From the NCBI GenBank assembly GCA_013044245.1, contig JABEVK010000044.1, positions 1-43,827 of the forward strand: a stretch of DNA of 43,827 nucleotides. Reading direction: 5' to 3'. The translations under genes and the position numbers were made by a program. The notes below the pieces were generated by a model. That model was not told the DNA's origin. It saw nothing but the letters and a program-made list of their open reading frames with translations, and made no database searches. Positions 1-43,827 of the stretch are shown here, piece after piece. The stretch is from Spirochaetales bacterium. GTDB taxonomy: Bacteria; Spirochaetota; Spirochaetia; JABEVK01. Within the stretch, counting starts at the first letter, position 1; the number at the start of each line of letters is the position of its first letter.

Positions 1-1
1 C

Positions 2-1102
2 GCCGCTTTGTTGGGCGATGGGCGTCCCGGCTTGGGCTACGGGACTATTGTTTTACCCTGCGGCTCGGGCAAAACCGTTGTGGGGCTCGAGGCGATGGCC
101 CAGCTCAAGACTCGCACCCTCGTTCTGACCACCAACGTCGCGGCCGTCCATCAGTGGCGCGACGAGTTGTTAGAAAAAACTACGCTAAGACCTGAACAAA
201 TCGGCGAATACACGGGTGATCGAAAAGTCGTTTCTGACGTTACCGTGGCAACCTATCAGGTGCTGATTTGGCGCGAAAATAAGCAGGCGGAATACCCTCA
301 CTTCTCCATTTTTCGGGAACATGCCTGGGGTCTGATTATCTACGACGAGGTACACCTGCTTCCCGCGCCGGTCTTTCGGGTTACCGCCGAACTGCAAGCC
401 GTTCGTCGTTTGGGGCTAACTGCCACCCTGGTTCGCGAAGACGGCGCCGAGGCAGATGTTTTTTCGCTAGTGGGCCCTAAACGCTTTGATGTACCCTGGA
501 AGGTCCTTGAAGCCCGAGGCTGGATCGCCAAAGCATTTTGCACCGAAATACGGGTTGAGCTACCAGTTCATCTGCAGATTCCCTACGCCGTGGCTTCATC
601 GCGCGAGAAGTTCCGCCTGGCCAGCGAGAACCCCCTCAAACTCGAAATTGTCCGTGAACTGATTGCCAATCACCGCGAAGATGCAATCCTGGTGATCGGG
701 CAATACCTCGATCAACTGAAAGGGTTGGCGCGTTCTCTCAACGCCCCCCTGATAACCGGCAGTCTTCCCAACGCCAAACGAGAACAGCTGTACCAAGAAT
801 TTCGTGAGGGAAAAATCCGAGTTTTGGTGGTGTCCAAGGTAGCCAATTTCGCCATTAACCTTCCGGATGCGTCGATGGCGATCCAGGTTTCGGGAAGTTT
901 TGGGTCGCGGCAAGAAGAAGCCCAGCGTCTAGGTCGAATTTTACGTCCCAAACAGCGCAACGCTTGGTTTTATACCATCATCAGCCGTTCGACGGTCGAA
1001 GAAGATTTTTCTGCCCACCGGCAAAAATTTCTAACAGAACAGGGCTACAAATACACCATCGATTTGTGGAATGAAAAAGAATTAGTGGTGGGAACGGTCT
1101 AG
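2..1102 (+). CDS. XPB/Ssl2-type superfamily 2 DNA repair helicase, 5' end outside window
   Basis: ATP-dependent 3'-5' DNA helicase of the XPB (ERCC3) family; the bacterial members are presumed to act in DNA repair or transcription-coupled unwinding. The reading frame is open to the window edge, so the N-terminal damage-recognition part is missing and the TTG at base 8 is not the true start. Visible motifs: Walker A (PCGSGKT, bases 56-76), the DEVH box typical of XPB (YDEVHLLPA, near base 340), motif III TAT directly followed by the RED motif (VREDGAE) that is diagnostic of XPB rather than other helicases, and motif VI (QRLGRILRPK, near base 925). About 366 residues are visible; full members have roughly 550-600. 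Its 3' end overlaps a minus-strand membrane-protein frame by 21 bases. The winged-helix gene that follows at 1466 is probably its partner. Confidence 0.93.
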   Translation, partial: AALLGDGRPGLGYGTIVLPCGSGKTVVGLEAMAQLKTRTLVLTTNVAAVHQWRDELLEKTTLRPEQIGEYTGDRKVVSDVTVATYQVLIWRENKQAEYPHFSIFREHAWGLIIYDEVHLLPAPVFRVTAELQAVRRLGLTATLVREDGAEADVFSLVGPKRFDVPWKVLEARGWIAKAFCTEIRVELPVHLQIPYAVASSREKFRLASENPLKLEIVRELIANHREDAILVIGQYLDQLKGLARSLNAPLITGSLPNAKREQLYQEFREGKIRVLVVSKVANFAINLPDASMAIQVSGSFGSRQEEAQRLGRILRPKQRNAWFYTIISRSTVEEDFSAHRQKFLTEQGYKYTIDLWNEKELVVGTV

Positions 1103-1366
1103 GTCAATCCCAGCGCGTTTGAGTCCGTGCTTCCAGAGGTTGAGAAAGACGGTGACCAAGGCAACCACAATCCCAATCCCCACAAGCTCAAGAATTCCGC
1201 CTGCCAGACTACGGTTCTTCGTTAGACCTTGAAAAAGCGGTAAACCAAAAAGGGTTCGCAGGCCGACCACCGCTCCTAAGCCCGCACCGACGGCGAGGGG
1301 AACGCTGGTGACAAGTTCCAAAAAAATCCAGAAGAGTTTTGGCAGGGGTTTTTTGACCTTTTTCAT
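1082..1366 (-). CDS. Small two-helix membrane protein, function unknown
   Basis: A 94-residue frame of unrecognised family. It has a basic N-terminus (KKVKKPLPK), two hydrophobic segments at about residues 12-38 and 57-78, and a charged tail, so it probably sits in the inner membrane as a hairpin. It lies between two plus-strand genes and runs into the end of the helicase gene (21-base overlap). There is no good Shine-Dalgarno sequence close to the ATG; instead TAGACT stands 7 bases upstream (1374-1379), the arrangement seen before several other genes here. The hydrophobic pattern supports a real gene, but its reality rests on that pattern only. Confidence 0.5.
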   Translation of the reverse strand: MKKVKKPLPKLFWIFLELVTSVPLAVGAGLGAVVGLRTLFGLPLFQGLTKNRSLAGGILELVGIGIVVALVTVFLNLWKHGLKRAGIDLDRSHH

Positions 1367-1465
1367 TTTGTTGAGTCTATTCCTAAGCGCCAGGGCAAGA
1401 AAAGCCCCCTCCGAGCTTCACACCTCTTTTAATTTGCCGTCATTGAGCTTAAGATTGGAGCTTAT

Positions 1466-3427
1466 ATGAACCGAGACAGTGCCGTTTGGGAAAGTTGGAA
1501 ACGGGCCCTCGTGACCCTGCCAGACACCACGTTTTTTGCCTGGATGCGTCACTATTTGGGGCCGTTACAAACCCCTTTCAACAAGCAGAACCTGATCCAA
1601 GACCTCATCCAACGGGTTTCGTCGCCCGACGCGACCCGTGTCAGGCGTTTATTACTCACCGATAGCGACTTAGATATTCTCGCCGCGCTCAAACATCTCG
1701 GGCCCTCGTCGGCACCAGACCTTGCCAACTGGCTAGACTTGTCAGAAGCCGTGCTTCGTCTGCGCCTTTTGAACCTAGAGGAACGGTTGTGGCTCTTTCA
1801 TCAGACTGCACCCCAAGTTTTGTATCAGGTGTCGCCATTCACCCTCGAGGACGAGATGGCAGAGCTTTTAACCGAAACCCGCTTTTATGCAGGCTTACCG
1901 GCACAACCTGCTGGTGACGTCATCCCGTTGGCAACCGAGTCTCACTTTTTGGCCCTCTATGCGGCATTAGATGAGTTTCCTCAAGAACTGACCCAGGGTC
2001 AAACCTGGAAGAAAAAGCCCCGTGCCGAACTGCTGGCAAAGTTTGCGGGATTAACCCCAGAAGACGGGCTGGATAAACTTTTACGAGCCTGTGAAAACCT
2101 TGGTCTGGTGACCTGGGATGGACCGCTTTTACGGTTGGTAGACAGCTATTGGGAAGACTTGGGTCGCTTATCGGCTACCGACCGAACCGCCTTGCTTGCG
2201 ACAGCCTTCGGTCCTTGGAAAGGGCAGTTTCTTAATGAAGCCGCCAAGGCCTTTTGGGAGTTTGCGAGCAAGTTGCGCCCATCGACGGCCTATTCGTGGC
2301 GGACTCTTCGGCGGTTTTCAGGCCAGATTTTCGCTTGGCGCACACCAGAAGACCGTGAAGCTCTTTTAAAAGCTTGGACAACCATCGGCCTGTTCCTTCC
2401 CGGTCCTGAAAACGACACCTGGGTGTTCCACCCCCCCCTGGTTACCCCAGGCCCTACCATTCTCGAAGCTAATTTTGAGTGGCGACTCGCTCCTGGCAGC
2501 CCCTGGTACGAAGCCTGGTCAGCTGTTCGTGCCTCTCGTCTGCTGAGATGTGACCGACTAAGTCATTTTGAACTAACGAAACCCCGCGTTCAGCACGCCA
2601 TTGCCAGGGGTCTCACAGCAATTGCCTTACAAAAGTCTCTAAGCACCCTAATTGGACACGACTTGCCGCAAAACATTGCCATCACCATTCAGGAATGGGA
2701 GGCCCAAACTCGGCAGGTGCAGTTGTGGTCGGGCTTGATTTTACGAGTCGACCCGGCCAAGGCCCCCCTTCTTCAACATGCTGAGCAGTTCGCCCAAGCC
2801 GTCTTAGAAACACTCGCTCCGGGGGTTTTTCTTATTGACCCCGATAGCCTTGAACTGGTTAGCCGCGACCTACAACAACTGGGTCTGCCGGCACTTCCTC
2901 CTCCTCAAACTGCCAAAAGGCCACTGGATGGCAGTCCCTGGAGCTTTTCGCGCTGGTCGGCTCCGTTACCTGTAGTAGGCGAAGCACCTCCGCCTACTTG
3001 GGTACCGCCGGTAGACCCCCTTCCTGCTCAAAAGCTGACCGAGCATTGGCAAAAACAAATCGAAGACTCCCCGCTACAAGAAGAAGAAAAAGAGGAGCTG
3101 TTGGGGCGGTTGCGACGGCGCCTTATGATCGAGGAACGCCAGTTGTCCTTTCCTGTCACTCATAAAGAAAAACTCGAAGCCCGGGGGCTGGATTTTTTAG
3201 GCAAGATGCGGCTTTTGGAACAAGTCCTCGCCAATCCCTTTGATCTGATAGACGTAGAAACCCGCCAGGCTGAACCGGCAGACACGCTGACGCTCCGTCC
3301 CCTCAAGTTAGACCGTCAGGCTAACGAGGTGCTTTTAAAGGCCCAAGACCCCGACAGCGGCAAAGTGTACCTGTTGCCGATCAGTCGACTGACCCGTGTG
3401 AGGCGCCTGAGGGGAAGTCTCAGTTGA
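1466..3427 (+). CDS. Large helicase-associated protein with N-terminal winged-helix and C-terminal WYL-like fold
   Basis: A 653-residue soluble protein of unknown function. Residues about 55-110 look like a winged helix (helical, with a DILAALKHLGPSSAPDLANW stretch resembling MarR/helicase-associated wings). Residues about 525-570 are strongly charged and probably coiled coil. The last 50 residues (LRPLKLDRQANEVLL, then KVYLLPISRLTRVRRL) follow the beta-rich pattern of WYL or helicase-associated Sm-like domains. A GGAG Shine-Dalgarno sequence lies 5 bases before the ATG. It follows the XPB helicase in the same orientation, as a hypothetical gene does in Treponema, which suggests a DNA-binding cofactor of the helicase. 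It overlaps the next gene by four bases (TTGA). The domain reading is inferred from pattern, not from a search. Confidence 0.8.
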   Translation: MNRDSAVWESWKRALVTLPDTTFFAWMRHYLGPLQTPFNKQNLIQDLIQRVSSPDATRVRRLLLTDSDLDILAALKHLGPSSAPDLANWLDLSEAVLRLRLLNLEERLWLFHQTAPQVLYQVSPFTLEDEMAELLTETRFYAGLPAQPAGDVIPLATESHFLALYAALDEFPQELTQGQTWKKKPRAELLAKFAGLTPEDGLDKLLRACENLGLVTWDGPLLRLVDSYWEDLGRLSATDRTALLATAFGPWKGQFLNEAAKAFWEFASKLRPSTAYSWRTLRRFSGQIFAWRTPEDREALLKAWTTIGLFLPGPENDTWVFHPPLVTPGPTILEANFEWRLAPGSPWYEAWSAVRASRLLRCDRLSHFELTKPRVQHAIARGLTAIALQKSLSTLIGHDLPQNIAITIQEWEAQTRQVQLWSGLILRVDPAKAPLLQHAEQFAQAVLETLAPGVFLIDPDSLELVSRDLQQLGLPALPPPQTAKRPLDGSPWSFSRWSAPLPVVGEAPPPTWVPPVDPLPAQKLTEHWQKQIEDSPLQEEEKEELLGRLRRRLMIEERQLSFPVTHKEKLEARGLDFLGKMRLLEQVLANPFDLIDVETRQAEPADTLTLRPLKLDRQANEVLLKAQDPDSGKVYLLPISRLTRVRRLRGSLS

Positions 3428-4533
3428 AAGAATCCTGGACGTACCGACGTTTGGCCTACCCCGGCTGGAAAAAACGCGTAGGGCCGCTTAAGGAGGCCAG
3501 GTTCTTTCCTAGTATCAAAGTTTCCGGCAATGGTTTCCAGACGTCGGCCTTCGGTGTCTCGGCTACCGAGCTTTTTCGCAAAACCGACACCCGCGCAGTC
3601 CTGCTTTCACGTTCAGGGCAAACCCCTCGCGTTTGGGAAGCGCAACCCGGCGATGTTGATACACCTTTTCGTCTGTTTTCGGTGACAAAATCGTTGTTCA
3701 CACTCCTGTGGGCGGCTCTCCGTCTTGATACTTCCCTCCCTGAGGGCGTGCCCCTGTCGGAACTAGGCCTGCCGTTTCGCCACCCGGTTCCCCCCGAACT
3801 TACCGTCGAACACCTCTGGCGCATGGCCAACGGTATCCGTTTTCACGAATCCTTTCGCTGGGGTTCGGAACAAGTCCGCACCTTTTTGCATCCACACTCC
3901 CGCCGAACCATTCTTGACGCCCGCTTTGATTACCCTGTGGGCGAGCGTTTTCACTACAACGACTACCACACCCTCTTGTTAGGGTTAATCTTAGAACGAG
4001 CTTTAGGGGGTTCGTGGGGTTCAGAGGAACCGGTGGTGGTGAAAGCCTGGCGAGAAAGGTTGTGGGAACCCTGGGGGGTCGTCGACCCGTGTTGGTGGAT
4101 TTTAGACTCAAAACGCTGGAGGTTCCCGAAAACAGAGTCAGGACTGGTGATGTCGGCTCGAAGCCTCGCGGGCTTGGGAAAGCTCATTTTAGCGCAGGGC
4201 CTGCACGAAGGGCGGCCCTTGTGGGATCATCCTTGGTTAGTTCAAGGTTGGGATCGCACTCAGGCCTGGCATCGTCCGCAAGACTTCGCACGCGTTCCGG
4301 GGGCCTGGGGGGCCTGGCTTCGTGAGGGAAAGGCCTGGTATGGACGCCATTGGTGGGGCTTGGAACGTAGGGGTGAAGAAGCTATTTTTGCCTTAGGCAT
4401 TCACGGCCAAGTGCTCTTGCTTAGACCAGCGATTTCGGGTGTTGCGGTGCGTTTAGGCAACCGGTGGGGTGGCGAGCACCTTTGGCCCGAAGAGCTCTTT
4501 GATCTGCTCGACGATCAAGCTTTGGTTGAGTAA
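3424..4533 (+). CDS. Serine hydrolase of the class C beta-lactamase / penicillin-binding-protein fold
   Basis: A 369-residue member of the beta-lactamase-related serine hydrolases. The nucleophile motif SxxK is S86-V-T-K89. The second motif reads Y178-N-D180 rather than YxN, a variant I associate with the 6-aminohexanoate-dimer-hydrolase (NylB-like) branch. The third motif is GIHGQ (residues 325-329), replacing KTG. There is no signal peptide, so unlike most relatives it is probably cytoplasmic. It starts with TTG overlapping the stop of the preceding gene (TTGA), indicating translational coupling with the helicase partner, although no functional link is obvious. The substrate cannot be told; ester or amide hydrolysis is likely. 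Confidence 0.85.
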   Translation: MKESWTYRRLAYPGWKKRVGPLKEARFFPSIKVSGNGFQTSAFGVSATELFRKTDTRAVLLSRSGQTPRVWEAQPGDVDTPFRLFSVTKSLFTLLWAALRLDTSLPEGVPLSELGLPFRHPVPPELTVEHLWRMANGIRFHESFRWGSEQVRTFLHPHSRRTILDARFDYPVGERFHYNDYHTLLLGLILERALGGSWGSEEPVVVKAWRERLWEPWGVVDPCWWILDSKRWRFPKTESGLVMSARSLAGLGKLILAQGLHEGRPLWDHPWLVQGWDRTQAWHRPQDFARVPGAWGAWLREGKAWYGRHWWGLERRGEEAIFALGIHGQVLLLRPAISGVAVRLGNRWGGEHLWPEELFDLLDDQALVE

Positions 4534-4536
4534 AAT
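4508..4536 (+). promoter_or_regulatory. Possible promoter placed for a leaderless transcript of the K+ channel
   Basis: TCGACG (4508-4513), a 17-base spacer, then TAAAAT (4531-4536). The -10-like box ends 7 bases before the ATG at 4544, so transcription would begin at or next to the start codon. No Shine-Dalgarno sequence is present. Confidence 0.35.
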
Positions 4537-4543
4537 AAGCGCG

Positions 4544-5830
4544 ATGATCCGCTTTCCTGTTCTCGGAGTTCGGGCCGTAGCCCTCGTAGCTAACTTGTTT
4601 GTCCTCATTACGGCACCCCTTTACAGTGATCTTGCCCCTGCCGTCTGGCGGCCATGGATTGGTTGGGAAATACTGGCGCTTAGCCTTGTTCTGGCAGGTT
4701 CGTTGTTTCGCCTAAGGGAGGATTTTCTTGATCTGTCCACTTGGCCGGAGGGACGCCCCCGATTTTGGACGGTGCGAAGTTTAGACCTACTAACAGCAAT
4801 CCCGTGGGAACTGCCCTTCGTTTTGGGGTTCATGAACCCGGTCCACACCCTCTACCTAGCCGTCTTTTTGCGGTACTTTCGCTTGTTTTTTGTTCTGGGC
4901 TACCTCCAGGACATTACTTCCACCTTGGAACTTCCCCCGGCTGTTCAGCGCATCTTGAATATCGTGATCATCTTTGCGTTTTCGGCGCATTACATCGCCA
5001 ACGCATGGATTCTGGTCACAGGAAACCCCGACCACTTTGACGATGTCAGCCTCTACCTTAGGGCGCTGTACTGGACGGTTACAACGATGACAACGATCGG
5101 TTACGGCGACATCACCCCTCATGGCAATTCCCAAATTCTTTTTGTAATTTTTATCGAAGTGTTTGGGGCGGGCATGTATGGTTACGTTATCGGTGTTGTG
5201 GCCAGCCTTATTTCAAACTTTGATATCGCCAAAAACACCTTTCAACACAAAATTGATCAGGTCGAAGCGTTTCTCCGTTATCGCAAGGTTCCCAGGCATC
5301 TACAAAGACGGGTGAGAGAATACTTTGACTACCTCTGGAAATTCCGCCGCGGTCATGAAGAAGCGCAAATTGCTGACACCCTCCCCGCTCAACTGTGGTC
5401 AGATATCGGTCTTCACCTTAACCGCGACCTTTTGGAACGTGTACCTCTTTTTCAGCACGCACCTGAGGCGGTTTTGCGGCAGCTTATTTTGCGCCTTCAA
5501 CCGGTAATCCTTCAACCCGGGGACATCGTTTTTGAAGAAGGCGAAATCGGTCTAGATATGTACTTTATTACGAAAGGCTCCGTCGAAGTGGTATCGTTCG
5601 ATCGAAAAAAAAGCTACGCCATTCTGCAGGAAGGTCAATACTTTGGCGAAATTGCCCTATTGAATTCTGTCCCCCGCACGGCCACCATTATCGCTCGCGA
5701 TTGGTGTGAGCTGTACCGTATCGATAAACCTACCTTTGACCGAGTCGTTGAGCGCTTCCCAGGCTTTGCTGACGAAATTCAGCGAATTGCTCATCAACGG
5801 CGCCAAAATGAAGCCCAACGATCTCGCTAA
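4544..5830 (+). CDS. Cyclic-nucleotide-gated potassium channel, SthK-like
   Basis: A 428-residue tetrameric K+ channel subunit. It has six membrane segments (roughly residues 10-30, 38-56, 78-98, 103-121, 137-158, 197-223), a re-entrant pore loop with the K+ filter TIGYGD (184-189), a helical C-linker (225-300) and a cyclic-nucleotide-binding domain (305-410). The phosphate-binding cassette is intact: FGEIALL (367-373) and R378-T379. The fourth segment has few arginines, so gating by ligand rather than voltage is expected. Length and layout match SthK of Spirochaeta thermophila and MloK1. The frame extends upstream to a GTG at 4469 inside the hydrolase gene, but the ATG at 4544, eleven bases after that gene, is preferred. 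The adenylate cyclase at 29717 could supply its ligand. Confidence 0.92.
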   Translation: MIRFPVLGVRAVALVANLFVLITAPLYSDLAPAVWRPWIGWEILALSLVLAGSLFRLREDFLDLSTWPEGRPRFWTVRSLDLLTAIPWELPFVLGFMNPVHTLYLAVFLRYFRLFFVLGYLQDITSTLELPPAVQRILNIVIIFAFSAHYIANAWILVTGNPDHFDDVSLYLRALYWTVTTMTTIGYGDITPHGNSQILFVIFIEVFGAGMYGYVIGVVASLISNFDIAKNTFQHKIDQVEAFLRYRKVPRHLQRRVREYFDYLWKFRRGHEEAQIADTLPAQLWSDIGLHLNRDLLERVPLFQHAPEAVLRQLILRLQPVILQPGDIVFEEGEIGLDMYFITKGSVEVVSFDRKKSYAILQEGQYFGEIALLNSVPRTATIIARDWCELYRIDKPTFDRVVERFPGFADEIQRIAHQRRQNEAQRSR

Positions 5831-6306
5831 CCGATAATCCACAAAGCCTTAGGGCCGCCCCACCAGGATTTACTTTGACGGGACTCGTACTCAGCCCACG
5901 TCATCTTTACCAACTGCTGTTCAGGCAGCAACGCCGTCGGCTTTGACTCGTCGTGGCCTATTAACTCAACAGATTCCCACCAAACCCTCGTGTCAGGCCA
6001 CGCCTTCCATTGACCTACGGTACCGGGGTTCCAATCAGCGAGGAGAATCAGCCGATCAGAGATAACAAGAAAGGTCTCGCTCCCATGAGGCCCTAAAGCC
6101 TCGACCAAACCCTCTTGCTGATCAGAGTGACAAAAGACAGGGGTCATTCCCAAATCGTACGCCAAACGTTCGACTTTTAGACGTTGATTCCCTGCTAAAA
6201 GCCAGTGCCAAGGAACTTTTCCTTTGAGATGGGCTTTTAAAGCTTGCACACATGACGCTACCCAGGGGTTCGAGCCCGTATCCATCCACACGACAACGTT
6301 ACTCAT
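5827..6306 (-). CDS. Conserved-looking hypothetical protein, soluble alpha/beta
   Basis: A 159-residue protein I do not recognise. It begins with a hydrophobic strand (MSNVVVWMDTG) and alternates predicted strands and helices, as in a Rossmann or receiver-like fold, without clear catalytic motifs. It is rich in tryptophan (about ten residues). The frame is open further upstream to 6432, but the ATG at 6306 has AGAGG 6 bases ahead and a TATACT box beyond it, so it is the likely start. Its stop overlaps the stop of the K+ channel gene by four bases, tail to tail, and its promoter region is shared with the divergent mini-hemerythrin gene. Confidence 0.6.
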   Translation of the reverse strand: MSNVVVWMDTGSNPWVASCVQALKAHLKGKVPWHWLLAGNQRLKVERLAYDLGMTPVFCHSDQQEGLVEALGPHGSETFLVISDRLILLADWNPGTVGQWKAWPDTRVWWESVELIGHDESKPTALLPEQQLVKMTWAEYESRQSKSWWGGPKALWIIG

Positions 6307-6370
6307 GTTTGCCTCTAGCGCGTAGTATACTCCGTTTTTTATGGATTTTTTTGACTTTTTAAGAAAATCT

Positions 6371-6401
6371 TTGAGAAGGTTTAGGCAAAATATGTTATAA
6401 T
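6371..6401 (+). promoter_or_regulatory. Sigma70-type promoter of the mini-hemerythrin/kinase pair
   Basis: TTGAGA (6371-6376) and a perfect TATAAT (6396-6401) separated by 19 bases, within an AT-rich stretch; transcription would start about 30 bases before the ATG at 6438. On the other strand TATACT (6327-6332 region) probably serves the gene starting at 6306. Confidence 0.55.
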
Positions 6402-6437
6402 TTACAAGGAATATCGCCGGTGAGGAGGTCAAAAGTC

Positions 6438-6737
6438 ATGAACAAGACTAACGTTGTTGAAATTCTTGAACAGATCCTGCAAACCTCAGCCCCCAAACCC
6501 CGCGATTTGCTTAAACTCGATTTTTACCGTCAGGCCATGATTCTCTTTCAAAGCGAAGAAGCTCAGCTGAGACAGAATGGCTTCCCAGAGTTTGAGCTTG
6601 AACAGCACCAAGCCGCGCACCGGAAACTGTTTCACCAACTCAAGGATTTTTCTGGTCCTTGGGAAGAATTTCGTCGCTTCTTAGAAACGTGGCAAAAGGA
6701 CCATGAACAACAAATTTCCCCCGTTCTTCGCTCATAA
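6438..6737 (+). CDS. Mini-hemerythrin: half hemerythrin domain with several iron ligands missing
   Basis: A 99-residue protein that lines up with the C-terminal hemerythrin domain of the chemoreceptor encoded at 37651-39912. Shared landmarks: F-x-x-EE (E40, E41), a proline at 50, HxxxH (H57, H61) and WxxxH (W85, H89). Missing ligands relative to that domain: the first-helix His (the helix is absent), the His before F-x-x-EE (here L36) and the final Asp (here S94). Thus only about four of seven canonical di-iron ligands remain. A strong AGGAGG lies 10 bases before the ATG, which rules out the in-frame GTG at 6420. The kinase gene follows after 21 bases, so the two are probably co-transcribed. 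It may be a sensor or partner domain that binds one metal, haem or nothing. Confidence 0.65.
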   Translation: MNKTNVVEILEQILQTSAPKPRDLLKLDFYRQAMILFQSEEAQLRQNGFPEFELEQHQAAHRKLFHQLKDFSGPWEEFRRFLETWQKDHEQQISPVLRS

Positions 6738-6758
6738 AAGCCCACAAGAGGAGTAGCC

Positions 6759-8171
6759 GTGACTCTGGATATCACCACGCTTAGTTTAGCCCTCTTTTTG
6801 GTGTACTTAGGCAATACCTTTCTGGCCCTTTTTTTAATTTGGGTCCAGCAACGATTTCCTGGTTGTCGGCTTTGGGTGACGGCACAGGCACTGTTGACCG
6901 CCGGGGCCCTGTTAATGCTGTTGCGGCCTTACCTTGAGCCGGTAGTGATTGTTGCCGGCAATGCCCTATTGCTTTCGGCTCTGCTTGTTTTTGCCCATGC
7001 ACTTTGGGTTTTTCGTCTAAAACGCCCCTTTCCCCGCGCGATTTATTTTGTGCTCATCCCTGTCGTTCTGTCGCTGTTCATGGTGTCGAATCAGAATTTT
7101 GCCTTAAGAGCCCTCGTCTTTTCGGTTTGGGCAGGTCTAGGAACCCTTTTTGACGCCGTCTTGTTGCTGATCCAACGAGAACCACGTTCGCAACAAGTAA
7201 GGTTACTAACCGCCATTCCTTTTGGTCTTGCTTCGGCGGCTTCGTTCTTCCGAGCAGGGGGCAATATGATTCCTGGTATCCCGGTGGGTAGTTTTGAGCA
7301 CCCTGAGGGGGCCAATGGTTTCTATCTTTTGGGCGCAATGCTCCTATCAACAGTCATGCTTTTTGGTTACTTTATGATGCTCTCGCTCAAAGATCAGCAA
7401 ACCCTCCACGAAAAAGAACTACAGATTTTGAAGCGGAACCACCAGCTCTGGGAGACCAATAAAGCCAAAGACTTATTTTTCTCGCTGGTCGCCCATGATT
7501 TACGTGGTCCCATTGGCGGTGCGGCACGCTTCGCCCGCAAGCATCTTTTATCGAAAACCGAACCGCAGGATGATCGTTTTGAAGCTCTCGACACCCTGAC
7601 CGCCTCGTTAGAAAAAACCAATGAGTTTTTAGAAAAACTCTTATGGTGGTCCCACGCTCAGCTCGGAGCCTGGGAGCCCCACTGCCTGCCCGTTGAGCTG
7701 AATGCCGCGCTCTCACAGGCTGTGGACTGGATCAAACCCCTTGCCGCACAAAAAAACATCTCACTTCGCTTTCCCTGGAACAGCTTACCCACGATAGAAA
7801 CTGACGCCGATTCCTTACAACGGATTTTAGGTAACCTCTTGTCAAACGCTGTGAAATTTAGCCTGCCAGACCGCGAAATTTCTCTGAGCGTGCAAGAGAA
7901 CCCTGATTCGTGGGAAATCCGTGTTGAAGATCACGGCATAGGCATGGACCCGAAGAGCTTAGAGGCTTTATTCAAAATTGAACAAAAACTTTCGACCCAT
8001 GGAACACAGGGCGAGCGGGGTAGCGGCTTAGGGCTGATTTTAGCTCGGACTCTCGCCCTGCGGTTGGGGGGTGACCTAATCCTTTCGAGTCAACTTGGCG
8101 AAGGAACGACAGCCACTCTCAAGTTACCTAAGACGAGGCCCCAGGAAGCAGACGAAGCACCGCCTCTTTAA
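6759..8171 (+). CDS. Membrane sensor histidine kinase with about seven TM segments
   Basis: A 470-residue kinase. About seven hydrophobic helices fill residues 5-210 and form the sensor; a short coiled coil (211-238) leads to the dimerisation/phosphoacceptor helix with H246 in LVAHDLRGPIGG. The ATPase domain shows the N box (NLLSNAVKF), G1 box (DHGIGMD) and G2 box (GERGSGLGL). It starts with GTG preceded by GAGGAG. It follows the mini-hemerythrin gene and its last 44 bases overlap, antisense, the end of the receiver gene at 8128-8508, the likely phosphorelay partner. A second kinase of the same unusual HDLRGPxGG type is encoded at 19796. Confidence 0.93.
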   Translation: MTLDITTLSLALFLVYLGNTFLALFLIWVQQRFPGCRLWVTAQALLTAGALLMLLRPYLEPVVIVAGNALLLSALLVFAHALWVFRLKRPFPRAIYFVLIPVVLSLFMVSNQNFALRALVFSVWAGLGTLFDAVLLLIQREPRSQQVRLLTAIPFGLASAASFFRAGGNMIPGIPVGSFEHPEGANGFYLLGAMLLSTVMLFGYFMMLSLKDQQTLHEKELQILKRNHQLWETNKAKDLFFSLVAHDLRGPIGGAARFARKHLLSKTEPQDDRFEALDTLTASLEKTNEFLEKLLWWSHAQLGAWEPHCLPVELNAALSQAVDWIKPLAAQKNISLRFPWNSLPTIETDADSLQRILGNLLSNAVKFSLPDREISLSVQENPDSWEIRVEDHGIGMDPKSLEALFKIEQKLSTHGTQGERGSGLGLILARTLALRLGGDLILSSQLGEGTTATLKLPKTRPQEADEAPPL

Positions 8172-8508
8172 GACGTGCAAGATCATAGGGTTTTTCTAAG
8201 TAGAGGTAAGGAGCCGTTCTTAACAGGCGGTCTTTGACGTCGGCCTCGGGATAGGACGACAAAAAAATGATCGGCGTAGCGTAAAACCCGCGAATCTGGA
8301 CCGCTGAATCGATGCCATCGCGAAAACCGTAGAGCTTAATATCCATGAGGACTAAATCTGGACGATGCTTCAAAAAGGCTGAAAGAACTTTATCGGCGTC
8401 AGCGACCACTTCAACCACCAAAAACCCGGCGTCATGGAGGTCTTCTTTGAGTTCAAGCGCTAAGATAGGTTCGTCCTCGACAATCAATAACCGGGGCTGA
8501 CTTTGCAC
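8128..8508 (-). CDS. Single-domain response regulator (CheY-like receiver only)
   Basis: A 126-residue stand-alone receiver domain. The acidic pocket is E11-D12, the phosphorylated Asp is D56 (LVLMDIKL), the switch Ser is in FLSS, and the conserved Lys is K106 in LEKP. There is no output domain, so it must act by protein contact or in a phosphorelay. It starts with GTG with GAGG 6 bases upstream. It overlaps the histidine kinase at 6759-8171 by 44 bases at the 3' ends. It lies 65 bases downstream of the metallopeptidase gene in the same direction, so it could also be the last gene of that transcript. Confidence 0.92.
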   Translation of the reverse strand: MQSQPRLLIVEDEPILALELKEDLHDAGFLVVEVVADADKVLSAFLKHRPDLVLMDIKLYGFRDGIDSAVQIRGFYATPIIFLSSYPEADVKDRLLRTAPYLYLEKPYDLARLKEAVLRLLPGASS

Positions 8509-8525
8509 GTTAGGCCTCTGAGTTC

Positions 8526-8554
8526 AACCTATCGCAGGAAGAGGCAGTCGTCAA
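8526..8554 (-). promoter_or_regulatory. Possible promoter of the receiver gene
   Basis: On the minus strand TTGACG (8549-8554), a 17-base spacer and TAGGTT (8526-8531). The -35 box is good, the -10 box weak. It would allow the receiver gene to be transcribed apart from the metallopeptidase gene. Confidence 0.3.
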
Positions 8555-8573
8555 CTGTTTGGTCCTAGGAGGC

Positions 8574-11336
8574 TCAGTGTGCGTGCGGTGCCGGCGCAAG
8601 ACCCGCCGCAAACGAATCGGGGGTAATGCCCACGTAGACTTGCGGGTTAGTGAAGCCCCCCACTCCGCTTTCAGCCTGCGCGGCTACCCCCACGGTGAAG
8701 GGGAGGTGAATCTGACCAAGAATCAACAAGGTATTGAACTCAAGACCATAGGTAAGTCCTTGGTCAAAGTTTGGTGAGGCTTGCCACTGCCCCTGGGCAC
8801 CGGCATCTACCCAGGCACTTAACCCTTGAACGGGTGCGCCTAACCCCAGCAGGTTGATGTCGGCGAAGCCAAAAGGCCACGTTATTTCGAGCTGTGCGTC
8901 TGTCCTCCACCTATCAGATATCCCATGGGTGTTGAGAGGCAACGGCGAGTACGAAGGGGTCATCAAAATCAGCGAACCCTGACTATCGACAGTAGTCTGC
9001 AAACGCCCCTGAAAAAGCACCGGTCCGATGGGGATTCCCCCCTGAAGGGTGTTAAAAACGTCAGTCTTGAGAACACTTTGACTCCAGACGGGCAACGTCC
9101 ATTGCGCGACCGCTTTCTCGGACCAGCCCCAGGAACCGTAAGGTTGGTTGACAGAGGCGTTGGGGTTTGATTGTCCCCACTGAAGTGCCACTTGGGTGAC
9201 TAGGTTATTGGTTATCCAGGTCGGAGTGTGATCACTCGTCGTCACCACAGCCGCCTGAACGGTTGAGCGGTTAATGAGTTGGGGAGTATCCCACTCACCC
9301 CAGGGTACCGAGGCCACCATTTCGGCGGCGTCAAACATTTCATTGGTGGTGGGTTGCAAAAGGGTACGGCTTGTCGACACCAACCCTTGCCACCCGGGGG
9401 CCCGCCACGAATAGCTAAAACTTCCCGTCACCAACTGGTTCATTTGTGGAAAATACTCACCCATTAACTGCCAGGATTGAGTCTCGAGAAGCGAAGTTCC
9501 CGCTAGGAAGGCTCCCGCGCCCAAGGTCCAATTTTGTCCCGTGCCTGTCAACGTCGGAAAAGGAAGAGGAATCCATAAATTGGGAAGTGGCAAGTCACAC
9601 CAGGGGTGTGATACCAGCACAGGAGGTGCCTTGACCGACGGAGGGCTGGGCTGTTCGGCTACAAGTGGCATTGGCTGGCGCTCGGGCAAGCTGAGGTTCT
9701 TGTACTGCTTAAGTGCCCAACCTTCCCACGTATAGGTTTGATACAGCAGACTGTTGTTAACCAGGATTCCTGAAGCATCGCCCACCGGGTCACGGGGTAA
9801 CCTCTGCCACGTATGGTGGGGAACATCGACCAACCACAGGTCAAGACGACCCGCTTGATCGGTGGAAACAGTGAGCTGAGTTGAATTCACCCAACGGGGA
9901 AAGTACAACGCCGCACCGGTATTGAGGTGTTCTTTGACCTGTCCACTGGCGTCAGTGATGGTCAGCCCCTGTTGCCCCCTCAGGTTGTCGATAAAAACGA
10001 GGGATTGACCATCTGGTGACACCGCCAAGGTTTGCAAAAGGTGGTTTTTGGCCTGGTAGATGACCTTAAAGTGACCGGAAAGGTCACCCTTGACCAGAAC
10101 TTGCTGTGTACCCCGTCGTTGGAACGCCCACCAAGTGTGACCCTCGGGCGAAAGTTGGGGAGAGTAAAAGCCCGTCGCCGGGGATAGCCGCTTGAGGCGC
10201 CCGTCGTGGGCCAGCCACAGCGTAAACTTTTCGGTATCGGTTTCTGGTTGACTAGTTTGATTGGTCGTTAACGGGCTTGAAACCAAAAATGTCTTTCCGT
10301 CGGCACTCACCCCAAAGGAATAAGGGTCTGACAGGCTGACAGGCAACAAAAGCTGTGGGGGGTTACCCTGAAGGCTTTCAAGGTACAACCCAGGAGCACT
10401 GGCTTCGGGTACCGCATACCCCACAAAACCGCGAGCGGTGGGGTACGGGAGGTACCAGTCCCCTTGCCCCGCTGGGGATACCAACGTACCCGGGATAAAA
10501 GAGGCATCGGGGGCAAATTTTTTGAGCATAAACTTTTGGGCAGCATGGAAAAAGGCCGGACCGCTGAGGTGAGTGTAGGCTTCGAGAGCCCTGTTGTACC
10601 CCCAAAAGATCGCCCAGGGTGAGTTTACATCATTGAGGTAAATAGTGTTAAAGGCTTTTTCGCCCCAGTGTTCCCTCAGGTAATCGACCATCATGAAGCC
10701 CGAAGGATACCAACGGTCATAGGGGTGTAAAAAACTCCCGTAGGCCGCTTGATCGTAGGTCCACATGTGATGTTCCAACAACGGCGCCTTATACTCCATT
10801 TCGAAAAACGGGTTACGAGCACGCCCCCCCGAGGCAAACATTCCCTCGGTATTGGTGGTGATCCCCTCGACAGCCCAACCGGGGAGAAACAACATATTGT
10901 AAGCAGGAGCGTCAGAGCCCAAAAGCCAACGCCAGGCCCCAACCCCTTGGGGTTGAGAAAGGTGCACAAAATGGGTGAACTCATGAACTAACAGATTACG
11001 CAGATAGTCAGTCGAATACGCCGAAATCAGAGTCGTTGTCGGCGGGGCGACAAACAGGTTAAGCCGACGCGGTAGAAAAGCAAAAAAGCCATTAAAGGCG
11101 TCCGAGGTCGTGCGGACCACCGCCAGGACGTGCGTTGGTCGGTAGCCGAAGTACCCGGTCACCTGTTGATAAACCTCTTCGGCAAACGAGGCCAATTTTA
11201 ACGCTGGAAGTTTACCATCAGGCTGGTAAACGAAGGTGAAGTGTTCGGTAGAGATTTCACGCCACGCTGGCTCGGCCGACAGGTTAGACGAAATAATCAG
11301 AGCCAAAACGAGCGACAGACCAACTTTCTTCACCAT
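8574..11336 (-). CDS. Exported zinc metallopeptidase fused to a beta-propeller and a C-terminal barrel-like domain
   Basis: A 920-residue exported protein. A signal peptide is visible (KK, hydrophobic stretch, cleavage near A21-E22). The first third resembles gluzincin peptidases of the MA type: HEFTH (residues 118-122) with a downstream WAVEG (154-158) whose E157 is a likely third zinc ligand. The middle (about 280-560) contains repeats typical of TolB/WD40-like propellers (for example LSPEGHTWWAF, VSPDGQSLVFI). The last 300 residues are rich in alternating aromatic strands ending near a PxVYVGI motif, like surface-antigen or outer-membrane barrel domains. AAGGAAG lies before the ATG. It is divergent from the carrier/barrel/RND operon and shares its control region. 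A role in processing outer-membrane or periplasmic substrates is inferred. Confidence 0.85.
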   Translation of the reverse strand: MVKKVGLSLVLALIISSNLSAEPAWREISTEHFTFVYQPDGKLPALKLASFAEEVYQQVTGYFGYRPTHVLAVVRTTSDAFNGFFAFLPRRLNLFVAPPTTTLISAYSTDYLRNLLVHEFTHFVHLSQPQGVGAWRWLLGSDAPAYNMLFLPGWAVEGITTNTEGMFASGGRARNPFFEMEYKAPLLEHHMWTYDQAAYGSFLHPYDRWYPSGFMMVDYLREHWGEKAFNTIYLNDVNSPWAIFWGYNRALEAYTHLSGPAFFHAAQKFMLKKFAPDASFIPGTLVSPAGQGDWYLPYPTARGFVGYAVPEASAPGLYLESLQGNPPQLLLPVSLSDPYSFGVSADGKTFLVSSPLTTNQTSQPETDTEKFTLWLAHDGRLKRLSPATGFYSPQLSPEGHTWWAFQRRGTQQVLVKGDLSGHFKVIYQAKNHLLQTLAVSPDGQSLVFIDNLRGQQGLTITDASGQVKEHLNTGAALYFPRWVNSTQLTVSTDQAGRLDLWLVDVPHHTWQRLPRDPVGDASGILVNNSLLYQTYTWEGWALKQYKNLSLPERQPMPLVAEQPSPPSVKAPPVLVSHPWCDLPLPNLWIPLPFPTLTGTGQNWTLGAGAFLAGTSLLETQSWQLMGEYFPQMNQLVTGSFSYSWRAPGWQGLVSTSRTLLQPTTNEMFDAAEMVASVPWGEWDTPQLINRSTVQAAVVTTSDHTPTWITNNLVTQVALQWGQSNPNASVNQPYGSWGWSEKAVAQWTLPVWSQSVLKTDVFNTLQGGIPIGPVLFQGRLQTTVDSQGSLILMTPSYSPLPLNTHGISDRWRTDAQLEITWPFGFADINLLGLGAPVQGLSAWVDAGAQGQWQASPNFDQGLTYGLEFNTLLILGQIHLPFTVGVAAQAESGVGGFTNPQVYVGITPDSFAAGLAPAPHAH

Positions 11337-11377
11337 TTACTTCCTTACATACTGAAATCAGCTTTTAACAATCAAAA

Positions 11378-11406
11378 CCTGTACCACTTCACTTTGGGGC
11401 TGTCAA
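11378..11406 (-). promoter_or_regulatory. Probable promoter of the metallopeptidase gene
   Basis: On the minus strand a perfect TTGACA (11401-11406), a 17-base spacer and a weak TACAGG (11378-11383). The -35 box is part of the left arm of the 10-base inverted repeat described next, which suggests regulated transcription. Confidence 0.45.
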
Positions 11407-11435
11407 GTAAACTTGTGGCCCGATCTTACTTGACA
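11401..11435. promoter_or_regulatory. Perfect 10-base inverted repeat holding both divergent -35 boxes
   Basis: TGTCAAGTAA (11401-11410) and its exact reverse complement TTACTTGACA (11426-11435), 15 bases apart. Each arm contains TTGACA, one for the minus-strand metallopeptidase gene and one for the plus-strand LolA-like operon. The symmetry fits an operator for a dimeric regulator that acts on both promoters at once. Confidence 0.6.
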
Positions 11436-11457
11436 AAACTCATGCGTCGTTTAATAT
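11430..11457 (+). promoter_or_regulatory. Probable promoter of the LolA-like/barrel/RND operon
   Basis: Perfect TTGACA (11430-11435), a 16-base spacer, and TAATAT (11452-11457). A second TATAAT (11471-11476) lies further down without a clear -35 partner. Transcription would start roughly 40 bases before the ATG at 11505. Confidence 0.55.
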
Positions 11458-11484
11458 TATGACTAATGACTATAATATAAAACG
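11448..11484. promoter_or_regulatory. Second palindrome over the -10 region, possible operator
   Basis: A 37-base imperfect palindrome: left arm CGTTTAATATTAT and right arm ATAATATAAAACG match at 12 of 13 positions with an 11-base centre. It covers both candidate -10 boxes of the plus-strand operon. It is AT-rich, so a repressor site is a better guess than an RNA hairpin. Confidence 0.45.
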
Positions 11485-11504
11485 GTCATTGATGAGGAGG
11501 ATTT

Positions 11505-12287
11505 ATGAAAACTTTACTTCGCTTGGCCAGTGTGGCCTTGGTGGGCTGGGTAGCGGTCAGTCCGGCGCTCGCCGATCAGCAAGGGGACAGTATCGCCAAG
11601 GCCTACTTTCAGCTAAAAAAGGCGCATGACACTTTTGCAGTTGCCACAATGGTGATCGTCGACCAGGACGGGAATAAAAAAGTTCGTAAACTCGAAATGT
11701 GGACAAGGGAAACTTCTGACTCAAAAGAAGCACTCACAAAGTTTTTACAACCCGCAGATGTCGCCGGCACGAAGTTTTTAACGGTGAGCCATGAAGGCGA
11801 GCCTACTGACCAGAGGCTCTACCTGCCTGCGTTGGGTAAAACTCGTAAGATCGCATCAAGTGATAAATCGGGAAAGTTCGTCAATTCTGATTTCTTTTAC
11901 TATGACTTAGAAGCCCGCTATTACGGTGATGACCGGTATAGCTTTTTAGAAGATGGCGCAACGTTACCAGATTACCCGGGAATGACGTTTTCGAAGATCG
12001 TTATGAAGGCAAAATCGGGGGAATGTCCCTATGCCAAGTCAATCGCCTGGGTCAACGATGACAACCATTTTATCTATCGAATTGATGTCTTTTCAAAAGA
12101 TGATGGCGGGCTTTGGAAAACCATCAAGTTTGGAAAGGTCAAAGATATCGACGGGGTTTTGATTCCCACTGAAACTTTGGTGATCAATCATCGGGGCCAT
12201 TCCAAGACACTGCTCGTTATCAGCGACTTAAAAGTCAATCAGGGAGTTTCAGCAAGTCTCTTCTCGGTCAAAGGCCTAGAGGAATAA
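11505..12287 (+). CDS. Periplasmic LolA-like outer-membrane lipoprotein-sorting protein
   Basis: A 260-residue exported protein with a clear signal peptide (cleavage after SPALA, residue 23). The body is the incomplete-barrel LolA-like fold found in the family annotated as outer membrane lipoprotein-sorting protein: repeated strands with a typical MWTRETSDSKEALTKFLQPA segment, a RLYLPALGKTRKI segment, and a SDFFYYDLE segment. Such proteins carry a lipid or lipoprotein across the periplasm. GAGGAGG precedes the ATG. It is the first gene of an operon with an outer-membrane barrel and an RND pump; the same carrier-pump pairing occurs in Treponema, and a carrier-barrel-pump grouping (DUF1329/DUF1302/RND) occurs in Proteobacteria. 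The cargo is unknown. Confidence 0.88.
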   Translation: MKTLLRLASVALVGWVAVSPALADQQGDSIAKAYFQLKKAHDTFAVATMVIVDQDGNKKVRKLEMWTRETSDSKEALTKFLQPADVAGTKFLTVSHEGEPTDQRLYLPALGKTRKIASSDKSGKFVNSDFFYYDLEARYYGDDRYSFLEDGATLPDYPGMTFSKIVMKAKSGECPYAKSIAWVNDDNHFIYRIDVFSKDDGGLWKTIKFGKVKDIDGVLIPTETLVINHRGHSKTLLVISDLKVNQGVSASLFSVKGLEE

Positions 12288-12298
12288 GGAGGCTCGGC

Positions 12299-13828
12299 GT
12301 GCGTTCATTGCTATTCGTGGCCGCTCTGTTGGCCAGTGCTGGTCTTGTGACGGCGCAGGACCTTAGTTCGGAATTGGGAGGCGATATGGGGATAGCCTCA
12401 GGCTCAGCCCCTTCCCCTCTTTCGGTCAGCGGTGATCATAGCGTTATTTATCACCAGCCCTTGTGGTCGGATAATTGGACCTATTCCAGTCCAGCCCTGG
12501 AGCCCGAAATGGACAATTCTCTTGGCTTCACCTATAAAACAGGTCACCTCAAATTGGTCGCCAACGGAACCGTGAAAACTTTTGCCAGCCCTCAAGGCTG
12601 GGCAGCCCTGTCCCAGTTCGAGATCGGAGAAACCTACCTTTCGTGGACCCCAGGAAATTTCCTGGTAAACCTAGGCTACCAGGTCTTCAACTGGGGGGTC
12701 GCTGACAAGTTCAACCCCTCCGATGGTCTGAACGCACGCGACTATGCTGTTTCGATGGACGCCCCGAAAATCCCCCTTTTGGCGGCAGATGTCCGTTGGT
12801 TTCCCGCAAAATGGCTATCAGTTGAGGGCGTGATTTCACCCTATCAAAGTCCCAGCCGTTTTCCTGTAGACTTTACCGCCAATACACAAGGGGGTCTCGA
12901 AACCACGGCTGCTGAGCTTGCTAGTTCCCCTTTGGGTAGCTACTATGCGTCCTACAGCCCGCAAACAAGCGCCGTTTTTGCCCCGGATGATCCCAATTCC
13001 GCGGTCGCTGGGGCCAGACTCAACGTCTACTCGGCGGTGGATCTGGGCGTCAGCTATATATACGATATCGACCCCTACGCAACCCCCGAAGTAACGATGG
13101 AGGGCCTTGTAGGACCAAGTTCCACCACCCTTTGGGTACCGAAACAAGTCACACTCGTCTATAAAAGGATTCACCGTTTTGGCGTCGATGCCAAAACTAC
13201 CGTGGGTCCCCTAGGCCTTTGGGGAGAAGGCGGTTTTGACCTCACAGAAAACCCTTGGGACACCTCGGACCAAATTCGACGAGACAGGCTGGCCTGGACT
13301 TTGGGAATGGATTTTAACTGGGGCTACCACAACAACTTTTACACCAACTTGCAGTACATAGGGTCGTGGGTTCCCGGTTATGATCAAACCACACAGTCCG
13401 ATTACGCCTCCCCTCTAAGCCTTGCTCAGCTCACCAACCAAGCCTATATGCAGACCATGACCTACCGGCAATTGACGCAAACCTTGGGGGATTATACAGA
13501 AACCTGGCTTCAGGGCCTCACCTTTAAGCTAAAATTCCCCTTCGATTCTGATACCTTTACCCCCTCAATCAGTGGGGTATTTACCGTTCCCTTCGGGTAT
13601 GACTCAACGCTAGAAACTAGGTACGCCTCACTGGCCATCAAACCCGAACTGGACCTTATGCCGGCTGATTCTTTTCACCTCAGAGTAGGAGCCGACTTAG
13701 CCTGGGCCTGGGTCAAAAAAGTCGGCCAAACAGCGGTTACCCTCGATACCAACGTAGACCGTATCGGCGTGTATACCCCCTACAACGATGTCTATATCAG
13801 TGTCGACTATCAGTGGACGACTCAATAA
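12299..13828 (+). CDS. Outer-membrane beta-barrel protein, DUF1302-like
   Basis: A 509-residue exported protein. A GTG start follows AGGAGG; the signal peptide ends near VTAQ (residue 19). The rest alternates polar and aromatic residues with many glycines and ends in aromatic strands (VYISVDYQWTTQ), as expected of a barrel inserted in the outer membrane. The segment NWGVADKFNPSDGLNARDY with following RWFPAKW resembles the DUF1302 barrels that accompany RND permeases and LolA-like carriers in Proteobacteria. It sits between such a carrier (11 bases upstream) and such a pump (10 bases downstream), so it is probably the outer-membrane exit or acceptor of the pathway. The exact family call is inferred from pattern. 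Confidence 0.82.
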   Translation: MRSLLFVAALLASAGLVTAQDLSSELGGDMGIASGSAPSPLSVSGDHSVIYHQPLWSDNWTYSSPALEPEMDNSLGFTYKTGHLKLVANGTVKTFASPQGWAALSQFEIGETYLSWTPGNFLVNLGYQVFNWGVADKFNPSDGLNARDYAVSMDAPKIPLLAADVRWFPAKWLSVEGVISPYQSPSRFPVDFTANTQGGLETTAAELASSPLGSYYASYSPQTSAVFAPDDPNSAVAGARLNVYSAVDLGVSYIYDIDPYATPEVTMEGLVGPSSTTLWVPKQVTLVYKRIHRFGVDAKTTVGPLGLWGEGGFDLTENPWDTSDQIRRDRLAWTLGMDFNWGYHNNFYTNLQYIGSWVPGYDQTTQSDYASPLSLAQLTNQAYMQTMTYRQLTQTLGDYTETWLQGLTFKLKFPFDSDTFTPSISGVFTVPFGYDSTLETRYASLAIKPELDLMPADSFHLRVGADLAWAWVKKVGQTAVTLDTNVDRIGVYTPYNDVYISVDYQWTTQ

Positions 13829-13838
13829 GGAGAGCCTC

Positions 13839-16427
13839 GTGGAAAAATTTCTCAGAGCCAGTGGACGCCTGTATCGGCACCCCCGCTTGGTTCTTTTATT
13901 GGCCTTTGCCGTCACCCTCGCGTTGGGTTGGGCTTTGCCGAAGATCCAATTTGACAACAGTATCCGATCGATGCTACCGGCGAATAACCCCGCTTTGATG
14001 CTAGACAACTACTATGAAGCAGAAAGCCGTTTCGGCAAGAGTTCCATGATCATTGTCGGTGTTAAAAGTCAGGATGCCTTTTCGCCGACAACCTTAAGCT
14101 ATTTGCAAAATCTTACCGCCAAGGTTCAAAAGCTCAACCGAACCCTACCCGCACAGCAGTTAAGCCGTTGGTTGGGAGTTTCGGTTAAAGATGCACAACA
14201 AATTGTCGACGCCGCTCTTGACCAGGGTCTTGACGCCAAAGACTTTGTTAAAACGTTCTATCCTTGGCTCATCGACCCCGCACAGTCGATGAAGAACCTT
14301 GGTTGGAAGGCTCCCTTAGCACAGAGAGTCGCAACAGCCAGCCGGGGCAAAGACCCTGTAAAGTTTTATGCCTGGCTCGAAAGTCCGATAAAAAAAACGC
14401 AATCGTTGATTAACGCCGACTATATCGCCAACGAAGACGGTTCGTTAGTCAGCGACAAACTCCTCCCTGAGGGAACCGTGATCACTCCAGAAGTCGCCGC
14501 CAGCCTAAAAGCCAAAGCGGAATCGTGGAGCATTTACCGCAATGTTCTTTACTCACAAGACGACCGATTCGCGACGTTGATCATCCAACCAAAGACCGAG
14601 GATGCCGATGTTCAGCTCAGTCTTGTCACAGCGATCCAACAGGTACTGAACCAGGACCACAGTCCGGGCATCACTACCTACCTGGATGGAGAACCCGTTA
14701 TCTCGAGCGATATGGGCACCACGTTAAAATCGGATTTAGCACTCCTGATGCCCCTCGTCATTTTGGTTGTTCTGATCGTGCTCTTTCTCAGCTTTAAAAA
14801 CGTGCAGGGTGTTCTATACCCCATGATCGTCGTCATTATGGGTGTGGTCAGTGCCCTAGGGGCGATGGCCTGGTTAGGGATCCCCATTTCGATCGCCTCT
14901 GTTACGTTGCCGCCTTTAATGGTGGCTATCGCCAGCGCCTATGGCATCCACCAGATGAACCACTATTTTCTTGACCCTGGGCACGACAAACGCGAGATTT
15001 TGACCCGCAACCTTGGTGTTGTCGGCCTGGCTGTGACCTTATCAGGAATCACCGTCATGGTGGGCTTTGGCGCTCTGGCGGCCGAAGATTTTGTGCCCAT
15101 CAAAAACTTTGGTATATTTACGGCTTTTGGAGACTTAGTGGCTGTTGCCGCCGCCCTATGGGTTCTTCCTGCCGCGATTCTCTGGAGTAAAAAACCTAAA
15201 AATCTTGCCTACCATGAGCCGACTAAGGGGATGGTAGGCCATTTACTCAAGGGAATGGTTCACCTTAACAGGCGCTGGTCTTGGCTAATTCTTGTCATTT
15301 CCCTGGCGCTAACCGCAATTTTCGCAGTTGGTGTCTTTTTCGTAAAGTCAGAGCTCAATAACGTTTCGTTTTTCAAGAAGGAATCCCCAATTCATGTGGC
15401 AGATGACGTTTTGAACCGCGAACTGGCGGGGACTCAGACGATCAACGTGATTCTGGACTCGCAGTTTGGTGAAGGAAAGACCAAGGGAGAACCTGTGTCC
15501 TTGGTCACACCCGCCGTTTTGAACAAAATTGATGCGTTCTCGCACGCGGTTAAAGCCAAGTTCCCCTATGCCACCAAGACCTTGTCATTTGTGGATATTA
15601 TCAAAAAAATGAATCAAGAGATGAACGGGGGTTCGCCGCAATTTTATACCATCCCTCAAGACCCCAAACTGATCGCACAGTACTTGTTCATTTTTTCAGG
15701 CGATATCCATAGTGTCGTCACCGACAGCCACGATAAACTCAGAATCTCGATTACCCTTAAACGGGTCGGTACTGATGACTCAGAAGCGGTCGCAAACTTT
15801 GCGCGACAGTACTTTGATCCGGCGTTTCAACAAGCCAATCACCTCCATGTAGCCATCACGGGAACAGCGCACCTCTACTATGTAGGGAACTCTCTCTTGA
15901 TGGACGGCATGATCAAGAGCATTGAAATCTGTGTAGTTCTTGTTTTCATCTTGCTCTTGGTGGTGTTGAAAGATTTTTGGATGACGTTGATTGCCATGAT
16001 CCCTATCGCCATGACGTTGGTCATTGATTTTGGGGTATTGGGTCTGTTTGGCATCCCCCTCAACACGGCGACAGCGATGGTTTCGTCTATCGCCATCGGT
16101 ATCGGGGTCGATTATTCGATCCACTACATCACCTGGTACCGGTCAGAACTCCGCCGGCGCCCCGACATTCACCTCGCCCTCGAAAATACCATTCTGCACA
16201 AAGGGCGTGCCATTCTTTACAATATGTTTGTGATCGTCGCGGGATTCCTTGTTCTGGTGGTTTCGAATTTCGTCCCATTAATCCAGTTCGGATTTTTAAC
16301 CGCCATCTGTATGCTAACAACGGCGTTTGGAGCACTGATTGTCGTCCCTGCAGTAATTCTGCTGCTCTCAAAAAAGAACTTCAAGTTCCTGTACTTGGGT
16401 ACGCTCACCGCTAAGTCTGAAGAATAA
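13839..16427 (+). CDS. RND/MMPL-superfamily exporter, inner membrane
   Basis: An 862-residue pump with the RND repeat: one TM helix (about 17-34), a large periplasmic domain (35-300), five helices (305-455), then the same again (about 495-515, 520-700, 705-855). The second half has the conserved GIGVDYSIHY (about 754-763), where the Asp is the likely proton relay; the first half has the equivalent SAYGIHQMNHY without an Asp (about 365-375). Related proteins (COG1033 type) move lipids, hopanoids or siderophores. The GTG at 13839 is preceded by AAGGAGA and is preferred to an in-frame ATG at 13788 inside the barrel gene. It is the last gene of the carrier-barrel-pump operon and is followed by a terminator. 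Confidence 0.92.
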   Translation: MEKFLRASGRLYRHPRLVLLLAFAVTLALGWALPKIQFDNSIRSMLPANNPALMLDNYYEAESRFGKSSMIIVGVKSQDAFSPTTLSYLQNLTAKVQKLNRTLPAQQLSRWLGVSVKDAQQIVDAALDQGLDAKDFVKTFYPWLIDPAQSMKNLGWKAPLAQRVATASRGKDPVKFYAWLESPIKKTQSLINADYIANEDGSLVSDKLLPEGTVITPEVAASLKAKAESWSIYRNVLYSQDDRFATLIIQPKTEDADVQLSLVTAIQQVLNQDHSPGITTYLDGEPVISSDMGTTLKSDLALLMPLVILVVLIVLFLSFKNVQGVLYPMIVVIMGVVSALGAMAWLGIPISIASVTLPPLMVAIASAYGIHQMNHYFLDPGHDKREILTRNLGVVGLAVTLSGITVMVGFGALAAEDFVPIKNFGIFTAFGDLVAVAAALWVLPAAILWSKKPKNLAYHEPTKGMVGHLLKGMVHLNRRWSWLILVISLALTAIFAVGVFFVKSELNNVSFFKKESPIHVADDVLNRELAGTQTINVILDSQFGEGKTKGEPVSLVTPAVLNKIDAFSHAVKAKFPYATKTLSFVDIIKKMNQEMNGGSPQFYTIPQDPKLIAQYLFIFSGDIHSVVTDSHDKLRISITLKRVGTDDSEAVANFARQYFDPAFQQANHLHVAITGTAHLYYVGNSLLMDGMIKSIEICVVLVFILLLVVLKDFWMTLIAMIPIAMTLVIDFGVLGLFGIPLNTATAMVSSIAIGIGVDYSIHYITWYRSELRRRPDIHLALENTILHKGRAILYNMFVIVAGFLVLVVSNFVPLIQFGFLTAICMLTTAFGALIVVPAVILLLSKKNFKFLYLGTLTAKSEE

Positions 16428-16428
16428 A

Positions 16429-16467
16429 AGAAAGGCCTTGCTCTCGAAAGAGGCAAGGCCTTTTCTT
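16429..16467. terminator. Bidirectional rho-independent terminator
   Basis: A strong hairpin with arms AAAGGCCTTGCTCT and AGAGGCAAGGCCTTT around a CGAA loop, one bulged base, followed by TTTTCTTT on the plus strand and preceded by AAAAG on the other. It lies between the converging RND gene and LysM lipoprotein gene and can stop both. Confidence 0.9.
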
Positions 16468-16481
16468 TGCTGGAGATGCTG

Positions 16482-17885
16482 TTATTGCGGAGGAATGATC
16501 AACTGCCAGCCCGGATAGATCAAATCAGGGTTTTGAATGAGCTTTTGGTTTCGTTTCCAAATCTTAGGCCAATCCAAAGGCCGGCTGTAGATATTCGGAT
16601 AACCCGCAATACGCCATAGGCTGTCGCGATGCGCTGGAATGAGGCGCACCGTATACACCTTATCAACAGCCATCTCAAGGTAAATATCCACTAGACGTTG
16701 AGCATCAAGAAAATACTGCGAAGCTAAAACGTAGTTCCCGCCTTTATAGAAGGAAACTCCTTTTTCCCAAGTTGTCTTTGCCTCTTCAAGGTAATCCAAA
16801 CGGCTTTTTTCGGCCAGTACGACGGTTGATCCATCATGGGGGATGAGCTCGGAATGGCCTTGCGAAGGATTTGGGGTTGGCAAAGGTGACGTAGCTGGTG
16901 CCGGTGAAGGTGTAGCCTCGGCGGGAGGTGCCGCGTCTAACGCTTTTTGCCCATTCCAGGGACGAGGACCAATAATCTGATCTTCGGGGGTAACCACTGT
17001 CGCTTGTGAAGCTTTTTCGATTTTTTGCATCGTAGCTTTCATCAGAGCTTCAGCGTTCTTTTTTTGGTTTTGGGTCAAAGCCGCATTCTGCGCTTGTTGG
17101 GCCTGAAATTCCGCTTGCGTCCAGGCTTCTAAAGCCGCTTCTAAATGATACGAACGGTAGGAGACAACTCCCTGGAGGAAGGAGTCCCCCGCTTTTTGAA
17201 GCAGATCGGGTACCCAAATCATGGCCTGAGCCTGCTCGGCGGCGTGAATGGCCTTTTGAGCCGCACCTTTTTTTTGCTTGGCCGTATCGAGGTTTTGACT
17301 CACTTTATCGTAGAGTTTGACTAAAGCTTCCAGGGCAGTTCCGCCCTGAGCCTCGCCTTGATCCACGTTGGTCTGAAGTTCCTTCTCGGCGGCGAGACGT
17401 AAAGCGTCATCTTTTTGAAATTCCGCGGGATAGAACTTGTCGCCTTTTAAATCAACGATGAGTTGTCGGGCACGGTCCAAACGAGCCATCATAGCCGCAC
17501 GCCTGGCGGCTAAGGCATTGTCACGAGCCGTATTGGCATCCGTGACGGCTTCGGACAACAAGATTCGAGCCTTTTCGGGGTCAGATTGTCCCAAAGAATG
17601 GGCTTGTTTCAACTCTTCTTTGGCCCTAGCCAACATCGTAGGACTATAGCGCTCAGCCTGAGCCGCTTCGGCCTGACTGATAGCGTTTTCAGCCGGACCA
17701 TAATCGCTGGCTGTTAAAGCATTGGGAACCACTTGCGGTGCGACGGGCTTTTCGGGCACGGGAGTGGGTTTAACCTCTTGAGGCTTAGGAGCTACTGGTT
17801 GCGCCGAGGGGGCGGGTGGAGCAGAGGGACAACCTGTCAAAAATAAGGCCATCGAGATAAGAACCGCTGTCACGGCAAACTTCAT
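16482..17885 (-). CDS. Lipoprotein with helical repeat region and C-terminal LysM-like domain
   Basis: A 467-residue lipoprotein. The lipobox LFLTGC puts the lipidated Cys at 19. A Pro-rich linker (20-55) and an Ala/Gln-rich helical part (60-290, TPR-like or coiled coil, with repeated AEKEL/AKEEL patterns) follow, then a second Pro-rich linker (320-345). The end (about 410-467), YTVRLIPAHRDSLWRIAG ... WKRNQKLIQNPDLIYPG ... LIIPP, is a LysM domain that binds peptidoglycan. It probably anchors or spaces the outer envelope, or serves as a scaffold. Its AGGAGG lies 9 bases before the ATG. It is divergent from the FecR-like gene. Similar LysM lipoproteins are common in treponemes. Confidence 0.87.
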   Translation of the reverse strand: MKFAVTAVLISMALFLTGCPSAPPAPSAQPVAPKPQEVKPTPVPEKPVAPQVVPNALTASDYGPAENAISQAEAAQAERYSPTMLARAKEELKQAHSLGQSDPEKARILLSEAVTDANTARDNALAARRAAMMARLDRARQLIVDLKGDKFYPAEFQKDDALRLAAEKELQTNVDQGEAQGGTALEALVKLYDKVSQNLDTAKQKKGAAQKAIHAAEQAQAMIWVPDLLQKAGDSFLQGVVSYRSYHLEAALEAWTQAEFQAQQAQNAALTQNQKKNAEALMKATMQKIEKASQATVVTPEDQIIGPRPWNGQKALDAAPPAEATPSPAPATSPLPTPNPSQGHSELIPHDGSTVVLAEKSRLDYLEEAKTTWEKGVSFYKGGNYVLASQYFLDAQRLVDIYLEMAVDKVYTVRLIPAHRDSLWRIAGYPNIYSRPLDWPKIWKRNQKLIQNPDLIYPGWQLIIPPQ

Positions 17886-17894
17886 GGGAGAACA

Positions 17895-17922
17895 CCTCCT
17901 AGTAACTAAAGTATTTTACTAG
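17895..17922 (-). promoter_or_regulatory. Inverted repeat abutting the Shine-Dalgarno of the LysM lipoprotein
   Basis: CTAGTAA (17899-17905) and TTACTAG (17916-17922) are exact inverted repeats, 10 bases apart. On the minus strand the 3' arm runs straight into AGGAGG. In RNA this would be a hairpin touching the ribosome-binding site; in DNA it could be an operator. Confidence 0.3.
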
Positions 17923-17939
17923 AAAGTGCCAGAAAAATC

Positions 17940-17968
17940 TAGAAAAAAACGCTGTTTCCCCCTAAGAT
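17940..17968 (+). promoter_or_regulatory. Possible promoter placed for a leaderless transcript of the FecR-like gene
   Basis: TAGAAA (17940-17945), 17-base spacer, TAAGAT (17963-17968), then 6 bases to the ATG at 17975. No Shine-Dalgarno sequence precedes this gene. Confidence 0.35.
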
Positions 17969-17974
17969 CAACGC

Positions 17975-19108
17975 ATGACGAACCTTTTCCAACGCCGAAA
18001 CCAGCGTTTTTTTGCTTTTTGGGGGTTATTTGGTGGAATACTCCTGGTGGCAAACCCGTTGAGTGCGGTTTCGGTAGCCCAAATATCGGAGCTATCGGGA
18101 TCGGTAACGGTGACCCGACAAGGGAGCCCCCTTGCTGAAAACCTTCAACCAGGCACGGCTCTTGAGGATTATGACCTCATTGTTACGGGGCCGCAAAGTC
18201 AATTAACAGTGATTTTTCCCACAGCGGGAGGGTTTTCGGGATCGCTTCGTATGGGGCCCAATACAGCCTTATGGTGGCAGGTGTCCTCAGCCTGGGGACA
18301 AACGGCGAAGATTTTTTTACTGCGTGGCAGTATGCGAGTTAACAGCGATCCGGCACAAACCCGTAACCATTTAGAGGTTCAAACTGCTCGCCTGCGGCTC
18401 AAGGCTACCAAGGCAACTTTTTGGGTGGCTTCTGACAACAGGAACCTTTTGGCGGCCTCGCAAGACGGTGTTATTACAGGGACCTTTGACAATCTGACAC
18501 TTTTTTCGCAACCAGGCTCGGCGCTGGAACTTAATGGGAACAACTTTGTACCAGTGTCAGCGGACCCGTCCACTCTCACTGACTTTCTCAACCAATGGCA
18601 AGAAGCCACGAAAAGGCAAGCTCAAAAAGCACTTGTGCACTCCTTTCCTGAATTGGCTCGTCAGTACCTACTAGAACTGGGACAACTCAACCGTGCTGAG
18701 GCTCGCCTGAGGCGCGAAGCCATAGCCGTTTTAAACTTATGGAAATCGCAAGACACAGCCGGAACAGTAAGTCCCTTAAAAGAAGCGGAACACGAAAAAA
18801 GCCTCGTTGTTGGACCGCTTTTGCAGGTACAGCGGCCACTGATCGCAACACTGAGCCTGAATGAGAGTCTCAAACAGGCCTGGCAGAGCGAGCGACTTGG
18901 TAACCTTCCCGAAGATACAGCGGTCTATTATAATTATACTGCTAAAGATTTTTTTGAGCGCTGGCGGCAGGATCAAAACTCTTTAAGCCGTTGGACAGCA
19001 GACTTTTGTTGGGATAGCAAGCTTTTTGCTGAAAGAAACCAAGGGAAAGCGCTCCCGCAAGAGACAAAATCCGCCGAAAGCATAAAAGAATCAGATTTCT
19101 TCAACTGA
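17975..19108 (+). CDS. Exported FecR-domain protein
   Basis: A 377-residue protein with a signal peptide or N-terminal anchor (hydrophobic residues 13-34). Residues about 35-180 match the FecR fold: an ISELSGSVTVTRQGSPL strand, GTALEDYDLIVTGPQSQLTV, then LRGSMRVNSD and a DGVITGTF segment, as in the FecR proteins common in spirochaete periplasm. The rest (190-377) is helical and charged without a recognised fold. Only 7 bases separate it from the DedA gene, so it probably heads an operon with DedA, a histidine kinase, an SrkA-like kinase and pirin. It may sense or bind an envelope component; no sigma factor partner is present here. Confidence 0.8.
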   Translation: MTNLFQRRNQRFFAFWGLFGGILLVANPLSAVSVAQISELSGSVTVTRQGSPLAENLQPGTALEDYDLIVTGPQSQLTVIFPTAGGFSGSLRMGPNTALWWQVSSAWGQTAKIFLLRGSMRVNSDPAQTRNHLEVQTARLRLKATKATFWVASDNRNLLAASQDGVITGTFDNLTLFSQPGSALELNGNNFVPVSADPSTLTDFLNQWQEATKRQAQKALVHSFPELARQYLLELGQLNRAEARLRREAIAVLNLWKSQDTAGTVSPLKEAEHEKSLVVGPLLQVQRPLIATLSLNESLKQAWQSERLGNLPEDTAVYYNYTAKDFFERWRQDQNSLSRWTADFCWDSKLFAERNQGKALPQETKSAESIKESDFFN

Positions 19109-19115
19109 GGAGCCT

Positions 19116-19790
19116 ATGGAATTTATTAAAGTCCTAATCGATTGGTACACTGCCAATTTGAACTATTTAACGGTGTTTCTCCTCATGTTCATGGAATCCA
19201 CCTTCTTACCCATTCCCTCTGAAATGATTCTGCCCCCGGCGGCCTTCATTGCCGCTGATACCGGACAAATGAGTATCGTTGGGATTCTTCTGATCGGGAC
19301 CTTGGGCAGTTTAGTGGGAGCAAGTTTCAATTATTTCTTGGCAAAACTTTTGGGTCGCCCCGCTGTTCACGCTCTTAGTCGTACGAGAGTCGCCCACCTC
19401 ATGTTCATCCATGAGCGCTCGGTGGATCACGCCGAAACTTTTTTCAACAAATATGGTCGCAGTGCCACGTTTTTCGGCCGCCTCATCCCGGCCGTCAGGC
19501 ACTTACTTTCGATCGCTGCCGGGTTAGCCAAAATGCCGCTTCGACGCTTTTGGCTGTTTACCTTTCTTGGGGCTGGTCTGTGGAATACTTTTCTGGCCCT
19601 TTCGAGTTACTTTTTATCGCTCGCCTATGGGACACAGCAGGTCAAAGATCTTATCCACAAGTATTTCAAAGAAATCTCTTGGACATTGATTATCCTGGGG
19701 ATTCTTTTAGTTGCTGTCCTTCTTATTAAACTCTGGAAAGATAAACCCACAAAAAAGCCCAAGGCAGACCTAGCCCACAAAAATGAGTGA
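19116..19790 (+). CDS. DedA-family (SNARE-associated) membrane protein
   Basis: A 224-residue inner-membrane protein of the DedA/VTT family, implicated in lipid scrambling of undecaprenyl phosphate or phosphatidylethanolamine carriers and in envelope homeostasis. Key landmarks: E27 with PIPSE (32-36) in the first re-entrant region, a GxxxG-rich helix (LIGTLGSLVGASFNYFLAK), and the family signature FFGRLIPAVRHLLSIAAG (about 123-140) with its essential Arg residues. Two more helices and a Lys-rich cytoplasmic tail follow. GAGGAG precedes the ATG. It overlaps the following kinase frame by 4 bases if the GTG start of that gene is used. Confidence 0.92.
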   Translation: MEFIKVLIDWYTANLNYLTVFLLMFMESTFLPIPSEMILPPAAFIAADTGQMSIVGILLIGTLGSLVGASFNYFLAKLLGRPAVHALSRTRVAHLMFIHERSVDHAETFFNKYGRSATFFGRLIPAVRHLLSIAAGLAKMPLRRFWLFTFLGAGLWNTFLALSSYFLSLAYGTQQVKDLIHKYFKEISWTLIILGILLVAVLLIKLWKDKPTKKPKADLAHKNE

Positions 19791-19795
19791 GGAAA

Positions 19796-21037
19796 ATGTC
19801 TAGTCACCAACAAAAAAGTTCATTCGAGCTTCTACGTCTTGGGTTTCTCATTGCCGGTGCGTCGACTCTTGTTTTTCTCCCCATGGAGTTTTACCTCAAG
19901 CCTCCCTCGTGGCCCGTCTTTACAAGCATCAATATTCTCTTGACCGTGTTGTATTTTGGCTTTTGGCGTCTCGTGCGGCCTGAATGGTTAACGAAGGCAT
20001 CTATAGCGCTGTGTACAGCATCCAGCTTTCAGATGTTCCTCGCCGTCAATTTTCATTATGGCCCTCTTCTGGGCCTTCAAGCATTTTTTCTTATCTTTGC
20101 CTACCTACCCTTTCTTTTACTCCCGACCCACCATCGAGCCTGGGTGTATACTCTGAGTTCCCTCAACATTGTTTTTTTTGTCTGGACGACTTTCTTTTTA
20201 AGTGCAACGAATTTTACCACCTACTCGGCTGACGTGATGCGCTTTTCTCACCTGATGTCGGCCCTGATCATTGTCGCGATTTTTATTGTCTTAGTGATTT
20301 ATTTTCAAATTTGTTCACGCCGACGCGAAGCAGAACTTTTAGACAACGCCCATAACCAAGATTTACTGTTCTCGTTGATTGCCCACGATTTACGGGGACC
20401 TGTGGGTGGCTTAAAAGAAGGCCTTGGCTTTTACGAATTTCACCGAAATGCGATGGGTGACCAAGAACAAGCTGATTTCTTACATTCTTTGCGGCAAACA
20501 GCTGACAACACCTTTACACTACTTGAAAATCTTTTACTTTGGACCTCGCAACGTCAAGGGCGACTGCCATTTCATCCTTTTCCTCACGCGTGGAAAGACC
20601 TCGTCGATTCGGTCGTCGGACTCTGGCAAGAACAGGCACGGGGTACCGATGTGACCTTCGAGCGTGACATTCCGAACGACCTTATTGTTACTTGTGATGC
20701 CGACATGATGAGCACGGTGTTGCGCAACCTGATTTCGAATGCGGTTAAGTTCTCCCCGAAAAAAAGTGTGATCCAAATTAGAAGTTCACTCAGCAACGGG
20801 TGGTTCTGCTGTGAAGTCCAAGATTCGGGCATGGGAATGGATGCCAACACGCAAGCGGCTCTATTTAACACCAAGGATCGACCACAACGGCATGGTTTAC
20901 GAGGTGAACGGGGTACAGGGCTTGGGCTATTACTCGTTCAAGAATTCGTGGCACACCACGGCGGGAAAGTTTCTGTGCAAAGTGTGCTAGGCAAAGGGTC
21001 AACCTTTCGCGTCGAGCTTCCGCAAATTCCCCAATGA
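19796..21037 (+). CDS. Membrane sensor histidine kinase
   Basis: A 413-residue kinase with about six TM segments in residues 12-170, a short linker, and the phosphoacceptor H197 in LIAHDLRGPVGG. The ATPase domain shows NLISNAVKF, DSGMGMD and RGERGTGLGL. Both the membrane sensor design and the HDLRGPxGG motif match the kinase at 6759, so the two are paralogues. The ATG at 19796 with GAGG close by is chosen; the GTG at 19787, overlapping the DedA stop as GTGA, is an alternative that adds three residues. Its stop overlaps the SrkA start (ATGA). No receiver gene is adjacent, so its partner lies elsewhere, possibly the stand-alone receiver at 8128. Confidence 0.9.
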   Translation: MSSHQQKSSFELLRLGFLIAGASTLVFLPMEFYLKPPSWPVFTSINILLTVLYFGFWRLVRPEWLTKASIALCTASSFQMFLAVNFHYGPLLGLQAFFLIFAYLPFLLLPTHHRAWVYTLSSLNIVFFVWTTFFLSATNFTTYSADVMRFSHLMSALIIVAIFIVLVIYFQICSRRREAELLDNAHNQDLLFSLIAHDLRGPVGGLKEGLGFYEFHRNAMGDQEQADFLHSLRQTADNTFTLLENLLLWTSQRQGRLPFHPFPHAWKDLVDSVVGLWQEQARGTDVTFERDIPNDLIVTCDADMMSTVLRNLISNAVKFSPKKSVIQIRSSLSNGWFCCEVQDSGMGMDANTQAALFNTKDRPQRHGLRGERGTGLGLLLVQEFVAHHGGKVSVQSVLGKGSTFRVELPQIPQ

Positions 21038-22002
21038 GCATACTACCGGATTTTCAAAGTCTCAGCCCCGACTTTATTCTCAACGCTCTTTATCGCCATT
21101 ATGGTATCGACGCTGAAGCCGCTCTTAGGCCGTTTAACAGCTATGTTAACCGTGTCTACGGGTTGAACGACACCCAAGGCAACCGCTGGATTGTCAAGTT
21201 TTACCGTCCTGGTCGCTGGCTCCCCGAAGCCCTTGCCGAGGAACACGCCTTTCTTGCCGATGCCGGTGAAGCCGGTCTACCCCTGGCACTCCCCATCACC
21301 AATCTGAAAGGTGAAACCTTGAGTTACGAAGCCCCCTATTTCTGGGCGGTTTTTCCCCAAAAAGCAGGAAGAACCTTTGAAGGCGAAAGCCTATCGGATC
21401 TCGAACGGATTGGATCGTTAGTCGGACGCCTGCATAGCGCGGCAAAGCGGCGAAGCTGTCCGCACCGGCTTACTCTGACCGCATCGGGGGCGGGAGACCA
21501 GTTAACCCAGGAGCTGTGGGAGGCGGACCTCCTACCACACCGACTCAAAGAGCCGTTTTTCACCATGCTTGACCATGCGCTCGACACCATCGAGCCCTTA
21601 CTAGACGGAACCGTTCACCATCGCATTCACGGGGATCTCCACCGTGGCAACATCCTTGATCGCGCTGACGAAGGCCTATTGCTGATCGATTTTGACGATA
21701 TGATGACGGGGCCTCCGGTGCAGGACCTGTGGATGTTATTGCCCGACCGCTGGGAAAACTGCCGGGAAGAAGCCGAAGTCCTAGCACGGGGTTACGAGGT
21801 TTGGATGCCCTTTGATAACCGCTGGTGGAATTTGATCGAACCCTTGCGTTTTCTCCGTATGCTTTACTTTTTAGCATGGTGCGCTCGACAGCGGAAGGAT
21901 GAAGGCTTTACTCGCCAATTTCCCGGGTGGGGTTCCCCAGAATTTTGGCAAAAAGAATGGGAGGACTTGAGCGATCAATATGAACGACTTCGTTTGTTGT
22001 GA
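21034..22002 (+). CDS. srkA: SrkA/YihE-type stress response protein kinase
   Basis: A 322-residue kinase of the aminoglycoside-phosphotransferase fold. The catalytic loop is HGDLHRGN (199-206; catalytic D201) and the metal loop is IDFDD (218-222), followed by the SrkA hallmark TGPPVQDLWMLL. A WIVKFYRPGRW segment (52-62) holds the ATP-binding Lys. SrkA in Escherichia coli is a Ser/Thr kinase linked to the Cpx envelope response and protection from oxidative damage. Length agrees with SrkA (about 328). The start overlaps the kinase stop (ATGA), giving translational coupling with a sensor kinase and DedA, in keeping with an envelope-stress role. Confidence 0.9.
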   Translation: MSILPDFQSLSPDFILNALYRHYGIDAEAALRPFNSYVNRVYGLNDTQGNRWIVKFYRPGRWLPEALAEEHAFLADAGEAGLPLALPITNLKGETLSYEAPYFWAVFPQKAGRTFEGESLSDLERIGSLVGRLHSAAKRRSCPHRLTLTASGAGDQLTQELWEADLLPHRLKEPFFTMLDHALDTIEPLLDGTVHHRIHGDLHRGNILDRADEGLLLIDFDDMMTGPPVQDLWMLLPDRWENCREEAEVLARGYEVWMPFDNRWWNLIEPLRFLRMLYFLAWCARQRKDEGFTRQFPGWGSPEFWQKEWEDLSDQYERLRLL

Positions 22003-22058
22003 AAGCTAGCCCAAAGACGGTTCTCTTTGTATTTTTGAATCAGTCCAAGGAGGTACCT

Positions 22059-22901
22059 ATGGACCGAGAACCACGTTCATGGCGAAAAAGCAAGCCCGTG
22101 ATGGAAGGAGCCGGAGTCCATCTCAAGCGGGCCTTGGGTTTTGGCGATCCTGGTGAAGCTGACCCTTTTCTTCTCTTTGATGATTTTCGCGGAAAGAAAC
22201 CTGCCGATTATCAAAAGGGCTTTCCATGGCACCCCCATCGCGGGATTGAAACGATTACCTATATTTTGAAAGGTCGGGTTGAACACCAAGACAGCATGGG
22301 CAACAAAGGCATCATCGGAGCAGGTGATGTCCAGTGGATGACCGCTGGTCGCGGGATCATTCACCAAGAAATGCCCCAGGGGGCTGACGATGGGGAACTA
22401 GAAGGCTTTCAGCTCTGGGCCAATCTGCCGGCCAAGAACAAGTTAATGAAACCACGCTATCAAGAAGTCACCTCAACGGCTATCCCCGTCAAAACCTTAG
22501 AAGACGGTTCAACCATCCGCGTTATTTGCGGGCGTTGGGACACCGTAGAAGGCCCTGTTGAGGACATCATGACCGAGCCCGATTACTTGGACGTGACGCT
22601 AGCCCCAGGCGCCGATGTCTGGCACAAAATTTCCCCCGGAAAAAATGCCTTTGCTTATGTCATTGACGGACAAGGGATGTTTGGCTCCGGTGAGGTGATG
22701 ACCAATGAGTCACTGGTCTTTTTTACCGACGGGGAACGCCTGCGTCTACGAGCCGAAAAAGATCATCCCTTTCGGTTTTTGCTCTGCACAGGGTTAGGGT
22801 TAGGGGAACCCGTAGCCTGGCACGGTCCCATCGTGATGAATACTCGTGACGAGCTCGTTCAGGCTTTTCAAGAATTAGAAGCGGGAACATTCTTAGGGTA
22901 A
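22059..22901 (+). CDS. Pirin-family cupin protein
   Basis: A 280-residue bicupin protein of the pirin family (quercetin 2,3-dioxygenase activity or regulatory roles are known in relatives). The metal site in the N-terminal cupin is complete: H58 and H60 in PWHPHRGIETITY, H102 and E104 in IIHQEMPQ. The second cupin (about 165-260) ends with FRFLLCTGLGLGEPVAWHGP, typical of pirins. AAGGAGGT precedes the ATG at 22059, so the in-frame GTG at 21999 is rejected. It is the last gene in the DedA-kinase-srkA direction, 56 bases after srkA. Confidence 0.93.
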   Translation: MDREPRSWRKSKPVMEGAGVHLKRALGFGDPGEADPFLLFDDFRGKKPADYQKGFPWHPHRGIETITYILKGRVEHQDSMGNKGIIGAGDVQWMTAGRGIIHQEMPQGADDGELEGFQLWANLPAKNKLMKPRYQEVTSTAIPVKTLEDGSTIRVICGRWDTVEGPVEDIMTEPDYLDVTLAPGADVWHKISPGKNAFAYVIDGQGMFGSGEVMTNESLVFFTDGERLRLRAEKDHPFRFLLCTGLGLGEPVAWHGPIVMNTRDELVQAFQELEAGTFLG

Positions 22902-22945
22902 AGGATGACCCCGTGAGTCTGTTGTCTCGCGTAGGTTTCTGTTGC

Positions 22946-23638
22946 CTAGCGACCTGGGTGTGCTAAAAATAAAGAGATGAGCACGGTGATGAGGCCTGCC
23001 ATAGCTAAAGCGATTCCGCTCATGGCACCCTCCACTTCTCCCAGAGTGATGGCTTTTGAAGTCCCTACAGCATGGCTAGAAGTACCAATAGCCACCCCCG
23101 CCACCACTGGGTCACGGACCCGAAAAAGCTTTAACATCAGGGGTGCCCATACCGCCCCTAAGATGCCTGTCAGAACAACAGCCGCCACAGTTACCGCCGG
23201 GATTCCCCCAATGTTGGGAGAAATGGCCAAGGCGAACGGTGTCGAGACCGATTTTACCAAAAGGGAATCGGTCAAAACCTGATCTAGACCAAACCACCTA
23301 CTCAAAAGGTAAGCAGAACCTACGGAGACCAAGGAGCCTACCACTGTTCCGGCAAGAACCGGGAGAAAGTACTTTTTTAGACGTGACAGCTGAGTGTAAA
23401 TCGACAAGGCCAACACAGCCGTAGCCGGGCCTAAAAACACCGAGATCACCGAACCGCCCTCATCAAAACTGGCTAAAGGGATATGAAACAACTCCAAAAC
23501 GGCAATGCACAAAACCACGGCAATCAAAAGAGGATTCGCGATCGCGAGCTTTGTCTTTTTTTCTAACCAAATTCCGATTTCAAAGGTCAAGATGCTTAGT
23601 GTGATGCCGAAAAACGGTGAAGAGAAAACTTCGTTCAT
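22946..23638 (-). CDS. lrgB: LrgB-family membrane protein
   Basis: A 230-residue integral membrane protein with about seven hydrophobic segments. The family signature is present: FLGPATAVLALSIY, LLVKSVSTPFALAIS and GTSSHAVGTSKAI. With LrgA it forms a holin-like or small-metabolite transport system; in other bacteria LrgAB modulates murein hydrolase activity or carries pyruvate, and plant PLGG1 carries glycolate/glycerate. Its start overlaps the lrgA stop by four bases (ATGA), indicating an operon. It converges on the pirin gene with 44 bases between; no clear terminator is visible there. Confidence 0.93.
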   Translation of the reverse strand: MNEVFSSPFFGITLSILTFEIGIWLEKKTKLAIANPLLIAVVLCIAVLELFHIPLASFDEGGSVISVFLGPATAVLALSIYTQLSRLKKYFLPVLAGTVVGSLVSVGSAYLLSRWFGLDQVLTDSLLVKSVSTPFALAISPNIGGIPAVTVAAVVLTGILGAVWAPLMLKLFRVRDPVVAGVAIGTSSHAVGTSKAITLGEVEGAMSGIALAMAGLITVLISLFLAHPGR

Positions 23639-24021
23639 GCGAGAGGCCTAGGTTTGCGTTTTCGCGATCGTCCTAGCTCTTGCAGTTTCATCACGCCCCT
23701 CACTGTCAAGGCTGTGGACCCAAAGGTAAAAAAGGTGGTCAGAACGACAACTCCTAAAAGAGCCAATAAATGCGCTCGGATTTCACTAAACTGCGAAATG
23801 ATTCCTACTCCAGCAGGGACAAAGAAAAACGCCATGTTCTTCAAAAGAAAATCCGCTTTTTGACGAATGCGGTCAACGTGGACGGCCTTAAAAAACAGCA
23901 AGAGAAAAAGAAGTACCATGCTGATGACACTGCCAGGGATGGGGACAGGCAAAAGGACGGAAACTATTTGTCCTAAGAGGCAAACACCAAAAACAAGGCC
24001 GATTTGCAGCATCAGTTTCAC
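23635..24021 (-). CDS. lrgA: LrgA/CidA-family holin-like protein
   Basis: A 128-residue protein with four hydrophobic segments and the LrgA motif PVPIPGSVISMVLLFLLL (about 25-42), then VPAGVGIISQ. It is the partner of LrgB. The GTG at 24021 has no Shine-Dalgarno sequence; TAATTT stands 6 bases ahead. An ATG three codons in (24012) is a possible alternative start. The basic tail (GRSRKRKPR) is cytoplasmic. It is divergent from dtd. Confidence 0.92.
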   Translation of the reverse strand: MKLMLQIGLVFGVCLLGQIVSVLLPVPIPGSVISMVLLFLLLFFKAVHVDRIRQKADFLLKNMAFFFVPAGVGIISQFSEIRAHLLALLGVVVLTTFFTFGSTALTVRGVMKLQELGRSRKRKPRPLA

Positions 24022-24027
24022 TCGTTA

Positions 24028-24057
24028 AAATTAGCAGAAAGGGCCCTGGGAAAACAA
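24028..24057 (-). promoter_or_regulatory. Possible promoter of lrgAB, placed for a leaderless transcript
   Basis: On the minus strand TTGTTT (24052-24057), 18-base spacer, TAATTT (24028-24033), then 6 bases to the GTG start. Both boxes are weak by themselves; the position fits the same layout seen at other genes that lack a Shine-Dalgarno sequence. Confidence 0.3.
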
Positions 24058-24127
24058 GGTGTTCTTGTTCGAAGCCAATCGTTTCGTTACAAAGGCACAC
24101 GGGAGCAAAAGCCTAAAGGAGTGTATC

Positions 24128-24610
24128 GTGAAAGCTTTGGTGCAGAGGGTCAGTGAAGCGTCCGTTTCAGTCAACGGACAAATCGTGGGGCAAATCGCCG
24201 CTGGCCTGTTGGTTTATGTTGGTCTCGAAAAAGCTGACCAAGATGCCGATTTAGAATGGCTGGGACGGAAAGTTCTTGGGATGCGGGTATTCGCCGATGA
24301 AGCAGGAAAGATGAACCTTCCCCTCGGGGAACGAGGCCTCTTGCTCGTGAGTCAGTTTACCCATACCGGCGATTTACGACGAGGCCAACGCCCTGGTTTT
24401 GATTCTGCAATGTCGGTTAGTCAAGCCAGGATCTGGTGGCCACGGGTCATAAGCTTTTTTCAAACCCGACACCACCAAGTCGCCACAGGAGAATTCCAAG
24501 CCGACATGAAGGTGGCCAGTATTAATGACGGACCGGCCACCTTTTGGCTTGATAGCTATTCGAGAACCGCTGACAAAAGCTTTTCGGCTTCGTCTTTTGA
24601 CAACCCTTGA
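24128..24610 (+). CDS. dtd: D-aminoacyl-tRNA deacylase (DTD)
   Basis: A 160-residue enzyme that hydrolyses D-aminoacyl-tRNA (and glycyl-tRNA-Ala) to protect translation. Both active-site motifs are present: SQFT (75-78) and NDGPAT (133-138) with its Gly-Pro pair. [14 protein letters not shown] matches the family end. Usual length is about 145-150, so the last dozen residues (after LDS) are an extra Ser-rich tail. The GTG at 24128 with AAGGAG is preferred to an upstream in-frame ATG (24059). Its last 55 bases overlap the end of metH on the other strand; the extra tail is encoded in that overlap. Confidence 0.94.
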
Positions 24611-27600
24611 CGAGAAGCCCAATCGTCTAACTGATCGGAGGCGATTCTTCCCAGCGCCCAGTAGGTTGAACCCGGATGGCTAAACACAAATGCACTGACA
24701 GCAGCCGCAGGAACCATCATCCAACTTTCCGTTAAGCGAATGTCGAGTTCCGAGGCTCGCGATAGGTTAAAGAGTAGCTCTTTGTCTTGGTGATTGGGCA
24801 GACTAGGGTACCCCGGTGCCGGACGAATTCCTTGATACCGAACCGCTAACAAATCGGCCAAAGGCAAGTCTTCGTCGGGGGCATAAGCCCAGAGCTGTTT
24901 GCGAATTTCACGATGTACCCATTCTGCTGTCGCTTCCGCTAGTCTATCAGCTAAAATCTTTACCATGATGGCACGGTAGTCATCGCCTTGAGCCTCAAAG
25001 CCTCGCGCCAATTCGTCAGCACCAAACACCGCCGTAACTAAGCCGCTGACCCAATCGGGAATCTGCGATTCTCGGGGAGCAACGTAATCGGATAAGGCAA
25101 AGTAGACATCGGTTTTTTCCTTTTTTCGTTGCTGTCGTAGCGTCGCTAAACGTGCTTCGGGGGGACCTCCCCGCGAGGCCTCATCCGCCCAAATCAGAAT
25201 ATCATCACCATCTGAAGCAGCGGGTTTAATAAAAACCGCCGCCCTTGCCTCTAGGCGTTTATTCCCTACCAAATCGGCAAGCATGGCGCGAGCTTCGGCA
25301 TAGAGGCGCTTAGCCTCAGCTCCATACTTTTCATGCATTAAAATTTCTGGGTACATTTCGGGCATTTGCCAAGCAACAAAAAAGAACGTCCAGTCAATCA
25401 GAGCCTCTAACTGGCCTAAAGGAATCTCGCGCCAATGACGAACCCCTGTCCAAGCCGGAACGGGAGGCTTGTACCCCCTGTTCCAGCCCCCCTCAAAGCG
25501 TTGCGACCGGGCGTCAGCCAGGGACAAAAACTCCTTCTGTGTGCTTCGGCCCAGCTTTTCACGGCGGACTTTTTCATAATCCGCACGGATTTCGGCGTCG
25601 AAACCGGGTCGCTGTTCGGGCGATAACAGCTTTTGCAAAACGGTCACCGCTAATGACGCATCTTTGACATGAACCACAGGCCCCGAGTACCGGGGTGCTA
25701 TTTTCACAGCAGTATGGACTTTACTGGTGGTGGCACCCCCAATCAACAAGGGCAAAGTGAAGCCCTGACGTTCCATTTCTTCGGCCACATGTACCATTTC
25801 TTCAAGGCTGGGAGTAATGAGGCCCGACAGGCCCACGGCATCGGCTTTTTGTTCGAGGGCTGTTCGCAGGATGTCCTCACAGGCGACCATCACCCCCAAG
25901 TCGATCACATCGTAGTTGTTACAGCCGAAGACGACACCAACGATATTCTTGCCAATATCATGGACATCACCTTTGACAGTAGCCATCACGATACGGCCTT
26001 TTACTGAACCAGTACCGGATTTTTCTGCTTCGATATACGGAAGGAGCACGGCTACCGCTTGTTTCATCACCCGTGCTGATTTGACCACTTGAGGAAGGAA
26101 CATTTTGCCGGCGCCAAAAAGATCGCCCACAATGTTCATACCATCCATCAGGGGTCCCTCAATCACTTCAATGGCCCTTGAAAAACCCTGCCGCGCTTCT
26201 TCGACATCTTCGTCGATCCAGGCTGATAAGCCTTTGACCAAGGCATGACTGAGCCGCTCACGGACCGGGGCCTGACGCCACGATAAATCTTCGCCTCGAG
26301 CTTCGGTAGAGGTAAAGCGATCCGCATGATCAAGAAGCCGTTCTGTGGCGTCGGGTCGGCGATTCAAGACAAGGTCTTCGACAAGTTCTCGCAGATCGGT
26401 ATCAATATCATCGTAAACAGGAAGGACACCGGCGTTGACAATCCCCATGGTCATTCCCGCTTTCACGGCATGGTAAAGAAACACTGCGTGAATGGCCTCG
26501 CGAAGCGGGTTGTTCCCTCGAAAGCTAAAACTGACGTTGCTGACACCACCCGAGATTTTGGCTCGCGGCAGTGTAGTCTTGATTTCTTTGATAGCACGTA
26601 AAAAATCCACGGCATAGTTGGAATGTTCTTCAATACCGGTACCAATCGCAAAAATATTGGGGTCAAAAATTAAGTCTTCGGGGGCAAATCCTGCTTTTTC
26701 TGTTAGGAGTGTATAGGCTCGCCGACAAATCGAAACTTTTCGTTCATAGGTGTCCGCCTGCCCTTTTTCGTCAAAGGCCATGACGACAACGGCCGCGCCA
26801 AAACGACGTACTTCGCGGGCTTGTTCAAGAAATTTGGCCTCGCCCTCTTTGAGACTGATAGAATTGACAATCCCTTTACCCTGAAGGCAGCGCAACCCCT
26901 GCGTGATAACCGAAAACTTTGAGCTGTCAATCATCACAGGAACACGGCTTATGTCAGGTTCCGAGGCCAACAGATTTAAAAAACTCTTCATTTCGGCGGC
27001 GGAATCGAGCATGGCCTCGTCCAAGTTAATGTCGATGATTTGAGCACCGTTTTCGACCTGCTCACGAGCCACTTCCAAGGCCTCACCGGTTTTCTTTTCA
27101 ACAATCAGGCGCGCAAATTTTTTCGACCCGGTAACATTGGTGCGTTCGCCAACGTTCACAAAGAGGCTATTCTCATCAATCACCAGCGGTTCAAGACCGG
27201 CCAACCGTAGTGTACCGGGGTCTCGTGGTATCGGTCGGGGCGGATAGGCCTTCACAGCCTCGGCGATAGCGCGAATATGTTCCGGAGTTGAGCCACAACA
27301 TCCCCCCACAATATTGACCAGGCCGTCACGGGCAAAACCGCCGATGACTTTGGCCATAAAGCTCGGGCTGTGATCGTACTCCCCGAGCTCGTTTGGCAGA
27401 CCAGCATTCGGGTGGGTTGATACTGCTGTCTCGGCCAAGCGGGCAAGCTCGGCGACATATTGCCGCAAAAGATCAGCGCCGAGGGCACAATTGAGGCCCA
27501 CACTTAAAGGCTTGGCGTGTCGAACGGAGTACCAAAATGCTTCGGTGGTCTGCCCAGAAAGCGTGCGTCCTGAAGCATCCGTAATGGTTCCCGAAATCAT

Positions 27601-28236
27601 CAACGGGATCGCTTCGCCGAGTTCTTCTTCGAGTGCCAGCACAGCCCAAATTGCGGCTTTGGCATTGAGGGTATCAAAAATCGTTTCGATCATGAGTAGG
27701 TCGGCTCCGCCTGCTATCAGAGCCCTTGCCGATTTTAAGTAATCGTGGGCTAGCGTATCAAAGTCGATAGCGCGGAAACCGGGATCATTAACCTCGGGTG
27801 ACAATGAGAGCGTTTTTGACGTGGGGCCGAGGACACCGGCAACCCAACGAGGACGGTTTGGATTTTTTGCGGTCCAGGTGTCGGCTGCCGACCTCGCTAA
27901 GGCCGCTCCTGCACGGTTGAGATCTTCAGTATGAGTTTCAAGTCCGTAATCGGCCTGACTTGCGGCGGTGGAGTTAAAGGTATTGGTCTCAAGGATATCA
28001 GCTCCGGCTTCCAGATACGCCTCATGAATACCCCGAATGATGTCGGGACGGCTTAAAACCAGCAAGTCGTTGTCCCCTTTCAACGTTCGGGGATGATTTT
28101 TGAAGTGTTCTCCCCGAAAATCCGTTTCGGTAAGACGATGCTTTTGAATCATCGTGCCCATGGCCCCATCTAAAATCAGGATGCGTTCTGATAGGGCCTT
28201 TTTTAAGGCCACAAGGCGGTTCGATCGGTCAGTCAC
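24556..28236 (-). CDS. metH: Cobalamin-dependent methionine synthase
   Basis: A 1226-residue enzyme that moves a methyl group from methyltetrahydrofolate through cob(I)alamin to homocysteine; length equals that of E. coli MetH (1227). Domains in order: homocysteine binding (1-325; zinc ligands C250, C313, C314 in GGCC), methyltetrahydrofolate binding (350-630; [11 protein letters not shown]), cap and cobalamin binding (650-890; DVHDIGKN with the axial H759), and AdoMet reactivation (900-1226; [12 protein letters not shown]). All four modules are complete. It starts with GTG, overlapping the stop of the FGGY kinase gene (GTGA). I saw no cobalamin or SAM riboswitch upstream of this pair. The 3' end overlaps dtd by 55 bases. 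Confidence 0.97.
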
Positions 28237-29618
28237 AAGTTCCCCCTCGAAAGTCCAAAGCGTTGTTCATAATCCTGAGCTTCGCGGTATAATTCGGTAT
28301 AACGTTCCCAGCGTTCTCGTCGCGGTGAGTAGACGGCGCGAATTCGCACTAAATCCTCGGCGGCTTCGGTCAATTGAGAATAGTAACCCTGATTGACGAG
28401 AGCGCAGATTGCTGAGCCCAAAAGTTCTGCGTCTTCGATTTCAGGGACTTGAACCTCGACGCCGGTGATATCGGCTTTTAGCTGATTCCATAAAACATTG
28501 CGTGCTTGACCACCTGTCACCCGTAATTCGGTAACCTCGCACCCACTGGCAGCGAGGTTGTCTAGCACGCCTCGAACCCCAAAGCCAATAGCTTCGACAA
28601 CCGAGCGCCCCAAATCCTCTCGGCTGTGCGTGGGGTGAAGTTCCAAAAGGCCCCCGCGAGCAAACTCAAAATTTTCTCGGTCCAACGAAGGAATAAAGAT
28701 CGGCTTGGACCGTTCCAGGGGAATGTTTTCAATTTCTTGAAGAATCTCATGATACGATCGCTGGCTTTGCCCCGTGATATGCCGCATCCATTCAAAAAGG
28801 CGCCCCGAAGAGGACAAAATCCCCGACACATTGTACAAACCCGGAATGACATGGGGGAGCGTTCGCAGGTGGGGAGTCCCTCGGGGACGCTCAGAGCAAA
28901 AGTTGATTCCTTCACTGGTTCCAGCCCGATCGCAGGTGCGGCCTGGTTTTACTGTTCCAGAACCTAATAGCGCCGCCAAAAAATCTGAACCAGAGGCAAC
29001 AACAGGAATCCCCTCGGGCAACCCGAGAAAACGAGCAGCTTCAGCACGCACGAACCCCACGGTTTCAGACATCCGAATAAACGGAGGAAGCTTGGCTTGC
29101 TCTACTCCATAAGCCTGGCAATCCTCTGTGGACCAAATAAAGGGTTCAAATTCTGCTGAGGGGGTTATCGTGGCCGCTTGTCCGGTCAAGTACCAATTGA
29201 CATACTCTGGGCACGATAAAAATGTTCGGGTACGAGCATACAGTTCGGGATGGTTTTGCCGAAACCAGGCCACCTTGGGCAAAAAAAAGCTATTACTTCC
29301 CTCTCGCCGAAGACTTCGCCCGTCCAACCACATTAGGGTGTAAAAAAGGCACTTCCCGTGCTCGTCTATTGGCACCAGAGTGGGACCATGACCCGAGATC
29401 GCTACCGCCGAAAGACTTTGCCACCCACCGACCGAAGCCACAATCTCACGCAACGCTTCAATCCAAACCGCAGCGTTCCAAGTCTGTTCATCATACTGAC
29501 ATTTGTCTCTATAAACCACGCGGTGAACGGCCACGAGTTCTCCCGAAGGGGTCACCAGTCCGCCTTTCATCGCAGAAGTGCCAATATCCGCCACGAGTGT
29601 CAGATTTCTGGTTTTCAT
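28233..29618 (-). CDS. FGGY-family carbohydrate kinase, xylulokinase-like
   Basis: A 461-residue sugar kinase. The N-terminal phosphate loop is VADIGTS (9-15); the catalytic base is probably D212 in ASGSDF; the second family signature is [20 protein letters not shown] (about 368-387). Overall pattern is closest to xylulokinase, but it is somewhat short (usually about 485-500) and the substrate cannot be told. It is translationally coupled to metH, an unusual pairing. No Shine-Dalgarno sequence precedes the ATG; TACGAT stands 6 bases upstream. It is divergent from the adenylate cyclase gene. Confidence 0.88.
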
Positions 29619-29624
29619 GCGCCC

Positions 29625-29653
29625 ATCGTAGCCTAAGGCGGGGTATCAAACAA
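29625..29653 (-). promoter_or_regulatory. Possible promoter of the FGGY kinase-metH unit
   Basis: On the minus strand TTGTTT (29648-29653), 17-base spacer, TACGAT (29625-29630), 6 bases to the ATG at 29618. A second reading is TTGTCA (29665-29670) with GATACC (29642-29647), also at 17 bases. Which one is used cannot be decided by eye. Confidence 0.3.
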
Positions 29654-29702
29654 GCTCCACCAATTGACAACCTTTTGGCTACCCGAATGCTACGACATCG
29701 TT

Positions 29703-29708
29703 TATACT
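29703..29708 (+). promoter_or_regulatory. -10-like box directly before the adenylate cyclase start
   Basis: TATACT ends 8 bases before the ATG at 29717. I found no convincing -35 box at 16-18 bases. GGGG between box and ATG might still act as a weak ribosome-binding site. Confidence 0.3.
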
Positions 29709-29716
29709 GGGGTAAA

Positions 29717-31810
29717 ATGCGATTAATTTTGTTGAGCCTAAGTTTGTTGATCTTCTCGAGCTGTTCAACGCCGCCGGCGCCAGAGGCGCACCAAGGGGAA
29801 CTTGATCTTACCAACATGAATTTAAGCACTCCGGTACAATTACACGGTCCGTGGGAAGAATTTTGGGGACAACTGCTTCCCCCTGTTGCGTCTGAACCAA
29901 GTGAGCCAGGCGACAGCGTGTACTTGCCCGGAGTCTGGAACGCCGGGCACAGGCACCCCGCTTACGGGGTCGCTTCGTATCGCCTCACTCTTAAGCTACC
30001 CCCGGGGCCCGAGGTCTGGGGGCTAAAACTTCCCTCGATTTTGACCTCGTATCGGCTGTATATCAATGGAAGGCTGATGGCTCAATCGGGGTTGGTTGGC
30101 CTAACCGCACAAGAGTCTACTCCTCAATACGGCAAACAAATGGTCTTTTTCCATACGGGACCAGCGCAAACTTCGCAAGCAACACTTGTTCTTCAGGTAG
30201 CCAATTTTTCTTACCGCAAAAGCGGGGTAACCGGCAGTATCCTTTTGGGAACCTCCCCGGTAATGGAACAACTTCAAGAAATGGATGCCTTCGCGGAATA
30301 CCTCCTTTTGGGGGCCTTATTGATCCTCGTCGTGTACTACCTGGCGTTAAGCCTAATCCGTCCCGCCGATAAGGCTTCTTTTTGGTTTGGACTTTTTTGT
30401 TTGGCGGTTTTGATTCGCTTGGTTGCCACAGGCGATCATACGCTAGAAACCATGATACCAGGATTTTCTTGGGAAATTCGGAAAAAGCTCGAACTCTTGA
30501 TTTTTAGCTTGGGGGCAGTGACCCTCGTTCAGTTTCTTCGCAATCTTTACCCTCAAGAACTTGGCAAAAGCTTGCCACGCATCCTGAATGTGGCCTACCT
30601 GCTTATGGGCTTAGCTGTGCTGGTGTTCCCGGTCAAACTCATGAACAACGCCGTTCCCTTGATGGAGATTCTGGTAACCGTAGGGTTCCTTTTAGTCTTG
30701 ATCCCCCTCGGCCTGGCGGTTATTCGCAAACGGACCGGAGCGCTTTTGGTCTTTTTCTCTTTGCTCGTTCTAGCTATTGCCGCCATCCATGATATTTTGT
30801 ATGCCAGCTTGTTAATTTCTAGCTTTTTCATTCTTCCGTATGCGTTTTTAGCCTTTGTGCTGACCCAAACCCTGCTTTTGGTCAGAAACTTTGCCGTGGC
30901 GTTCCGCTTAGCGGAAGAACGAGGTCTACAACTTAAAGCTACCAACGATTCCTTGACTCGGTTCGTGCCGGCAGACTTTTTGATTAGTCTCGGAAAATCC
31001 AGCATCAATGAAGTTAAACTGGGCCAACAAGCCCTCGCCCACATGAGCATCTTGTTTGCCGACATCCGCCGGTTTACCAGCTTGGCGGAATCGCTGAGCC
31101 CCGATAAAACCTTTAGGTTGCTCAACGCTTACTTTGGGCATATCGGTCCGGTGATCCGGCAAAACGGAGGGTTCATCGATAAGTACATGGGAGACGGCTT
31201 CATGGCGCTCTTTCCCCGTTCAGGAGAAGATGGTTTACAGGCAGCCATTGATATCCAACGCGCCTTGCAAGAATACAATGCGCATCGGCTCAAGTCGGGT
31301 TACACCCCTCTCAAAGTGGGAATCGGAGTTCACGCTGGTCCTTTGATGATTGGGACGATCGGCGAAGAAGGCCGCATGGATACCACAGTCATTTCTGACG
31401 CCGTCAACCTCACTAGCAGGCTCGAAAGTTTAACCAAAACCCTGGGTGCAGGAACTATGGTCACCCTTGGCTTTTTAGACAGCCTAGAACACCCCGAAAA
31501 TTACCACTGGCGCTATGCCGGGGTGGTTCGTATGTACGGAAAAAAAGCAGCCTTGGAGGTTGCTCATATTTGGGATGGACTTCCCGACGAAGAATGCCAG
31601 CTTTACGAAGCAACCAAGCTCACCTTCGAAGAAGGAATTTCGCTGTACCGTACGGGGAGCATGGCAGAAGCCGAAAAGGCCTTTCAATCCGTCCTGGAAC
31701 GGCATCCCACCGACGTCGGAGCGCAGTACTATGCCGCCCGAGCCCGCCTTTTAAAAGAATTCGGTCTGCCGGAAGACTGGGACGCCATTGAAGACCAGCT
31801 TCAAAAGTAG
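29717..31810 (+). CDS. Class III adenylate/guanylate cyclase with 7TM-DISM sensor and lipoprotein signal
   Basis: A 697-residue receptor cyclase. A lipobox-like LLIFSSC puts a possible lipidated Cys at 16. Residues 25-180 form a jelly-roll carbohydrate-binding-like periplasmic domain (DISMED type), residues 190-395 hold about seven TM helices, and residues 435-575 are the catalytic domain. Metal Asp residues are D449 (FADIRRFT) and D493 (KYMGDGF); K489 and D561 (SDAVN) suit adenine recognition; N564 and R568 complete the site. A TPR-like tail (635-690) follows. This layout is common in spirochaetes and leptospires. A much longer upstream frame (from 29222) runs over the kinase gene and is rejected; an ATG at 29687 is an alternative start. 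The product may feed the channel at 4544. Confidence 0.92.
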   Translation: MRLILLSLSLLIFSSCSTPPAPEAHQGELDLTNMNLSTPVQLHGPWEEFWGQLLPPVASEPSEPGDSVYLPGVWNAGHRHPAYGVASYRLTLKLPPGPEVWGLKLPSILTSYRLYINGRLMAQSGLVGLTAQESTPQYGKQMVFFHTGPAQTSQATLVLQVANFSYRKSGVTGSILLGTSPVMEQLQEMDAFAEYLLLGALLILVVYYLALSLIRPADKASFWFGLFCLAVLIRLVATGDHTLETMIPGFSWEIRKKLELLIFSLGAVTLVQFLRNLYPQELGKSLPRILNVAYLLMGLAVLVFPVKLMNNAVPLMEILVTVGFLLVLIPLGLAVIRKRTGALLVFFSLLVLAIAAIHDILYASLLISSFFILPYAFLAFVLTQTLLLVRNFAVAFRLAEERGLQLKATNDSLTRFVPADFLISLGKSSINEVKLGQQALAHMSILFADIRRFTSLAESLSPDKTFRLLNAYFGHIGPVIRQNGGFIDKYMGDGFMALFPRSGEDGLQAAIDIQRALQEYNAHRLKSGYTPLKVGIGVHAGPLMIGTIGEEGRMDTTVISDAVNLTSRLESLTKTLGAGTMVTLGFLDSLEHPENYHWRYAGVVRMYGKKAALEVAHIWDGLPDEECQLYEATKLTFEEGISLYRTGSMAEAEKAFQSVLERHPTDVGAQYYAARARLLKEFGLPEDWDAIEDQLQK

Positions 31811-31836
31811 GGACTCAACCAACTTACATCGTATCA

Positions 31837-34365
31837 TCACCCCGCGTGCACAATCTCGCGGGGCTTTGACCCATTTTGGGGGCCAACAATTCCCATTTCT
31901 TCCATCTGTTCGACCATGCGGGCCGCTCGATTATACCCAACGCCAAGGCGACGCTGAAGAAAGCTTGCCGAAGCCTTTTTGAAGGTTCGGACGACTTCCA
32001 CAGCCTTTTCAAACAAAGGATCCATTTCTCCTGCCGAAATTTCCTCGGAAGCGGCTTCCTCTTCTTCTTCGTCATAGAAGATTTCATCGCTAATATACTC
32101 TGGCTCCCCCAATGTTTTGACGTGTGCGACCACCCGTTCGACATCTTCTTCGGACAAAAAAGCGCCTTGAAGTCGGCTGGGAAAGGGGTTCCAGCTCGAG
32201 GTAAACAACATATCACCCCGCCCCAGCAGCTTTTCGGCTCCCATTTGGTCAATGATAATGCGGCTGTCGGTTTTAGACGCAACCATAAAGGCGACACGGC
32301 TGGGAAAATTGGCTTTAATCAAACCCGTGATGACATCCACAGAGGGCCGTTGAGTAGCTAAGACCAGGTGAATCCCCACCGCACGACTCATGGCGGCTAG
32401 CCGGGCAATGGTACCCTCCATATCCTTGCCGCTCGTTGCCATCAGGTCCGCAAATTCGTCGATGACAACAACAATATACGGCAGCTTGATGGCGGCCATG
32501 TGACGCTTGTCAATTTTACTGTTGTAGCTACGAATGTCTTTGGCCCCCATCGCGTCTAAGAGTGCGTAACGTCGTTCCATTTCATACAAACACCATTGGA
32601 TTGCTTGCAACGCTTTCTTGGGCTCAGTGATCACCGGTGCCAGCAGGTGAGGAATATCGTTAAAGAATTTCAGCTCCACAATCTTGGGGTCAACCATCAA
32701 GAGACGAACATCTTCGGGAGACCGGCGGAACAAAATAGAACAAACAAGAGCATTCACGCAAACCGACTTGCCCGCGCCCGTTGCCCCGGCTATAAGCAGG
32801 TGTGGTGTCCTTGCCAGGTCAATAATTTGCGTTTCACCCGAAATATCCTTTCCTAGAACAATGGGAATCTCGGCCTTGCTTTCTTGAAATTCGGGACTAG
32901 CGATCATTTCGGCAAACCCTACGATAGTCCGCTCCCGGTTGGGGACCTCGATACCAACAGCATGTTTACCGGGTATGGGAGCCACAATTCGCACACTGAT
33001 CGCCGCCAAACCAAGGGCAATATTGTCGGCAAGCGCTACAATCTTGGATAACTTCACCCCTGCGGCCGGTAAAATTTCGAACATGGTCACCACCGGGCCT
33101 TTGCGAATCCCCGTAACCTGCGCATCAATGCTGAATTCTTTGAGGGTATTTTGCAAAATCAGGGCGGATCGCTGAGTGGTTTCATCGATTTGGCTAAAAT
33201 TCCCCTCCTCATAAGTGGTTAACAGTCCTTGAAGAGGAACATGGTAACCAGGGCGAAGTCGGCGGGTTGGTGTTTTAAGTTCCGCAGGCTTGTCCTCGGC
33301 AGGAGTAACAGTGGCTACAGGATCCGTTGAAATTTTGACGGCTGCGGGCTGTGGCCAAAAGACCGTTCTCGGTTGCGAGGCATTGCCACCTTCTAGCGGT
33401 CGAATCACCTGACTAGGCTGAGGAACGATTTCTGGTTCAAGGGCCTTTTCTTCCAGCTCGTCCTCGTCGTAAGAAAAATTACCCCGCAAAAGATCCCAAT
33501 CGACGACGTCAGGCTCAAGATTCTGGGACTCAAGAGTCTCGCCCGCAACAACCGTGGTTTCCTCAACGTAGTCTTGCTCAACCGAAGGACCCTTTTGTTG
33601 TTCCGAAATCGTACGAAGAGCTTGTGTTAAAGAGTCTAGCGCTTGAGAGCGGTATTCGGTTTCAGGAACTTCAAAGAAGGGGTCGTTGCGCAAAACAGCC
33701 GGTTCAAAAGCAACGTCCGGCTCACCAAACCCCATCGAGCGTACCGAGAAGACTTCCCAAGGTTGTTCTTCGAGCTGAGCCGAAGCTTCGCGAGTGGGGT
33801 GCGCTGAATTCTTCATCTCGGTCGACGTAAACTTGGAATTAACGCCAGCGGCTGTAAACGGGGCGCTATTCTCGCGTTCTGAAAACTCTTCTTTATAGTC
33901 CTGGGCCAAGGCGGTAAACGACTCTTGTTGGCGAAACACCAAAAATGCTGAGACCGCGACCGCCGCGATTTCGAGGGCTGTCAACAAGCCCAAAAACAAA
34001 AGACTTCCTGTCTGACCCAGCTGTGCTTTAAACCAGGCCGTCAAACCGCTGTCGGGGGCTCCCGTTCCGATTTTGACCATAAGAGAGGATGTTAAAAAAG
34101 GCAAAATGGAGGCGAATAATGGTGTTAACAGAACTAACTTTAACTGAGGAAGAACAGAAGCTAAGGCCAAGACCCCCAAAAAAACAGGGATGTACACCGC
34201 TAAAACGCTGAAGCTTTGATAGAGGAATGCCCCCGGCCATGCTAAAACCGCTGTCAAGACCCAGTTCCCCAACCCCACGGCGTATAAACCCAAAGACAGT
34301 AAAAAAAACGCCGACAGTCCCGCCAACGTTAAACCGATGGGATTTTCCTTTAAGTTGTTCAGCAT
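31837..34365 (-). CDS. ftsK: DNA translocase FtsK/SpoIIIE
   Basis: An 842-residue septal DNA pump that moves chromosomes at division. Four TM helices occupy residues about 10-145, then an acidic low-complexity linker (150-375). The motor has Walker A GATGAGKS (527-534) and Walker B VVVIDEFAD (632-640), and the family motif LATQRPSVDVITGLIKAN. The C-terminal gamma winged helix (about 775-842; SFLQRRLGVGYNRAARMVEQME) reads polar DNA sequences. AGGGGGG precedes the ATG. It lies 29 bases after the GIY-YIG-like gene and probably shares its transcript with the PAS kinase. The end is only 26 bases from the converging cyclase gene. Confidence 0.97.
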   Translation of the reverse strand: MLNNLKENPIGLTLAGLSAFFLLSLGLYAVGLGNWVLTAVLAWPGAFLYQSFSVLAVYIPVFLGVLALASVLPQLKLVLLTPLFASILPFLTSSLMVKIGTGAPDSGLTAWFKAQLGQTGSLLFLGLLTALEIAAVAVSAFLVFRQQESFTALAQDYKEEFSERENSAPFTAAGVNSKFTSTEMKNSAHPTREASAQLEEQPWEVFSVRSMGFGEPDVAFEPAVLRNDPFFEVPETEYRSQALDSLTQALRTISEQQKGPSVEQDYVEETTVVAGETLESQNLEPDVVDWDLLRGNFSYDEDELEEKALEPEIVPQPSQVIRPLEGGNASQPRTVFWPQPAAVKISTDPVATVTPAEDKPAELKTPTRRLRPGYHVPLQGLLTTYEEGNFSQIDETTQRSALILQNTLKEFSIDAQVTGIRKGPVVTMFEILPAAGVKLSKIVALADNIALGLAAISVRIVAPIPGKHAVGIEVPNRERTIVGFAEMIASPEFQESKAEIPIVLGKDISGETQIIDLARTPHLLIAGATGAGKSVCVNALVCSILFRRSPEDVRLLMVDPKIVELKFFNDIPHLLAPVITEPKKALQAIQWCLYEMERRYALLDAMGAKDIRSYNSKIDKRHMAAIKLPYIVVVIDEFADLMATSGKDMEGTIARLAAMSRAVGIHLVLATQRPSVDVITGLIKANFPSRVAFMVASKTDSRIIIDQMGAEKLLGRGDMLFTSSWNPFPSRLQGAFLSEEDVERVVAHVKTLGEPEYISDEIFYDEEEEEAASEEISAGEMDPLFEKAVEVVRTFKKASASFLQRRLGVGYNRAARMVEQMEEMGIVGPQNGSKPREIVHAG
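31840..31867 (+). terminator. Possible terminator of the cyclase gene inside the end of ftsK
   Basis: CCCCGCG (31840-31846) and CGCGGGG (31857-31863) form a GC-rich hairpin with a 10-base loop, followed by CTTT. The T tract is short, so termination may be weak. It lies within the last codons of ftsK on the other strand. Confidence 0.35.
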
Positions 34366-34394
34366 GCGCCCCCCCTGAATACCTTATCGGCTGT

Positions 34395-34853
34395 TCACGT
34401 TTTGGCTTGAGTCGGGGGAGTCTCGCGCAAATGAAGAAATCGAAAGCGCCCGCTGGACGGAGGCGGAGGCTCGGAGGGGTTAACAATTTGCCCGTAAAGG
34501 CAGAATAGGTCTTGTAGATCACCCCAACCTTCGCACAGCACATAGCGATACCAAAGGCGACGGTTTTCTAAAATCTCTTTTCGCACTTGTAAAGGCTCAT
34601 GATCCTGATCGATGATTTCGGCAAGTTTTCCGCGAAGCCCGCCGTACCAGGCCTGTCCCCAGGAAAAAATCCGGAGCTTTCGTCGTTCATCCTCCCAATA
34701 GACTTGGTATAAACCGGCTACAGAGGGAACCTCCCAGGCAATAGCATGTCGATCAGCCAGTTTCAAAGGTGTCCACGGTACAGCAAAAAAGGCTTGATTA
34801 CCGCGAACCGTCAGGCTGACACGGTGAGCGTTGAATGGGGCGCTAGGATCCAC
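34395..34853 (-). CDS. Hypothetical protein resembling a degenerate GIY-YIG domain
   Basis: A 152-residue soluble protein not matched with certainty to a family. Residues about 45-120 follow the GIY-YIG layout: GLYQVY, a short hairpin, IFSWGQAWYGGLRGKLAEI, then LWYRYVL and a helix LQDLFCLYGQIVNP. The first Tyr is kept, but the second motif reads FSWG, the usual Arg is replaced by Lys (LRGKL) and the usual Glu by Asp or Gln, so nuclease activity is doubtful. The tail is Pro-rich. A GTG start lies 7 bases after the PAS-kinase stop, and ftsK follows after 29 bases. Confidence 0.6.
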   Translation of the reverse strand: MDPSAPFNAHRVSLTVRGNQAFFAVPWTPLKLADRHAIAWEVPSVAGLYQVYWEDERRKLRIFSWGQAWYGGLRGKLAEIIDQDHEPLQVRKEILENRRLWYRYVLCEGWGDLQDLFCLYGQIVNPSEPPPPSSGRFRFLHLRETPPTQAKT

Positions 34854-34860
34854 GAGTTGC

Positions 34861-37023
34861 CTAGCCTACATCGGCGGGGGTCTCAATTGGCGACTCCCGA
34901 GGCAGGTCGAGTGTAAACTTTACCCCCTCATCAGGTTTTGACCAGGCCTCGATCGTGCCCCCTAATTTGCGGTGAACAAGGTTAAACACAATGTTCATCC
35001 CCAAACCAGAGCCGCCTAAGTCACGTCTCGTGGTAAAAAAAGGCTCAAAGATCTGCGTCAAAACCTCGTCTGTCATACCTTTTCCGTCATCGGCATAAAT
35101 CAGGTGTACGCGGTCTTGTTCAGCCCGAAAGGACAGCAAGATGTGCCCTTCTTGTCTCCCCTCAAATCCATGAACGCACGAGTTCATAAAGAGGTTGGTC
35201 ACAATTTGGGCAAGCGATCCTGGATAGCTAGTCATCTGCAGAGTGGGATCACCTTCTACTTGGGCTGTAACTTTCAACGAAGCATCAGGGGAACGCAGGG
35301 TAACTAACACCTCTTCAAGATAGGCTTTGAGGGAAAAGCCCCGACAGGGATCGGTGCTTTGATCCACAGAAATCATTTTGAAACTTTTGATCAGGTTCGA
35401 AGCTCGTTCCAGGTTGGCCAGAAGAATTGCGGTTGACTGATTTGCCACATCGAGATAGGCATCCAGTTCCGACCGCCGAATTTGTCCAGAATCCAAGGCC
35501 GACATCATAGTTTGCGTTCGTTCCCGTAAGTAACTGGCCGCCGTTACACCCACCCCCACCGGTGTGTTGATTTCGTGGGCAACACCTGCCACGAGCGACC
35601 CAAGCGAGGCTAGCTTTTCACGTTGAATGAGGTGATCCTGCGCTCGTTGCAATTCTACAAGACTATGCCGGAGTGCCTCATTGGACTCTGACAAAGCTTT
35701 GGTACGATTTTCAACCAAGGCTTCCAAATGATGATTCATCAATTGCAGCGCCTTTTGGGCTTCTTGAAGTTCTGAGATATCCTGAAGCATCACCAAGAGG
35801 GCCAATTGGTCCCCCTTCTCACCCAGAACCGGGGCTATGTTGACCAGCACAGACCTGAGTGAACCGTCAGGATGATGCCAGTCGCGTCGTTCGCTCCAGG
35901 CTTGGGCCGAAAAGAGTTTTGCTTCTGGCCACAGATTTGTCATCGTTGTCCACACCCGGCTAGGCTCGTCAAATCCTAGAATCTCACGAGCACCAGCGTT
36001 GATAGTTCGAACCGTGCGTTGAGGAGTAAGAACAATCATACCAATGGGAGATTGCTTGAGAACAGCCTCAAGAAAAGCGTTCGTTTCAGCAATCTGGATT
36101 TCAGAGTTTCGACGGGACGTGACGTCCATCACAATCCCAGCAATCAGGGGCGGGGAATCGGGAAGGAGAATAGGAAATTTCAGAAATTCAAACCAGGGGC
36201 CCTCCGGCCGCGAGGGAGGAGAGTTATCAAACGTGTGCGGGCCCGTTTCGAGCACCAATAAATCTTCCTCGTGGTAAAGATCAGCTTCGACGCGCTCAAA
36301 CAGATCCCATAGGGTTTTGCCAACCTTAACTTGCGGGATCCACTCTTGAAACTTGCGATTGCAATAAAGAAAGGTACCTTCTTTGTCGCGGATAAAGGCC
36401 CCTGCGGTTAACCCCTCCAAAAACAAACTCAACAAGTTGCGAGTCTGTTCAAGTTCACGTTCAACACGTCTAGACTCCGTCACATCGAGGGCAAAGACGC
36501 ACAGAATTTGGCTCCCCTCTTCGGTAAAAACCGTTAGGCGCTGATCGACGGGGATGAACCGACCATCCCAGGCAACATACGTCGAACCTTGGGCAAGCAG
36601 TGAACCTTCCGTTAAATCGTTGCGCCATCCGGCAACCCTCTCGTCAGACCAATTTTGGTCTATCAAGACGGGAGACTTTTTAAGCAAGGCCTCACGTTCG
36701 TATCCCAGAGTCCGCAAGAGTCTTTCGTTTACATCAAGAATGCGATTTTCGGCACCAACCCAATACACCATTTCGCCGCCATGATCGATCGTATAAAAAG
36801 CTCGACGCGAGCGCTGGTGATCTTTCCAGGCCATAAGCCAAGTACGTCCCCTCCACCAAAATACTCCTGCCGCTAACCAGCATAACAGCATGGTCACGAG
36901 AGCAGGGGCTTCTAAAAGGCTCACGTTGCCTTCCGAGACAATCCATAAAGGGATAACAATACCGGCCACAGCAAGTAGCAATGCCAATCCGTTGATGACA
37001 AAAAAGTGGCGGTCTAAGGCCAT
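34861..37023 (-). CDS. PAS-domain sensor histidine kinase
   Basis: A 720-residue kinase with two TM helices (7-29 and 38-57) and short periplasmic loop, so sensing is probably cytoplasmic. Three PAS-type domains follow (about 73-185, 195-303, 312-422), each ended by a DVT/DIS motif typical of PAC segments. A coiled coil (425-470) precedes the phosphoacceptor H483 in AGVAHEINTPVG. The ATPase domain has NLFMNSCVHG, DDGKGM and GGSGLGM boxes. It is the first gene of the minus-strand run with the GIY-YIG-like gene and ftsK. Its promoter (37031-37059) ends 7 bases before the ATG. Confidence 0.93.
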   Translation of the reverse strand: MALDRHFFVINGLALLLAVAGIVIPLWIVSEGNVSLLEAPALVTMLLCWLAAGVFWWRGRTWLMAWKDHQRSRRAFYTIDHGGEMVYWVGAENRILDVNERLLRTLGYEREALLKKSPVLIDQNWSDERVAGWRNDLTEGSLLAQGSTYVAWDGRFIPVDQRLTVFTEEGSQILCVFALDVTESRRVERELEQTRNLLSLFLEGLTAGAFIRDKEGTFLYCNRKFQEWIPQVKVGKTLWDLFERVEADLYHEEDLLVLETGPHTFDNSPPSRPEGPWFEFLKFPILLPDSPPLIAGIVMDVTSRRNSEIQIAETNAFLEAVLKQSPIGMIVLTPQRTVRTINAGAREILGFDEPSRVWTTMTNLWPEAKLFSAQAWSERRDWHHPDGSLRSVLVNIAPVLGEKGDQLALLVMLQDISELQEAQKALQLMNHHLEALVENRTKALSESNEALRHSLVELQRAQDHLIQREKLASLGSLVAGVAHEINTPVGVGVTAASYLRERTQTMMSALDSGQIRRSELDAYLDVANQSTAILLANLERASNLIKSFKMISVDQSTDPCRGFSLKAYLEEVLVTLRSPDASLKVTAQVEGDPTLQMTSYPGSLAQIVTNLFMNSCVHGFEGRQEGHILLSFRAEQDRVHLIYADDGKGMTDEVLTQIFEPFFTTRRDLGGSGLGMNIVFNLVHRKLGGTIEAWSKPDEGVKFTLDLPRESPIETPADVG

Positions 37024-37030
37024 ACCTTGT

Positions 37031-37059
37031 ATTATGGTGTGCTATCAGCCCGTTGTCAA
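37031..37059 (-). promoter_or_regulatory. Strong sigma70-type promoter of the PAS kinase
   Basis: On the minus strand a perfect TTGACA (37054-37059), exactly 17 bases, and CATAAT (37031-37036; five of six). The -10 box ends 7 bases before the ATG at 37023, so the transcript would have almost no leader. Confidence 0.6.
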
Positions 37060-37081
37060 AACAAGCGCGAGACAGTACTCT
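37053..37081 (+). promoter_or_regulatory. Possible thrH promoter sharing its -35 box with the divergent promoter
   Basis: TTGTCA (37053-37058), 17-base spacer, TACTCT (37076-37081), then 6 bases to the ATG at 37088. The -35 hexamer overlaps the opposite strand's TTGACA almost fully. No Shine-Dalgarno sequence precedes thrH. Confidence 0.4.
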
Positions 37082-37087
37082 AAGCCC

Positions 37088-37702
37088 ATGCTTAACGTTA
37101 TAACACTCGACTTAGAAGGGGTGCTTGTCCCCGAAATCTGGATAGAATTTAGTAAAATCACGGGGATTGCCGACTTTCGTCTCACAACACGCGAAGTTCC
37201 CGATTATGATGTTTTGATGAAAAAACGCATCGAACTGTTGGCTCAACATGGCCTTATGCTCAGTGACATTCAGGACGTCATCCGCCGTATGGAGCCGATG
37301 AACGGAGCGAAAGAATTTCTTGATCGTCTACGCCGCCAAACCCAGGTAGTGATCCTGTCCGATACATTCACCCAATTTGCCGGTCCCTTAATGGAAAAAC
37401 TCGGATTACCCACCATTTTCTGCAATACTCTCGAAGTCGGACCCAAAGGCCAAGTTACTGGCTACCGCCTTCGCCAAAAAGACGGCAAAAAACTTGCGGT
37501 TCAAGCCTTTCATTCCATGGGGTTGAAGGTTTTTGCCTCGGGTGACAGTTATAATGACACCGGCATGTTGCTCGAGGCTGATGCCGGGTTCTTCTTTTGC
37601 CCCCCGGAAAGCATTACCCTTCAGTTCCCCCAGATACCCGTAAAACGGAATTACACCGAGCTGACAGAATCTTTTGATGCGTTGTTGTCAGAAAGGTTCT
37701 GA
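37088..37702 (+). CDS. thrH: ThrH: phosphoserine phosphatase / phosphoserine:homoserine phosphotransferase
   Basis: A 204-residue HAD-superfamily enzyme matching Pseudomonas ThrH closely along its length. Motif I is [11 protein letters not shown] (from residue 8; D8 is the nucleophile and the usual second Asp is Glu, as in ThrH), then PDYDVLMK, motif II LSDTF, the Lys region RQKDGKK, and motif III GDSYND. ThrH removes phosphate from phosphoserine and can pass it to homoserine, linking serine and threonine synthesis. Frames upstream of 37088 run into the divergent kinase gene and are rejected. The last 52 bases overlap the end of the chemoreceptor gene on the other strand. Confidence 0.95.
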
Positions 37703-39912
37703 ATAAAAATACCGTAGTCTTTATCCACCCGTCCAATGTGCTCTAACAGCCATTGGACGACTTTGTCCTGAATATGAATCAGGACTCCGGTATGAAAACC
37801 TTCCGTGGTCAGGCGAGAACGGATCTTTGCTAACTCCTGCATAAACTGCGAGTGAAGTTCTTTGTGACCCGACATACGAGGGTATTGATACTTCTGTTGC
37901 AACGCTTCTTCATCCGTAAAATGTTCCTGAGCATAATCCTTCATCGAATCAAACAATCGAAGGACTTCGGGCATGGCGCTGTTTTGCAAAAGGGCCACTA
38001 GCAGAGCGTTGATGCGGCGAAACAGCTCTTTGTGCTCGTCGTCCATTTGATTAATGCCCACCGAAAGCACATCTGACCAGTCAATACCAATCTTTCCCTC
38101 TGCTGTGTTGTTCTCGGCTTGTCCCAGCTGGAACTGTTCCATCTCCATCGCCAGTACCGAGTTATTGTAACGGTTTTGGTTCCCAAAGACCGAAACTTGA
38201 AGAATAACCTGATTAAGCTGACGGAGGCTTTCGGAAATGGCCTGAGTTTCCTGCGAATTGATCTGTGCCACCGCTTTAGCCCCATGGAAAGCTTTTAAGA
38301 TCTCACTTGTCCCTTCTTTCATTTCAGCCGATGAGCCTTTGACCGCCTCACTGGTTTGCATCAATGTGCCGATCGAGGACAAGATTTCGGACCCTGCTTC
38401 CGACAATTCTGCCATCGAAGTAGACACCTCTTTTAAGGCCAACGAAAACTCCCCCACTTCACTATTGATCGTTTTCAAAGCTTGACCGCTATTCTGCCCC
38501 GCTTCATGGGCCTGCTTAACCCGATCAAGAACCAGTTTGAGCGAGCTAGCAATCTTGTTGGAGTTTGCGTTTGTCCCTTCAGCTAGCTTACGAATCTCGC
38601 TGGCCACCACAGCAAAGCCTTTTCCGGCTTCTCCGGCATGGGCGGCTTCAATCGAGGCGTTGATCGCCAGCAGATTTGTTTGCGACGTGATTCCATTGAT
38701 GATATCAATGATTTGTACCATTTCATCTGTGGCATGAGCTATATCTTGAATAAAACTATTCGTCTGCAAAACTTTGGCCCCACCGTCATCGATCAAGCTG
38801 ACAATTCTCGCCATGCCCGTTGCGCGAGTTTCGGCAATTTTAGCGACACTGGACACCGAGGCCATAATTTCTTCGATCGAAGCACTAGATTTCTCGATCG
38901 CTTGGAACTGCTGGTTGACTTGCCCGGCCAAGGCGGCAATCGAAGCCATAATTTCTTCGACAGAAGAGGTGGCACCTGAAATATCCAGGTTGAGCTTTTC
39001 GGCTTGGGTTTTAAGGTTTTCGACGTTCGTCGTAATTTGTTCAACGACGTCTGCCGACTGGACAGCGGCGGCGGCTAAGTGCTCACCCAGCTTACGCCCT
39101 CGAACGCCGGTTTCTCTAATACCAACCAGGGAAACTTGAAGTTTGCTCAAAAACTGATTGAGTGCCACCGCGGATTGTCCCAGCTCGTCGTGAGAACTTT
39201 CCTCCAAACGCAGAGTGAGGTCACTCTCTCGGCTGGCTAACTTGACAAGAAGCCGCAGTTGGTGTCCCAGAACACGGGAAATTCTCAGACTGATCCAAAA
39301 CCCTATAACAATGGTTAGCACTAACCCCACGGTACCAAAAATCATCAATAGGTTTTTATAGTTGAGGGTTGCTTGTACTACCGATTTTTTTAAGGCGCTC
39401 CGTTCAGCTTGAACCGATTCGTTAATTTGCTTCAAAGAAAATTCAATTTGTTTACCTGACAGGTCAAAACTACTCATGACCCGGTCACCGCGAACTTTAG
39501 CGATCTTGTAAGCAGAAACCATGGCAACGCCGTTGTCCCAAAACTGAGGCAAAACTGCCGTATACCGTTGATAGTCCTGGAGCCGGGTTGGCGACGCATC
39601 CAGTTTTTGGAGTTCTTTTACATCCGCTTCTGCCTTCGTCCTTGCTGTATGCCCCTGAGTGATCGATTCAGGGTCATACGTCAAGCTGGCATCGGTGAGA
39701 AACTGCCATATATTGCTGGTCTGAAGACGCAGGTCTTGAACCAAATAGTCAACACGGTCTAAGGCAAAGACTTGATCAATAGCTTTATTGCTGTACGCCG
39801 TCTGAATATTGATATCGACAAGGTAGGCAACAAAGGTCGCTGAGACTATAATCGTGGCCGCAATAAGGGTCATACGGATCCCCAAATTTAGCCGAGAAGC
39901 GGGGCGATTCAC
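37651..39912 (-). CDS. Methyl-accepting chemotaxis protein with C-terminal bacteriohemerythrin
   Basis: A 753-residue chemoreceptor. TM1 is at 12-32, a helical periplasmic four-helix-type sensor at 33-187, TM2 at 188-208, HAMP at 210-262, and the signalling hairpin peaks at [16 protein letters not shown] (413-428). At the C-terminus (about 610-735) is a full hemerythrin: H627, H664, E668, H683, H687, H725 and D730, all seven di-iron ligands. Such receptors (DcrH type) respond to O2. The segments [10 protein letters not shown] (316-325) and [10 protein letters not shown] (344-353) are a 28-residue repeat, four heptads apart. The GTG start has AGGAG upstream. It stands downstream of the hybrid kinase with its own promoter. 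Confidence 0.94.
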
Positions 39913-39933
39913 GATGAGTTTTCTCCTGAAACA

Positions 39934-39962
39934 ATTCTAGTTTAGACTAGAGAGATTAGCAA
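39934..39962 (-). promoter_or_regulatory. Promoter of the hemerythrin chemoreceptor
   Basis: On the minus strand TTGCTA (39957-39962), 17-base spacer and TAGAAT (39934-39939). CTAGT and ACTAG flank it as a 5-base inverted repeat over the spacer and -10 box. A normal AGGAG site follows before the GTG at 39912. Confidence 0.5.
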
Positions 39963-39996
39963 TTTAAAATGAAGAAAAACCTCAGCTATTTATAAA

Positions 39997-42324
39997 TCAG
40001 GCTTTTAAAAATGGCGCGACCACGGCTTCAAAATCCCGCAAATCTACCGCTAACTTCTCGGCCCAATGGGCGCAGGCTTCACCGTCACCGTCGCGGGCTG
40101 CTTTTTCAGCGTCGCTGGCTGTTTGACCGAGGGTTTTGGCGGTTAAGTTTAAGGCGCTCCCTTTAATAGCATGCGCCGCTTGGGCGACCTGCTCCCAGTC
40201 CCGTAGTTCCACGGCATAAATGAGCCTTTGAAGAGACTCTCGGGTGCGGGGGATAAACCGCCTCAGCAAGTTCAGAACCAAGTCGCGGTTGCCTAAAAAC
40301 ACCGATTGGGCTTCGTCCCAATCAAAAATCACCGGTCCCACCGAGGGGGATGGCATCAACGGTGGCTGATTGACTTCTAAAAAAGATCCCCGTCCCGGAA
40401 GAAACTGGACTAAAGTCTCGCGCAAATCGGCCAATTTGAAGGGCTTAGTCAAAACACCGTTCATTCCCGAGCGGAGGCAACGATCCAGTTCCCCCTTGAG
40501 CGCACTGGCTGTGACAGCCACAATGGGGCAACGAACACCGTTGTGGCGGAGGCGAGCCGCCGCTTCGTAACCATTCAACTTGGGCATCTGAATGTCCATA
40601 AAAACGAGATCAGGGTTATTCGTGCGGACGGTTTCTAAAATTTCCTTGCCATCCACAGCACTAAAAATCTCGCAACCCAGCTTGGACAACAGCACCTGAA
40701 AAAGCTCTCGGTTAATGTCATTGTCCTCGGCCAAAGCGATTTTTACTGTTTGAGGAGGAGTTTGCCCCTTTTCTTGAGGAACCGAGGGAGCTAAAGGCTT
40801 TTGCCAAAGGCCATCGAGACCTGCAGTAAGTGTTTCAACTAAAGCACGGGGATTAACGGGCTTTTCTAGAACTACCGCAGGTTCACTATCGACCGGGTAG
40901 CGTTCTTCTTGGGGGTGTTGGGGTAAAACCCTTAAAAGCACAACCGGAAGTTCCACAGGAAACCCTCTGTGCTGTAAGAGCGACAAAACACGAAAACTAT
41001 CCTCGCCGCCCAAATCCTCATCCAAAATCAGAGCCGCGGGTAAACGGTAATCCCGTTCATCCCACAACCGAAGGACCCCTGCGCCGTTTTCAGCACTGCG
41101 AACCCGAAAACCAGCCCAGCGCAAAAAGTTTTCCCACAGTAGCCTCGACGCCTCATGATCCTCAACAAGCCAAATTTCCCTACCCCGTCCTTGGCTGCCC
41201 CAGGCCAGTTCAGGATCCTGGCGACGCTGAAGTGCTACCGAAAAATAAAACTCGGTACCCTTATTTTTTTCACTGTGGTAACCGATTTCTCCGCCTTGCA
41301 TTCGTACCAGCCTCTGGCTGATGGCCAGCCCCAAGCCGGTGCCCCCGAATTGTCTGGTAGTGGAGCTGTCTCCTTGTGAAAAGGCTTGAAAGAGGGTTTC
41401 TTCTGCCGCTGGTGAAATCCCCAGTCCGGTATCTTCGACCCTCACATGGAGCATCTCACGCCCTCCGGCAATCTCTTGGTGATGAATGCGGACGAGAATA
41501 TAGCCCTTCTCGGTAAATTTGACCGCGTTAGACAGAAGGTTTACCAAAACTTGACGAAGACGGCTGGGGTCTCCCAGCCAGAGGTGCGGCACCGAGGGAT
41601 CCACGTCCAGAACCAGTTCCAAGCCCTTACGAAACGCCGCTAGCCGAACTACCCCCAAACTCGTCGCCAGCAATTCATCTAAATCGAACGGTATGGTTTC
41701 GAGCGGCATCTGCCCCGCCTCAATCTTCGAAAGATCGAGCACGTCGTTGACAAGATCTAAAAGTTGTCCGGCCGCTTCATCAATCTGGCGGGCGTAGTGC
41801 GTTTGGTCCTGGCTTAACCGGCCCGACAGAAGCAGTTCCGTCATGCCAGTAATCGTAAACAACGGGGTACGGATTTCGTGGCTCATATTGGCCAAAAACT
41901 GGCTCTTGGCCCGGTTTGCCGCTTCTGCCTGTCGTCGAGCGTCGCGGAGCTGACGTTCATTGAGCTTTTTCAGCGTAATATCTTCGACCAGTACAAACAA
42001 AACCTGTTGGCCCGACCAGGACATTTCTAAATCGCCTAACTGCAGACTCCACCAGGCCTCACGATCGTCTCGTGGTTGAAACGGCGATTCAAAATAGTAG
42101 TCAGTAGCTTGGCCCGAAACAAAGGTTTGAAAAAACGTCCGCCAACGTTCCCCTTGATCGTCTTTAAGGTGGGCGTCCAATCCTGCACCGACAATCAACC
42201 ACAGGTCTTTGTTAAGAATCCGGAGCAAGGCAGGGTTAGCCGAAAGAACCTTTCCGTCTTCTTGCAGAAAGGCCATCCCTACGGCCGACTTTTCAAAAGC
42301 CTTGGCAAAAAAGGATTCGTTCAT
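39997..42324 (-). CDS. Hybrid histidine kinase: PAS, kinase, two receivers, HPt
   Basis: A 775-residue phosphorelay kinase without TM segments. Order: PAS (5-118), dimerisation helix with H149 ([11 protein letters not shown]), ATPase (245-365; [22 protein letters not shown]), receiver 1 (383-500; D435 in ILDEDL, K489 region EKP), receiver 2 (527-643; D577 in FMDIQMP, TKP), and HPt (about 670-775; H718 in [10 protein letters not shown]). This BarA-like layout allows His-Asp-His transfer within one chain. The ATG at 42324, four bases after the stop of the two-receiver gene, is preferred to an ATG at 42348 inside it. The upstream two-receiver protein is the likely partner. Confidence 0.94.
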
Positions 42325-42328
42325 GGTC

Positions 42329-43591
42329 CTAGAAGTGCGCCCCGACACTTTCCATGGTTTTTTTTAAGATTTCATCCGGTCGGAGGGGTTTGGTAATATA
42401 GCTCTTTATGCCATACCCCATGGCCCGTAAAACGGTTTCTCGTCGTGACAACGCCGAGAGGATAATGATGGGAACGTCATGTCCCTGTTCCTTGAGCTTT
42501 TCCATTACCTCAAAACCATTCATATTAGGCATCATGAGGTCCAAAAAGACCAAATCGAGATCGGCGGGCAGGTGTTGAACGAACGAGCGTCCATCATCAA
42601 AAGTGAGGACCTGACAACCCACCGCGAGAAAGGTATTTTTGACAATTTCTTGGACGATAAAATCGTCGTCCACCACCGCAATCGTAAGGTCACCACCCTC
42701 GGTCGTCAACCGAGCGGACAATTCTGTCAGAGCAGAATCTTGATCAAACCTCAGAGCGAATGAGGTTTCTTCGCCTAAAAGTCCTTCTTGAGTCACCTTT
42801 TGCGGCAGGGTCTCTTTCAGCATCTCGTCAACCTTGGCCTTGTCGGTCAAGTCGTCCATGGCTTTGTCGAGTGTATCCGCCACAGTCATTTCGCCATATT
42901 CCCAAAATGACCGGATGGTGGCTTTCACCTCCGGGGACTGGGTTAGGACTTTGACCCATTTTACCCTGCCACGGGTAAAGTTAACGAGGATTTCGAGAAG
43001 CCGACGAAGCTTTGGTTTATCCGTTTCGCGTAATTCGAGGTTGGACAGAAGCAGAAGAAATTTGGGGAGCTCAACACGGTGAATTTGTAGTAACTCTGTT
43101 AGTTTAAAGTCCAGCAAATTGATCTTGTCGAGGTTGAACCCCAAGGCCAATTCCACAAAAACGATATCCTCGTTCATATGGGCGTCGACAATGCACGGGG
43201 TGGGATCTACTTGAACTTGAATACCTAAAAGCTCCACCAAAGCGGCCCACAAGAGGTCTAACTTCAAAGGTTTTGTAAAAAATTTACGAACATTAAACTT
43301 AGTCAGCTCCAAGAGCTTTTCTTTGCTGATCTTATTCGAGATAACAATGACGGGAATCGCCGAGGTGGTGACATCAGCTTGTTTGGTTCTTAACAAGCTC
43401 ACTAAATCTTTTTGAGAGAGATAGTAGTCGGTAATCACCAAATCGGGGCGCTGGTAGGCTAACTTGCCGGCCCCGTCTACCCCGTTACTAGCCTTAATCA
43501 CTGTCAGGCCAGCACTTTCGAGAAGGCTTCCGAGGTAATCGCGGAATAAGGTTGATTCGTCAATGATTAAGACCGATTTTGACCCACCCAT
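42329..43591 (-). CDS. Response regulator with two receivers around a middle domain
   Basis: A 420-residue protein. Receiver 1 (5-125) has D55 (VITDYY) and K108 (TKP), but its first acidic pair is only D11-E12. Receiver 2 (302-418) has D307-D309, D351 (FLDLMMP), S379 region and K401 (TKP). The middle part (about 128-290) begins IVDAHMNEDIVFVELALGFN and continues with alternating strands and helices, reminiscent of STAS-like domains; this is an impression, not an established match. There is no DNA-binding domain. The ATG overlaps the purE stop (TGATG), and the hybrid kinase follows after four bases, so the pair is very likely one phosphorelay. A TTG at 43594 is an alternative start. Confidence 0.9.
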   Translation of the reverse strand: MGGSKSVLIIDESTLFRDYLGSLLESAGLTVIKASNGVDGAGKLAYQRPDLVITDYYLSQKDLVSLLRTKQADVTTSAIPVIVISNKISKEKLLELTKFNVRKFFTKPLKLDLLWAALVELLGIQVQVDPTPCIVDAHMNEDIVFVELALGFNLDKINLLDFKLTELLQIHRVELPKFLLLLSNLELRETDKPKLRRLLEILVNFTRGRVKWVKVLTQSPEVKATIRSFWEYGEMTVADTLDKAMDDLTDKAKVDEMLKETLPQKVTQEGLLGEETSFALRFDQDSALTELSARLTTEGGDLTIAVVDDDFIVQEIVKNTFLAVGCQVLTFDDGRSFVQHLPADLDLVFLDLMMPNMNGFEVMEKLKEQGHDVPIIILSALSRRETVLRAMGYGIKSYITKPLRPDEILKKTMESVGAHF

Positions 43592-43827
43592 CAAGTGTTC
43601 CCTGCTAAATAGTCCGAGGCCCCCATTTGTTCCAACTGTTGCGCTTTGCGTTCCACCTCATTTTTTTGAACAACGGTCCAGGCCTCCAAGCGGGCACGTA
43701 AAGCCAGGTCCGTAGCACCCAGGATTCGCGCCGCCAACAACCCGGCATTTTTGCCGCCGTTAATGGCAACCGTGGCGACAGGGATTCCTCCGGGCATTTG
43801 CACAATTGACAAAAGGCTGTCTAGCCC
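43591..43827 (-). CDS. purE: PurE, N5-carboxyaminoimidazole ribonucleotide mutase, 5' end outside window
   Basis: The last 78 residues of PurE, the enzyme of purine synthesis that converts N5-CAIR to CAIR. Visible: [20 protein letters not shown], then [13 protein letters not shown], which match class I PurE; the tail is about 20 residues longer than usual and charged ([13 protein letters not shown]). The frame is open to the window edge. Its stop overlaps the start of the two-receiver gene (TGATG), so a housekeeping purine gene heads or belongs to the signalling operon. Confidence 0.93.

Follow-up and report, generated by a model that had tools for sequence, protein, structure and literature searches.

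In the 43,827-nucleotide contig of a Spirochaetales bacterium analyzed here (the window), three adjacent genes encode a LolA-like carrier, a β-barrel and an RND/MMPL pump, which are very probably parts of one functional unit. The evidence for a single machine is the conservation of the gene trio in related genomes, the natural fusion of pump and carrier in other loci, and the retention of the carrier–barrel pair with two unrelated engines. We consider it probable, by analogy with characterized relatives, that this unit uses the proton gradient to export a lipid or a small molecule of hydrophobic or amphiphilic character outward, from pump to carrier to barrel. The features of the locus are as follows:

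11430–11457, plus strand: promoter-like site TTGACA-16-TAATAT upstream of the operon, from a consensus scan only
11505–12287, plus strand: LolA-like carrier gene, ATG start, 260 aa
12299–13828, plus strand: β-barrel gene, GTG start, 509 aa
13839–16427, plus strand: RND/MMPL pump gene, GTG start, 862 aa counted from the GTG
16427–16468, plus strand: strong intrinsic-terminator-like hairpin after the pump gene, MFE −26.9 kcal/mol, z = −3.6

The original prediction of three genes spanning 11505–16427 proved exact, with spacings of 11 bases between carrier and barrel and 10 bases between barrel and pump. Shine-Dalgarno sequences precede the carrier, barrel and pump starts (AGGAGG, AGGAGG and AGGAG, respectively), and none of 200 shuffled sequences reached an MFE as low as that of the terminator hairpin. 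The promoter scan returned about as many matches in the region as expected by chance. The flanking genes (8574–11336 and 16482–17885) lie on the opposite strand to the trio, so the transcript probably comprises just the carrier, barrel and pump genes. The pump frame also contains an alternative in-frame ATG at 13788, which would make it overlap the barrel gene. No fourth gene was found within 11505–16427, and a COG4447 AmeC-type periplasmic protein is absent from the cassette. The genes around the trio (8574–11336 and from 16482 onward), inspected for a clue to the cargo, showed no pattern; they include helicase-like and β-lactamase-like genes, an ion channel, histidine kinases, pirin and LrgB, and no TetR gene adjoins the trio.

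The carrier matches PF17131 (LolA_like) over residues 74–259 in the Pfam scan (E 6.7e-42, 143.7 bits against a cut-off of 30) and no other Pfam family, the canonical LolA family PF03548 included. Its N-terminus, judged by eye, resembles a signal peptide (..SPALA/DQ). The AF2 model (pLDDT 92.7) fits 3bk5 (TM 0.85/0.94), LolA3 of Porphyromonas gingivalis (9tp6; TM 0.83/0.90) and the DUF1329 protein 4z48 best, and the same three structures are its nearest solved relatives by profile, led by 9tp6 (8e-80). Because these fits span TM 0.83–0.94 whereas those to canonical LolA reach only ~0.4/0.5, the predicted structure identifies the carrier as a LolA3/DUF1329-type half-barrel of the LolA superfamily rather than a canonical LolA. 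A canonical LolA (PF03548) is encoded elsewhere in the source genome, at positions 10603–11064 of contig C45, which makes it unlikely that the carrier described here is the main lipoprotein carrier of the cell.

The barrel escapes the family models: by itself it has no Pfam match up to E 1, does not reach the PF06980 (DUF1302) cut-off and has no NCBIfam match. A PF06980 search of the whole source genome likewise returned nothing, as did the control genomes in the same search; as a single-protein query the barrel had no match among plasmid records, and its profile found only a chance antibody match among PDB sequences. Its relatives, in turn, connect it to DUF1302. Among 35 aligned barrel relatives from carrier-linked loci, 14 match PF06980, including L067 (8.6e-13) and, best of all, L072 (8.9e-14). 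Alignment with hhalign of the window barrel clade, none of whose members had been picked for a DUF1302 match, to the DUF1302-positive set, which includes one Methylothermaceae protein, gave 99.95 %, E = 2e-38 over 386 columns. The original prediction had proposed a comparison with DUF1302, and an unrelated porin family finds no support in this result. AF2 returned an all-β model that is a confident barrel (pLDDT 85.4, pTM 0.81), and the N-terminus, again judged by eye, is signal-peptide-like. By profile comparison and predicted fold, the protein is a sequence-divergent DUF1302-type outer-membrane β-barrel beyond the reach of current family models.

The pump matches PF03176 (MMPL) in two repeats (E 9.4e-44, 150.1 bits against a cut-off of 20.5). 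Its best NCBIfam model, HAE3 (TIGR00921), gave 267.8 bits, below the cut-off of 351.9 for that subfamily, and its nearest solved chain is HpnN (6wu0), although its score is far under the HpnN family cut-off. On these matches the protein is a predicted member of the RND/MMPL superfamily, HAE3/COG1033-like. The Asp-Tyr pair of the TM10 motif G-x-D-Y is conserved in the family alignment and TM4 reads S-A-Y-G-I-H, with Ala-Tyr and no acid, as taken from family alignments that include one containing a fusion; aligning a pump–carrier fusion with separate pumps and carriers put the pump C-halves out of place. Of the acidic residues expected, one in TM4 and one in TM10, only the second is present, so proton drive is not assured. 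Of the three components that had been anticipated from the sequence, the LolA-like carrier and the RND pump are recognized by PF17131 and PF03176, and the barrel by its predicted fold and its kinship with DUF1302; their predicted placement is one in each envelope layer.

We then surveyed 60 related genomes for barrel matches with E up to about 1e-17, scoring, on the same strand, a carrier at most 600 bases and a pump at most 3500 bases away from the barrel. Both partners accompany 56 of the 71 strong barrel matches, in 33 of the 60 genomes, a count not free of selection because the barrel and pump search profiles were built partly from carrier-linked loci; the initial search, with the window barrel alone as query, had already yielded loci containing carrier and pump. 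The remaining matches have the carrier only (5), the pump only (5) or neither (5), and several of these incomplete cases are contig ends. Recurrence of the trio in 33 genomes indicates that the grouping is more than chance, and the proposed gene-neighborhood check thus came out in its favor. Nearly all surveyed loci have the order pump–carrier–barrel. The window order, carrier–barrel–pump, is shared by L066, L103, L108, L110, L111, L115 and the Sulfurimonas group; the count for this order in the 60-genome survey includes one false case, G030, where two units stand next to each other in tandem.

A contig search for further loci, with a four-sequence alignment as query, placed the trio in named records of Spirochaetales, Campylobacterota (Sulfurimonas and relatives), a Myxococcales bin, candidate FCPU426 and Bacillota (Halanaerobiales and further lineages, presumably diderm). 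Other named records hold it in Bacteroidota (Prevotella), Fusobacteriota (Ilyobacter, Haliovirga), Gammaproteobacteria (Photobacterium, Pseudoalteromonas) and Alphaproteobacteria (Sulfitobacter). This spread across many diderm phyla rules out a spirochete-specific system. A TetR_N gene adjoins many of the loci, as would be expected for a ligand-controlled small-molecule transporter, and in Sulfitobacter a type I polyketide synthase lies directly ahead of the pump gene.

In three loci, the pump and carrier are a single polypeptide: L123 (positions 4664–7681 of that locus, 1005 aa), L198 (1031 aa) and L197 (1186 aa), each with an adjoining barrel gene. An MMPL–LolA protein with a neighboring porin gene has been described in Thalassolituus (PMC6304351). 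We also sampled 20 carriers picked for having no pump nearby. In 18 of them the operon also encodes an ABC ATPase and a pair of FtsX permeases, and the pump-linked barrel profile matches the gene after the carrier in 13 of these 18 (E 2e-4 to 2e-14); in the remaining five, that position is taken by a frame of similar size that the profile does not recognize. The source genome itself holds three such ABC-linked carrier–barrel sets (L087–L089), with a weak barrel match in L088 (13 bits). On a tree of the 118 carriers with known engine, a single engine change was counted against at least 16 in 200 shuffles, on a quick tree without bootstrap and with long branches, in which related sequences cluster anyway. 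Repeated engine swapping was rejected on this count, and the tree, as reconstructed from the carrier sequences, shows two old engine lineages rather than frequent exchange.

These observations bear on whether the three proteins cooperate at all. The barrel could be an ordinary porin in loose linkage with a pump and carrier, as its resemblance to generic porins and the lack of a family match of its own for this one protein of the three would allow. Given the linkage across barrel loci, the pump–carrier fusions and a carrier–barrel pair that is kept with two unrelated engines, we judge such a shared operon without a shared machine highly improbable.

The ABC-linked sets bring a second explanation into view, in which lipoproteins would be extracted by the pump, or by the ABC transporter in its place, and delivered into or onto the outer membrane by the carrier–barrel pair, with the barrel taking the role of a missing LolB. 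The LolA fold of the carrier agrees with this, and FtsX/MacB-type permeases with an ABC ATPase, as found beside related carrier–barrel pairs, have the architecture of LolCDE. In Borrelia, BBJ26–BBJ28 have been proposed for such sorting with an Omp85-family barrel (PMC13078400); the larger BBJ23–BBJ29 group combines a LolA-like carrier, a MacB-like ABC transporter and an outer-membrane barrel, like L087–L089 of the source genome, but differs from the window unit in its ABC engine and in having an Omp85 rather than a DUF1302 barrel (PMC13078400). The LolCDE-A-B pathway likewise runs on an ABC engine, whereas the window unit has an RND engine and the paralogues with an ABC engine are encoded at other places in the genome. 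We know of no RND-class protein that extracts lipoproteins. With a canonical LolA in the same genome, a carrier that fits canonical LolA far less well than LolA3/DUF1329 structures, and TetR, Ame, Tween 20 and polyketide contexts that favor small molecules, lipoprotein sorting appears improbable for the window unit. The cargo had been predicted to be a lipid or a lipoprotein: the lipid is retained, and the lipoprotein has become the less likely of the two, given that LolA and relatives whose function or context suggests small hydrophobic molecules. The description of the cargo of this spirochete operon as undescribed still holds.

Those relatives also show how much was already known, namely parts named in RefSeq and DUF1302/LolA-fold/RND systems proposed in Castellaniella and Pseudomonas putida. 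In Prevotella nigrescens, K8O81_RS10290–10300 are annotated in RefSeq as MMPL, outer membrane lipoprotein-sorting protein and DUF1302, adjacent and on one strand as in the window, and our window profiles strongly match all three proteins; the order there is pump–carrier–barrel with ABC half-transporters upstream, as opposed to carrier–barrel–pump, and our literature search found no functional study of this trio. In Castellaniella defragrans, AmeABCD comprises a DUF1302 barrel, a DUF1329 carrier, the periplasmic protein AmeC and an HAE3 pump, and is linked to monoterpene metabolism (PMC6394551). Compared at the level of protein families, the window cassette similarly encodes a DUF1302-type barrel, a LolA-superfamily carrier and an RND pump together, but its carrier belongs to PF17131 instead of DUF1329 and it has no AmeC counterpart. 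For P. putida, PP_0765, PP_0766, PP_2018 and PP_2019, with a DUF1302 barrel, a LolA-fold carrier and an RND-type transporter, were proposed as a new transport system; PP_0765 and PP_0766 are needed on Tween 20, and contacts between the two, as well as with the RND protein, were predicted (PMC10866462). Unlike in the window, these genes lie at two places, the carrier is of the DUF1329 type and there is an extra periplasmic protein. The iron-regulated P. gingivalis operon PG1178–PG1181 (TetR/MMPL/LolA-like/hypothetical; PMC10434189) is, by annotation, similar in make-up to the window. The idea that a spirochete unit with all three components is notable in itself did not survive these comparisons, given trios across many diderm phyla, RefSeq annotation and proposed equivalents (PMC6394551, PMC10866462). 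As judged by sequence comparison, the window trio is one more divergent copy of a widespread cassette, and ordinary by itself. What the present analysis adds are the three fusions, the carrier–barrel pairs with an ABC engine and the single engine change, and the separate canonical LolA in the genome.

Several DUF1302/DUF1329 relatives come from organisms that import hydrophobic substrates and break them down, which makes the outward direction, taken by analogy from RND precedent, the weakest point of the proposed mechanism. Transport might instead run inward, with the barrel admitting hydrophobic compounds, the carrier ferrying them and the RND protein acting as an inner-membrane receptor or membrane protector; growth on monoterpenes requires or induces the Ame genes (PMC6394551), and the Thalassolituus MMPL–LolA fusion is induced on a long-chain alkane (PMC6304351). 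Set against this, a trio behind a biosynthetic polyketide synthase, as in Sulfitobacter, fits export. To our knowledge, where the function of an RND or MMPL protein is established, its substrates move outward or toward the outer membrane. This precedent includes HpnN, as cited in PMC6394551, a hopanoid transporter with an HAE3-type RND pump like that of the window, which operates with no carrier or barrel dedicated to it (PMC6394551). Uptake is therefore a reading that we regard as unlikely.

For outward export, the probable mode of action, the RND/MMPL pump would extract its cargo, either a lipid or a small hydrophobic or amphiphilic molecule, from the outer leaflet of the inner membrane, with the proton gradient as the likely source of energy for this step. 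The pump would hand the cargo to the soluble LolA-like carrier, which would shield it across the periplasm and dock on the DUF1302-type barrel, and the barrel would then insert the cargo into the outer membrane or pass it through. A route through the barrel is putative, the model resembling generic porin-type barrels in Foldseek, where it matches MOMP, AlgE, Wzi and barrels of the OprD type at TM 0.4–0.6. A small molecule or lipid is favored as cargo over a lipoprotein by the canonical LolA encoded elsewhere in the genome, by characterized relatives in monoterpene (PMC6394551) and Tween 20 (PMC10866462) metabolism, by the polyketide synthase neighbor in Sulfitobacter and by the TetR regulators common near such loci. 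A search of the source genome with the Pfam model for LptD returned no match, and a divergent LptD could escape this model.

The best-studied carrier of this subtype is P. gingivalis LolA3 (PGN_0947, PDB 9TP6), the closest solved relative of the window carrier by profile and one of its best matches by fold. It shows hardly any binding to LolB (PMC13103446) and so needs another partner; deletion of lolA3 in Flavobacterium johnsoniae gave no phenotype (PMC11885536). We predict that a DUF1302-like barrel is the outer-membrane partner of those LolA-like carriers, P. gingivalis LolA3 among them, for which LolB is not the partner. More broadly, and with a little less than even confidence, we suggest that a LolA3-type carrier and a DUF1302-type barrel may form a general outer-membrane delivery cassette driven by either an RND/MMPL or an FtsX-type ABC engine, with the DUF1302-like barrel as the missing partner of orphan LolA3 carriers.

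Outside E. coli-type bacteria, the way in which hydrophobic molecules traverse the periplasm is an open question. The present analysis names a specific outer-membrane partner for LolB-independent carriers and describes pump and carrier as sometimes one polypeptide, and both statements are directly testable by binding or structure work. If true, the two-engine delivery cassette would be a trans-envelope architecture alongside tripartite efflux, Lol and Lpt.

The acidic Asp-Tyr pair of the RND pump (window 13839-16427) is kept, according to the family alignment, only in the TM10 half, and TM4, the other transmembrane segment in which acidic residues are expected for proton drive, reads Ser-Ala-Tyr-Gly-Ile-His with an invariant His. 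At three other loci, a LolA_like carrier forms the C-terminal part of natural fusions with an RND pump, each with a barrel gene alongside:

L123:4664-7681, pump-carrier fusion
L198:2289-5384, pump-carrier fusion
L197:2363-5923, pump-carrier fusion

The window's own genome, G000, encodes a canonical LolA (PF03548; locus L208, G000:C45:10603-11064), which scores 36 bits against a cut-off of 23.6. It also holds three more pairs of a LolA_like carrier and a barrel-like gene (L087 on contig C142, L088 on C3 and L089 on C56), each adjoined by FtsX/MacB-type permeases and, at L087, by an ABC ATPase as well.

The operon is flanked in the window by:

8574-11336, minus strand, 920-residue protein of no clear family, divergent neighbour
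16482-17885, minus strand, putative lipoprotein (DUF4398, LysM-like end)

Besides a zinc-protease-like HEFTH motif, the former has a stretch resembling a TolB propeller (weak match to TIGR02800), and the latter weakly resembles leptospiral LipL71.

On a plasmid of Sulfitobacter sp. DSM 110093 (L206, locus 1-8569), MMPL and LolA_like genes come immediately after one for a type I polyketide synthase and are followed by galE and a barrel-family gene. The synthase beside this set offers a clue, hinting at the cargo of the pump-carrier-barrel family.
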